A stretch of DNA of 64,000 nt from Ceratodon purpureus (lineage: Eukaryota > Streptophyta > Bryopsida > Pseudoditrichales > Ditrichaceae), in contig CM026421.1 in the NCBI GenBank assembly GCA_014871385.1, forward strand, positions 20,822,865-20,886,864. Direction: 5' to 3'. Below are positions 1 to 64,000 of this stretch, piece after piece. Numbering within the stretch: the stretch's first letter is position 1; each line of letters starts with the position of its first letter. The position numbers and the translations under genes are program-made. The notes beneath the pieces are model-generated. The model saw nothing but the letters and a program-made list of their open reading frames with translations, searched no databases and was not told the DNA's origin.

Positions 1-521
1 TCGAGGGGTACAAGGCGGATATCAACAGGCATTCACAGCATCTTCCACTCTCCAAGAGAAATCAAATGTCTGTATCAAGGACACTTCTGTTCGAAGTCTG
101 AGCATAACGGTTCTTCCGGAAATTGAAAGTGCTACAGTAAAAAAAACTTGAACTTAAACACCGTCTACAATGTAATGGCTAAGAAGGTATCCAGTAATTA
201 GAAGTTCCATGCGGGACCCTTTCAACGAAGAAAACTAGTATATTCCGCAATACAGATTTACAGACGTATGGACTAAGGCCATATCTGGAAATCTAACAGT
301 GTTTGCCGATCTTCTCTTCGGTTAAAGCCCGTCCACTCTCTAACAGCAAGTGTTCACAGCCTGAAGAAAGATATACTACGCAGGTTCTACAGCACCATCC
401 AAAAAAAGTGCATGAACATTTATATTCACGCCCAATTCCGTAACTCATTCCAGAAATTCCTTGTGCAGCGAAATCGTCCCATCCTACATCCAACATTTGC
501 CCTGCAAACAGAAGTCGTCAC

Positions 522-2456
522 TCACAACGTCGACAACCAACCGTCCAGCGCCTGAAGGTTCGTAAGGGAGTTGTCGAGAATGGTCTGCTTCTTCCTCTGC
601 TGTTCCTCAGCTCTGCTGAGCTCGGCCAACAATGACGCCACACGTTCAGTCGCTCGTTGTTTCTTCAATTCCCAGGATTCAAGCTCCGCATATGCTGTCG
701 CCACGTTCTTAATCCAGGCCTCCACAAACTCCTCACATGTCTCCATCATGGATTTTTTAGCCAAAATCGTACCTGCAGTGGCTGCAACCGTCTTGTCGAA
801 TTTTGCAGCATTCAGCATGTCCCGAGCTCGCTGGTACTGATTCGCTGCTCTGTCGTGTGCCCCTGATTTCTCGACAATCTTCTAATCAATGGTCCGAAGA
901 AGGTCTCGCTCTTCCGCCAGACGACGACGGATGATTCCGGCTGGTTTTTCTACTTCGAAACGGGCCATGACCAAGCGCTGTCGCTCGTTCTCCAGTGCCG
1001 CAGTCAAGGTGGTACGCAACGCTAATATTCCCGAAACCGTAGAAGCCTCCACTGTGCGCGATCCTCGAGCATTGGAGACGTTCTGCCAGGCTGTCCCGAC
1101 TACCTGAGTAGAAACACCGTTTCCAGAGGACGGGACTTCCGATTTCACGTTCAATGCAACCACGGGTGAATGAACCCTCGCACCAGCGACTACTTCTGCG
1201 CAGGAGTGGAGTTGCTCAATGAGAGTGTCCGCTTCCCTGGAATCCTCACATTGGTATGTTATTCCACCTTCCAAGTTCAAGGCCATTGAAATGGTAGCCG
1301 CCATGGAGATTTTATTCTGACGCACATCAATACAGGACAGACCAACAGGTAAGTGTCTCCCAATTTTGAATTGTATTAAATCAATGTCACCGCTTGTCGT
1401 CAGCATCAGGGCAATTTCGTAACGGGATACGCGGTGATTGACTCTCTCCTCAGAACTAACAAAGCTGAGACACGGTTCCGAGAAAGCATAGGTCTGATCA
1501 GAGCAAGTGAATGTACTGAAGTTAATTTCTAGCTAAAAAACAAGTTGATTTAGTGACGATGTCGTTACTCACCGTGAAAGTAGCCTCCGGTATCACAAGT
1601 GGGAGCGGCGGGAGAGGAGCAGTCAGGAATTTATACTCCGGAAGAACTCTGGGTGTGTGTTTCAGTGACTGGTGTGGGTGCGTCCGGCGAAAGCCAAACT
1701 CTGCCCAATTCACTTCAATTCCGAGGGCTTCCACCACCAAGCCCCTCGCGAAATGGAAAGGAAGGACACCGCTCATCGGCCACGGTTGCTGCAGGACTCT
1801 GGAAAATAACATTCGCACGTAGACTTCATACGCCGGGTTCCCTTGATCTCTGAACTTGTATCCGCGCGACGATTGTGGTCCAAAGAATTCTGTAAGCGCA
1901 GATCGATCGGGCATGTATTCCGTAGGAGTAACTGTCGGAGTGACGCCCCTGTTGTGGAGGCGCATGTATGTGCAGAACCACTGGAGTGAAGACACCTCGA
2001 CCCCCGGTACAGGAGAGGCCATCGTATGCATCGTCTGTGGGTGCAACAACACATTGTTAGAACAACGTGCAGCACATGAAGGGTTATAGGTAGGGTAGAA
2101 ATCAAACGCATCCGGAAGGGCATACTCACTACATGCGGGCATACAAATGAATTCAAAGCAGGGGAAATACCGAGTGAAACAAATATACAATGCCATAGAT
2201 ATCTCCGGTATTGGGGACTGCCGAGAAAGAAATAAATGCGATTCCGATGCCCTATACTCTCAAGCCTTACCTGTTCAGGGAGTGTCATGATTGAAAATGT
2301 AGGGAAATACGAGAGGTGGGAGCCCCACTCTGTGGCGATGGACTCTCTGGTGCGGAATTTATGTCGAATATCTACTGCACACCAACAATCTCGGATAACT
2401 CGTATCCTGTGGGGACATACGTAAAACCCGTCCAGAGTTTTAAGGAAACAAAACAT
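522..2456 (-). CDS. Hypothetical spliced gene with coiled-coil C-terminus and one in-frame stop
   Basis: I do not recognise the family. Three exons can be joined on the minus strand: one ending at 2271 (donor GTAAGG), 2217-1573 (215 codons, strong donor GTGAGT) and 1493-522. All junctions are phase 0 if the acceptor GATCAG at 1494 is used. The first exon may begin at the ATG at 2456 or be spliced in at about 2406. The last exon has a Ser/Val-rich middle, then a charged, Glu/Arg/Gln-rich C-terminal half likely to form coiled coil (residues such as ERQRLVMARFEVEK and KKQRATERVASLLAEL). A single TAG at 882-884 interrupts this frame, and the same frame stays open on both sides of it. The gene lies downstream of, and parallel to, the TNP2 transposase, so it may be an accessory gene of the CACTA element. 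The stop suggests decay or a sequence error. Confidence 0.4.
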
Positions 2457-2617
2457 GATTAAAACGGGAATACACCGATCCCTAGTATCACGTTACATAA
2501 TTGAAACTGGGCCACATGCAACAATTGGAATCCTCATCTTACATTTGCAGAATAATCGCAACTACAGGAGTCACCATAAACATCTTTAACGCAGACAAGG
2601 ATCAAAACAGAGGGGAC

Positions 2618-4618
2618 TTACGTCCTTCGGGAAAAACGTGAGCTTGGACGGTAGCGTAAGACTCTTCCTCGCTGCCAACACGATAACGCCTTCCGACCCG
2701 GATCGGATGGTACGCCCGACACTCTGCTCAGGAACGGAGGATATGTGAAACACAAGAGCGAAACTGGGTGCGAGAACACAACCACAGTGGTAATCGACAA
2801 AACAATGTCAGAGACTACGAACTGTCCACAGAAACGCGGAGCACAAAGTTCACTCCATACAAAATCTGCAGTAACACTTCTACGTACCATTGCGAGAATG
2901 AGAATTCGCAGCCCAGGACTTACACTAAGTGCGCAGCAAAACAATCGGCCATAGCTATGAAGTAATGCAAAGCACTCACCTACTCTCAGCAGAATGACAA
3001 GTCGGAAACTGATGCACGGAATTCGTGAATCGAAGAACACAGAAGACGAAGAATGGAAGAGACACAAGTAGCGATTGACACGGGCGCAAAGACAAACTAC
3101 TTGAAGACGTCTCAAACAGCGGACTCAGGACACGATTATGGTGCACAGCGAAGGAGATCGAAGGATTATAACACCCGCCGTTGGGGAACTCTGAAGCTGG
3201 AGAAGAAGATGATGGAGGCGGACAAACCGAGGAGCAAGTGGGCATGATGTTCCGTCCCACAAAGACATCACATCTATTCCCGAATCGCATGCAAATCAGG
3301 TAAAGTGACGCCGCCATAATGCACATTTTCTGATCATCATTGCTTTCACTTCAGAGGCACTGTGTCAAATCAGCGGGACATAATCAGCGGAAATTAGTGA
3401 CTCACTACTGTTACCTCGTACGCTCACTAATACTAAATGGAATACTCACTAATGATTCTGGTAGTCGGTTACTAATCACCTGAGCTTCTGTTTGGAGTAG
3501 TTCATTAGGAAAATTGAAATTGAAGACTGCAGTGTGCGTAGGTAGTAGGGATTGTCATGCTCCTCTGTGTTCTACTTCATGGTACACATGCAAAACTAGT
3601 CGGATGAAATTGGAGAGCACCGCATTACATTCAATTGAGCGTTTACCATCCCTGAACATAACGATGTTGCAATAAACATATGCAGTTCACGGCTAATGTA
3701 GGCATGCGACAAAGTTTTGTGAGGCCAACAACGTACCATGCCTACTTCAAAGTACTATGATTAAATGGACATCTTCGATTTAACCTCCCGAGGCTTCACT
3801 CTCTGTCAGTCCAACAGTCCCAACCACGGGAGGGTTTAAAGAGATCTGCAAAAATAACAAGGTGGACAACTGTTATGAATCTCGCAATTTGTAAGTGATT
3901 ACATTAGAACATATACATTAAGTAAGTGATAAGACCCGCCAACAGCGTTCCGGTTCTGGTGAATAAACAAGGGCGTGACTGATCCGGATGCTCGAAATAA
4001 ATAACATCATTGAACTATACTGGACTCTTAATAACATGCGTTTCATAGAGACACAAATTGGAGAGTATGGAGATGCTGGTGTGGATATTTTGACAGAAGC
4101 TCTCACCTGACTCCATTCCGTTCAGATGTGGGATTCTCTGGAGTCGCCAGAGCGTGACATGAGAGCGGAGTAAAAAAAACAAATGATCGAAGTCGTAACA
4201 TAATCAATACAGAAAAAAAAAAATCATGATCGTGGATTGAAAGATGAATATGGAAGGGGACATAGAAGAACAAGTGAGTGAGACGAGAAATAAATCATAA
4301 GCACAAACATATTACGATTAGTCACTGAATCTTACATTGAATGCGGGTTTCAAAAAATTTGATTGGGATCCGACCTCCTCCTTCGCTGGTACTGCAAATG
4401 ACGCGGGCGGAAATATGATAAAACAACAGTAACATCTGGTAGGTTCTGCAAAATAATCATTCTTTTTAACGGGTTCCTTTATCAGGGAATGGTGGAAAAT
4501 AATCGACGTGTCTAAAATTCAATATGCAAATTCCAAGACACATGAATAAAATACCATTACCGCATTGGCCTTCACCCCGGGAACATAGTAGACAAAATCA
4601 AATCCGTCGAGTACAAAG
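2618..4618. other. Stretch without a supportable gene
   Basis: Open frames here (for example minus strand 3326-2618) lack recognisable motifs and look like low-complexity Ser/Pro/Cys translations. Around 3400-3480 there are several CACTAA/CACTAC words, but I could not match them to the right end of the CACTA element, so no terminus is called. Confidence 0.4.
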
Positions 4619-7600
4619 TTATTCAACATATTGGATTTCGAACTCATCCTCGAACTGCGTGTCCTCCAGGTGCCCCTCATCGTCTGCGGGCTCCTCTACT
4701 CCAACATTTGCATTGAACTGTTCCAAGGGGACCTCTTCCCCTGCCAAGTCCGGAACGACTGTCGCAGATGTCGAAGGACCCGATGCAGGTCCAGAGCGAG
4801 TGCTCAACGTTGGCCTTGACGAACCAGAAGCTCCGAACACATGGATCTCCTGCTCTCCCTGAATACGTTTGCTTCGTGGGTCATGTCTAAGGACGACCTT
4901 CCAAGCTGGATCAGCTGAATCACTAATGAAAAAAACTTGAGACACAGCTGACGGAAAAACGTAGGGGTTATCCTTTGCAGATACTTCACGACACGAGTAC
5001 TGCACCAACCAAAAACCATAAGGATCCTTTCTCACAACACGCCGCCCCTGATCTCTAGTTTTAATCCAAGAACCTTCCATCAAAACAGGATTTACTGCCC
5101 CATAATTCACAAGTATTATATTTCTCAAAATCCCAACGTCAATCTCTGTGCAGGTAGCCGAAGGTGGTATTGCTGCGATACCAGAGTCGAAGGTAACAGT
5201 CGATGGTTGTGCTTCACCGTCACAAGAGAAATGACACCCATACGCCCACATGGCGTTGAAAGCAAGTGCATGCTGAGATGGGGGGCAATGGAGGGACTCT
5301 AGTTCGTTGAAGATAGGAAACTGCACTTCTTTAAGAGCGCGGACATGATTGTTGAGCCATGCCGGAAACTTTGGAAACGATTGAGCTAGGTCTGGGGGGT
5401 ACTGTATTGGCACTGCTCTTTGACGTCGTCTTGAATTCGCAAAGGCGGTGCGTCTAGCCTTGAAATCTGATTTCTGCGCACTCCATTCTCTGCAGGAGAC
5501 AGAGGCAGTGTTAAGATTTATAGTGGACATGATATTCGGCTCGGCAAACTAAGATACTATTTCTCATACTGCTCACTGAAAATTCGAAGTTGAAGAGCCA
5601 TGGAACTCACCCGAGCAGCTCTTCAGTATGGACTGAGTGCATGACAACGTATTCGTGTATCTTCTCAAGTTCACGGTCAGTCAGAATCTTAGGGCGTGGT
5701 TTGCCAAGTAAACACTCACCAGAATCCTTTAATTCCTCTTCAGCGTCCCACACTCTGCTCTTTGTGTGCTCGTAGAGCTCGAAATATTCGGTGCAGAACC
5801 CGAGACTCTCGTCGATCATGTACCCTGTTGCAATTCCCGCCTCTGGTTTTGATCTGTCTCGCACGTATTTGGTAAGCACCCCCAAGTACCGCTCCACAAA
5901 ATAGCACCACCGTGCATGTACCGGACCACAGATCTCCAATTCATTAACTAAGTGAATCACAAGGTGAGTCATGATATTGAAAAATCCGGGTGGGAAATGT
6001 ACCTCAAGAAGGCAAAGCACTTCAGCCGCACATGTCCTGAGGGGTTGTATCTCTGATAAACGGATTACCTTAGCACATATTCTCTGAAATAGATTACCGA
6101 GTCTGATGATCGTCTCCCTCACACCACGTGTAAGACTATTGCGAACTGATGCTGGTAGAATCTGTTGAATTAGAATGTGGTGGTCGTGACTTTTGAGGCC
6201 CATTAACCTCTTCTCGCCAATGTGCTTAGTCAAGGTCGAACTGAATCCAGATGGGACCCTCGTGCTGGAAACCCGGGATAAGAAGTCTGATTTCTCAGAT
6301 TCAGAGAATGTGTACGGTGCTTTCGGTTTGATATAATTCCCTGAGGGTCCCAGCCGTAGGTGCAAATGGTGCATTCTCCCTGCTTGCTCCATATCTCGTC
6401 TTGTCTCGAGAGTATCGCTGTCACCGAAGAGGTGTCGCAGAAGATTATCAGAAACATTTTGCTCTACGTGCATTACGTCCAAGGTATTTCGTATGGGCAG
6501 TTCCTGCAAAGGCAAAGCAAACCTGGCAATTAGAAATCGAACAGTAATAGCTGGAAAGTTCCGCACATGTTTCCCTGGAACAAGCGTTTTAATTGTGAAC
6601 GGGGATCATACAGATGAGGTAACATGTCACGTCCTCCTAACGAAGTGTGCATGCTTTAGAGGGCGGAAATACCATCTACGCTCATGTCCCCAGTCCAGCA
6701 TGAAGTCCATTTAAAATAATTACCCAGTTCTCTAAACAACAAACCAAAGCATCAGATGTGTGTTTTCTTAATCCAGTGCTGGAATGCGTCAAAGCTTAGC
6801 AAACTACCCTCTGCATCTACCATTGGAATGGTAATAGTGAACATCGGAATGAAAGTACGTTCGGTACTTGTCTCCAGTAAAACATAGCAGAGAGTAGGGC
6901 TTAGACAGGAGAGTCGTCACAGACGGGATGCGTCCATCCGACCATGTGGAGGACAGTAGTTTCCAAAAACGACTGAATCAGGGATAATGGGGATAACCAT
7001 GGAATTGGAGAAATGTTGGAACTCATAAGTTAACGAAATATATTACAAAGTCATTCGTGTTCCGCTGTGAATTCGTGGGTGACGTTCAAATGTACTGACG
7101 ACAAAGCGTGACAGGAAATGAGACTATTGCACTAATCATAAGTAATACTGAAACATACCTCTCAAGCCTAATCCACTTGCCACAAGACTCTTCAAAGCAT
7201 GGTATTCTCAATCAGGGGATAAATTGCGTTACTCGATAACACCTTCATATATGCACGTGGCGGGCCGAGGAACAGTTGACGATATCACCCGAATTTTTAA
7301 GACACACTAACAGTCGGGAGAAGATGCATATACATTCTAATGACTATGAACTTCGAGAGTTCAAAGTCGATCAATTCTTGAACAATTCACCAGGACAGAG
7401 TATAGCACTGTCAATAATCGGAAAAAAAAAAAGGGGAACGCAAATACATACCTTCCAGTACGGTAAGTTAAAGAGAGATGAAATGCGTTTAATCCCGGAT
7501 TCGCGAGCAGGGTCCGAATTAGCAGGCGACGCACCGAGATGCACCCAACTCTCTCGCAGTCTTCCCCAGCGTAGTATTTCCGCAGCAGTGATCGTAGCAG

Positions 7601-9443
7601 GCGGACCCCTGTGCTCTTCTACTCCGTCGAACTCAGACCTCGACGCTCTCCAAGGGTGATCTTCTGGAAGATATCTACGGTGTTGCGCATCATACACATT
7701 CTTCCTCAACGAACGAGATCGTCTGGATACAGTACTGGGACCACAAACCGGGCAGCCCCTGTAACCTTTCGTAACGCAACCCGCAACCACGCCATATGCA
7801 GGAAAATCATGTATGGTCCACATTAGGATTGCTTTCAGATTAAACCGGGAACTCCCCTGGTACCTTGAAGCATCATCCGTCGGAACGCCCACATTCCACA
7901 AGATCTGCAATTCCTCCAATAGGGGTTGTAGGTAAACATCAAAATTATCCCCTGTCACAGACTTCTTTCCCGGGATAATCAGGCTTAGCATAATGAAATG
8001 CTTCTTGGTCGTCATCCATGGCGGTAGGTTGTAATTTAGGATTACCACGGGCCACGTGCTCCATGTGCTACGCTTAATTGAGAATGGATTGACACCGTCG
8101 GTTGCTAATCCCAATCTCAGATTCCTAGGTTCAAAAGCAAATTCATCTTGATATTTCCAGTTAATATACCTCCACTGATGAGAATCAACTGCTCCCCTCA
8201 TCACTCTGTCTTCACTTACATGCCGTGAATGCCAAGTCATGAAGCTTGCTTGGAGAGGCGTGCTGTACATCCTCTGCAACCTAGGGATAAGAGGGAAGTG
8301 TCTTAGTACCTTGATTCAAGATTGGGACTAGTGACTTCCCAACTTGCTTATATCCGGCCGCTCCACACTTTGGGCAGCTCCTCAGGTCCTTATAATTATC
8401 TCCACTGAACAATACACACGTAGCAGGGCTTGGACAGCAATGTATAGTGTCGTAGGCTAACCCTAATTGCTTCAGAATCTTCGAAGCCTGGTACTCGTTT
8501 TGAGGAAGGGAGTTAACTTTCGGTAACATGCTCTTCGACAGGATTGCAAATATTTCATTTACAAGTCCATTGGATGCTCCATGTGTTCGCAGGCTATTGA
8601 GAAGCAGGAGAGTACCTTCCAACTGCGTTAAACTTGAACCGGCATACAATGGAGTCCTGGCGCTCTCCTGGAGGAGTTCCTGCTGTGTGGGACTCAGAGA
8701 CTCCATTGCCGGTAAATCGTCATCTCCCATCTGTTCGTCCTCAAAATTATCAGCATTAGGCTCCACTCGAATTTCCCTGTCAATCTCTGCTGCATGTGTG
8801 GCGGGTTGATCTTGCTCTCGCTCTTCACCTCCCCGAAAATCTTCGTCTCGGTCACCTTCCACTTCGACGCCGCCCCTCTGATCAAAAGCATTTCCCACTA
8901 AACCGTCATATATGTGAAATGTGTTCTGGACGAGGCCGTCCATGTCCAATCCTTCGTCGATCACTCTTCCATCGCCCTCATGATATACTCTTCCCCTGAC
9001 ACCAAACTCCTCGACAATGTCGGCGTCCCACTCCATGTCCGATTGATCTCTCTCGAAACCCTAACATGCAAATTCGACATGGACTTCGTGAGATTTCAGC
9101 AGAGTACACCTCTCAATGGCCGACTAGAAACAATAAACCGGCGTACATATCAAACCAAAACAATTCGGAGTATGATGAGACCGCTTACCTCAGTACTTCC
9201 CCGATGATACGGGTGCCTCCCGTAGAGCCGCAAGTGGTCTCTAACGACTGCTCGAAGTCGCATAGAAAAATTCTCGCCCATGCAAATATTGCATGGGCAC
9301 TTCCGCTTCCTCGAGCCTCGCTGATCTGCGATTGCCTCCTCACGGGCTGCGAGCTTGTGGTCCCTTGCATCCCGACGCCGCTTCTCACGAAGTGGCCACC
9401 TCGACTCCTCCTCCATCGCTGGTGTATCCACTTCTGCGTCCAT
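4619..9443 (-). CDS. CACTA (En/Spm) TNP2-type transposase, four exons, one frameshift
   Basis: This is the transposase of a CACTA DNA transposon. Exons are 9443-9189, 9060-7452, 6503-5611 and 5489-4619, all with GT..AG borders and compatible phases (about 1208 aa when the frameshift is allowed for). In order they show a short N-terminal Cys motif (CPCNIC, transposase-associated type); the region with KILKQLGL and a CPKCG pair; the Transposase_21 core (LRLGLATDGVNPF, STWPVVILNYNLPPW, FIMLSLIIPG, IHDFPAYG, CPVCG, LDVMHVEQNV); the LKSHDHHILIQQ..FPPGFFNIMTHL..CGPVHARW block; and a DUF4216-like C-terminus (DPYGFWLVQY, VFFISDSADP). A CCC at 8292-8294 (plus strand GGG) breaks the frame inside the conserved PLIPRLQR motif; one base fewer restores it. 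The element is therefore either inactive or carries a sequence error here. The 948-bp intron 6504-7451 holds no gene I can support. Confidence 0.9.
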
Positions 9444-9787
9444 GCTCCCTTGTAGAAGTGACTGAGTGAATGCGAAGTGGAAACAGTACCCCGTAGATAT
9501 GAACAGAAATCATGAACAGAAACGAACAGTCATCCATTCTTAGGAAACTATGAGTCCAGCACACCGTCACGATTGGTTATCATACACTCAACACACACTA
9601 CGCCTCATGAGTATTGTGCACTGATGCTTTTTCCTCTGAATCGTAGAACCATTTATTACCCAGGATTGGGGCGATTGCGCTGCACATTACAAGTAGCGAG
9701 GTCTCCTCTTCACTCTGTGTCTACCTTGTGAGCCACCTACTTATACTTGTGTCTAAACGGCACTGACCTGAAACTCTATCACCTATA

Positions 9788-10590
9788 TCACTGGGCAGTG
9801 TTCGAAGCGTGGTACACCTCCATCACCGAATCTACCAAGTCTACCAATGTATTCTCTGGGAATCCAAAAGTGGAACCCAGTGCATAAATTATTAACACTG
9901 CTGCCCCGGCGTCAATACAGCTAGACCACATTCGGGAGACCCCTAAGTCACGACACCTAGAATTCAAATTGGAATTCGAAGACTCGCAGATTGGGCAGCA
10001 GGCAAACTCAATGGGATGGTCGCTCTCGTACAGCACGCGCTCCAAATTGGGAAGGCCTTCGTACTCCTCTTCGAAATTATCCGGTCCCTCTAGTGCTGGT
10101 AGGTCCGCATAGTCTTCCGAATCGGTATCTGTGCGTTGATGCCAACGCGCTTCCTCAATCGTAGGACTGCCCCCCTTAGCGTTCGCAAATGCCAATTCAT
10201 CAGGATTGCTGAGAGAGGAGCAAGGTACAGCCCCTGTAGCCTATCGTCAAGAGGTTTGTGTATTAAACCACCATGGACATGAAATTCAGAGCTCGTTAGA
10301 ATATGAAGGGGGTCGAACCAGATCGTTCCTTCTTCATCGCTATCACGCTTGAAAGGTCGGCCGAGGCTACTACTCTGCCCTTGACTGCCCTTCCCCTGAG
10401 TCTCGTATGTCCCACCGTCTTCAGTAAACGCATAACAAGCGTTTCCAGTGTCGATCGGTTCCGCATCCTCAACCCTGCCGGGCTCTTCCTGAAGTTCGGC
10501 AGGCCAGTTCCATATACTCACTATCCTACCGAAACTGTCGATCCTACATAGACCCGTCCTGAGCTTTGTTTCTGGACTCCAGCCCTCCAT
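9788..10590 (-). CDS. Hypothetical ORFs upstream of the TNP2 gene
   Basis: The frame starting at the ATG at 10590 runs to about 10250 and is rich in acidic residues and Gly. A second frame continues from about 10209 to 9788 and holds a CCPIC motif followed by an acidic DSEDYADLPALEG segment. I could not find donor and acceptor sites that join them in phase, so a missed intron or a frameshift lies near 10200-10260. Orientation and position suggest 5' exons of the TNP2 transcript or a small separate CACTA gene. No family is recognised. Confidence 0.35.
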
Positions 10591-11064
10591 CGAAGACCTT
10601 AGTTCTACTCTAACCCCTCACTACTTCAGAACTCTGTTCGATGGCCGGAGTAGCTTAGCATTGATGCTGAGGTGAAGCCTTCATGTAGTGTCAACAGCGG
10701 CGTCCGTGCTCAGACTAATTTTGCGCTGGAGATCCTTTTTGGTGTTCCCTGCGTTCCCCAGACTGTCGCCGCCTACTCCCCCAATCAGACACTAACCCAA
10801 CATACCACGACTAGATCATGAAGCAACAAATTTAGTCGCAGCAGGATAGTTTAGCAGCCTTTTCGGTCACTGACTCAACGGTAGCCTTCAGAAATAGAGT
10901 AGATCTTGGACTGCCATTGCGAGCTTGACAACCTCGACGTCCATTTTAGCACTGAGCCCACTTTTGAGATTTCAACCACACCATCGACACTTTCCTGAAA
11001 TCTATTTTCTCCAACCTACTCTCGTGGTAGGAGTTCCACCTCTTGGCCGTCATCGAAAACCCTA
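10591..11064. promoter_or_regulatory. Inferred bidirectional promoter region of the CACTA genes
   Basis: The minus-strand transposase-side ORFs start at 10590 and the plus-strand second gene starts at 11065 or 12072. The 474 bases between are non-coding and would have to hold the start sites of both transcripts. I see no clear TATA box, so this is inferred from the divergent layout. Confidence 0.3.
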
Positions 11065-11289
11065 ATGGCAGCCACAATGTGGACACCGAGGGGTCTTGTA
11101 GTGCATAGAGATCGGTGGCCGTCTTCGCCTTCCTCTCAAGGAAGTTGTAGTTCCGCCGATTTCGAAGACGTATTCTCTGAAGCCTCTCCACTTATCTCGA
11201 ATTTGAATCAAACTATGGCCTTCCCCGCCAGAATGTCTCAATGTCCAGTTGTTGAAGGCCAATGTATACCAGAGGCAACACACGACCAG
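11065..11289 (+). CDS. Possible first exon of the CACTA second gene
   Basis: An ATG in good context (CTAATGGCAG) opens a 75-codon frame. It ends at CACGACCAG followed by donor GTATTTTTC, in phase 0. Splicing to the acceptor TTTCAG at 12071 would join it in frame to the ATGGCGCC start of the next exon, with a 782-bp intron. The segment is Ser/Pro-rich with no domain recognised. It could instead be untranslated leader or unrelated. Confidence 0.35.
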
Positions 11290-12071
11290 GTATTTTTCCT
11301 TTGTCCTTGTAATTGAATTCGTGAATTAATGAAATCGCCGAACTAAATTAGGGCGTCCTGTTCATTGTTTTCATAGTCTGTGAGGTGCCTAATGTTCGAC
11401 CCGTATGTTGTATTAGAAGCGTTGTCATATAATTATGTTATGTCCGTCACCGATAGAGTATACTGTAGATATTTAATTGTTGTGTACTCGCCATTGTGAC
11501 CGTCGTTTCCCTCCGCACAGACGACGAGTTCTGGCTATTGAGGTACGTTTTGATCCACTGAGTCAATTCAATTTCCTTCGTAGCTTCACGTTCACTGAAG
11601 ACTTTACCAATATTACAAAAATGGGCCGTGATATGTTTTTCTCTGCACAACTTTGCTCCTCTGACTGTTACACCTACAGGACACTTGTTCTATCTTAACC
11701 CGAGTCATGGTAGCACACACATACTCACGTAATCTAGGACACGACTTTTTCTTAAGATTGTATTTGTCTTTGACATTGGAGCAGTGAACAGCTTGAGTAA
11801 ATTTCACAATTAGTCTTTCATTTCTTTTTGTGACTAACAGAAATTGGAGGTGTGTTAATGGTAACAGCCCTAGGACTGCCTGTTGATAACCCTCATGTCA
11901 TCGTAAATTAGCACTCGTTGTTGCTTTTATCACCGCACATTGATCCATCCTCAACATGGGCGACAATTTTGGAAAACACCGAACGTTTGAAACTGACAGT
12001 TTATATGAGGGCAATTGAATTCCGTATACTTGCTTGACGTTGTGCGTGTGCTTGGTCATCAGATCTTTCAG

Positions 12072-12505
12072 ATGGCGCCACCTGCAGAGAACATCACGCC
12101 GCAACAGCAACTGTACCGACCACAGCCAGAGCAACTGAATTACGATGCAGCGAATTTACGATATCCATCTCATTTTGGGAGTATACCGGCGCAAGGACCC
12201 TGGAATGAAGTCGCCAGGTATTATGAACCAGTCAGTCAAGTCGATTATTCAGAGGACAGGAGTGCAAGTTATGTGACCCAGTCGGCATTGAATGGAGGCA
12301 CCGCCACTGGCGCCCCTGAAAGGCAGAGAGCGGAGCACATCATCACGCATTCAATGCCACAGCAAGACATGAGGCAGGAGGAGAACAGAAGACGCACAGC
12401 TGTGCGAGAGATCCAACGTCCTTATCGGAAAGAAATGGCGATGGCACACGCGCAGAACCGTGATCCGCATATCACTATACCTGTGTGCCCGGGGAAAGTT
12501 CGTAC
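12072..12505 (+). pseudogene. CACTA TnpA/Ptta-like second gene, 5' half, split by a nested transposon
   Basis: This exon (from ATGGCGCC) encodes a Gln/Pro/Tyr-rich N-terminal region ending in RDPHITIPVCPGKVRT. It is cut at 12505 by a 17.6-kb transposon and resumes at 30143. The 434 bases here plus the 466 bases 30143-30608 make exactly 300 codons once one GTAC copy is dropped, so the exon was continuous before the insertion. Together with exons 30710-30901 and 31312-32388 it gives about 722 aa, or about 797 aa if the exon 11065-11289 belongs. The gene is oriented opposite to the transposase. With the insert in place, the mRNA would need to splice out or read through 17.6 kb, so the gene is probably dead. 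Confidence 0.75.
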
Positions 12506-12616
12506 GTGAGCGGAGAGCGTAGAGCGGAGAGCGGTGAGCGTAGAATGGAGAGCACAGAATTGAGAATTAGGAAAATTTTCAAAAGCGAAGTAGACCCTAT
12601 AACCGTGGAAAATTAC
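12506..12616 (+). repeat. Left terminal inverted repeat of the 17.6-kb element
   Basis: The first 35 bases (12506-12540) are identical to the reverse complement of 30104-30138. They are built of repeated GAGCGGAGAGC words. A second conserved block at 12593-12616 matches the complement of 29938-29962. Confidence 0.92.
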
Positions 12617-13260
12617 GAAATTAAGGCTTAATTTTGACACTTTTTTTAGAAAAAGAGTATATTACCGTGGAAATTAGGGTTATCTCTGGTAAGAATTTAT
12701 TACGTTTGTTCTCAAAGATACAAATTAGGGCTGATGTCATGATGACGTCATGCATACATTCCTTTAGATTCGTCATGGGTTTAGGCAAGATACAATGATC
12801 AGGCGTTCAGTTTTAGATCGAACAGATAATTCTTTCATAGGATTATGTAAATGCACAAGGAAAAAAACAAATATCACAGAACATAAAGGAGGCAGGGTTT
12901 GAAAACTTCATGGAATATTTCAAAATTCGTGTATAATATCTTGACTGCTGAAACCAAGATATACCTTGTTAGAGTCCTTGTCTTCATCGAAGATTACTCT
13001 CTCTTCCTAGGCAGCGAAGCATCTGAATTTGAGTGATAGAAGTAGGAGATTTTCATCATGAAACAACACTTGGTAAGCTGGGTTCCACAGAAGGAGGTCA
13101 CTCTTGGTTTCTTGAGCTTGTCTCTAGGTGGCGTATTAGGATAGTCATACAGTCTTTGGCATGCTGTGCTGTATGCGAAGGTAGCGTAGGAGTTCGGGGA
13201 TGTCAATCTACAAGCTTGACTGTAACGTTTGAAGACTACAAGAATTCAGTGTGTTGCGCG
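12617..13260. other. Subterminal non-coding region of the element
   Basis: No gene is supported. A perfect palindrome ATGACGTCAT, the classic bZIP/CRE-type binding site, lies at 12742-12751. The segment about 12760-12985 is a diverged direct copy of about 13663-13866, on the other side of the small ORF. Confidence 0.45.
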
Positions 13261-13632
13261 ATGCCGAAGGTGTGTAATGCGAGATCCAGGAGGACGAGAG
13301 CGGCTGTAGGTTTGCCCCCAAAGGCACCGGCGAGTTATGAGGAGCTGCGGCCGTGGCTGCTGGAGGTGGAGCGCGCCAGGGAACGAGGCATGGACCTGCC
13401 ACCGTTTAGGCACATCGGAAGCCTCCATGTTGGTGAAGGTGAATGGCGTTGGACAGTGCTTTGTACCAATGAGCTTCTCCGTATTATGGAGTTGTCCCTA
13501 ATCCCGTATCCCTTGCTATCGAACGTCGATGAGAATCCAGTTGTTGAGCTGCCCGAAGTGATCATATCGGATGGCGAAACTTGCTGGTTTGATATGGACA
13601 AGAGTTGGACTGTATATCCTTCGAAGGATTAG
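13261..13632 (+). CDS. Small hypothetical protein, 123 aa, inside the element
   Basis: The frame is open further upstream, but ATG 13261 (TTGCGCGATGCCG) starts a plausible protein with a basic N-terminus (MPKVCNARSRRTRAA), a helical region (PWLLEVERARERGMD) and a Trp-containing C-terminal part ending in DMDKSWTVYPSKD. No family is recognised. It is flanked by two diverged direct repeats of about 200 bp, so it may have been captured or duplicated as a unit. GC content is higher than in its flanks, as in the other coding parts of the element. It could be a fragment of a larger gene. Confidence 0.4.
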   Translation: MPKVCNARSRRTRAAVGLPPKAPASYEELRPWLLEVERARERGMDLPPFRHIGSLHVGEGEWRWTVLCTNELLRIMELSLIPYPLLSNVDENPVVELPEVIISDGETCWFDMDKSWTVYPSKD

Positions 13633-14145
13633 TACTGTGAAGTCTAGTGGGGTGTTCGAATACAATCCTTTAGATTTGGTCATTCATTGGATCTAGATAC
13701 GAGTATTCCAGCATGACGGTTTTGGATAATATAGATGATTCTAGAAATAAGAAAAGAAAAAGCACCTAAAAGAAATGGTCTTAGAAGTCCGTGGAATATT
13801 TCAGAGTTCGTGTACAATAATGGAGTAGCAGAAACCAAGATGTACACCAACTCGAGAATAGGTAACATGACTATGCAAATGTGGGATTCTGAATGAGTAA
13901 AATATAATTAACAGCACAATATTATATTTGAGCCTTTCTTTTGTAACATTTTATTCTTCATATTATATTTGGAGCATTACAGTTGTGACATTTCATCCTT
14001 TACAAACACGGAGACAAATTGGACATGAGAATTATAACAAGTTTAGGTTCAGGGAAGTAGAGTAGACGAAGGAATAGGCAATGAAATCCAATTAAATCAA
14101 ATCAAATCAAATGAAAACAACAATAGACCGAAGCCTCTTTCAACC

Positions 14146-17100
14146 TCACAACATGCTACAGTCGCTACTTTCACTCTCAGAACTAGATGACTCCGAATCT
14201 CCTTCTACCGCCTCGTCATCGACAAATAGAAGGGCTCTGGGATCAAAAGTAGTTGGCCGACTAGGAACATATGTAAGGGCTCCAGATTGAAACGCCTGTG
14301 CTAAGTCCTCTGCGTAGTCCGGAAGTATGAAAGGCTGAATCGGGCTGGAATGTAGACGCCACGATGGAGTGGACACTGCACTTGGCACACGTGGCGGTGA
14401 TGCTGAAACTACTCTGCAATAGAGAACCGACTGTGGTTACATCGAGTACGTAGAGCTGCAAAGAGAAGTAATGCTTGGATAATTTGATCGTAGAATAGAA
14501 GACTTACACCACTTATCAGGTCTTGGTCTCTTTGGAGGCGCTTCGCCTGCTGCTGCCGGCCTTGGATGTTTAGGAGGGCCCATGGCGGATGGTTTGAGAA
14601 GGGCGTTGAATATGGCTTCGTCCTCCTCAAAAGCGAGAATGTGGCGACCAGTAGCCTGGGCAGCCTTGATGGAGGCTCCTGAAACTCGTAGAGATACAAA
14701 AAAATGAGAGACTGTTGTAAAAACGAGAGGAATAATTCAGCAAAGATATGCATGAATAATTACCTGTCCCAGCATTCCAATCAACAACTATGTCGCCGGG
14801 CTTTGACAGCTCCTCAAGTATGCCCTGCATCATGTCAATGGATTTCTCCCTTGCCCCTCTCCACGGCACCTCCCCATTCATGAGCTGCGAATCCACATCG
14901 GTGAAGTTGAAAATGGCATCACTCTCGGTAATGTTGAGGAGCCCATGTATCAGGTCTTCCTTCTTCGTCTGGAAGGAGAAAGTACTGCCACTACGAACGT
15001 AGACGCGAATCCAGAACCGCATAGTCTGCAGTCAAGCAAAACTAGTGAGTAAAATTAAGCGGAAATGGTTATCAATCAGTAAAGGGAAGGGTATGTTTAG
15101 GGCAATTACCAATTTCTCGGGGTTCGTTGGAGAAGTCAGGCCGAGTACATTGACACCCCACCAGTCCTTGAACAGCACGTATCCACCACCAGCAGCTTCT
15201 ACCTCGATATCCTTAGCCAGCTTCTGATCAGTGTTGTAGATGAGGCAGATGGCACCATCTTTCTGCAGGAATTCATCTGCAAAATGGAAGATGTCGTACA
15301 AATAATCCTTGTAGCGAGAGTTCCAAGGCGGAATACTCGTGGGGGGAACGGAAACGGATGGGACGGGAAGATTCTCAGGGATGTCGGCAATGATCAAGTC
15401 GACTCCCAGATGGTTCTCTTGTTTGCAGCGGTCCGGAACTTCGTTTTCGCGGCCTGCTCCAAACTTCAGGAAACAAGAAAGGAGAGTTAGTAACTACAGA
15501 GCGAGTAGAGGTGGCAGAATCCATTAAATGTCAAAATATAGGAACAAACCTTGCGAATGAAGTCTTGAGTCTTGATCCAATCCGGGTCGCCACCTTTTCT
15601 CTCCTGTCTCCTATTTCGCCGCAACAGGGAATCCACAGATGAGTTGAAGACGGAAACTTGTGAGGAAATCGAAGCTCCAGCGGAAGAAGTTGGTTGGGGA
15701 TATAGTTTGGCCTTCCTCTGCTCAAGGAGACCTCTGGTGATCTCCGAAGCACTGATCGAGGAAGGACCCGGTGAAGAAGTTGAAGAAGGCTTCGTAACCA
15801 CATTACCCGGAGAGGGTTCTGGAGCCGTCTGCTCTGGAGCGGAAGAAGCTGCACCAGTTTGCTGTGAAGCTTGTGAATGTGATCGCAAAGATTTCAGTCG
15901 CCTTCCTCTCCCTTTCTTCGGTGGAGGAGCCGATGATTGGTCTTCAGGGCCATTGTCATCTTCAGGACCGTCCACCGTCTCTTCGACCACCACCTTACCC
16001 CCATCGTGTAAAGTCTTGATGTCCACCTCAGAGTCAATTGTGAAACCGCGAAAACAATCAAGGTACCAGCATCCCTCAAGCAAGTGAGGAGATTTGTACC
16101 TTTTCAACTGCTCTGGAGAATAGATACACTGGTCCGAGGTTGTCTCCGTCCAAGAAAGGAAGTAGTTGGGGAGCTGGTGGACCGTGATGGCCCCCTTCAG
16201 AAGAAGCTCTCGCTTGAAGTACCTAAGGGAAGAAATTTAGAACCTTAGTAGCATAAGAAGCAATAGCGAATTAAAATATGCAAATGCAATACAGTTTCGT
16301 GACATACCGGAATATAACCCTCTTGACAACTTGAGCGGTTCCAGGGAATTTAGCGAAGTTGGACTTCTTGTCAAAGGGCTTCTCAGCCTTCTTCCCAATG
16401 AACGTAGGGAAGGCCTTGTCCCATAACATAATACGTGAACTCTCCACAAAGTCGCCCGGCTGTTGAACATCAGGAAATGCCCTCCAATCGATATTGAGGT
16501 TCTCCGACTTGAATATGTCCTCGACCTCGTTGACGACGGCTTCCTCCAACTGTAATACAGAATTCAAATAAGTACCAATGAGAGAAGAATTAAGAATGCA
16601 CTTTCTAATTGGTAAGGCATATTTCGAAACCATACCCCAGCCCAGAATGAAGCCCTGTTCAACCAGGGGTCGAAATCAGTATCCTTGAATCCGGGCTTTG
16701 GAAATCTGTATGATAGTCTGGAACTCAGAGATGAGTTCCACCACCTCAGCCACCGAACCTTGTATTTGGGCTCAACGGCCGCCGGACAGATCTTCTGAAG
16801 CTTATCGAGGGACATCTCAGGTTTTGAGTTCTGGCTGTAATGCCGATTGATGTGCCAGGAGTAAAGAATTAGAAACTATAATTGCATAACGTTGTAACAA
16901 TTCAAAGTACTATCTGAAACTAGATGAAGGTGTCACCTCGTTCAAGAAGTCGTCACCGTTCTTGGGATTTGCAATTGCCAAGTACTTGGTGAAGTCCTTA
17001 TTCTTGATGGAGTCCACCATTTTCTCAGACGCTTCACTCATGATTTCCCAAACCGCTGATGCAGTCTGTTCATGTGCCGGTGTCTTCTCCTTGTAGGCCT

Positions 17101-18831
17101 TAGCTGCTTCATCGGAGGCTGCAGCAATTTCCCGCTGTAGAAGGATAATCATTTTTTAGGGAAATCATAAATGAATGAGATAAAGCAATCAAAGAATGAG
17201 AGGAGATAAAACGAGCAAAGAGAGGGAGGAGGTAAAACTTACTCGGTAAAGAAAGGCGATGAAAACTCGAGTAGTTAAGGGAAACCATGACGGGTTCGGT
17301 GGCTTGTTCTTCAAACAAGCATCGTATTCTTCCGGGTACAGGAGGTCCTTGAAGTCCTCCAGCTTCATCATTCCGAATGAGCGGATTCGAAACAGTTTTG
17401 CTGGGAGATTATTCTTCACGTGGTCATTCTCAGTCGACCTGAGTATCTAATCAGTAAGTAATTGCCAAGATATATATTAGGAAAATACTTCAAAAGGATA
17501 ACAAATGCTCAAGATTTTATAACGTACCAATTGATGTCGTGCATGGCGTGCAAGAGATTGCCCACATGGCCACGGGGGTCAAGTACAATGCAATGCACAG
17601 AGATGTGCCAGGATGGGTCGTCTGCGTGATGCTCGTTGATATGCCTTAGCCATGCGGAAAGACGGTGATTACCCTCCCAGACATAAAACATCTTGTGCGA
17701 GAACTGCATCAACTCTTCGTCCCCAGAGATCTCATCATCAAAACGATCACTCGCTGCCAACCATAAAGGGCTCCAAGTGGCCATGATCTCCGCCGTCACA
17801 TTCTTCGTTTGCTCTTCAGTGTTGTACATGGAGATGTACATGACGCGGTCCCCATCTCTATATCCCTTCACAAACTCCCGCTCCAAGTGTTGTACCCCCA
17901 TTTCACCCACTGGTCTAACCTTGGCCATTGGGATCATCCTGCATAGGGGCACCAGCATTCGCGACTTATGCGTGGGTTTGATCCTGCAGTTGTTGATGAC
18001 GGCGTTGGAGTCGAGCTTGAATTGTATTCGATGCTGCAACTCCCCTTCCATAGCAGTCTTCAAGTCAGACGGGCAAGATGGTTTTGCCAACACATCTTGT
18101 GTTTGAGTAACCTGCCAAGAGGTGTGCGAATTGAAAGAGGAATCAGAATCAAAGGAAGTCATGCAAAGAAGACAAGTATATAAAAGAAAGTAACAATATA
18201 TCTTCATACTGTCATCTCGTTTGTAACAAGTCAGAATTCATCTGCGCTTGGGGGAACTATCTACGTGATGCTCGACTATAGTACTCCTTAGACTGTCTAC
18301 AGTTCCAGTGACGGCGCCTCCTCCAAAACCGCCTGGTTTGCTGAACCGGGCAGGGCAGAATTGCCGGTAGAGCGAACACCACATGCGCTGGCCTTCTCAC
18401 TCTAATAGGCGATGAAGGAGAGGGTGGAGACATAGGCGGTGAGCCCTGTAGAGGGGAAGTAGGCATGTAGGCCGGAGACGTAGGCTCATACACAGGGGAG
18501 GTAGGCATGTACACGGGAGAAGTAGGCATGTACTGTGGAGAGTGGACCTCGAGAGGTCCACTATCTCCAACTACAGGGTTGGCTACATCACAGGTACAAT
18601 AAGGCTGATCAAATGAATCCGAGAGGTCGGATACATTGATAACTGAAATGGGGGAGGTCGCGGACATCTCAGGAGCATCTGAATATACCTAGAGTAGAAG
18701 AAATGAAGAGAGGGTTATATTCCACCTTTAAAAGAGGTGCAATTAAAAAATTAAAAATATGAGACAAGTAAGAGGAACTCGTAATGTACCTCGGTCTCAG
18801 CTGGAGTTGGAACTTGACGTTCGCTCCCCAT
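14146..18831 (-). CDS. Transposon-borne CTD-heptad / ParB-like / DNA amino-methyltransferase-like protein, 12 exons
   Basis: My exon model is 18831-18790, 18688-18401, 18111-17528, 17438-17243, 17134-16937, 16830-16636, 16549-16308, 16222-15550, 15463-15110, 15025-14764, 14678-14508 and 14402-14146. All borders are GT..AG, all phases join, total 1153 aa. Residues 67-94 are four heptads of the form Y-M/E-P-T-S-P-x. Residues about 160-300 resemble a ParB-like fold, with FYVWEGNHRLSAWLRH in place of the usual GxxR motif. Residues about 807-1041 resemble a permuted (motif IV before motif I) DNA N6/N4 amino-methyltransferase: VDLIIADIPENLP at the motif IV position, then EKSIDMMQGI, GDIVVDWNAGTGASIKAA, TGRHILAFEEDEA for motif X/I and the AdoMet pocket. 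The canonical DPPY/F is replaced by ADIPE, so catalysis is doubtful. The C-terminus is an acidic Ser/Glu tail. ParB plus adenine methylase fusions are familiar from phages; in a plant transposon this is unusual. Confidence 0.72.
18449..18532 (-). repeat. Four tandem 21-bp units coding CTD-like heptads
   Basis: Each 21-bp unit encodes YMPTSPV, YMPTSPV, YEPTSPA or YMPTSPL. Synonymous differences between units argue that the peptide, not only the DNA, is maintained. The units are followed by further SPP/PSSP residues. Confidence 0.85.
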
Positions 18832-19036
18832 ATTATCCTCAGAAGACTCCTAGTTCATAGAAAAATAAATTTTCTATCAATAATAAAACAAATGTAAAGA
18901 CAAATAAATGTGAATTAACGTCCATCAAACCTCCATTCAAAATTAAGGTTTAAGACAAATGTACAAAACATATAACCAGAAGCTCAAGCCAGAGAACAAG
19001 TAAACTCCATCAATTTAACACAAAATAAGAATCATT

Positions 19037-19480
19037 CATAAAAAATTGAGGCCATCATTGCTAGAGCTTTGTAACATTAGCTCCGGCCTAGGGAATCGAA
19101 CCCGATCTCTTCAAATAGTAAACATTAAGCCCCAAGCCGAGCAGCCCAAGGCAGCAGCATGCGAGCAAACATCACGAAATCAAATAACAATAAGTGACCC
19201 GCTCCCCTACTGTCGTCACAGACAGTAGGGTGCAAGGTCCATATAAACAAATGAAAATTCAAAACCTTAATTATCTAAGACATATATAAAATCCGAAAAT
19301 TTAAATAAAAAAAAGTAATAAACATTAAGCCACGAAGCCGAGCAGCCCAAGGCAGCAGCATGCGAGCAAACATCACGAAATCAAATAACAAATCACAATG
19401 AAGAGAGTATCGGGTTCGATTCCCCCAGGCCGGAGCTAGTGCTAGAAAGCTCTAGCAATGATGGCCTCAATTTTTTATGG
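19037..19480. repeat. Fold-back with tRNA-like arms at the left edge of the 201-bp array
   Basis: About 75 bases at 19037-19110 reappear as the reverse complement at about 19402-19480. Each arm contains GGGTTCGATTCC, a perfect Pol III B-box/T-loop sequence, next to GGCCGGAGC, but no full tRNA cloverleaf or clear A-box is present. Between the arms lie two diverged array units. This looks like two SINE-like or tRNA-derived fragments in inverted orientation. Confidence 0.6.
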
Positions 19481-22213
19481 AAAAATCTTACCCCTTCAAG
19501 TTTCAGAAAATTAAAATAAAAAAAAATAAAAAACATTAAGCCCCAAGCCTAGCAGCCCAAGGCAGCAGCATGCGAGCAAACATCACGAAATCAAATATTA
19601 ATAAGTGACCCGCTCCCCTACTGTCGGCAACGACAGTAGGGTGCAAGGTCCACATTTTGAAAAATAAATTCAAGACTTTTATGATTGAAATGCAATAAAA
19701 AATAGGAAAATTAAAATAAAAAAGAAATAAAAAACATTAAGCCCCAAGCCGAGCAGCCCAAGGCAGCAGCATGCGAGCAAACATCACGAAATCAAATATC
19801 AATAAGTGACCCGCTCCCCTACTGTCGGCAACGACAGTAGGGTGCAAGGTCCACATTTTGAAAAATAAATTCAAGACTTTTATGATTGAAATGCAATAAA
19901 AAATAACAAAATCAAAATAAAAAAGAAATAAAAAACATTAAGCCCCAAGCCGAGCAGCCCAAGGCAGCAGCATGCGAGCAAACATCACGAAATAAAATAA
20001 CAATAAGTGACCCGCTCCCCTACTGTCGGCAACGACAGTAGGGTGCAAGGTCCACATTTTGAAAAATAAATTCAAAACTTTTATGATTGAAATGCAATAA
20101 AAAATAACAAAATTAAAATAAAAAAGAAATAAAACACATTAAGCCCCAAGCCGAGCAGCCCAAGGCAGCAGCATGCGAGCAAACATCACGAAATAAAATA
20201 ACAATAAGTGACCCGCTCCCCTACTGTCGGCAACGACAGTAGGGTGCAAGGTCCACATTTTGAAAAATAAATTCAAAACTTTTATGATTGAAATGCAATA
20301 AAAAATAACAAAATTAAAATAAAAAAGAAATAAAACACATTAAGCCCCAAGCCGAGCAGCCCAAGGCAGCAGCATGCGAGCAAACATCACGAAATCAAAT
20401 ATCAATAAGTGACCCGCTCCCCTACTGTCGGCAACGACAGTAGGGTGCAAGGTCCACATTTTGAAAAATAAATTCAAAACTTTTATGATTGAAATGCAAT
20501 AAAAAATAACAAAATTAAAATAAAAAAGAAATAAAAAACATTAAGCCCCAAGCCGAGCAGCCCAAGGCAGCAGCATGCGAGCAAACATCACGAAATCAAA
20601 TATCAATAAGTGACCCGCTCCCCTACTGTCGGCAACGACAGTAGGGTGCAAGGTCCACATTTTGAAAAATAAATTCAAGACTTTTATGATTGAAATACAA
20701 TAAAAAATAACAAAATTAAAATAAAAAAGAAATAAAAAACATTAAGCCCCAAGCCGAGCAGCCCAAGGCAGCAGCATGCGAGCAAACATCACGAAATCAA
20801 ATAACAATAAGTGACCCGCTCCCCTACTGTCGGCAACGACAGTAGGGTGCAAGGTCCACATTTTGAAAAATAAATTCAAAACTTTTATGATTGAAATGCA
20901 ATAAAAAATAACAAAATTAAAATAAAAAAGAAATAAAACACATTAAGCCCCAAGCCGAGCAGCCCAAGGCAGCAGCATGCGAGCAAACATCACGAAATAA
21001 AATAACAATAAGTGACCCGCTCCCCTACTGTCGGCAACGACAGTAGGGTGCAAGGTCCACATTTTGAAAAATAAATTCAAAACTTTTATGATTGAAATGC
21101 AATAAAAAATAACAAAATTAAAATAAAAAAGAAATAAAACACATTAAGCCCCAAGCCGAGCAGCCCAAGGCAGCAGCATGCGAGCAAACATCACGAAATC
21201 AAATATCAATAAGTGACCCGCTCCCCTACTGTCGGCAACGACAGTAGGGTGCAAGGTCCACATTTTGAAAAATAAATTCAAAACTTTTATGATTGAAATG
21301 CAATAAAAAATAACAAAATTAAAATAAAAAAGAAATAAAAAACATTAAGCCCCAAGCCGAGCAGCCCAAGGCAGCAGCATGCGAGCAAACATCACGAAAT
21401 CAAATATCAATAAGTGACCCGCTCCCCTACTGTCGGCAACGACAGTAGGGTGCAAGGTCCACATTTTGAAAAATAAATTCAAAACTTTTATGATTGAAAT
21501 GCAATAAAAAATAACAAAATTAAAATAAAAAAGAAATAAAACACATTAAGCCCCAAGCCGAGCAGCCCAAGGCAGCAGCATGCGAGCAAACATCACGAAA
21601 TCAAATAACAATAAGTGACCCGCTCCCCTACTGTCGGCAACGACAGTAGGGTGCAAGGTCCACATTTTGAAAAATAAATTCAAGACTTTTATGATTGAAA
21701 TGCAATAAAAAATAACAAAATTAAAATAAAAAAGAAATAAAAAACATTAAGCCCCAAGCCGAGCAGCCCAAGGCAGCAGCATGCGAGCAAACATCACGAA
21801 ATCAAATAACAATAAGTGACCCGCTCCCCTACTGTCGGCAACGACAGTAGGGTGCAAGGTCCACATTTTGAAAAATAAATTCAAAACTTTTATGATTGAA
21901 ATGCAATAAAAAATAACAAAATTAAAATAAAAAAGAAATAAAACACATTAAGCCCCAAGCCGAGCAGCCCAAGGCAGCAGCATGCGAGCAAACATCACGA
22001 AATCAAATAACAATAAGTGACCCGCTCCCCTACTGTCGGCAACGACAGTAGGGTGCAAGGTCCACATTTTGAAAAATAAATTCAAAACTTTTATGATTGA
22101 AATGCAATAAAAAATAACAAAATTAAAATAAAAAAGAAATAAAACACATTAAGCCCCAAGCCGAGCAGCCCAAGGCAGCAGCATGCGAGCAAACATCACG
22201 AAATCAAATAACA
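19128..22213 (+). repeat. 201-bp tandem array, about 14 regular units plus diverged edge copies
   Basis: The anchor AGCCCCAAGC recurs at 19740, 19941, 20142, 20343, 20544, 20745, 20946, 21147, 21348, 21549, 21750, 21951 and 22152: exactly 201 bp apart and nearly identical. Copies near 19128, 19328 and 19539 are more diverged. Every complete regular unit, and the 19128 and 19539 copies in variant or identical form, has a GC-rich half with the perfect hairpin CCCTACTGTCG-GCAA-CGACAGTAGGG (11-bp stem, GNRA-type loop) and an AT-rich half. The 19328 copy and the truncated last copy lack the hairpin. No ORF runs through it. The near identity implies recent amplification or ongoing homogenisation. 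Confidence 0.95.
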
Positions 22214-22225
22214 TTTAAATCCGGC

Positions 22226-22560
22226 GCGGGAGAGGGACAGGGAGAGGGACAGGGAGTGACCGCGAGGGAGTGGGAGAGGGAGAGGGACAGGGAGTGACCG
22301 CGAGGGAGTGGGAGAGGGAGAGGGACAGGGAGTGACCGCGAGGGAGTTGGAGAGGGAGAGGGACAGGGAGTGACCGCGAGGGAGTGGGAGAGGGAGAGGG
22401 ACAGGGAGTGACCGCGAGGGAGTTGGAGAGGGAGAGGGACAGGGAGTGACCGCGAGGGAGTGGGAGAGGGAGAGGGACAGGGAGTGACGGCGAGGGAGTG
22501 GGAGAGGGAGAGGGATAGGGAGTGACGGCGCGGGAGAGGGACAGGGAGATGAACAGGGAG
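22226..22560 (+). repeat. G-rich minisatellite with repeated G-quadruplex motifs
   Basis: Units of about 38 bp repeat GGGAGAGGGAGAGGGACAGGG followed by AGTGACCGCGAGGGAGT, about eight times. Each unit has four GGG runs with 3-nt loops on the plus strand, a canonical G-quadruplex pattern. The minus-strand open frame here is only a translation of the repeat. Confidence 0.85.
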
Positions 22561-22864
22561 TGACGGCGCGGGAAGTTCCGAAACCGGATTCTCAAATCCC
22601 CAAGTTCCGAATCTTCATCAACCACAAGCATTTCCAGAATCGAACTTCCCCACACAACCAGGCAACCACGTGACCCGAATCCCCAACATAAAGAACCTTC
22701 AATGCGCAACATTCTAATCCTCGAATCTTCCCATCACTCAAGAGCCGCGAATACCCAATACTAAAGATATACCCAAAAAACTTCGAATCCCCAAGTAAAC
22801 CCATCAAACCTTAACACCCAGCAAGCAGACTCACAATTTCCAAGCACCCAAGCACCCTGCAATC

Positions 22865-23909
22865 TCACAACATTTCCCCACAAACTCCCCAACAGCAGAG
22901 CTCGCCTACCTCGTCGTCTTCGTCGTCGTCGTCGTCGCCTACCTCGAGCTGGCCGTCGACCTGGTCCGCTTGCTCAACTTCGAGCTGGCCGTCGACCTCG
23001 TCCGCTTGCTCAACTCCGAGCTGGTCCTGAAGCTCTTCTCTCCCATCAACGTCGCCGACCTGCGCGGCAGGGGCAATCTCCTCATCATCACCATCGCCGC
23101 GGCCTCCCAGATTCACCTCTGCCAGCGCAGCCATAGCTCTCCCTCCCACTCCTGCTGCTAAGATGCTTTGCCTGGCTCTCCTCGCTTCGACTCGGAGTTC
23201 TTCCAGTTCATTGCAGTCTCCAACCCGATCCCCGACCCCTCTCAACCACATTGTACTCTGTATAAAAATAGCTTGACATTGAATCCATGGATGGATGGAG
23301 CGGCCCCTTTCTTTTGAGACATATGCTTAGACTGTGTCAAGTGCCGCGGCCCCTCTCACTGAGACTTAGAGCAAACCTCACTCTCTTCAAACAAACTAAT
23401 TGATGAACAGCGTTACACTAATATAGTCTATAATTCATAATTCACAATAGCGTGGTTCTCGACGGGTTAGAAATACTTACCTTATCTGATTGAGAATCTG
23501 GCTCCCCTGTCGAGAACTCCTTGAATGAAATCGATGGTTGCGGAGACTCTAGTTTCTGACTACAATTAAAGACTAATTCTTCCGTCATGGCCTCACGTGC
23601 TCCTCTACTTAAATGTTCAACCTGTTCCTGCTCGTGATTCTCGACGTCCGTGTTTTCTAATAATTCCTCTTTCTCCTCTACTATAGAGTCGAGAATGAGT
23701 TTGCGAAGGCTACAAAACTTCAAAGCTACAGGCAGATCTCCTCCTCTCCGCTTCACGGGTGCACTCAAATGGTCACTTTTAGAATCTACCTGCTTACGTG
23801 ATGCTCTCCTCTTTCTAGCTCTTCTATTTGTAAAATCAGTGCGGCCAGGTTTCCTTCTCTGTTTAGGAGTAACATAAGTGGAGGGAGATGGCCCTCCACA
23901 CTGCTTCAT
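22865..23909 (-). CDS. Accessory protein with basic N-terminus and acidic repeat C-terminus, two exons
   Basis: Exon 1 runs 23909-23481 (143 codons, donor GTAAGTAT) and exon 2 runs 23257-22865 (131 codons, acceptor ATACAG), both phase 0, giving 273 aa. The N-terminal part is strongly basic (KQRRKPGR, NRRARKRRASRK), typical of a nuclear or DNA-binding segment. The middle is Glu-rich, and the C-terminus has repeats of the type VEQADxVDGQLEV ending in a run of Asp/Glu. I do not recognise the family. It sits divergently from the transposase gene, sharing the 636-bp region 23910-24545, so co-expression from one promoter region is likely. It could be a transposase partner, such as an end-binding or nuclear-entry factor, but that is inference. 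Confidence 0.55.
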
Positions 23910-24545
23910 GTGTCTAACCAAAGGAAGGACTCTCACACAAAAAGACTTTCATGAAAACTTCTCCCTGCTTAAATACCTCTCACGTACAACTATTCTCCTG
24001 GCACCCTAAGTTGATATACAATCTCAACCACTGACACATTGTCTGTCCACTTTATATTAAGAATATCATTAACAATTCTATAAATGAAGCTAGATTTAAA
24101 ATATCAACCTTTAATTATAAGGAATATATCTAAGTGCACTATAAATTGAAAGATTTGAATCAAGCACTTCAATCATGCTCCTTTTTATATTCATTATATT
24201 AAATGTAGAATTAAAATGACGGCTCATTCTAATCTTATAATACATCATGTCAAATAGAATCCGCTCTACGATTCAAATTTTAAAGTAGAATTCAATTAAC
24301 CTCACCTCATATACTTAGACCTGCAAAAAGTGGCTCTGTAATTAGTTAGCGCCGTCTCTCTTAAATCATACATTCGTTACCTAACAGACACCATCATTCC
24401 ACAACTATTCACATGGACATTCCAACCAGAATAAAATGATCATCAACGATGCATCATTCCTCTCACTTTGCTCTCGCGATAGCGCTTGGCTGATACACTC
24501 ACTCTCCTCCCTTCTTCCACTAGTATCACTGAGTTGCCTGCGAAC
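23910..24545. promoter_or_regulatory. Intergenic region between the divergent accessory and transposase genes
   Basis: AT-rich, non-coding. TATA-like words (CTTTTTATATTC near 24181-24191) are present. It is inferred to carry the start sites for both flanking genes of the element. Confidence 0.35.
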
Positions 24546-27500
24546 ATGGGGATGGTCTGTCTGTACGCCCAAGGCATGGGCATCCCTCTCAGGTTTCGCG
24601 TAGATGACGATGGTCTAGCTACGGTGTCCTCTCTTCGCCTCAGTCTCAGATTCCATTTCCGTGAAGATTCCATCAGTATAGAGGAGGAGATGTTTGATGA
24701 CGTTACTGCCGAGGTTACCCACACCCTCGGGCAACCTTCAGTGAGAGATGAGAACAACATGTTGCAGTGGAGACTCCTCCCTGGATCCTATAGAGTCTAT
24801 GGTCTTACTGATTCTCTGATGGCTGCATCCACTGAGATCCTCACCCCCCGTCGCTCTTCTACTTGCACAATTCAGACTCCCTTACCTCGTGATGTCAAAG
24901 TCAAAGTCGAGCCTGGTACCGAGACTTCAGATGTAGAGAAACCTCCTCCGACCGTCATATCTCTCTCTTCTGATGACGAAGTCACTCCCGTCAAGTTCGT
25001 GCCCAAGGTCCACGCAGATGCTCCTCCTTCCATTGTGTCTCCTCCATTGTCCCAGGTCACAGTTAGCATTGTTCCGCTCCTTAAAGAGATTGCTAAGACG
25101 CGTGGGTCCAAAAACATTTTGAAGAAGATAGACTATTCCACTATTAGACACGAGAGAGTAGAGTACTTGCCTGCGAAGTTTGATGGTCCGGTTCTTTTTG
25201 AGTTGCCCCCAGCTGCTGCAGGATCCTCTAAGCTCGCCGCCAAGTCAATGCAGGGAATGGATAAACGATACGACGGACACTTGTGGACCAAGACCATCAC
25301 AACAAACATCAAAAACGACTTCGGACTCTCTTTTCGAAGTTCCACCTGCGTCGGATGGCTGCGGTGCACGAACGAGGAGTGTGACTTCCTGAAGCGTGTT
25401 CCCAAGATCTTCGAGGTTAACGAGACTGAGTTCGAAGGCTGTACCCTGCAAGCTTTTCTCATGGATCAGCCTCCTCCATCTGACTCCACGCTAGTGTGCA
25501 AGGTATGTAAAGAACCTCCATCATGTGTAGCTACATGCGAGGCTAAGATTTATTATGTTGTGGGCAAACCAAATCAGACTAGAGCTTGTATTCACATAGG
25601 AACACATCATCATCCAGTGAAAGTAGGAGACTACAGAGACTCTAAAGCAGAGATTAGTAGCTTAATAGAAGAGCAGGTAGAGATGAACAACAAAGCAACA
25701 AAGAGCGCCGTTGTCCTGGAGGCGAGCAAACTCCTCATCGGCAGCTACCTTCTACAGCCCGAGGATGCACCACCGAGGAAGCTGACGATGGAGGAGCTGG
25801 TTCCTGTTCTGGATCGATGCAAAGATATGGCGTCGCCGAACATCCGCAACAAAGTCGCCACCTTCAAAAGATTCAAAAGGTACGGAATCATGGACGGTAT
25901 CACCAAGCTCCGTGGTAACAGTCTCTGGGCGTATGTCCAGGAGAATAGGTTTCCTGGTCAGGGATCCATGCGTGACAAAGTCTTTGTCTTCAAGATGTCG
26001 GAGGTCGGTCCGGGCAGTGGTGTCGACTTGGTCAGCCGTATGCAAGCTGGTGGCGATTTGGAGAACGCATGGATCATGTTCGACCATGTCAAACGCGTCA
26101 AAGATTGGTCGACCATGGCGTGCCATGTGTACGACGCCACGTACTGCCGCGTGATGACAATCGCCACTTGCGACATGCAGTCCGAGGACACGGACGCCCA
26201 GCTCGTCTTCTGGAAAAACCTGAACCTGGTCATGGAGATCAATGGCGTTGCAGCGCCGAACTTCAAGGGGTTCATGGCGGATAACGCACAGGCGAATTGG
26301 AATGCAGTGCGAATCCTTTACGGCAATGGCAACAAAGAGGACCCAATGGAGGACCGGGAGAGGTCGTGCTTGTTCCACTGGACTCAGAACATGGTGGCGT
26401 ATACGCAGAAGCACTTCCCCGAAGAACTCTGGGAACAGCACAAGAAGATGTGCACTCAGTACAAGAATGCGACCAGCATGGCAGAGGCGGAAACTCTGTA
26501 CCACGCGTTGCGAGCATGGTGGGCATCCACCGGTGTCGTTGGCGAAAGCGGGCTCATCAAACTCGATCAGTGGCTGTCATTCTGGCACCACCGCTTCCGC
26601 CAATGGGGGGGATTCATGACCGAGGTATTATCTCTGAACTCTGTTTTGATGTTTTTCATACTGGTTTCCTAGCCCAAACCTACAAAACTCTAATCCGTGA
26701 ATCTAATGGCACCTACTGTTAAAATTGCAGAAATTCACGGAAGAAGAACTCACAGAGATGCCCACCTGTAACCTCGCCGAAACAGTTCATAACAAGTGGC
26801 TCCAGGCTTCTGGAAACAACGGGAACGACCTGTACGTTGCTACCGTGGACGATTTCGTTCGGGCTTTTCTTCAAGTTGTTAACTACTACCAATTCCTCAA
26901 AGGTGACGTCGGCGGAACAGGACCGTCCAAGAAGGAACTCAGACTCCGGATGGCTGAACGCAACGCCAAGAAATGGGGAAATCCTACACTGCTCGACAAG
27001 CCCATGCTCGATATGCCAGGCGCGGATGAGTTCTGCACCCGTCAGCCTATCATGCCTGGAGCGGAAGTCTTCGGTTCACAGAAGCGAAAAGCCGACGTCC
27101 CCATCGGAGCTGACGAGGAGTCTCATCGCCCGGACAAGACAAACTTCTCACGCCCAAGAGGCCCAAGACGTGCCGTCAGGGCTCGCCCTATGCAGATGCC
27201 CGTCATTGTGGAAGACGACTCCGAACACGAAACCGAGGTACAATGTACGCAACCTCCTGCCCAGGAAGTTGATTCCCCTTTACCTTCACCTGTGAACAAG
27301 GGCGGCATTCGCCATGTCAACGCGGTTGAAGAAACCAAGGTGGACGTGAAGGAGTGGCACATTTCGAGACTTCACAAACTTTCTGCGAAGTGCTGCTGGG
27401 CCCAGAGAGCTGAAACGAAGAAGAAGTGCACTGAGAGAATCGTCAGGGGGCCCCTTTGCACAGCTGCACCGACCTACACTGGGCTGTGGACTAACTATCG

Positions 27501-28224
27501 CAGGAACACTGTTGAGAAGACAGAGTTCTTCTTCTGCTCCGACGATATTGAGCGCTGCGTGAAAGGCTCTAAGCGCAAGTGGGTAGCGCACTACTCAAAG
27601 GACCAGGAATTCCCCTCCATTCCAGAGGTCTGGCCAGTGAAACTAGGTACTAATCTAAAACTGACTGAGATTCTTGCCCTTGAAGCAGCAGGCTTTCAAC
27701 TTCCGCCTAAAAAGCCGGTCTCCCCAAGACGCCTCTTCTCCTCTGCCCCGCCCCCTGCGAATCTCAACTCGGTGCCAGTCCCTGCAGACGCTGACCGCTA
27801 CCCAGGCAAGAGAGACGGCAAGATGGTGAAGCGCACTGCCACTCGTCCCAATCCGGCGCAGCGACTATCCATGGGCTCCTCCGAGTCTCTCAAAGCGCGC
27901 CTCCGTTCCGTCACCATGATACCTGAGCCGGGCCACGGTTGCATCATTGGGCTGGATTCGGGCGTCGCTCCTCACATCACACGTTACCAGATTACCATCA
28001 GTTCTTACCCTGGTTGCACTTGCCCAGCATTCAAGAAGACGATGACTACGTTCAAAGGCAGGACTCAGTTCACGTATTGTAAGCACCTTTACTACATACT
28101 CTTGAAGGTCTGCAACCGTGATCCCGAAGCCGAGCTTTTCATCCATGCGCCTACCTTTAGCTTCAACGAGGTCAGGCTTCTCCTAGAGAGTGGAATCTTG
28201 CGTCACCCCTTGGCGAAGAAGTAG
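24546..28224 (+). CDS. MULE-like DDE transposase with SWIM zinc finger, two exons
   Basis: Exon 1 runs 24546-26624 and exon 2 runs 26731-28224, with a 106-bp intron (GAG|GTATTATC ... TTGCAG|AAATTC), giving 1190 aa. The frame is open upstream, but ATG 24546 has a good context (GCGAACATGG). From the N-terminus: an unknown domain; a SUMO-type patch (VKVEPG near residue 120 and TVISLSSDDE near residue 136); a Cys/His cluster (LVCKVCKEPP ... RACIHIGTHHHP) like the zinc knuckles of MULE proteins; the catalytic core with YDATY (D530) and FMADNAQANW (D579) followed by ERSCLFHWTQN; a second Cys cluster; and a C-terminal SWIM finger CTC-x18-CKH (C1122, C1124, C1143, H1145). The third acidic residue cannot be fixed by eye. 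The frame is intact, so it could be active. Superfamily by motif is MULE-like, but the 4-bp target duplication does not fit. Confidence 0.8.
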
Positions 28225-28478
28225 GTAGCCCTCCTACTTTAGAACTGCCATTTCCACAATGGCCATTTGTCACGTAGTGAATGATTTTAGTAATATACCA
28301 TGTACTAAGTCAGCTATTCAGAAGCTGTATTGACTTTTTCATTATATTAAAGGCTTTGTCGTTCACATTGATTGCATTCTATTTCAATACATTCTATCTT
28401 GAAGAAGTGCACTATATACCTCGTATCCTCTGACATGTACCCTTTATTACAGCAAACATATACTTGTTATTAGATGTC

Positions 28479-28931
28479 CTAATCTTCGATCCTAACACGT
28501 TTAGGGTTGCCCACTACACTATCAGCAGGATTGCGAACCTCTGACTGTACTACAGGACAAACTACATTCGCATTCACTTTCGTTACCACACTTGGAGCGT
28601 GTCCTTGGTATGATCGTTTCAGCAATGGCCCACCTCCCCGCCTCCGATTCACTGATTCCCTGGAATAGGTTCCCCTTGGGATCTTTCCAACCTTGGAGTA
28701 TGCATGAGGTTGCAAAGGCACATCTGCGTCCTCCTCCAGCACTCTGATATCATCCGAATTTTCTGAACGTGGAGGGTCAGCTCTAACATCCGGTTGCACG
28801 TCAACATCCGTTGTTAAAGGACGCCCTTGGCTGCTGGCCATCACCTCTTCTTCGTCCTCCACCTCAACATATGGTTGAAATGGACAAACATCGTCAGCAA
28901 GTGAAACAACAATATCTCTGACGTCTTCCAT
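28479..28931 (-). CDS. Hypothetical 150-aa acidic/basic protein inside the element
   Basis: ATG at 28931 (complement), stop at 28479, uninterrupted. The N-terminus is acidic (MEDVRDIVVSLADDV, YVEVEDEEEV) and the C-terminal half is basic (NRRRGGGPLLKRSYQG, NPKRVRIED). DIVVSLADD resembles a SUMO-interacting motif. No family is recognised. It is convergent with the transposase, and the 254 bases between them are non-coding. Confidence 0.45.
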   Translation of the reverse strand: MEDVRDIVVSLADDVCPFQPYVEVEDEEEVMASSQGRPLTTDVDVQPDVRADPPRSENSDDIRVLEEDADVPLQPHAYSKVGKIPRGTYSRESVNRRRGGGPLLKRSYQGHAPSVVTKVNANVVCPVVQSEVRNPADSVVGNPKRVRIED

Positions 28932-29219
28932 AACTGCTGTCCCGCAGTACGGAAAAGAGCTTCACAAAACACCAACAGAAAAGAGGAAGAGACATTCCAT
29001 AATCCTAACTTAAATATCCGTGAAGGAGATGCTTGGCGCCCTTGAAAATCGGATATTCATTCATTTGAAAGTTGCATCTTCCTCAACTGAATGGAAAAGG
29101 ATGAGGGTTGAGCAGAAGTCATTTAGCTTTTAAAATTTAAAAATAATAAAAAAAATTAAAAAAAAAATTTAAAAGCAAAAAGGAAAAAAAGCAAAAATAA
29201 ATATTAAGGTTGAAAATAA

Positions 29220-29640
29220 TATGAAGGCGACTAAGAAAATGAAAGAGAAAATAAAATGAAAGACAAAATAAAATGAAAGAGAAAATAAAATGAAAGAGAA
29301 AATAAAATGAATGAGAAAATAAAATGAATGAGAAAATAAAATGAATGAGACAATAAAATGAAAGAGAGAATAAAATGAAAGACAAAATAAAATGAAAGAG
29401 AAAATAAAATGAAAAGGAAAATAAAATGAAAGAGAAATTATAATGAAGGAGACAAGAAAATGAAAGAGAGAATAAAATGAAAGAGAAAATAAAATGAAAG
29501 AGAAAAAAAAATGAAAGAGAGAATAAAATGAAAGAGAAAATAAAAGGAACTAGAAAATAAAATGAAAGAAAAAATAAAATGAAAGAGAGAATAAAATGAA
29601 AGAGAAAAGAAAATGAAAGAGAATTAAAGGAAAGGAAAGA
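29220..29640 (+). repeat. Purine-rich minisatellite of about 17-bp units
   Basis: Tandem AAAATAAAATGAAAGAG-type units with point variants, about 25 copies. Nearly all purine plus T on the plus strand; the Phe/Ser/Leu-rich minus-strand frame is only a repeat translation. Confidence 0.85.
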
Positions 29641-29937
29641 TAGATAGAGTAATGGAAGTTAATATGAAGAATAAAAGAAATAAACCATGTAGACCATGGC
29701 GGATGATTTCTAACAATGTTAAGAAAATGTTACGATATTAAACGTTACTGTATCCCTCTTAAGAGCTTTAATACCAATACATTTTATGCGGTAATTTGCA
29801 TATAAATTTGAGGAGATAAGGGGAATTAATGTATGCCTAAACTAGTTAGAAGGAGCTGGAGCATAGTAATTGGTGCACGTTAAAAAATTAATCATCAAAA
29901 AAAAGAGAAAACGAACTACAAATTCAATGAAAACACT

Positions 29938-30138
29938 GTAATTATTCCACGGTTATAGGGTCAATAAAATTACTAAAATTAGTATTTTTCCAAAAATATA
30001 CTGAGAATATTCGAATCTTCTAATTTTATATTTTATTTTTAGTAAAAAAAGTGCTATTTTTAGGTTCTGTCCCCCACTCTGTGCTCTCCGCTCTCCAAAT
30101 CTGCGCTCACCGCTCTCCGCTCTACGCTCTCCGCTCAC
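29938..30138 (-). repeat. Right terminal inverted repeat of the 17.6-kb element
   Basis: Bases 30104-30138 are the exact reverse complement of 12506-12540. The inner block 29938-29962 matches 12593-12616. The right arm is longer because extra bases lie between the two blocks. Confidence 0.92.
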
Positions 30139-30142
30139 GTAC

Positions 30143-32388
30143 AAGCTACGTCCCTGTGTGCCCAGCAGGTACTGTACTCGGACTCAAGAGCCCATGGCAT
30201 AGAGCCGCACGCCTTTGCGCTAGACAGACCTTGAATTATAAAGTAAGAAGCTATAAGGCAAGGACAGATTACTGGAATGCCCAAGTAGATGTCATTGCCT
30301 CTAAACTTGCTCAGCAATTCACATACTCTAGGCCACTTGATATCTCGTATCTACGAAAATTCTTAAAAAATACTCTAAAAAATGATAGGAAGGTATGGAA
30401 ACAACACTTTATTGAAACAAGCGGCCTTCGGCATCCCCGTTGTCCTGAAGAGGCTTTCATCGAATGGAAGAAATGGTGGGTGAGTGCAGCTGGTAGAGAG
30501 GAGTCGATCCAGATGGCGGAAATGAGGAAAGGAAAACGGAAAGCTCAAAGCCTTGATGGCGACCGCCAATGCCCAAGTGCTCCATCGACAGCCCCTTCCC
30601 CATACATGGTACGTTACTCTGAACAAATTTGAACTTGTATCATTCCTTCAGGGGACTGAGATCCATATTTGACACACCGTTTACATGGCGTGGATTTGTC
30701 ATCATCCAGGTTCCGGGTAACACTCCCACTAGACTTGCTGCCGAGAACATGCCAACACCATCCATGTTTTACTCCGAATCCAACACAAGCATGAGCTCCG
30801 CTCATCAGCACAGCACTCCTAATACTACAATCAACAACGTGGGCACTCAGGCTTCCATCCAGGGTCCGCGTGGAGAGGAGAGGACTCCGAGTTTTCCCAG
30901 GGTAGAGAATCTGAGATCTTCATGCACCTGTTTTGTCAATTACCTTAATCTATCTGAAAACATCTAACACTTGGCAAAGGCAGATACAGTGTTCAACATG
31001 TAAAGTCGTCGAATTCTACTACCTCTTTGTATCGACGTTCGGTGAGCAGTATCCATCTACTACGTCTTTCTTATATTACTACGTCTAATGGTAGCACTTC
31101 CTGCTCTCTTTCAAATGTCCGAGGTCTCTGTTCTGGCAGCCTTGTACTCTTTCGGAGTCGCCTACTTCATGTCAGTCAAGCCAGGCTAAGACTCCGTGGC
31201 CATCATTATGTTGACTGCAGTTAATCATATAGTTCCCTCACTCATATGACGTTTAAGTTGCCTTAGAAATGAACGAACATTTATTATGTGTTTTTTTTTT
31301 TTCTTTTGCAGAGCACTTCTACACCACCATACGTGATTCGCGAGACAACCAGAATTAACGCCTTGGAGAACACGGTGCAACGCATAGCAAGCGACCTAAG
31401 CAGTAGCAAAGACCAATTACGGGAAGTGAAAGAACTTCTACTGCGATTGATTAATTCCGACCCTCCGCCGAATCCTACGGTCACCGTCAGCGTCGAGACG
31501 CCTATCGTCCCAGGCCATACAACCAACTTCCAGTCTCCGGATTTTCAAGCTGGCACTACTTTGAGAGAGAGTGTTCCCACCGAGGATGGGATGTCCGGAG
31601 AACAGAGAACACAGAGGGAGTCCAGCGTCCGCATGCACGACGTTCACCGTCACCCTATTCCGTTTTCGCAGACGCCAGTCGCTGGCGGCAGTGCCACACC
31701 TCAGATGTCACCTTCTTGGGCTTCGGGCGACACAATCCCAGTGACACCAAACACTCTTCTTCAAAATTTCACTAACAAGATGCCTGTGGGTGCTGCAGTG
31801 TCGACAGAGGTGTCGGCCTCGATTCGTACGTCACGGGCGGATCAATCTCCCCACCCCAGCATCGATAACAATGGCGACCAGGGAACGTCTGAACGCCGTC
31901 TCCAGGATGGCAGGCAGAACATCAATCCACTTCCCCAATCCAGCCCATCCTCAGCATGCCGTGACGGAGTGAGCACCCGTGGCATGATTCTTGAGGAACA
32001 ATCGCAGCTCCCAGTGAGAGGACCCCGACCACGTTTTGAAATTGGACTATTGCCTCGAATCTGCGATGGCCCAGTTGCCGCAAATTGTCTCTGTTTTATA
32101 CTACATCCTGACATGGGCGACACTGTCGTGGCTGAAGGGAGGACAGGTGGGAGTTGGAAGAGTCCGAAGCAGAAGTTTGGAAATCTTTGCAAGGACGGTG
32201 AGCAGATGGTACAGATACATAAAATCAACTCACCAAACCTACCACTTATCTTCATTGAAGATCGACAACCGTTTACATTGATGGATCATGCATTGGTTAA
32301 ATCCTCGGGGAGTAGAGTGTATGTAAAATGGCAGTCAAGGTTATTGGTGAAGAAGCCGAAGACAGCCCCAACCAGGAAGATCACCTGA
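30143..32388 (+). pseudogene. CACTA TnpA/Ptta-like second gene, 3' part
   Basis: This continues the frame broken at 12505. Exons: to 30608 (donor GTACGT), 30710-30901 (64 codons, donor GTAGAG) and 31312-32388 (acceptor TTTTGCAG), all phase 0. The first part (YKARTDYWNAQVDVIASKL ... HPRCPEEAFIEWKKWW) resembles the plant Ptta/En-Spm transposase family. The third exon starts with a heptad-like helix (RINALENTVQRIASDL, REVKELLLRL) suited to dimerisation. The C-terminal part (GDTVVAEGRTGGSWK, QMVQIHKINSPNLPLIF, YVKWQSRLLV) resembles the TNP1/En-Spm C-terminal domain, which in CACTA systems binds subterminal repeats. The first two exons alone keep an open frame after the inserted element, so a truncated product is possible. 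Confidence 0.7.
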
Positions 32389-32719
32389 TCATCGAACCAT
32401 AAAACAGATGTGCCTGGAGCAGCTGCACTTCAGAGTGTAACCTAATGGAGTTAGATGGAGTATTACGCGTTTACGGTTTCCAATGGTTCGCTACTATAAC
32501 GTAGTCGTCGATTCAGAAGGCCATGGTGGAGTGACACAACCCCTGGCGGTTCGAACAGGATTAGATTCAGGTGTTTTACAAATCTCTTGCAAATGTATAA
32601 TCCATTCGTGCTCAGGATTGTACCCTATTATATTTGGTGTAAAGTGATTTCAGAAATTGTAATTTTCGGTCCGCAAACCTCACTGCTTCGGGCCAGTGTC
32701 TGCATGGGATCACATTTTA

Positions 32720-33445
32720 AACTATATTGCACATGCAGATAATTATCCATAACCCTATCCATATGTATTGGTTTAGTCAGCCCAAATTTAACCCAACCGA
32801 TTTGAAGCCCCAGCTAATTGACCCTAATCAAACCGGGTACACGGCCATCTATATATCCGGCTCGCCCGGATATCCTTGTGTCATATCCGAGCGCATATGG
32901 GTATGGAATACCAGCTTCCGGATATTAGAGACTGAAAGCATAGTATCAACCCTAAACCGGACATTAAGAATGTGATTGAGAACCGCGGATACCATACTAC
33001 TATCCGGTGAGAGACCGCATTCCGAGTACCTTGCCCGGGTACGCACCCAGCCTCCCGGGTACCCTACCGTTCCCAATATCGATGTGGACGACCCGGTCAT
33101 CAGGAGGGAGTTACAATTTACCAAATCCGAAATTCACCCCGCATCCTCGATGCAGTGACCGAACGGAACCCAATGTCATCCGATGTCCGTCCAGCGCAGT
33201 GATTAACTCTCGGGCCCACAATCTGATTTCACCCCACCATGCGAGCACTGTACATGCATGGCCATAAATAACTCGACATGCCATGGGACCACCGTCCCCT
33301 TGCCATTTCGTGAACAGTGGTTTGGGGGGACTGTCAGGTGCCGGATTACACCGAACAGTCCCCCAACTACACCATCCACCAAAGCTTACTTTAGCCTCCA
33401 TTTCGGTGTACAACCAGGTGTAGTTGGGCACCCATTCCACTAGTG
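32720..33445. repeat. CACTA subterminal repeat region
   Basis: Non-coding and rich in short repeated words: CCGGATAT, CCGCGGATAC, CCGGGTAC and TATCCGG in both orientations at 32860-33065, and a GGGGGACTGT / ACAGTCCCCC inverted pair at about 33327-33364. Such repeats are what the second CACTA protein binds in known En/Spm systems. Confidence 0.55.
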
Positions 33446-35700
33446 AGTCTTACGTTCATTTTTTTGTGATGTTAGTTAACGGTTTTAGAACACCATCACG
33501 TTCGGTTCACAAAGAGTCTAGTATACAAGAAGGGACTTGACAAACTTCTGACTTTCAAAAATTCTAGACAATTATTGACGCGGAAAAAAAAAAAAAACAA
33601 AACAAGCTGCATTCTTCATCTCAAAAGAAATTTAGAGAATTTGTATCTCTGTCCTTTTTGGTCGAATCACCTTATATTCATTATATTCATTCTACCTTAG
33701 ACTATCTTTCTATGTTTCTTCTTTTCAAAAACAGAAAAAAGTATATTGTGTGTGCACCTTGAAGTTTGAAGATAAAATTATTATTTTGAAAACAAGGTTA
33801 ATTTTTCATGTTTTTAAAATAACTAAAAATAACATGAGATGACTAAAATTTTAAAATATCATAAAAGGTATTTTCTATATTTTTATTTTTCTATCTTCAG
33901 AATTTTCAAGCTTTTTTTCTTTCTTATTTTAGAATTATTATGAATAAATCAACTGCTATACAAAACTGCCATCATATATACATTTTGAAAGCTAAGTTTG
34001 ATTGGGTGGTGTGTGGAAATACACTCCAAAGGTTCACCTACATAGGCTTTATTGTATTTTGATTGATTGGTTGATCATTTAATTGAGCCCAATTCAATAT
34101 TTTAAGTAATTACTTATTTCAGTAAAACATAAGTGAAACATGATATAAAATTAAAGTTAATTACAGATTCATCTTGTTTTGGATAAGCGATCCAAGGTAC
34201 CTTGCATCAAAATATGCGCTTGAATAATGAGCATGAATGAGAGAACGAGGAAGGTGCAATCAAAGGTGACCAATTGGGTGAAAAAGTATCTAGAGTTTAT
34301 AAGTCTTGAATGCAGTCCTCTTGGTTCTGTTCAAATTACTGAGTCCTCAGCTCACTGAGATTCTTTTGAAACCCATGAACAAGCAAGGTTACATGTTATC
34401 ATTGATAGCTTATTGTGACTCTTGCACTGATCCAATTCTTGCAGGAACTGCTAAGATTGGAGAAATTGCAAGTGGCCAAGTTCAATACCCAGCTGGCTGG
34501 CTCCACAGACCAGGAGCAATTCAAAGAGAATTAGATTTTCATGTTTGATTCACATGGAACACCTAATTTACTTCAAGAGTCAGAGAATGAGCACCAGATG
34601 AGGGTTACACTGTGCTGCCGTGCTCGCCGGTAAGAAACTCCCTATCTGGTAAGGGAGTGGTACCAAAAACCGACTGAATTTCAGATGTGCATACTTCGAA
34701 TAGGGGTACAAAAAATTTAGAATTTTTGGATGGTCTGCAAAGTTAGTGCAATTCTATCCCAAAAAAAAAAAAAACATTTTTTGAGTAAGTCTCTAATTTC
34801 TTATGAATTTTTGAGTGTCAAGTCTTAGGTGGGCCACAAAGCGAGCATAGAGTTCCAACATCTCTGCCCCCTTGGATCCCTAAAATTGTTAATCAAATGT
34901 GTTTGAACCAATTGAAAAAGTGGCCTTTTATGGCACCAAAAAAGCCATGACCTGTCCACGGTGGGATTAGGTGATGACTGCTGAGGTGGCGCAAGCTGCT
35001 AGCCAATGTTCCAAAAACCACTCATGCAGCCAAAAAAAGCGACCCAAAATTGTGAACCAACCCACAAACCCACAGTGAACCAACCCACACTGAACCAATA
35101 ACCGTTTACTTTACCATGATTTTTTTCCTTTACCATGATTTTTTTTCACTGCATTTTTTAACGCCCCAAAGTGCTCGGTTTTAGGAATCCTACTCCTGGA
35201 CCTACTGGTCGGTTTTTGCAGCTGGTCGGTTTTCGGTACTACTACCTTAAACACCTTGAACACCTTCAGGAAAGTTGCAAGTTATATAGATGGGACAACA
35301 TGCTCTATTGGTATTGACAGTAAGCCCAGTGACATGTCGCAATGATATGATGTAACTTATTAATGTCATAAAAAGTACCCATTTCAACCACATGTTTGTC
35401 ATGTAGGTGGAATGAGGCCCAAACAAATACCGCTAGCATAATCATGCGTAACACTAACTAACCCCACGAAGTCGATATTTGCTACCTCTGGGCAGTTTAA
35501 ACCTGCCTACGAGCGGTTGCCTCGCAAGTGGCCATTTGGGTCCCAATGGGCCACGTCATTTGGAAAGCGTATCCATCATGTTAATGCCAAGTGGCGTACC
35601 CCGCCCATCGTGGTTCCTGGATGAATTGCGTTGTCGTGTCATCTATTGTCATTACTTCTGCCAACACTTGTGCTGCAGTAGAATACTACAGTTACCACAA
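33446..35700. other. AT-rich intergenic stretch
   Basis: No supportable gene. Several poly(A)/poly(T) runs. An open frame at 34306-34548 (plus) has no recognisable motif. Around 35080-35145 a sentence-like duplication of CCAACCCACA and of TTTACCATGATTTTTT words is visible. Confidence 0.4.
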
Positions 35701-35717
35701 GTTGTTGTGCTGCCAAA

Positions 35718-36119
35718 CATTAGGTGCAAAATCGGGTCACAAAAAGGCCGTGTAAGCGGCACGTGAGAGAAAAAAACAGGCGCTGCCCGCGTACTTTTCG
35801 ACGTGGCACCGGCTGTGCCACCGTGGTGCCAGCAACCGCCACGGGGGCTCGAACCAATGACCTCCGAGCGAGGCGTGTGGAGGGAACAAGCTACAGTGTC
35901 GGGCTGACACAACCTGCCCACTTGGGACCAAAGCCCGAGCCAAGGCATTCATGTCTCAACTAATATTCCGAGGACCTTTGTTGTGAGTGCGCCACGCAGT
36001 TCTGTGCGGGCAGCAACTCTGGCATCCGCTGCCAGCGGCAGAGGTGCCCAAAGTAGGGAGTTCACCTAGATAGGGCAGGCTTACACGGCCTTTTGGAGAC
36101 CCCAAATTACACCTAATGT
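35718..36119. mobile_element. MITE-like element containing a SINE-like B-box
   Basis: About 39-bp imperfect inverted repeats: ATTAGGTGCAAAATCGGG ... AAAAGGCCGTGTAAGC at the left (35718-35757) and its complement GCTTACACGGCCTTTT ... ACACCTAAT at the right (36081-36119). Inside, the minus strand carries GGTTCGAGCCCC (near 35845), a Pol III B-box. No protein is encoded. A target duplication was not found, so the borders are approximate. Confidence 0.55.
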
Positions 36120-36479
36120 ATTTGAGATCTCAGAAATTCAAACTGCACTTCATATAACGGATAATTCTGACGATTCCTAAGTATAGTGGTGTGTTGATGT
36201 AAAGGTTTTATTTGATTATGCAGTGCAGCTTACTCGTAGTGTTACCAGAACCCAAAAATTAGGGTTGGTTTTGTGTACTATGTTTAGGGTAGATGCAGCT
36301 TGAGGTTACCTCAGTGCCAAAAACATGTTCTGCATAAAGATGTGTTTCCTTGTTGTAGTGCACCATCAGTGAATCTCAGTCTTTGCTGGAGGGCGATAAG
36401 AGAGGAATTGTTGTGGTGTAAGGTCAGTATGTTTTTGTGAGACGGTGATTGCAGGACATGAGAGATTATTAGACTTCTT

Positions 36480-36854
36480 CTTACCTCTATGAAAGATGAT
36501 CTCTTCGAGGCTATCCGCAGAATCAATTTCTTCCATTGATTGGTCTAGAGCAGCTTCATTACGTCCGGTGGCATGAAGCAATCCCTCGCCTATGTTTGCT
36601 GATAGTACTTGCAAGGATGACAAGGTCCGGCTTTGAGACCTAAATCAGAGGTGATATCACGATGGGCTTTCATCTTCAAAGATACTATTTCCATTCGCTT
36701 CCCCGACACTCTCTGACTCCACGTGCTTTCTCAAACGCTTGAATCCAGTGTTCTTCTTAAGTAACCTTGTCTTGTTCCCGGTGACATCATTGTCCATTAC
36801 GTCGCCAGTACAATCGACATCCATGTCTTCCCTCCCCCTTAGTTTGGACGGCAT
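36480..36854 (-). other. Possible exon fragments of an unrecognised gene
   Basis: The frame from ATG 36854 (basic, KNTGFKRLRKHVESES) ends at 36657. A second frame (about 36643-36488) reads SSLQVLSANIGEGLLHATGR ... EEIDSADSLEEIIFHRG and ends at a good donor GTAAGAAG. The gap between them is too short for a normal intron, so they may be the remains of one gene broken by a small indel. Confidence 0.3.
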
Positions 36855-37120
36855 ACTGTTGGAGGGTGTTGCACCCGCACTGTGATACTTCGTACTACCC
36901 TCACGCTGTGGACTTTCAAACCTTGTAGCCCTCTACTGCGTACCTTTCTCTGACCTGCAACTTTCTCTTTAGGTGTTGCATTATCACTAAGGCCCTTCCA
37001 TCCTCAGTGCCTAGAGTATGATTTCGGGAGGAACCGGAAAGGCAAGTCCGCCTTGTAGAAAAATGCCACTAATTATATTCTGGTCACTAGGACAGAACGT
37101 GGGGTACATCTTGCAAACTT

Positions 37121-37489
37121 TCATAGATCCGCCCTGAATTTTCTTCCAAGTACTACACTGATCCTTGTGGCAATGGTAGGATAGGGCATTTTTTTTATCA
37201 AAAAGTCAAGTTTATAGTAACAACACCAAGACCAACAACGCTTGTCATTGTTGAAATGGTACCTGCAAGTATAGCCGGCCTCTATTACGAGTTCCTTGAA
37301 CTCGTCTTCAGTATATAAACATACGCATTGAACCCTCCCTTGCATCAATGTGTATCGATGGACAACTTGTCCGCCCACTGTAATCTCCTCTAGAATGCCC
37401 AGGGCCCCGTATAAGACTCGATGCGGCCACTTCTCAAAGCCAAAGGCGCTAATAATCCGGTGGTCTTCATTCACGTTAAACCTCTTCAT
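37121..37489 (-). CDS. Hypothetical 122-aa ORF
   Basis: ATG 37489 opens MKRFNVNEDHRIISAFGFEK. A stretch YTEDEFKELVIEAGY is loosely like the C-terminal part of class I methyltransferases, where the strand/helix reads like YxxDELKxLxxxAGF, but no AdoMet motif I is present nearby, so I do not assign a function. It may be a gene fragment belonging with the frames at 36480-36854, which are on the same strand. Confidence 0.25.
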   Translation of the reverse strand: MKRFNVNEDHRIISAFGFEKWPHRVLYGALGILEEITVGGQVVHRYTLMQGRVQCVCLYTEDEFKELVIEAGYTCRYHFNNDKRCWSWCCYYKLDFLIKKMPYPTIATRISVVLGRKFRADL

Positions 37490-39855
37490 TTGTAACTTCG
37501 AATCGATAGGTCTTCCAGTTGTACTCTCTCCATTTCTAGAGTATCTTGCTTTGTCAGTAACTGGCGGTAAGGAATCTGATGGGGCCGACAGAGTGTTGTC
37601 CTCAGCACCACACTAAGATTCACTGTTGATGTGGCACATGGTAGGTGATGCTCCAGGAGTCTCTCGAGTATTGGTTATGCAATGGCAATTTTTCTCCATT
37701 ATTACATACAATGCCATCATAATAGCATGCTTTGGTTTGTCTTACTAGCCGAAGGTACTGTCATCCAAACTCTGATGGCCATTCCCATCTATTCTCCCTT
37801 GAAAACCTGTGTCTTGTAAAAACCTAAACAACATAATCCTCAAACACACTCTAACACAAACGACATGTTAGTTAAGGCTACATCTCCTATGTTGCTTACA
37901 ATCAGCATATAAATACACGCAACATAATATCACGCTAACTACAGTGTTACATTACACCTAACAGTAACCAAACCCCTAAATCGACGTAACTCGGCCCATT
38001 AAACAATGAGAGTACGTCTTTCGCCTCAATTCTAAATATGCACAGACAAGACATACCTTTGTAAAACTCTAAACTAGTAGATGCTTAAAACATACATACC
38101 TTTGTAAAACGTCATGAACCAGTAGTCTTCAAAAATCTAGCACCACTGTTCAATTACGCATCCTCATTCACCGACAATGTATCTTCCACGGCACTCCGCT
38201 TCAATGCCAGTCTGTGTGCACCCTTCGTTGTTGTCAATCAAACCCTAAACCCTCTGAAACATCATGCCCATTTGCTTCTCGTGACTAAGAACTCTAACCC
38301 ACCCGTAGCACAACTACATCCAGACGTAGCACAACTACTCTCTCTGCTCTTCACTTAGGAATTCACAACACAAACGATAGGTGGCAAGACATGTTTTTTT
38401 AAGGCATAATGAAAAGCGATGCAGAACAAAGGCAGACAGAGATAGTAGGCGATGAAGACAAGTGAAGGGCGTAAGTTCGCTTCGACGAAATGTTCTGATG
38501 GGTGTTGTCAATCGTAGGGATCGGAGCTCCCAAATCGCGGGCCATCCAGACTTGGCATTCATCCAGCCGACATTTTGACAGGCATGGTAACACAGCCCCC
38601 AACAGCTTCGGAAGGGACTTTGTGGAGGGTCGCTAATGTCCGGCCATAGTCACTCGTAAAATCTGACTTTTTTAGTCAAGATCCTTATAGTTTGGCCTTC
38701 GGATGAAAACCTTTCGAATCGAGGATTAGAAAGTGTTAGAGTAGGAACCTAAACTTGAACACACCTTTATTAAAGTAAAATCTATACTTCAACACACCTT
38801 TACTAAAATTTTACTAAAACCATGAGAGTTTCTTTTGGGTATGTCTACAATTTTGAATAGGTGTCTAAAACATCTACAATACACTTCAAAAATTTGTGTG
38901 AAGTTACTCATGCCTTCAAAAAAATCTGATTCCAAGACCAGCCACTTCGTCTCCGATTTGCTAACACGTTCATGATTTCACTTCATGCTCTTTGCACTCC
39001 CAGGTTACCAATTCCCTTATACTGTCATGAATGGGTGTTGCTACCGTAATGTATACCGTAATCCAGTTTCTTGAGTACTTCCAACTTGCAAGTTGCAGCA
39101 AAGGAATTCTCACGATTCGTTGAAGGAATGTTCTAGAATCATTGAGAATTGAGAATTGAGACTTTGGACGTATTGTATTGCTAACAGCTTGAGTTGCACG
39201 CGGTTTGCAGTTGTAGCATGCAGGACATACCCACAGAAACGTTGCAAAACTTCACTCACAGTCTATAGACAATTGAAGAGCATAAAAAGAAAGCAAAAAT
39301 CCTTAAATCCGGTAGCAGAAGAAGGCAGATTCATAAACTTAATGCTCGGACGATCTTTCCTCACTTTGGTATAACTTGTGTGAACCAGACAATCCTGGGG
39401 TTCGATGGCTCAAGCACAAATTCCTTTACTTCACATCTCTTTCGATGTGAACAACGCGACTAGAGAATAGCTCGTGCAGACGAAAATTGTGCACTCTAAT
39501 TTACACAAGACCTTTACAATTCAAACAACCTGATTTAAGGATTGGTTCAAATTCTGACCTGTAACTGTCCACAAGAATGGTCCCAGCGTAGTAGCAGCTC
39601 ACAACAACCACAAAGACTAGACCCGTTTCGTCAAGGAAAACAATCGCTACATGCAATAACAGAACAGAATGGCGCGAATGTGTAAGACACGGTCTTTCTG
39701 CACCCTCGGCATTCACCCACTCACAGCAGCGTCTGATTCCAAGGGCAGGTTGATATGTGATTCTCATATTTATACAATGGTTGAAGAAGCAACAACACTC
39801 CTGACGGAACTCTGAAACAAGCAAGCGCAAGGAAGATTAACTGGCAGCTAGTATC
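37490..39855. other. Intergenic stretch without a supportable gene
   Basis: Short frames only, no motifs recognised. The bases just below 39856 are presumed 3' flank of the TPR gene. Confidence 0.35.
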
Positions 39856-40491
39856 TTACACAACCCGGAAATTGCTGAGGCCCACGTTGGTGAGCCGGTA
39901 CTGGTACTGGGGCTCCTCTTCCTCTTCCTCGTCGTCGCTGCTGATGTCGTCGCCCAGGCCGCTCCAGCGCGAGTAATCCACGCCGGTGTGGCCCTTGGGC
40001 TTGGGAATTGCAGCCCAGCCTGCCGGTTTCGGAGGCTCTGCCAGTGCAGGCAGCTTGCGCTGCAATTGCTGGTGAGTAGGCGAATCGGGGGGCGTTTCGT
40101 TCTCCGCTTCCGGAATGGGCGCCAAAGCCATCTGCGTTTTCAACCGCGCTTGCAAGTTCTTGTACACTTCGGAATTCGGGTTCGCTTCCAGCAAGCGGTT
40201 GACGTCGAACAGCGCGGAGTGGTAATCTTTCATGGCCACCAACGTCTGCGCGCGCAGCATGAGCGCGCCCGCGTGCTTGGCATCGAGCTCCAGGACGGCG
40301 CTGCACTCCTCCGCTGCGAGCTTGTACTCCTGCAGCTTCAGATGACATGCTGCCCGGTTGCTGTGCAGCGCGATTTGATGGTTCAGCTGCGTCGCTGCAT
40401 TCAGCGCCTCCGTGTACAACACCAACGCCTCCGCATACTGCCCCGCCCTGTACTTCTGATGCGCTCTCTCTGTCTTCGTAACCGAACTCAT
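39856..40491 (-). CDS. TPR-domain protein, single exon, 211 aa
   Basis: ATG 40491 (CATGCAATGAGTTCG) opens MSSVTKTERAHQKYRAGQYA; the frame continues upstream without another ATG. Residues about 5-110 form three tetratricopeptide repeats (YRAGQYAEALVLYTEAL, LHSNRAACHLKLQEYKLAAEECSAVLEL, MLRAQTLVAMKDYHSALFDVNRLLEANP), a helical fold that binds partner peptides such as Hsp70/Hsp90 C-termini. Then comes a Pro-rich linker (NETPPDSPTHQQ, EPPKPAGWAAIPKPKG), an acidic SSDDEEEEEEP run and a conserved-looking end YRLTNVGLSNFRVV. No signal peptide is seen, so it is probably cytosolic. It looks intact and is much more GC-rich than its surroundings, as expected for a host gene. The exact orthologue is not recognised. 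Upstream 40500-40800 is a C-rich strand that may hold the promoter and leader. Confidence 0.85.
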   Translation of the reverse strand: MSSVTKTERAHQKYRAGQYAEALVLYTEALNAATQLNHQIALHSNRAACHLKLQEYKLAAEECSAVLELDAKHAGALMLRAQTLVAMKDYHSALFDVNRLLEANPNSEVYKNLQARLKTQMALAPIPEAENETPPDSPTHQQLQRKLPALAEPPKPAGWAAIPKPKGHTGVDYSRWSGLGDDISSDDEEEEEEPQYQYRLTNVGLSNFRVV

Positions 40492-41179
40492 TGCATGCCT
40501 CAATTCCGATCCCGAATCCTCCCAACCTCACCAACCCAATATCCAAAAACCCCTCCCTTCTTCACCTCCTCCCCCCTTCTCCCATGTACCCCCCCACCAA
40601 CCCTAAATTCCCCTAAAACTCCCTCACCCCACAAACTCCAAGAAACGAATCTCCCAACCCTAACACCTCAAAAAGCACACCACGCACCATTGTTCCCTCC
40701 CACAGACACCATCCCACGTGCTCTCAGATCACCAAACCTCTACCTTCCACCTCCACTACAACAACCTCGCAAACATATCCCCCCAAAAAAACCCCCAAAT
40801 CCAAAATATCCAAAAGCTAAGGTGGTAACTCTTGGTGGGCTCCCCGCAAGAGAATGGAACTGGAATGGGCACCAACTTGGGCAGAAGATGAACCGAACAG
40901 GCAGCAAAACAGAAGAAGTCCAGCTCTACTCCCAAGATCAGTACACATACATGTAGAGCCTGTTTGTTCAACAACCACACATAGTTTGTAACATACATAC
41001 ACCGCTAGTGTTGATAGTGAGGATCTAAGAATTGCTACCAACTTAACCCTACTGTGGATTACTAGAGATGTTAGGAGATGAAATGAAAATTGGAAGAAGA
41101 AGATGTCTAAGAGCCTGTTTTATTCAACACCGACTAGTTTATGCCCACAGACATGTCAAAGAAGTGGGATGGCAAGGAG

Positions 41180-41290
41180 GTTAGTCCTACTACTAGAGAT
41201 GTGGTGATGGTGATGGTGATGGTGTTGGTGGGCAAGAGAGGGATTGGGAGAGAGAGCGAGAGAGAGGGGGGGGGAGGGGGAGTGGATGGA
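41180..41290 (+). repeat. Microsatellite (GATGGT)n followed by (GA)/(G)-rich run
   Basis: GATGGTGATGGTGATGGT then GAGAGAGCGAGAGAGAGGGGGGGG. Non-coding. Confidence 0.8.
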
Positions 41291-41879
41291 GATGACAGTG
41301 TGCCTGGGAGGGATTGATTGGTGTGCTTGAGGGGCTGCCCTTTGTGTGGCCATCACTTGCAGTGGAGTGTTTTCTTGTTTTTTCATAATTTTGTTTAATA
41401 TTTTGAAGGTAGCTCATTTGAAAGTTTGAACCTGGAACAGTTGGAACGGCCCACCAGTGCTTTCTGTTAGGTACAGTACTGTTGCTTGTGCCCCAGTTTT
41501 TAGGATGAATTGAGCTGGTTGTAAGTCATACCATTTGTTATATGATGACTGACCCATTTTTATGGGCCTTCTTCCATGGTCAATTGGTGGGTTTTACAAA
41601 GTGGATAACTCTTGCACGTTGAACTATTTTCACCCTCATTTTTCCCTCTTGCACATTGAACTATTTTTCCTTTTTAAAAAAAATTAATTTCATTTTTTTC
41701 ATAGATACCGTAAGTTAGGGGCAGCTTTGGTGAAAATAATTATAAAAAAGGAAAGCCAATTTTTTTTGGAAATTCATGATAAAGCCTCTTGAAAAGAAGT
41801 GAAATTAAAGTCCAATTATGCCAAACATCATGAAGCTTATTACACATACCAGTAATGCATAGGTAAAAGTAGAGAAAAA

Positions 41880-42204
41880 AGCTCACACAAAGGCCACATA
41901 GATAAAAGTAGAGGCCACATAGATAAAAGTGGAGAGAACATGCCACACAAAGACCACACGAGTTACATGAAGTTACTAAAACTACACAAAGGCCACATAG
42001 GTAAAAGTGGAGGCCACATAGGTAAAAGTGGAGGCCACATAGATAAAAGTGGAGAGAACAGGCCACACAAAGGCCACACGAGCTACACGAGTTACATAAA
42101 GTTGCTAAAACCACAGCTGACACCAAGCATGACTTCTTCACACGAGCTACACGAGTTACATAAAGTTGCTAAAACCACAGCTGACACCAAGCATGACTTC
42201 TTCA
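41880..42204 (+). repeat. Minisatellite and a perfect 64-bp tandem duplication
   Basis: At 41890-42060 the unit GGCCACATAGATAAAAGTGGA recurs about six times with small changes. At 42077-42140 and 42141-42204 a 64-bp unit beginning CACGAGCTACACGAG is duplicated without a mismatch. A diverged part copy lies near 41950. Open frames here are repeat translations. Confidence 0.9.
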
Positions 42205-42470
42205 CAAAACTGAAATCACAAAATGCATCAGGGTGCAGAGCTTGTGCGCGTGGGAATTGTAGCATGGACCTGAGTTTGCGAACGTGTGGGTCACATGGGA
42301 GCAAAAGTCTCAATTTCTTAATTGCATAAGAACAGCAAGCTAATCTTTTGAATTCATTCTCAACATCGAATTCATTCTCAACATCTCCTGCTCTTCATCT
42401 TGCCTTCTCTACGACTCCATACACTCCTCATCTTCCTTACCCCACGCTCCTGATCATCTCCAACTATGCC

Positions 42471-42846
42471 ATGGTTGCCATGCAGACCCTCACCAAGGCC
42501 TTCGAGCCCGTCTACAACTACGCGTTTGGGTGCTACCAGGTTGCCATCGCCAAGGAACTCAAAATATACAATTTGTGCTCTCCTAAATCCTAATTCATTG
42601 CCTTTTTCTGCTAGCAATTCGGCATAGTTGTTGCCCTATGCATTGCATCTAGAGAATGTTGTATTGAGGATTTTGCTTTGATTGTATCGGTGAGATAGGT
42701 CTACGTTACGATGACTTGTATAAAGACATGTACAATCAGGACATCATGGAGGCGTTGAACCGGTTGCCACAGCAAGAGGTGGACTACCGCAAGTAGTAAT
42801 TGATCGTGTAATGGACTATTCGATGAAGCATATGTATTTGCCCAAG
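42471..42846 (+). pseudogene. Broken gene for cytochrome bc1 complex 14-kDa subunit (QCR7-type)
   Basis: The family is the ubiquinol-cytochrome c reductase subunit 7 / 14-kDa protein of mitochondrial complex III. Exon 1 (42471-42569) encodes MVAMQTLTKAFEPVYNYAF ... AKELKIY. After about 130 intron-like bases, from 42699 one reads GLRYDDLYKDMYNQDIMEAL and NRLPQQEVDYRK, matching the hallmark LRYDDLYD...EALNRLP of the family. Then TAG TAA follows, and in another frame MDYSMKHMYLPKDL (compare MDLSMKHEYLPKDLQ). Thus there are stops, at least one indel, no GT donor after KIY and no C-terminal third. Since the intron is retained, it is a duplicated, non-processed relic. A working copy must lie elsewhere. 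Confidence 0.8.
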
Positions 42847-42916
42847 GACTTGTAGGTACTTATTTTTTTTAGAGCTCAGAGCTTAGATCTCAAAGCTTGA
42901 TTCGAAGGCCAGAGAC

Positions 42917-43177
42917 TTGTCGGCAGAAGCGGAGGGCGTGGAAGCCGATATGCTCTTGATGTTGGTTTTTTTCCGCTTGAAAGCCGCTATGAAGGAGGAA
43001 GTTGAAGAACAAAGGAAGAAGCTAGAGGAGCAGTTTTTCAGAGCCGGTTCTCCGAGCAGCTCTATTAACAGCATTCCAAAGCAGATTTTGAAAGCCGTTG
43101 TGCAAGAAGAAGTTGAAGAGCAGAAGAAGAAGCTCAAGGAGTGGGTGGTCACAACGGAAAATAGCTCCACCATATAA
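42917..43177 (+). CDS. Hypothetical charged coiled-coil ORF, 86 aa
   Basis: The frame holds an internal duplication: RLKAAMKEEVEEQRKKLEEQ and ILKAVVQEEVEEQKKKLKEW, about 45 residues apart, both strongly helical and charged. No family is recognised. The bases after the stop (43165-43290) are repeated in diverged form at 43553-43672, including a TAG/CAG acceptor-like end, so this may be part of an exon-intron unit that was tandemly duplicated, or a decayed gene. Confidence 0.35.
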   Translation: MSAEAEGVEADMLLMLVFFRLKAAMKEEVEEQRKKLEEQFFRAGSPSSSINSIPKQILKAVVQEEVEEQKKKLKEWVVTTENSSTI

Positions 43178-43699
43178 CATATTCATCCTATATTAATCTC
43201 CGTTGTATCAATGCACGTTTATGTGATGGTCCATTTTCCGCTTCTATACATGCTAATTTTCTTTGTGTTGTCATCGTAGATGTGTCCTCTCTCAGAGTCG
43301 GAGATGAGCTGGTCAGGGCGGGGAGTTGCAGACTGACTTGATATTGCAAAGCAGTAACTTGTGTTGATGTTGTGAATTAGGAGAGACCTGTGTTGATGTT
43401 CGAAGCATGGACTCTTGATGCAGGATGACTTGATATTGCGAACATGGACCTATCTTGAGTGCAGAGACATATCTTGAGTGCAAAGACATATCTTGATATT
43501 GCGAAGCAGCTTGCGTGGTAAGCCTCAAGGCAGACATATACAAATCAAGTAATAGCTCCACCTTTACTCAAAATTTGTTGTTGACGTTGTCTTGATGCAT
43601 GTTTGTGTGTCGGTGCTCTTTTATCTATGCATGCTAATCTAACTCCTTGTATTGTCATTGCAGATTTGTAAATGATTGGGAGGCAATGAATGTATAAAA

Positions 43700-46090
43700 A
43701 GATTGAAATATTATGTGAGCTAAATTATCCGCAACTCCAATAAATTTCTAATTCCTTATTTTTCCAATGAACATATTAAATGGGCACTAACCAAAATCAT
43801 TGTTTGCAATGTGGCAAGAATTCACCTAATGTGAGCTAGAGATTTTAGTGCTCAAATCGTCAAATTTTTGTTGGTTATGATGATTTTAAGAACTTGTACT
43901 AAACCAAATGTGTGGGTAATGGGATGTTGCAGCTCTCTAAGAGAAGTTATAGCTAAAGCATGACATACGCAAAGAAGTGGTGAAGCGGCCACTTGGAAGG
44001 CCAAAGAAGGGACTGGAGGCTGTGTTGTTGACATTGAGAGTCGAACTAGAAGAACAAGCATCAAAGAAAGCAAAGGTTAGAGGACCTTACACTAATTGGT
44101 TTTTGCCTGCTCTATAGAAGCCCATCTATGCAGTTTTGAAGCAACATAAAAACATCTTCTTTTACCGGAGATACACAACATGGTTATTTGCTCACACAAT
44201 TTCCGGAGTTTGAGGAGGAAATAATCAAGATGCTTGACGGACATCAATACGTTGGACAACTTCTTTTTAAAAGTTACTTCTGTATGAGGTTTAATTTGAA
44301 GTTTGCTTTGAAAGAGAGAACCTAGTTTACATGAAAACCAAAATTTAAACGGATTTAGAGTTTCACTAGTATAGACCTGCGAATTTGTCTAAAGCAAGTT
44401 GGATTGGATCCATAGAGTAGCGACAGGAGCAGCTCAAAAATTATCAAGCAATTTAGAAGAACAAGAACTTTGAATGGCACAAAGGGCGGCATTTTTTGTA
44501 AAGGTGTATTACATCCCTACGGAAATATTCCAACACGCTATTGCCACTTGTGTAAATCCCACATTTCGTCTAGTTGCATGATATGTAATATTTGACATCA
44601 AAGAAAAAATGGAGCTATGTTGGGGCCAGAAGTACCTGATTAAATCATATAATACTCAATGATATATAAAATGATTAAACAAAATAGATAGTAAAAACTT
44701 AATATAAAAGCATTTATTCACCATAAAAATGAATTGGCATAGCGATACCCAAACATTGCCATCGACGAAGAAAACTTATTCTTCGATCGTTCTACATATT
44801 CATCGTATCCTCACAGAGATTTGCCTTGGCAAAACATCTCTGAAGAAGGTCCGAGAGGTATGGCTTGACTGATGAGTGGAGCTATTATTCATCTTGTTCC
44901 TACAAGTGGAGCTCGAATTTGGGCAAAAATAAGGTCAAACTATTAACATTTTTTTGTAAAAAATCAATCTTTTGAATTTTTATGATATTTGAATTAAAAT
45001 GCATAATAACAAAAACACTTTAAATTATAGCTACAATTATTTCATTTTTTTTAATTAGTATTTTTCAATTTTGATTAAGAAAAACAGATATAAGGCTTGT
45101 TTTTTACCAAACGGTTCTAACTTCTGTATGAAATTACATTAAAAATAATAATAAATACTTGTACACGGAATAGAGGATAAAAGACAAATTATAGTCTCAC
45201 TGTCTTCCTTAACAAATAGTAACTTCTTACCCTTTCAAATTGTATATATTGGCCTGACAGATAAAAGTATCCCTCCTCGAAATATAGGACGACTGTAATG
45301 CGAAGAGACTGGATGGCAACTTACATGTTCTAAAAAACCATTTGTCTAATATGTCTATTTGGCAAGAATTTGTGGAGACAATCTTACAACCATATAAGAA
45401 TGAAGATATAAATTGTTCAAACATGCACAAGCATTCAAAACTTATCTTATTGCTAGACTGCTGGAGTGTGCACAAATCAAAAGAATTTCTTGCATGAACC
45501 AAGAAGAAATATCCAACTATTCTCCTAATATTTGTTCTAGGAAATTGTACATGTATCTATCAACCTGCAGATGTTATTCTTCAATGGCCATTTAAACATG
45601 GTTTTAGAAAGGAGTTTAATATTTACACTTCAGCTATGATTGACAAACAACTTAAGGAGAATGAGGCAAAAGATGTTAAACTTGATTTTTGCATGTGAAC
45701 CTTAAAACTTTTACTCTACTCATGGTTGTTTGAGGCATGGCTCCATGTCAACAAACCAACAATGATCACACATGGAGAGACATAATATGGACTTGAACAA
45801 ATTTTCAACTCAACATTTCAATCCACTGTAATAGAGGAACATATGAAGACGCCATTTTTCAAAGAGAGACCATTTGAAATAGAAGTAGTCGAATTCAGTG
45901 ATATAGAAGAAGAAACAGACTCTAATGATAATGTGAAAGGTATTATGGAAGAGCTAGTAGATCAATGGTATTAAAGTTAAAGTGCAAAGTCATGGCCCGA
46001 ACATGATGGCGGCCAGTTGTTGAGCTAATTGCAAATAGAAATCCAAATGAGTTAGTGGCTTTACAGCATGCCAATAAGATACTTGGGAGT
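43700..46090. other. AT-rich stretch without a supportable gene
   Basis: Only short frames. An acidic plus-strand stretch near 45840-45970 (FKERPFEIEVVEFSDIEEE...) may be transposon debris, but it cannot be assigned. Confidence 0.35.
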
Positions 46091-46096
46091 GTACAA

Positions 46097-46400
46097 TTAG
46101 AAGTTGATGAAGATCGTGTCAAACAAGAAATAGTGTACTTTATACCACCATTTATGACTTTTAGACAATAAGAAACAAACCCCCCTCAATTGGTCTGCCA
46201 CATCAACTCCCCTAATTTTCCCAATGTATTTAGGTAGATGGAGGTGATAAATATATATTTTTTGGTCCATCCTTTTAGCGCCAAACATACAATGACTTTC
46301 TTTGCAAAGCATAGGTAGATAGAAAAACATGGATTTTTTATCCATCCACACTAAACAACATACTTTGCCGTTAGACTGAATACAAAAAGCATATCATCTT
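46097..46400 (-). pseudogene. piggyBac-like transposase fragment
   Basis: On the minus strand the frame reads NGKVCCLVWMDKKSMFFYLPML, then RGVDVADQLRG and SHKWWYKVHYFLFDTIFIN. These match the C-terminal part of piggyBac-type (DDE_Tnp_1_7) transposases, where the W-x-D-K-K strand is followed by GVDxxDQ and SxKWW...F..LLD....N. The upstream frame is closed by a stop, the N-terminal half is not found, and the frame ends soon after. It is a decayed remnant; TTAA-flanked ends were not found. Confidence 0.65.
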
Positions 46401-49400
46401 TCATGGTATTTTGCATCTTCAATATTATCTTTTAAACAATGAGGACATCATTTTTTTCCCGCCTTTATATTACTTTCTATTTTAATTTTCCTTTACCCTT
46501 TTCTATTTTAATTCCCCTTTAACCCTTTCTAATCTAATTTCTATTTCATGATAATGACTATTGTAATTAAATTTATAGTCAAGCAATGACCCCTCTAGAT
46601 GCACACCTTTCAACCTTACAATCATTAGATGTTGCATATTTCAAGCTTTTCAAATCTGTCTATTCGCAAATCAGAAGCTCATGAACACTAATCAATAAAG
46701 TTGAAAGGGTGCACAAGACCAAGTTTTGTGGATGGACAAGTCAAGCTTTATAAGAAGTACTAACTATGAAAAATAACATGTTGCACACACTGTGTAGAAC
46801 TTGAAGAAACACTTGAATGTAGATCTCAACAACTAGATATAACCTCACTAATTCATAATATATCATTATTAAATAGAGGTTCTAAATCTTGAAAAGATCA
46901 CTTATAAGTCAAATAAGCGACATTTGAGCATAAATTTTGTTTTTTGGATGTAATAAAGAAGGACAATGAAAACAACATTATTAAATAATTGTGTTTCTCT
47001 AAACTAATTCTAGCCAAAAAAAAATAAAATAACAACCCCTTATAGATTCTACGCACACTAGGATTACACGTGAAGACTTTATAAAAGGAGTGTAGGAGGT
47101 TCTATCTATAAAGGAATCAACAACAGCTTTTACCCCCCCCCCAAAAAAAAAAAAACATGGCAAATAAAAAGCAGCACAAGCTTCAAAGATGGTAGCAATT
47201 AATTAAGGACTAAAGAAGTATGTATAGTTTAAAGAGCAAAAAAAAAAAAACCACAAAAAAAAAAACAAAAAACAAAAAACAAAACAACAAAACAACAAAG
47301 TGTAAAAAGGATATCTTGTGGAGGCTATGGTCGTAGGGGAAGGAAAGTCAAAAGGGGTTCAAACTCAATTCAAAGTCAATGCACTAAGTAGGACTTATTG
47401 GAATAGTGCGGAGAGACCTAGGCATTAGACATGTGGAAGCTACAATATTATCTAGTGCCTCAACTTTTCTGTAGAGACCTCTAATAGTGGCTAAGAGATC
47501 AACGTCGGTTGCCATTCATATGGCTAAAATGCGCATGTCCTTCTTATAGCTTATTCACACTAATTCCTCCTTAGATCTGCATTTACAATTACCGCACCTT
47601 TAATTCATAGCATTCCGTGCTAGTGGATACAACATTCATTAACTTTATAATCATATCTAGAAGCAATTTAAGAGGCCTTTCCTACAAATCTGGACTTTGT
47701 GTAAATGATTCAAGATCTACAAAGGAATTTCTACAATCTCCATCCATTTGTGACATTCTTCTTACGTCTACTTATATACAATAGTAATACATCACAATTA
47801 GATTGAACTTGAGGGGTAGCAGAAGAATGCGTAAGATGGAGAGTTGAGTAGAGGCAAGGATTGATTGCAAGTATAGATGAAATATGCAAGAAGAATAGAG
47901 GCTAAAAGGTGAAGATCTATTTATAACAATGGCAGGAACTAGTAATGCATGAAACAACAATATTCACCACATAGAGTTTTCCAAACGGCAAAGTTTGAAC
48001 CTCAACAACGCTTAGCGCCTTTACAGATGCGTAGGCTTAGTTGTCACTCGCAACGTGCACACTTCTCTATGCCAATATACCTCTTTATTATTATCATTTT
48101 AGTGACTTTCCAAAGTTGATTAATTAGATTTTGGAATCACTTCAACTAGCCCTACTCACATGTATGTATGGATAATAGATCATTCTCAAACAAATGAATA
48201 ATTTTTTTGTATGTACGGATAATAAATCACCCTTTAACAAATAAATAATTTTTTTGAAATCAATTTTGGGGTAATGACTACTATTTTGAGAATTCAACCT
48301 CTTTAAGAACTAAGATCCTACAGGCAAGCACTGGCCACTTTTCACTTTTAGGCTTGGCATTTCATAAAAATTGTAGACATATTTAGAGAATGTATTTCTT
48401 TAGAATGCCTTTGCACCACCTTTTAAGGAGCATCCAAAAATTAAACGGTCTTTCTTTCACTGACCTAAGCATGCAAACTTAGAATTCAGTCGGAAACATG
48501 AACCATCCCCTTATTACAAGTGAAACAAACAATATCGTATTGTCAGCAGTTTGTTAGGTCGGTTTCGACATTAAAAATCATTGCGTGTGGATTGATAACT
48601 GAACGCACATGCTCGAGCATTCAGGAACAATTTGCACTGTCATGTACAGCATAACAAAACGGTCTAGGTAAGTACACGTTTATAGTCTTTACCCGAAATT
48701 AAATCAAGAATACATACCCAGCGATATCCCGTATGTAGGATTTATAGACTGTCTCCAGAATTATTTCTCGACAATCAAAAACAGTCCAAAGCACGCAAAT
48801 GTAACTGATCAATGCATATCAATGATCTGACTTATGAAGCGCCACACATACAAACACATCAATCAGATTTTGGAAACCCGATCTCACAAACGCTGACAGG
48901 CATAAGTGTATAACAAAATGAAAAAAATTACCAAAAACGTGGGCTACTAGCACAAAACAACTCCAAAGCTGCAAAACAAGTACGTAGGCAGTGTGCAGTT
49001 TTAACTGCAACACATTACTGAAAAAACAGCAATTGAGACTCAAACAGCTCACAGATCCCATTAACAGGAAAAGTTAAAGCATGTCTGCCTTTTCAAAGTC
49101 GAAAGCCAGAACCCACATTTTATTTTTTCCAGCAGCATTTTTACCCCAAAGACCGCATGCACAGCGGATGAATTGAGACAAAACAATGTACACTCAAGAC
49201 AGCATCATACTTACAAAAACAGGTAGCTGTGTGATATGCCGGCTACAATTTTGCTGGCAACATGCTTACCATTTCTTCAAGGTTATTAACAGTTTCCTAT
49301 ACTTCCAAAGGACCCCACACGCCTTTCTTACCCTGCAGAAAATAATCGAAATCTCGAAATGAATGACCACGCATCCTCGCATTCGCTGAAGACCACCTCC

Positions 49401-49692
49401 AGCAATCCATGAAGGTTTGCAACATGAATCTGACATCCCCAGCCGGCACTTTCTGGCTAATGGTACCAAGCCAGCTGAAAGAAATCGACCAACCTCATCA
49501 ACCCTAAGACACAAAATTTACAGAACAAAGAAGTTGAACAATAGGATCCGAATTCAGCTTCTTTGCCGCGGTACCAAATCAAATTCCACTCGTCATCAAG
49601 AACGTTTGATCGGTAGCCACAGGGTTAGACTCGGTAGAGTCGATGCAAGTGGCTCAACTCTGTAAGAAAGTGAGAGACCCCAAAGCGAAGAA
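46401..49692. other. AT-rich stretch without a supportable gene
   Basis: Poly(A)-rich low complexity at 47130-47300 (runs of C, A and CAAAA words). A near-repeat of TGTATG(T/G)ATAATAGATCA at 48165-48235. No frame with recognisable motifs. 49080-49692 is presumed 3' flank of the SDR gene. Confidence 0.35.
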
Positions 49693-50450
49693 TCAATGGC
49701 TTCCAAGTCGGATAATGCTCCACACATCCATCACTCCCGGAGGGACAGGTCCAAGCGCCGCCTTCACTGCAGCCTTGGCTACGGTTTCCACATTCACAGG
49801 GGGTACAAACAGAGGACCGACGAAAGGAATCTGGGTGAGAGCTTTGGCCTGCTTCATGATGGTTTCCAAAGGGGAAGCTATCATCCCCAGAGGAACATTC
49901 ACGCCAGCGATCTTCCGATTCCCATATATCAACCCTGGCCTCAGAATGACGCCAGAGTAGGGGAACTTGGACCGCACTGCGTCTTCCGCGAGCTTCTTCC
50001 CTTCGAAGTACCCTTGCAACACAAGGTTCGGGAGCCCGAAATCAGCGACCGAAACGTACACAAACCTCTTCACGCCAGCTTTCGACGCAGCCCACACTGC
50101 AGTACGATTGGCCTCGCCGTTTATCCGCCGCATTTGCTCATTCGTCCCAAACCCCCCGACGCAAGAAATCACTGCCTGCACTTCCTCCAGCGAATCCTCC
50201 CACCTCGGCGGGTCGAACAAATCCCCCCGAACCCACACAACATTGTTCACCCAGCTGCCGTCTGTCACCTCCGGTCGCCCCGTTCGATTCAAACTCACCA
50301 CAGGCGCTCCTCGAGACAACGCTTCCATGCACACATGCGACCCCACAAACCCGTTCCCTCCCAGCACCAACAACTTCTTCCTCTCTTTAGGTTTCACAAT
50401 CGGCTCCTCCCCGCCCACACCACTCGCTCCTGCTCCAACTCCTGCTCTTA

Positions 50451-50510
<60 letters not shown>

Positions 50511-50670
50511 GCTTCCCCGTCCCATAATCCTTCAAGGGCGTCGTCTTCACGGAATTGTCCCATCCTGCACCCGTCGACGAAATCGACCTCCCGCTCACCG
50601 ACCCCACAACCCACTGCCAGTTCTGTGCAGCAGCAGCTCCAGCTCTCATCCCTCTCACAGCTACCGCCAT
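49693..50670 (-). CDS. Mitochondrial atypical SDR, COQ11-like, single exon, 325 aa
   Basis: ATG 50670 (ACCGCCATGGCC on the plus strand) opens MAVAVRGMRAGAAAAQNWQW, a basic, Ala-rich segment typical of a mitochondrial transit peptide. A low-complexity Gly-Ala tract (about residues 52-80) comes from a GGAGCA hexanucleotide repeat. Then comes a Rossmann fold: LLVLGGNGFVGSHV (NAD(P) GxxGxxG motif), VRGDLFDP, VISCVGGFG, NRTAVWAASKAGVKRFVYVS, GYFEGKKLAE (the Y/K region), VILRPGLIYG and FVGPLFVPPVNVETVAKAAV. This matches the plant family of NAD(P)-binding proteins represented by Arabidopsis At5g15910, related to NDUFA9 and yeast Coq11, which acts with the coenzyme Q synthesis complex. The substrate is unknown. 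The frame is intact and GC-rich. Confidence 0.85.
50455..50512 (+). repeat. GCTCCT hexanucleotide microsatellite in coding sequence
   Basis: About ten tandem units of TGCTCC/CCTGCT on the plus strand, read as alternating Gly-Ala in the SDR protein. Prone to length change by whole hexamers, which keeps the frame. Confidence 0.85.
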
Positions 50671-50999
50671 GGCCACAACCTCCAATTCCCACTCAAACAC
50701 CCAAATCACCTGGCAATCAATCAATCACTCAATCAATCATGAATTTCTTCCAAAGTCTTCACCCAAACCTAAAACCCAACTCGGAATAAGCTGGACCTCC
50801 AGAGCGAGAGAGGATCATAACTTACCCATGTACCCGAGAGCTATCCCTGATGCAATCCACAACTGAAGTACCCTAATGAAAAGCCCTGGATGTGATATGG
50901 AGGTGGTGCATCCGGAGTGAATTGCATGCATTCCTGCTTGCTGGAGTGCTTGCATGGAAGGCCCGGAGGGTATCCACAACATCATGAGTTACTCATCGG

Positions 51000-51060
51000 A
51001 TTGTGTAGGGATGGTGATGATGTGTGTGTGTATGTCTGTGTGTGTGCGTGTGCACCCTGC
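51000..51060 (+). repeat. TG-rich microsatellite
   Basis: GATGATGTGTGTGTGTATGTCTGTGTGTGTGCGTGTGC, imperfect (TG)n, non-coding, upstream of the SDR gene start. Confidence 0.8.
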
Positions 51061-51369
51061 CAAGTGCCGCATCTGGGCTTCGCCATGGAACTCTTTTGCT
51101 TGCATGCCACCACTGCACTAAGTTACTCCCCCATTTGGGGGCGTTGCTGAGACTCATGGTTCTGAAATGGGTCATTGATGTTGCCAATTTTTGCTGGTGT
51201 TTGGGTATTGGAAGGGTATCGATGACACTTGTGAGGACCGTGGTTTTGGCCGTTCTACCACTTGGGGTGTGGTTTTCAGTCCTGGTCGAGTTTTGGGCGC
51301 TACCCGGTCATTTAAACCGGTAGTCCCCCACTCACTCCTGAGATTACCTCCCTCTTTCTAACTTCGGAG

Positions 51370-52110
51370 ACAAATGATCTTAAACTACTGCTTTGATTTG
51401 TTGAGAGCTCCGAGAGAGGTGGAGAGACCTCAAAGGATTAGGATTCCAAATGGTGCAGAGTTTGTCCCCGCCTTATATACTCGGACACCCGGTTTAAACC
51501 GGAAGTTCGGGGCACAGGCCATGCACAGCCGAGGTTACATGGTGTTAGTGTATTTGGAGGTCAAAAGAACTTTATTACTCTTTTGATAGGAAGAGAGCTC
51601 TAAGAGAGTTGGAGAGCCCTCACTCACAAATAGTGCAGAGTGTATCCCCGCTTTATATACATGTACCCTTGATTTAAAGCAAAAATATATAGTGCAAACA
51701 TGAGTTACTTCAAGTTACTCTATTCAAAGGTCAAAATAAGCTTGAGTACTTTTGCGATTGAAAAAGAGATCCAAGAGAGATAGAGAGTCGTCACAGAATT
51801 AGGGTTACAAATGACATGGACCCATTGCCGCTTAATGTATCCGTATCTCCGGTTTAAAAGGGAAGTACGGGGTGAAGAGAGTAAGTTACTCCATTCACAG
51901 GTCAAAAGTAGCTTGACTGTAATCTTATTGGAAAAGAGTTTTGGGAGGTCGAGAGAAAACAGAGAATTAGGGTTACAGATGGGCAGAGTCTATCCCTACT
52001 TTCTTACCAGCGGACTTCTAATTTCTAATCTTAATTTTGTGCATTTTCTTCACCTCTCTCGGAATTCTTCCAATCAAATTACCAGTCAAGCTACTTTTGA
52101 ATGGAGTAAC
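51370..52110 (+). repeat. Four diverged tandem modules, each with a TATA-like and a CCGGTTTAAA-like element
   Basis: Modules of about 170-190 bp recur. Each has AGAGAGxTxGAGAG, then GGGTTACAAATG-like bases, then CCGC(C/T)TTATATAC or similar, then CCGGTTTAAA-like bases and TTACTC.ATTCAxAGGTCAAAA. The first includes a perfect palindrome CCGGTTTAAACCGG (about 51489-51502). A fifth, diverged copy lies near 56690-56800. No protein is encoded with confidence. They could be tandem promoter-like segments of an unknown element, such as decayed LTRs or viral integrants; that is inference. Confidence 0.6.
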
Positions 52111-52749
52111 TTATTCAAATAGAAGAATACTTGCCAATATACTTGATCATCCATTTTTCCATGCATAAAATTTGCTCACATAGTCAAATTATTTACATAG
52201 GCTTCTTCCAATACAAATAAGTGTGATGTGATTTTTTTAAAACCCATCTACATCAATACATCAAAAAATAGAGCAATTCAATGTGAGTGACTGGATACCA
52301 TCTAGAGACTGGCCACTTCTTTTATGTCACCTCCATTCTTGCAGTGGCTATAAATCATTCAAACATTATATGAAAAAATAAATTTGAATCAAAACAATAT
52401 GAACATTCAATTATGGTGTGCATATTGGATTTGGGTGTAGCCAATTAAAACATCTATACATGTAACTCACTTATAAAGACTTTCATTTTTTAAAACTATA
52501 TCAATGTCAAAATAATTTTTTTTCATATGGAGCCAAACAAAAAATCTAAAGTAGGTGATGAATCTGGACTCATAAATATCTCTTTAAATAAATGCAGTGA
52601 TTACAAAAAATTTAATAGAATACTTTTTAAAGGGGTACAAACTCCATAAAAATAAGGTTGTTGATTAGTGTTTTGATAAATTAGATGTTGAAATTCAAGA
52701 AATCATCAAAGAAAGAAGAAAAAGATTCAAGGCAGTATAGAGTAAGTCC

Positions 52750-55140
52750 TTTATTGATTCAATGATAAATAATACTTACAATTTTATTATTGGAACAAAC
52801 ACGAGTAGTCAACTTGGAAGTTCATTCAAATTTGTCCAATCACTTATTAATGATGAAGCTCAAAATATTTTTCCTTCAACCAATAAAGGTCAAAATGTTT
52901 ATGTTCCTAATTTATGCCAAGAATTTCAAAGTGCTTTCTTAGACTTTGAGTTGGATGAAAATATTATTCTAGAACCTAGGAAATAATATCTTTCTTGTTT
53001 TTTATTTAAATAATTGCATTTTTAAAAAAATATTTCTTGTAAAAAAAAACTTGTATTTTTTTAAATTAAAATAATTTAATTATAATTCTAAAACTAAAAA
53101 TCTATTGTTTATACAGAGAAAAATTTTGGCCTTTGAAGGTGACGAACATGAATTAAGTGTCTATTCGATCAACCTTCAATCCAATTTCCACATGACAAAT
53201 GTATGGAAATAAAGATCTATTCCCCCTTTCTAAGAGTAGACATTGTTGTTTATACAATTTATGATTTCAGAAGAATTGTTAGAAGGCTTCACTAATAATC
53301 TTGTGTCCAAATATGCATCCATGGAGGTATTTTGTATTTAAGATTTTATTAAATTGTTCAAAGCACATTGTTCAACATGTTCATAAACTTGTTGAGATGA
53401 GGTACACAATTGGAACATGAGTTACAATGTACATCTTAAATGTATCAATGGTCACAAGTTTTCACGACCAATTGTATCTTTTTAATTGTGGTCCAATGTC
53501 CCTAAAATAAAGCATAGTTACACAAAATTTGAAGAGTTTTTCAAGTGAATGGATTTTTAAATGCTAAGAAGAACATATTTTTATGAATTTCAAAAGGGAA
53601 AGATGCATGCAATATTGGTTGTATGAGAAATTGAGGAAAAAAAAAAATTGTCGGATGAAGCAAAAAAATAATGGAAAATCAATTCTTAGATACTTAGGTG
53701 CTAGATATGATTCTACCACATTTACTTACCATGGTAATGTTGTCATGCATGCAACAACATGACATGTATTGAAAGTTTGCAATATGACAAGGAAGGAGGT
53801 GGACAATTTTTGTAAAATTGAAGAAAAAACAATAAAGATGGCACTAGAAACATTCTTAAAAGCAGGGATGAAGATTGATGAGATAGTACATGATGAAAAA
53901 TGCCACCTTTGAAATTACATCTCAAGAAGTTTTGTGGCACAAGTGTAAGCAACTTTTATTAAAATAACAAAAGGAATTAGTAGACAAAAGTTAAGGGATA
54001 TTTAAGTAATTCTGGACAAAACGCCTAATTCTGGACTTTTTATCATTCCGTCGGCGGGCCGCCGACAAAAATAGCAAGGTTGAAAAAACTTTTTTTTTGC
54101 AATTTTTGCTCAAAATATGCTATAAAAACCATTTTTGGCTCAAAATTCATTGTTTTGACTCTGTTTCAGCCATAAATTCTACATCTGGACATCATTATGT
54201 CTATTTTTTTGTGAATTTTGTGAAATATGCATTATTTTATAATATTTATTCTAATTTTTTTGAAAAATTTCTATGATTTTAAGTTATTTACTACAAACAT
54301 TTTGTCGGCGGATGAGCTGACTATCAATTCTGGACTTTAAAAAGTCCAGAATTACCTAAATATGCCTTAGTTGCTCAGTGGTTTAATACCAAACAAGTTC
54401 AAGAGTGCAATATATATGTCAAATTAATTTTTTTACAAATAAAGTGCTCAAAGAGTGGCTTAAGAAGTGAAATAATAAAAGCCTAGAAGATCAACATATA
54501 CCTAATGTTTCAAGGACAAAACATGAAGACTTTGTAAACACCATTGCAAAAAAATTAGGAATATCTTATAAAGCAATTTAAAGTACTGCATCAACTTAAA
54601 AGCTTTCCAAATTTGATTACCCAGACTTTAGAGAAATGACATACCATCCAAACTCATGAGTTGCGTTTACCATTGTTGTATATTACTCAAAGGCTAAAAC
54701 CAACCTTATTATTATATATTATTCAATGCAGCTGAACATTGGCCTGATGATCACAATTTCTGTGAAATCATTGATAATTCAAAACAATTTGTATTTAAGA
54801 AGTGGGGTTGTGAAAAAACTAAGTTTGGTTTAAATGAAAAAACACATAGTGCATTACAAAATTGGTTGGCGTCAAATATAAAAGAATATAATTTGAAATA
54901 TTATACTTGGATTCAAGAAAATTACTTGAGTGAATCATTTCATAGCCTCATAAATAAGTGTGAAACCAAAGGTCTCTATTTTTAGGCAAATTATGAAGCA
55001 AGAGTTGCATGTACATCCCTTGATTGGAATGAAAATCAATCAAAAGAGTATTTGAAGATTTTGAACATCAAACCATTTACAATTTGTGAGCATTCAAAAC
55101 ATAAAAATAGATTTTATTTTGATATTTGAACTATAGGATC
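52750..55140 (+). pseudogene. Decayed DDE-type transposon of unassigned family
   Basis: Pieces of one or more transposon proteins are readable through stops and shifts on the plus strand: an ORF at 52762-52983; around 53780-53890 TRKEVDNFCKIEEKTIKMAL ... LKAGMKIDEIVHDEKCH, like the D-containing strand of DDE transposases; and around 54840-55060 SALQNWLASNIKEYNLKYYT, SESFHSLINKCETKGLYF and NYEARVACTSLDWNENQSK, like the ESFH...K..KG...F..YEARVA...LDWN tail seen in transposon proteins of many eukaryotes. Stops after GLYF and elsewhere show it is dead. It is itself interrupted by a MITE-like insert at about 54000-54364. Confidence 0.5.
54001..54363. mobile_element. MITE-like insert in the decayed transposon
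   Basis: Imperfect 18-bp inverted ends: TATTTAAGTAATTCTGGAC at the left, and TCCAGAATTACCTAAATA at the right. Inner copies of AATTCTGGACTTTT and a GTCGGCGGGCCGCCGAC hairpin near the left, matched by GTCGGCGGATGAGCTGAC near the right. No coding capacity. No target duplication was recognised. Confidence 0.6.
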
Positions 55141-55149
55141 CATGAAATG

Positions 55150-57516
55150 ACCAGATTTTGCAAGGATTTAAAAACTTGAGCGTCGTTATATTTGAGATTT
55201 TTCAAAAAAGAACTTGTTTCAATATAAAATGATCATTCCACAAAAAATCAAAGTTGAAGAGATATCAATGGAAAGACAATGTAAGACACTTACTTCTTAC
55301 TTAAATGGAAAGGAAGAAGTACAATGAGCTATACGACAAGTATCAATAAGATTGCCACTTCAATCCTCAAAACAAATATTACAGAGATTGTTATTTTAAT
55401 TGAGACAACACCAAGGAGATTGGTGGGTGCAGGAAATTCACATAAAGAATCGCACAATAGGTCTAGTACGTTAAGTTTAAGGATATTTGGTTTTTTTAAG
55501 CAATAGATTTTGTTTTTCTAGGTTATTTGTGTTTCAAAAGTTCTTGACAACTTGACAAGGCTTTGTTACAAAGATCCTTTAGTATCTTGAATAAAATACA
55601 AGGGCACATTGAGCACTCGCTTTCTTGAAATACATCTTCTTCATTCTTCACAAGCTCTATTTTTATGTGGAGATGGTCTGGTTGGATACTCAAAAAAGTT
55701 TTATTACAATAAAATATTTTCAAGTAATTTTATTTGAATTTTTAGTTTTAAAAATAAATTATATCTAACTTACTTATAATCCCTAAAATCAAGCATTTGT
55801 AATATTAAACAATTTTGTTTTAATATTGTTTATGAATTTGACTTCCATTCAATTTTTAGAGTACTAGCTATATATTATTTTATAAATTAAAAAAATTTAT
55901 AAAGTGTACACTATAAGGTAAACGACATATGTAATCTTCCCATCATCAACATAAAAACTAAACTTTTAAATAATTTCAATTAAGCTCTCTAATTGTTCTA
56001 TTTGAACAATAATACTTATTTCTCAAATAAATGACAAAGATCGCGGAACGATGATAGTATCATGCCTTGGTGCATTCCCACCTATGCAGATGTCTATCAT
56101 TTGTGACAAAACTTGTATTATAACAAAATAAAAATTACAACGAGTAATCATATGTAAATTACCAAGATATCACACTTATTGAATGCAAGATCCCAAGAAT
56201 TTCAGTCTATTCCTCTATATGTGAATCGAATAATATTCAAGAATGCCATTTACAACAATCTCTCAGCTTAAAATTCAAAATAGTCAAAACATAGTAAGAA
56301 ACACAAGAGTGACGGGCATTAAAAATGAATCTTTCTCCTTGCTGAAAGTAGCTAGCAATGCCACGATCAAGACAATTGAGAATGGCTTGATGACCTACAA
56401 GATTCCATACCTTTATCCATACACCTCAAAAGCAAATACAACCGTGCCAACAATTTTTGCTACAAAAGCTAGGCGTCACAAAGCATGATGAATCCTAAGC
56501 ATCACGTTGATTACCTCCTCACCAAGCTCTGGCAGGCTACAGTGCAACGCTCGAACATAATCCCCGCTCACAACAATAATAAAAGTGACATAGTCTGAGG
56601 ACAAACCGACATAATTCATTTTGTAATGAAAACTTCTTTACAGAATGGAGACCAACAAACACTCCAATTGATAGAGCGGCACGGCTTGAAAGAGCACTAG
56701 AGGCGCACAATATTAGGGTTCCAAGGATAAGGCGGCATGTGGCCGCTGTTTATATCCGTATCACCAGTTTAAGCATTAAACTAGAAGTAATGGAACCCAT
56801 TCTCATGCTCATAGGAAAAATACTCTATGCAGTAAGTCCATGATGCTTAATTTCAAGAGATGCTAAAAGAGAAAACTGAGAGGCAGAGAGGATTCACAAG
56901 ATTGAAGTTTTAAACAAAAATGGGCTCTCCTAACATTATATAATGGCACTCCCAGTTTGGCATTAAAGTTTTGTGCTTTAATGTGAACACCAGGATACAA
57001 CTAAAATAAAAAGGAAATATCCACAACTGGCACTTAATCTCAGACAAGCTAGAATCCAACCTGGGTTCAAGCAATTCTTGAGATATTAGACACACTATCA
57101 ATCTGCTTGCGGTGGGCATCTCATTCAAGTACGGAGATAAAACTCCATTCTCATCACAAACCATTAGAGCAGACTCGACAAACTTCAGTACACAAAGCCT
57201 ATCATAAAAATCAGAAACAAGCAAAGGTTAGGTCTATCTATTCTCTTCTCACAAGTAGAAGAAGCTAGAGAAATTCACTTTTCCATGTGGAATTCAAAAA
57301 GATATACTTCTGTTCAGAAAACTGCTATCTCACAGAATATTTCGTCCAAAATTACTGATAAAAAAGATGACTCTTCTTAAATCCAGAGTAAGCTCTGCTA
57401 ATGTAGCGTCTCCGACAATCTGCGCTGCACGTCCTCAAAACTTATGCACGGAATTTTACTAAAGGTTCCATCACCAGCTCAGTCCATGTGAGCACAAACA
57501 CAAAGCTGTGTAAGCT
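55150..57516. other. AT-rich stretch without a supportable gene
   Basis: Short frames only. A diverged copy of the TATA/CCGGTTTAAA module seen at 51.4-52.1 kb lies near 56690-56800. 57230-57516 is presumed 3' flank of the ubiquitin-like gene. Confidence 0.35.
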
Positions 57517-58654
57517 TTAGAATGCAGGTGTGCAAGACCATGGAGATCTGCATGTCGGGTAAGAATAGAACCCACATCGCCCCAGTTCTGTAGCGCAATC
57601 CAAGTGAATTCTATGTCCACATGCAGACTCGACAATCTTGTCGACCTCATCAGAAGAATTCAACTTCAGTCTTCCAAAACAAGATGAACAACAATCACCT
57701 GAGCAATGGTACGGGTTCTTCACCGTGATAAAAAGGTTACTCCACTGTGTCATATTTTGTCCTCCAGCTTCATCAAACCATTGATATTCCTCTGGGTTAG
57801 TCTCCTTCCAGCTACTCATGATATCCACGGAAGAGCCATCAGGTTTCAATTTGCGACCGTCGAACATCCACTGGCACTTATAAAACCCACATGTGGTTGC
57901 CTTGATGTAGGTTTTGCAAGCAGGACAACGCGCTCTTTGTGCGACGTTGAATAAGGTGAAGCCTAATTGACAGCACATTTTTGGAGCCAAATGCTTCACA
58001 CCGACGGTTCTGGCATTTTCCCTCAAGGTTTAAGCCATCTCCAATTGCCTTCCATTCTGGTTGTGAGCAGTAAACCACTTTGCCTGTTCTCAAAGCAGAT
58101 GCATTCTCCATGTCCACGAAATCCACAGTAGGTGCTCCACCACCACCACGAAGGCGCCAACCGAGATACACAGCATCCCCAGATACCAAGTTGTACTCTG
58201 TCAATTCCACGTCGCTGTGGAGTTGGACACCGTTGACAAGTAACCGACAACTACCCCAATCTATGCCACCTTCATGATCGCTAATAGCTTGTTCCAAATC
58301 TGCTACAGTACTTCGAGCAGGAAGATCGACTTGAAAATTTGGAAGCCCATTATGGAATTTCCTCACGACCACCAAGGATAACTCGGTAGCATCAGAACTG
58401 TGCAGTATTGATCGTGCTGAGAATCGAGGTGCTCCCATCTTTTGCAAGTCTGGGATGAGGTGTTTAAGTGCAAGCTGCTCATGCTCGTCTAAGTTAACTC
58501 CACGGTAATACAAAGTCAGACGGGAGAGCTCAAACCGATTCGAAATGACGTTCTTCAAATCCTCCACAGTGCAAACATCCTTGATGTCCACTGAAAGCAC
58601 ACCTCGCAGGCGCCCCTTTTGAATGTGGCTAACCTGAAGGAGCTCACGGTCCAT
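57517..58654 (-). CDS. Ubiquitin-like plus RING-like zinc protein, interrupted by a one-base frameshift
   Basis: ATG 58654 opens MDRELLQVSHIQKGRLRG. Residues about 10-80 and 90-175 read as two ubiquitin-like folds (VEDLKNVISNRFELSRLTLYYRG..L; STVADLEQAISDHEGG ... LLVNGVQLHSDVELTEYNL..GDAVYLGWRLRGGGG). Then follows the LNLEGKCQNRRCEAFGSKNV segment, a zinc-ribbon-like region (CPACKTYIKATTCGFYKCQW) and a RING-like Cys/His set (CSSCFGRL ... SACGHRIHLDC ... YPTCR). This layout is known from ubiquitin-domain proteins of many protists and some plants. The frame changes near 57979: dropping one T after GTGCTG joins KNVL to QLGFTLFNV. It is either a recent mutation or a sequence error. If read through, the protein is about 378 aa. 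An upstream exon is possible, since TTTTGCAG lies just 5' of the start. Confidence 0.7.
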
Positions 58655-59117
58655 ATTGGAATTACAATAATCCTGCAAAACAAAACACAACAATCAACAT
58701 AGGCTGAGTCGAACTCAATTTCTGACGCTACAGGAAGTAGAGATTTCAAGTGAGAGCATGAAGCTCTCAGTGTCTTAAATAGTATGTAGTACACTATGCC
58801 AGTCAATCCTGGGTTTCTCCGTAATGAACAATCACATCACCTTCAGTTACCTCCAGTTCAGAAAAAGCAAAAGTCTCTCTGTGAACCGGTTCATTACGGT
58901 CTCTGTGAACACTGAATACTGTGGTTCCATTCATCACGCTCTAGTTCAAAACTCAGTAGAATGAATAAAGAAATAAATGGCATTCTTAAACGACCAAGGG
59001 ACTCCTCCTTACTAATCACGAAACGAGATCGATGGAGTGGATGGGATCTACAGCGTCCTCCAGTGTCGATAACAAATCTAGAGGAATTGATCAACTGGGA
59101 TAAAAATGAAATCTCAA

Positions 59118-59324
59118 TTAAACGGTGAAGGATTCAAGGGGTTCAAGTTCTTTGGATCGGTATGGTTGTGCAATTCTAGTAGTTGCTGAATCATAATGAG
59201 CGAACTCAGTCATCATGAACGCCGACTCAAATGACCACCAGCCGTACAGGTTTTGATCAACCGTGCCAAAGGTTACGATGCTGGAACTCGGCAGCAGTGC
59301 AGCAATTGGTTTTGGAAGTGACAT
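59118..59324 (-). CDS. Small hypothetical ORF, 68 aa
   Basis: ATG 59324 opens MSLPKPIAALLPSSSIVTFG; the frame is of even composition (VDQNLYGWWSFESAFMM...) and ends at 59118. It is not recognised. It lies between, and parallel to, the ubiquitin-like and hydrolase genes; it might be a leader exon of the former or chance. Confidence 0.25.
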   Translation of the reverse strand: MSLPKPIAALLPSSSIVTFGTVDQNLYGWWSFESAFMMTEFAHYDSATTRIAQPYRSKELEPLESFTV

Positions 59325-59987
59325 TGTGGCTCTTGAAGTGATTTCTTGGCCTGCGAGTCATTACCATGTCTAAACAATGAACCTAATGAATAGAAATCAC
59401 TTTGAATGTTAAACACTGTGAATGTTATATTACCCTGTTTAATAAGCTCAGCGATACTGGCACCATGCTTCCGTTTGACTACATCTATTTCAAGCTAAAT
59501 ATCTGGTTAATCGAGCTTAGTGAGAGTTTCCTTGCACTCACATGACGATGAGCTTGAATAAATTACTAAAAGCTTTTACCAGACTGAAAGTGTTTCCCTG
59601 CACTTACATGGATACAAATGAAGGGCATGCAGTTTAAGAATGCAAGAAGAATCGTTAGTAGTAATGAAATGAAATTATGCGTGTTCGAACTCTGAATCAT
59701 GTTCAAACTCCTGTTTTGAGACTGAAAAAACAAATCTGTCAAATTTGAAACCGTCAACCACCATGTTAAACTTTCACAACCAAGCGAACACTTAGGATGA
59801 AGAATAAAAGGCAATTCTATTAATATTTTACAAATGGCAACAGTTTGCTTTTCTATGCACAAACCAGAACCTTCAACATCAATGTGTTGAAAGGGCAACT
59901 GCATGTATGTGACCATGAGATGCTCAAGAGGACACATAAACGAGGGGATGGAAAAACAAAGGTTGGATTGTGTATCGTAACTGCAAT

Positions 59988-62900
59988 TTATTTTGAGCCA
60001 TTGCGACGGCTACCCCTGAAAAGGGTTGATCTCAAACGCTGACTAAATGAGTCAGCTCTGCTGTTGGTTGCTGATGGGGTAATTTCATTACGTAAAACTT
60101 CAGTTTTATTTTTCTGCTCAGCTTCCTTCTTGTCTACATCAAGAAGAGAAGCTGCAATAGCCTCCATAACCATCTGTCACCAAAAACAAACACCATCGCT
60201 ATGATTAGAGTATGCATAACTGATAACCTCATTGAGAGTCAAACTGCATCTACTTTCAAGAAAAGGACAGGGGGCTGATTGATAAAAAAGGTGAAAGATG
60301 CTTAAACTACTCAAGAAAATCTTACCCTCTCTTCATCGTCAGAATTAGAAGGCTCGTTTGCAAAGGAGTGCTCGTCAATGGCCGAAGAATCTCCAGCACC
60401 TCTTAAGTCGCCCCCACTTTGCGAAAAGGTTGTCCAGCATTTGTCACCTCCATGTGAGGAATCTCCAGCACCTCCTGAGCTGCTCCCATTTTGCGAAAAG
60501 GGTGCCCAGCACTTGTCACCTCCATTTGACGAGCTTGACTTCGAATGATTGGCATGGACCCCGTTCTCCAATTCCTGAATTGTACCAAACGGTTTGAACA
60601 TAGTATTATACCTTCTAGTTCTGTTCACCGCTGTGTGCAAACAAGACCATAATGTGCGACGGGCAATTTATCGAACTGCACGTACCTTAGTGCAGGAGGA
60701 TGTGCCTGCGAAACCATCGATGTCGCACCCTCGAAGTTCAGAAAGGTCCCCTTGTTGGTCCGTGAGGTCCACAGGTACCTGCACAAACGCCCCAGTTACT
60801 TAGATTTCCGCATTACATGCAAAAAAGAAAAGGGAAGGCTTTTACCATATTCGAATGATATATGAAACTCTCAGAACAACGATTTCAGAAAACTATAAAC
60901 TAACTGATAATATTGGCGATTACTTTACAACCGAAAAAGACAAGTCACAAGTACATAAGCAGAAGAAAGTAGATATAGTATTATTGAGGACAAACAATTG
61001 CATAGGGTTAAAAAAGAATGTAGGAAGAGTCCTACAACTGTACGACTCATCTGCCACCGTGAACGAGTTTGTGAGAGTGCCTCCTCTGTTGACTCTGAAC
61101 TTGGGCCTATTCAATCGCCAGAAAATGAAATGTTAGTCATCGTACTTGTACATTATTTTACAAGTTGATCACTACCACAGACCAAAATGGAACCCAAAGA
61201 TATTACAATTGTGTATGAACGAAGGGTAGAATATGTAGTAAACCAAAAATATACTTCGGATCCAAGTGCGAACAGTTTTGAAATATGTACCATCGGAGCT
61301 GGTACCAGCACCAGGAGAGGATTCAGTGTTGGTGGAGGAAGGTGGTCGAACTGCCCCTAACATCTCATAGAGCGTATCCTGCAATAAAATAAATGAGAGA
61401 ATTTTTAATTCAGAATAAGACAATGTACCCTTTCAAATTATGGTATGAATACATCAGATGTAAAAGCTAGAATTTCTAAAAGAACAGGGCATCTAAATCT
61501 CGGAAGGCATGAGTGGAGAGGTACCTCGTCTAAGTCATCAATATCCAGTGCATCATCAAAGAAAATTGGTTCAGGTATTTCCTGAACAACTGGTACATCA
61601 GGAGGACGCAAAACATTGTAGAAGAATATTGTAATGGAATCATAGTAAAACTGCGGTCGCGGAGAATTGTGGTCACCATCAAACTTGATTATGTTTTTGT
61701 CACCCTGTATCATAAAACCAGTGTCAATGTACAAATATGTTTGCTAGATAAGACCTGATACACATGACAATGTTCTTCCACTAAAAGTACGAATGAAATT
61801 AAATTTCCTCGTCTCTGGAGTCGTTGCTAATTAAACATGACAATGTCAACAGTCTGAGCTTCTAGACTAAACATATTAAAAGATTAGTAAGGTTAGTTTG
61901 TTGAACTGGTGTTGACTCTCATGACCACGGGAGAGTTTCATTTTATCAATCGCAATTACACCGTTTAACAAACTCGAAAGGAACACACAAGACAAAAGGT
62001 ATTTGGAGGTGTGACATACTGCATAAGCCTTAAAGATGAGGTCAGAATGATGAGGCTGTATAAATACATCATCTGTTGCATGTCCAAAAAGAGCCGGAAT
62101 AAATGATTTCTTGGCCACCTGAAAGGTATCAATGGCGCAAATCAGTCCATCTTTTTAGTATCAGAAATACTGGTATTAGATTCGTTCAAAATTGTTAAGG
62201 TACACGTTTTGTACTTGAGAACAAAGAAAAGGATCGAAAGATAGATGTCAGGTTTTCACTTCGATATAGTACGTTTTGAGACCAACCTGGACAGTGTCAA
62301 GGTCCATTATATCAAACTGGGCCTTCTTTTGAATTGCCTTCCGCATGTATTGCACAGCCACCTTGACCTGTATGCAAACAGTATACATCAACAAAGGTAG
62401 TAGGCATACTTGCGCCACCCAACTAGAAGAGGAATTAGCTTGTCCTAGAGCATCCAAAACGAAAAGGAATGATCATTGCTCGCTGTTTACAAATTTCTAT
62501 TTCAAGAGGCACCCTCTACTTATGAATCTTAGGCGCGATAGAACGTGCAAAACATTAACGTTAGGCATCATGTCAAGAGAATCAGCACCGTGAATTTTGG
62601 AAGACGAATCTTGTATACGTCGACGAGTTCCATCATAAGGTTGTTAAGATTCGAAAAAGGGCTGTCCAGGACCATGCCAGCAACGGAAGGATCTTGAGCT
62701 CCGTACATAAGACTGCAATGATCGATAAAAAGATTACAGTGCATCCACACAGTTCCAACGACAAGGATTCAACATTGCTGCGACACTTCAAAAGATGAAG
62801 ACGAAACGCAACGTTTCAAAATGTGAGATACGTTGGAGGAAGAAATTAGTGGTAATTTTAAGAAAAAGATATTCAGATATTTCTGACAACCTTATGCATG

Positions 62901-63724
62901 AAAAAACTGAAGCATGACAACGACCATCACTCAAGAGTCTCTTGGAACGCAATCAGCATTACGAAGGGTGAGACGAAAATTATACCAGGTAACAGCTCCC
63001 ATGGAGCGACCCCACAAACCAATTCGGGAGACTTGCTCGTCAGTCCGCAAATGATTTACGACTGCTTTTAAATCATCTGTCTGTACAAGTGTAGACACAC
63101 ATGCCAGTTAGTTATGTCGTCACAGATACACCCAGCTGATGGATTTGATGGAAAAAATTATTATTGCATGCAATCAAGTCACATAACTTCAGGAAGCAAA
63201 CCTACATCACTTGCAATTGACCTAAAAAGTACTTTTCAAGACCATGATAGGGACATTGTCGTAGAAAAGGAGAAGGTTGTACAGAAGAGAATCGCCAAAG
63301 AAAGAAGCAGGTCAAAGAAGTCTTACCTCATTCCAACCCAAGCTCACATAATTGCCATCAGATAAACCCGAGCCTGAGAAGTCTAATGTAAAAACAGTTA
63401 TATTACATGGTAGGAGTATAATGGCTGCTTCATTTGCATCGGCTCGACATCCACTGTACATTAGCATGATACACATACATCTTGTAAATACCACAACGTG
63501 ACTAGACTCTGCAGATAAGAAAAAATCTACAAAAAATTGATTAAGTGAATCAATCTGACATACACTTATGAAGTATGATATGATATGTTAAAAGCCTGCA
63601 AGTACACAGTTGCGTCTAACCTGTTGCCATGGCAGTATATAACGCATGGAAGTGCTTCATCTTTGGGAGGAGAATGTGGCATGTAGTGACTACATTGCAA
63701 TGTATGTCCTCTATTATTTATAAC
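59988..63724 (-). CDS. Alpha/beta hydrolase superfamily protein (plant type), multi-exon; 5' end not resolved
   Basis: Exons seen: 63724-63621 (INNRGHTLQCSHYMP ... PCVIYCHGNS), 63453-63327 (GCRADANEAAIILLP, FTLDFSGSGLSDGNYVSLGW), 63080-62986 (DDLKAVVNHLRTDE ... GLWGRSMGAVT), 62712-62589 (MYGAQDPSVAGMVLDSPF), 62367-62287, 62118-62020 (FIPALFGHATDDVFIQPHHS), 61704-61525 (GDKNIIKFDGDHNSPRPQF), 61378-61291, about 60777-60680, about 60576-60327 and 60173-59988. The nucleophile elbow GRSMG, the late Asp (GHATDD) and His (DGDHNS) make the Ser-Asp-His triad; YCHGNS is the oxyanion loop. It matches the Arabidopsis At3g23540/At4g14290 family, whose substrate is not settled. The tail carries two GGDKCWxxFSQxG repeats and ends MVMEAIAASLLDVDKKEAEQ. 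The join between the exons at 61291 and 60777 is out of phase in my model, so a small exon is missing there. A short exon near 63800-63815 and earlier exons continue past the window edge. Confidence 0.88.
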
Positions 63725-64000
63725 CTGCAAAATATCATGTGACCAGTTCAGATCGATGATGTGCTAATCAAATATCAGACTTAGAGAAAGTTGTGCCCAC
63801 ATACCTGGTCCTTTGTGCTCAGGGAAGGCACAAACAAACATGAAAGGATAAAATATATTTTTTCAAAGATTAGAAACAAAACCTCTAGAAGAAATAGATG
63901 GTAGAAATGGTAGACATTACATAAACCATCACTACACGATAACCACTAAAAATCCTAGCAGCATCGGCAGAAAGGCCCCGTTCTAAACTCAAAATACGGT

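Follow-up and report, generated by a model that had tools for sequence, protein, structure and literature searches.

Among the closest described systems, the VANDAL/VANC system of Arabidopsis Mutator-like elements (MULEs), in which VANC is an anti-silencing protein, is characterized by short motifs that are present as tandem repeats in the elements' own non-coding DNA and that are lineage-specific (PMC5735166). Bacteria and phages possess ParB-methylases and polyvalent proteins that combine a ParB-type domain with an adenine methylase, for example Bce_0392 of B. cereus, and both domain types are recurrent in mobile-element proteins (PMC5512222). Retrotransposons of dinoflagellates and charophytes encode C5 cytosine methyltransferases, which were shown to methylate CG (PMC5890265), and fungal DNA transposons carry TET/JBP DNA-modification enzymes, which are presumed to aid in escape from silencing (PMC12730594). 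A literature search of titles and abstract openings returned, among the matches listed, no transposon of plants that carries a ParB- or amino-methylase-like gene, and PMC12695648 mentions neither moss nor land plants nor Physcomitrium.

Here, we analyzed a window of 64,000 nucleotides from the moss Ceratodon purpureus (contig CM026421.1, positions 20,822,865 to 20,886,864), which contains an intact MULE whose second, apparently accessory gene we refer to as the cargo gene (Table 1). As in VANDAL/VANC, a MULE is associated with an accessory gene, short motifs are arrayed in non-coding DNA, and these motifs differ between copies or lineages. Whereas VANDALs are counted among the elements without TIRs (PMC6446971), the moss element has inverted repeats; moreover, its motif is palindromic and its protein has predicted ParB- and methylase-like folds. 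The likeness to VANC is one of element layout and arrayed motifs. Proteins of the Bce_0392 type resemble the moss cargo in holding both domain types within a single polypeptide, but the latter is the product of a spliced plant DNA-transposon gene and includes CTD-like heptads, an extended middle part, and a deviating motif IV (D[IV]PE). The retrotransposon enzymes likewise represent a DNA-methylase gene aboard a transposon, yet they are of the C5 cytosine type, whereas the moss MULE carries a homologue of permuted amino-methylases. The TET/JBP elements share DNA-modification-type cargo in a DNA transposon; this cargo is, however, a fungal dioxygenase, and the transposon lineages named in the excerpt do not include MULEs.

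Table 1. Coordinates of the element and its features within the window.
Feature	Position	Strand	Remark
Left target-site duplication	12481..12490	.	CTGTGTGCCC, 10 bp; flanks element
Mutator-like element	12491..30153	.	17,663 bp; bounded by terminal inverted repeats
Left terminal inverted repeat	12491..12576	+	begins GGGGAAAGTTCGTACGTGAGCGGAGAGCG
Small ORF within element	13261..13632	+	3′ of cargo gene
Cargo gene	14146..18831	-	12 exons, 1208 aa
Cargo exons 1-6	18831-18790, 18688-18265, 18095-17528, 17438-17243, 17134-16937, 16875-16636	-	
Cargo exons 7-12	16549-16308, 16222-15550, 15463-15110, 15025-14764, 14678-14508, 14402-14146	-	
Permuted N6/N4 amino-methyltransferase-like domain	14508..15463	-	exons 9-11; motif IV ADIPENLPVP, motif I DWNAGTG
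ParB/sulfiredoxin-like domain	17528..18095	-	exon 3; GNHRLSAW; predicted fold
Four CTD-like heptads	18449..18532	-	exon 2; YxPTSPx
Tandem array	19113..22213	.	201-bp unit x 15.4; between cargo and transposase genes
MULE-type transposase gene	24546..28224	+	1190 aa; two exons, 24546-26624 and 26731-28224
Right terminal inverted repeat	30056..30153	-	
Right target-site duplication	30154..30163	.	CTGTGTGCCC

MULEs are recognized by a target-site duplication of about 9-11 bp in combination with terminal inverted repeats, and the window holds both. All eight other element copies examined are likewise flanked by 10-bp duplications, one of these copies having a diverged right end. The element is inserted within a CACTA (TNP2) element: When the flanks of the MULE are joined, a single open frame spans the insertion site, and this open frame is our basis for taking the uninterrupted frame of the CACTA element as the probable empty site before insertion. 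The left-end sequence of the MULE was scored at 40 places (of 1243 candidates); 36 of these have a place matching the methyltransferase (MTase), ParB or MULE exon inward within 22 kb, and none has a TNP2 place inward, in both cases among the matches listed. The small ORF 3′ of the cargo gene, for which no Pfam match was found, is possibly a third gene of the element: 27 of the 29 other copies can be aligned down to position 13300, and the remaining two end at 13934.

The initial annotation had described the element as intact and the cargo as adjacent to a transposase. This arrangement holds, but the partner is the divergently oriented MULE-type gene and not the TNP2 gene (7371-8315), which belongs to the CACTA element hosting the MULE. 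Among the matches listed for the ParB exon and for TNP2, each of which has at least 150 places, the pair in the window is the sole one within 25 kb, and approximately 1.9 would be expected by chance within 15 kb. By comparison, 140 MULE places were scored, and at 59 of them a ParB- or MTase-exon place lies no more than 16 kb away, the orientation being divergent in 29 of 30 MULE-ParB and 47 of 48 MULE-MTase pairs (all among the matches listed); chance would yield about 1.9 MULE pairs per list. The encoded protein displays a CxCxnCxH (SWIM-like) motif at residue 1122 and a DDE-like pattern, as judged by eye, and the Pfam MULE and SWIM models gave no match in the two ORFs scanned at E values up to 5. 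We identify the divergent gene as the transposase of the element. It shares with the cargo gene a common intergenic region, which contains the palindromic array.

A splice search yielded a 12-exon chain of 1160 aa with consistent phases; a first, crude chain of 1297 aa was discarded. The model was refined by codon-position variation across 30 genomic copies, including that of the window, which changed the limits of exons 2, 3 and 6 and resulted in a protein of 1208 aa. The 12 exons proposed initially were retained, whereas the proposed length of 1153 aa was not. The refined model has 22 splice sites, at which GT/AG is kept in 649 of 660 cells over the 30 rows, with nine changed and two gaps, and pooled pN/pS values amount to 0.12-0.51 for ten cargo exons (exons 1 and 7 left out). 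The cargo gene is real, and this codon-position variation, the splice sites and the pN/pS values show that it is under purifying selection in many copies. Exon 3 was found at no fewer than 150 genomic places (1901 candidates), as was exon 10 (1620 candidates). The exons and the motif are retained in 30 copies, which answers the question of whether homologues with the same exon order and motifs exist, and the description as transposon cargo of a land plant is supported by the element ends, the duplication and the conserved copies. Searching 5.8 billion proteins with the whole sequence gave no match among 7992 scored candidates. Domain-wise protein searches returned 50 matches from 2252 candidates and 97 from 109; 48 of the former (P0033 and P0034 omitted) constitute alignment A3, and 75 of the latter together with the window sequence constitute alignment A4. 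No match to the ParB part was obtained in phages and viral contigs.

The N-terminal portion bears out two further elements of the initial annotation. Four heptads like those of the RNA polymerase II CTD are present and are conserved in 30 copies, variation being nearly confined to heptad positions 2 and 7. The sequence EGNHR, which had been read as a ParB-like motif, sits on a predicted ParB/sulfiredoxin (Srx) fold in the modelled structure of exon 3, for which ParB chains rank first among the structural matches, some of them in nucleotide-bound form. The hallmark of the ParB/sulfiredoxin superfamily is a GxxRxxA box, and in 76 aligned rows the corresponding GNHRxxAW motif has G in 74, N in 75, H in 76, R in 68 and A in 71; none of 76 members matches a Pfam ParB family at E values up to 0.1.

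For the C-terminal domain, the proposed order of motif IV before motif I was confirmed across the full domain by a PDB profile search (DpnA/M1.HpyAVI, 2.4e-8, profile positions 1-214; CcrM, 1.3e-6). PF01555 scores 27.4 bits with the whole protein and 32.7 bits with the domain alone, exceeding the curated cut-off of 26.7, and matches four of four members of alignment A2 (E up to 0.1). An unrelated Rossmann enzyme had been named as the refuting outcome: The AF2 model of paralogue P0004 instead matches the beta-class DNA methylases M.BceJIV (3.1e-13) and CcrM (4.8e-12), and its fold is also similar to rotifer N4CMT. From sequence and predicted fold, the domain is grouped with the permuted (beta-class) N6/N4 DNA methylases as a homologue rather than as an established enzyme of that class. 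The catalytic motif IV of beta-class amino-methyltransferases reads (D/N/S)PP(Y/F/W). The motif IV that had been assigned to this type is actually D[IV]PE (in full, D[IV]PENLPVP) and not the canonical DPPY, for which reason methylation is not to be assumed.

Within the array, the palindrome CCCTACTGTCGGCAACGACAGTAGGG occurs in 13 exact copies and one variant (19205-19230). Between element copies, the 20-26-bp palindromes of the repeats vary in sequence while their symmetry persists, and palindrome arms of at least 8 were found in 11 of 13 upstream regions, compared with 0.52 expected from shuffles. That the palindrome type is a simple function of the ParB-exon lineage was not supported. The arrays of palindromes, together with the large number of conserved copies, render element-specific DNA binding by the cargo protein likelier than could be foreseen in the initial annotation.

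ParB proteins bind palindromic sites as dimers. By analogy, a dimer of the cargo protein would recognize the palindromes of its own element family and thereby concentrate the methylase-like, perhaps SAM-binding, domain there; the promoter and array would be marked or shielded against host silencing, such that both genes remain expressed, as in VANDAL/VANC, and the CTD-like heptads may recruit proteins that otherwise associate with polymerase II. That the cargo marks the element, protects it or counters silencing is a role that we infer. We favor, at slightly below an even chance, an accessory, sequence-specific and VANC-like factor built from bacterial-type parts, which is encoded by the element and marks or shields it. 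A more elaborate version, which we put forward tentatively, is a self-recognition system of plant MULEs made of bacterial-type parts: A protein that is ParB-like, mimics the CTD and has a SAM-binding methylase-like domain would read the palindrome arrays of its own element and either write a non-5mC mark or keep silencing off. Cassettes of palindrome and cargo would have been diversified and exchanged among elements with a near-constant transposase, in the manner of an arms race or an incompatibility system.

Alternatively, the cargo could be a DNA methyltransferase with N6A or N4C activity, which marks its own element with the ParB-like part as a guide, comparable to the retrotransposon enzymes. 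This would suit the full-length homology to CcrM and M1.HpyAVI in the profile search and to M.BceJIV and rotifer N4CMT in the paralogue fold, the retention of the motif IV aspartate and second proline as well as of the GTG of motif I in the window, and the DQPY or DQPF found in distant paralogues of the same genome. However, the first proline and the aromatic residue of motif IV are lost, DIPE is present in all 30 copies examined, window included, and of the 40 relatives that have a residue at the aromatic position, 32 show glutamate. Because of this replacement in this branch, a non-catalytic domain or one of altered activity is by a small margin more probable than an ordinary 6mA/4mC writer, and we consider the active methylase doubtful. 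A protein that binds the array and builds the transposition complex or regulates the transposase, with no role in silencing, has a counterpart in mudrB, a presumed transposition accessory protein. The cargo gene, transposase and inverted repeats move together, and extra ORFs are known in MULEs, one apparently being required for integration (PMC6446971). This role is nevertheless unlikely: The array lies between the genes rather than at the element ends, and no close co-adaptation of cargo and transposase is evident, since the transposase cores of 12 linked pairs share 98.9-99.6% identity but the ParB exons 81-98%.

Palindromic arrays adjoining a ParB-like gene are also reminiscent of sopC and parS. 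This resemblance, together with the ParB chains among the top structural matches, some nucleotide-bound, would fit a ParB-like clamp that loads at the array as at parS and then extends along the element, serving copy retention or chromatin exclusion, with the methylase-like part as a relic. As that part remains constrained and, minor ORFs aside, no ParA-like gene was recognized in the element, we judge such a clamp highly improbable. MULEs are prone to acquiring fragments of host genes (PMC6446971), and the cargo might accordingly be a passive passenger as in Pack-MULEs; frames that are open for the most part, the conservation of splice sites and pN/pS values well below 1 across many copies, as well as the broad family formed by its relatives, render this barely credible, and the selection test contradicts it.

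Detailed knowledge of how transposons escape silencing is available for few cases. The element described here raises the questions of whether amino-methylase folds of the bacterial type are at work in land plants and which role the D[IV]PE form of motif IV plays. As a multi-copy element of a haploid moss, it supplies a protein, likely target sites that differ by copy, and natural variants, such that specificity would be testable by swaps.

The cargo gene and a transposase gene lie within a single Mutator-like element (MULE), whose inverted repeats of roughly 80-100 bp are gapped and whose target duplication comprises 10 bp (CTGTGTGCCC). For eight further copies, we predicted both ends from where their left end and transposase exon lie and then fetched the sequences: All eight show a 10-bp duplication, two of which read as 11 through a chance match, and one of the eight has a diverged right end. 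When the flanks of the window's element are joined, a single open frame runs through the insertion site. The initial annotation had placed the cargo gene beside a transposase in an intact element, which holds for the MULE-type gene but not for the TNP2 transposase (PF02992, 243 bits); the latter was considered as the element's partner and rejected as an unlinked neighbor. Inward of 36 of the 40 left ends we found a listed place of the methylase (exon 10), ParB (exon 3) or MULE (transposase) exon, and inward of none of the 40 a listed TNP2. Among 150 listed places each, no ParB exon and TNP2 lie within 25 kb of each other except in the window itself.

Features of the window and their positions
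Feature	Position	Strand	Remarks
MULE	12491-30153		both termini
Cargo gene	18831-14146	-	12 exons, 1208 aa; exon 2 extends to 18265, exon 6 starts at 16875
Small ORF	13261-13632	+	within the element, on the 3' side of the cargo gene
Tandem array	19113-22213		201-bp unit x 15.4, between the two genes
Transposase gene	24546-28224	+	inside the element, 1190 aa
TNP2 transposase	7371-8315
Host CACTA element	4619-10617	-	TNP2, DUF4216- and DUF4218-type ORFs; continues from 30164 onward; open frame split by the MULE and spanning the insertion
ORF	57878-58693	-	ubiquitin-like domain (PF00240); weak Crinkler-N match below cut-off

The small ORF, which has no match in Pfam, may represent a third gene of the element; other copies share most of its region.

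A splice search of the cargo gene gave twelve exons with consistent phases, as many as had been proposed. The model was checked against 30 copies from the same genome (362.5 Mb, 151 contigs), namely the best matches to exon 3 with the window counted, and exons 8-12 were checked with 30 copies picked through exon 10. Codon-position variation among the copies refined the borders of exons 2 and 6, from which the protein length in the table follows; over exons 1-6 as refined, minor-allele frequencies average 1.39 per cent at first, 0.90 per cent at second and 3.67 per cent at third codon positions. GT or AG is kept in 649 of 660 cells (22 splice sites), the remainder being two gaps and nine changes, three of them at one donor, and in-frame stops number 0 to 5 per 30 copies for each exon, the gene's own stop excepted. 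Pooled pN/pS, calculated for all exons except 1 and 7 (ten exons), is 0.19, 0.20, 0.15, 0.15 and 0.12 in exons 2-6, 0.35 in exon 8, 0.49 in exon 9, 0.13 in exon 10 and 0.51 in exons 11 and 12, whereby the values of exons 3 and 10 are biased because the copies were chosen by these exons. The YxPTSPx heptads are conserved, and changes in the 30 copies are almost confined to positions 2 and 7. As to genomic distribution, 56 of the 150 listed ParB-exon places fall on a 110.5-Mb contig, possibly the sex chromosome, versus about 46 expected from its size (8 of the 30 most similar places, 48 of the remaining 120).

The cargo protein exceeds the PF01555 cut-off, and the order of motif IV before motif I, noted in the initial annotation, was borne out. 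Searching phage methylases by tblastn yielded SfV orf48, with 38 per cent in the part that holds motif I (5e-7), and another match covering 92 per cent of the domain (5e-5). A profile built from four divergent moss copies matched DpnA/M1.HpyAVI (2.4e-8) and CcrM (1.3e-6) over the whole domain, and the AlphaFold model (pLDDT 78) of a paralogue, P0004 (Ceratodon purpureus hypothetical protein KC19_N032100 in its record), matched M.BceJIV (3.1e-13), CcrM (4.8e-12), MboIIA and rotifer N4CMT. Motif IV reads ADIPENLPVP in 30/30 copies and DVPEDLPVP in the distant copy L072. Of the 40 relatives in which the aromatic position is occupied, 32 have glutamate instead, a set found partly by shared words and thus biased toward similar motifs; the two tyrosines at this position agree with the two bacterial rows. 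Three distant paralogues have a motif IV closer to the working form: DQPY in L004 (contig C8), DQPF in L073 (C12) and L074 (C7). The domain is thus homologous to the class but carries an altered catalytic motif; because this motif fails, we do not claim membership of the enzyme class. A ParB/Srx fold of the cargo protein is likely but not certain.

The transposase has no MULE or SWIM match in Pfam; the duplication length, the inverted repeats, a CxCxnCxH pattern and a DDE-like pattern judged by eye point to a MULE-type enzyme. Its core is present at at least 140 places with 99-100 per cent identity (scored among 2183 candidates). A listed ParB- or methylase-exon place lies no more than 16 kb from 59 of these 140; the other 81 have no cargo partner among the matches listed, from which absence of cargo does not follow. 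Orientation is divergent in 29/30 ParB and 47/48 methylase pairs, and about 1.9 pairs per list are expected by chance. Divergence from the window was calculated for 12 pairs out of the 30 that are linked, four of which had been picked for low ParB identity. For the transposase core, dS is 0.07-0.17; for the ParB exon, five pairs have values of 0.04-0.07, three of 0.29-0.31 and four of 0.52-0.93. The transposase and ParB halves seem to have different histories, and cassettes have therefore probably been exchanged between elements; unequal synonymous rates alone appear to be a less likely explanation of this contrast.

In the array separating the two genes, a 26-bp palindrome recurs unchanged 13 times; the window contains its half-site CTACTGTCG 27 times versus 0.17 expected. 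Such a palindrome was seen in the upstream DNA of 28 of 30 related loci, the window counted. Repeat unit and palindrome vary among the copies at hand, the variants, each with its inverted partner, being CCTACTGTC, CCCTCTGTC, CCCACTGTC, GGCTCTGCC, GGCCCTGCC, GGCCCTGCT, GGCCCCGA, CAAGTGTCGG and AGCATTCGG. Because the search itself had been for inverted repeats, a shuffle control was needed. It covered 13 upstream regions, namely the window's, eight selected as divergent and four as linked: The repeat consensus contains an inverted repeat with an arm of 8 or more in 11 of them versus 0.52 expected from shuffles. Consequently, symmetry is conserved while the sequence changes, as would be predicted for a site bound by a protein dimer. 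Palindrome type does not simply track the ParB exon: In the copy L096 this exon is 19 per cent off the window's, with an identical palindrome. In another copy, L102, a single array contains the loop between the arms both as GTGAGA and, in the opposite orientation, as TCTCAC, which looks as though individual palindromes were inverted.

By its parts, the cargo protein is closest to the ParB-methylases of bacteria and mobile elements (PMC5512222). Its closest working analogue is the VANDAL-encoded VANC, which binds a short motif accumulated in tandem in the non-coding DNA of its own element and causes methylation loss (PMC5735166). Transposon-borne DNMTs (PMC5890265) and TET/JBP (PMC12730594) show DNA-modification genes to be recurrent transposon cargo. 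The domain combination and its setting in a plant MULE are new as far as our literature search shows. The cargo protein may bind and mark its own element or counter its silencing.
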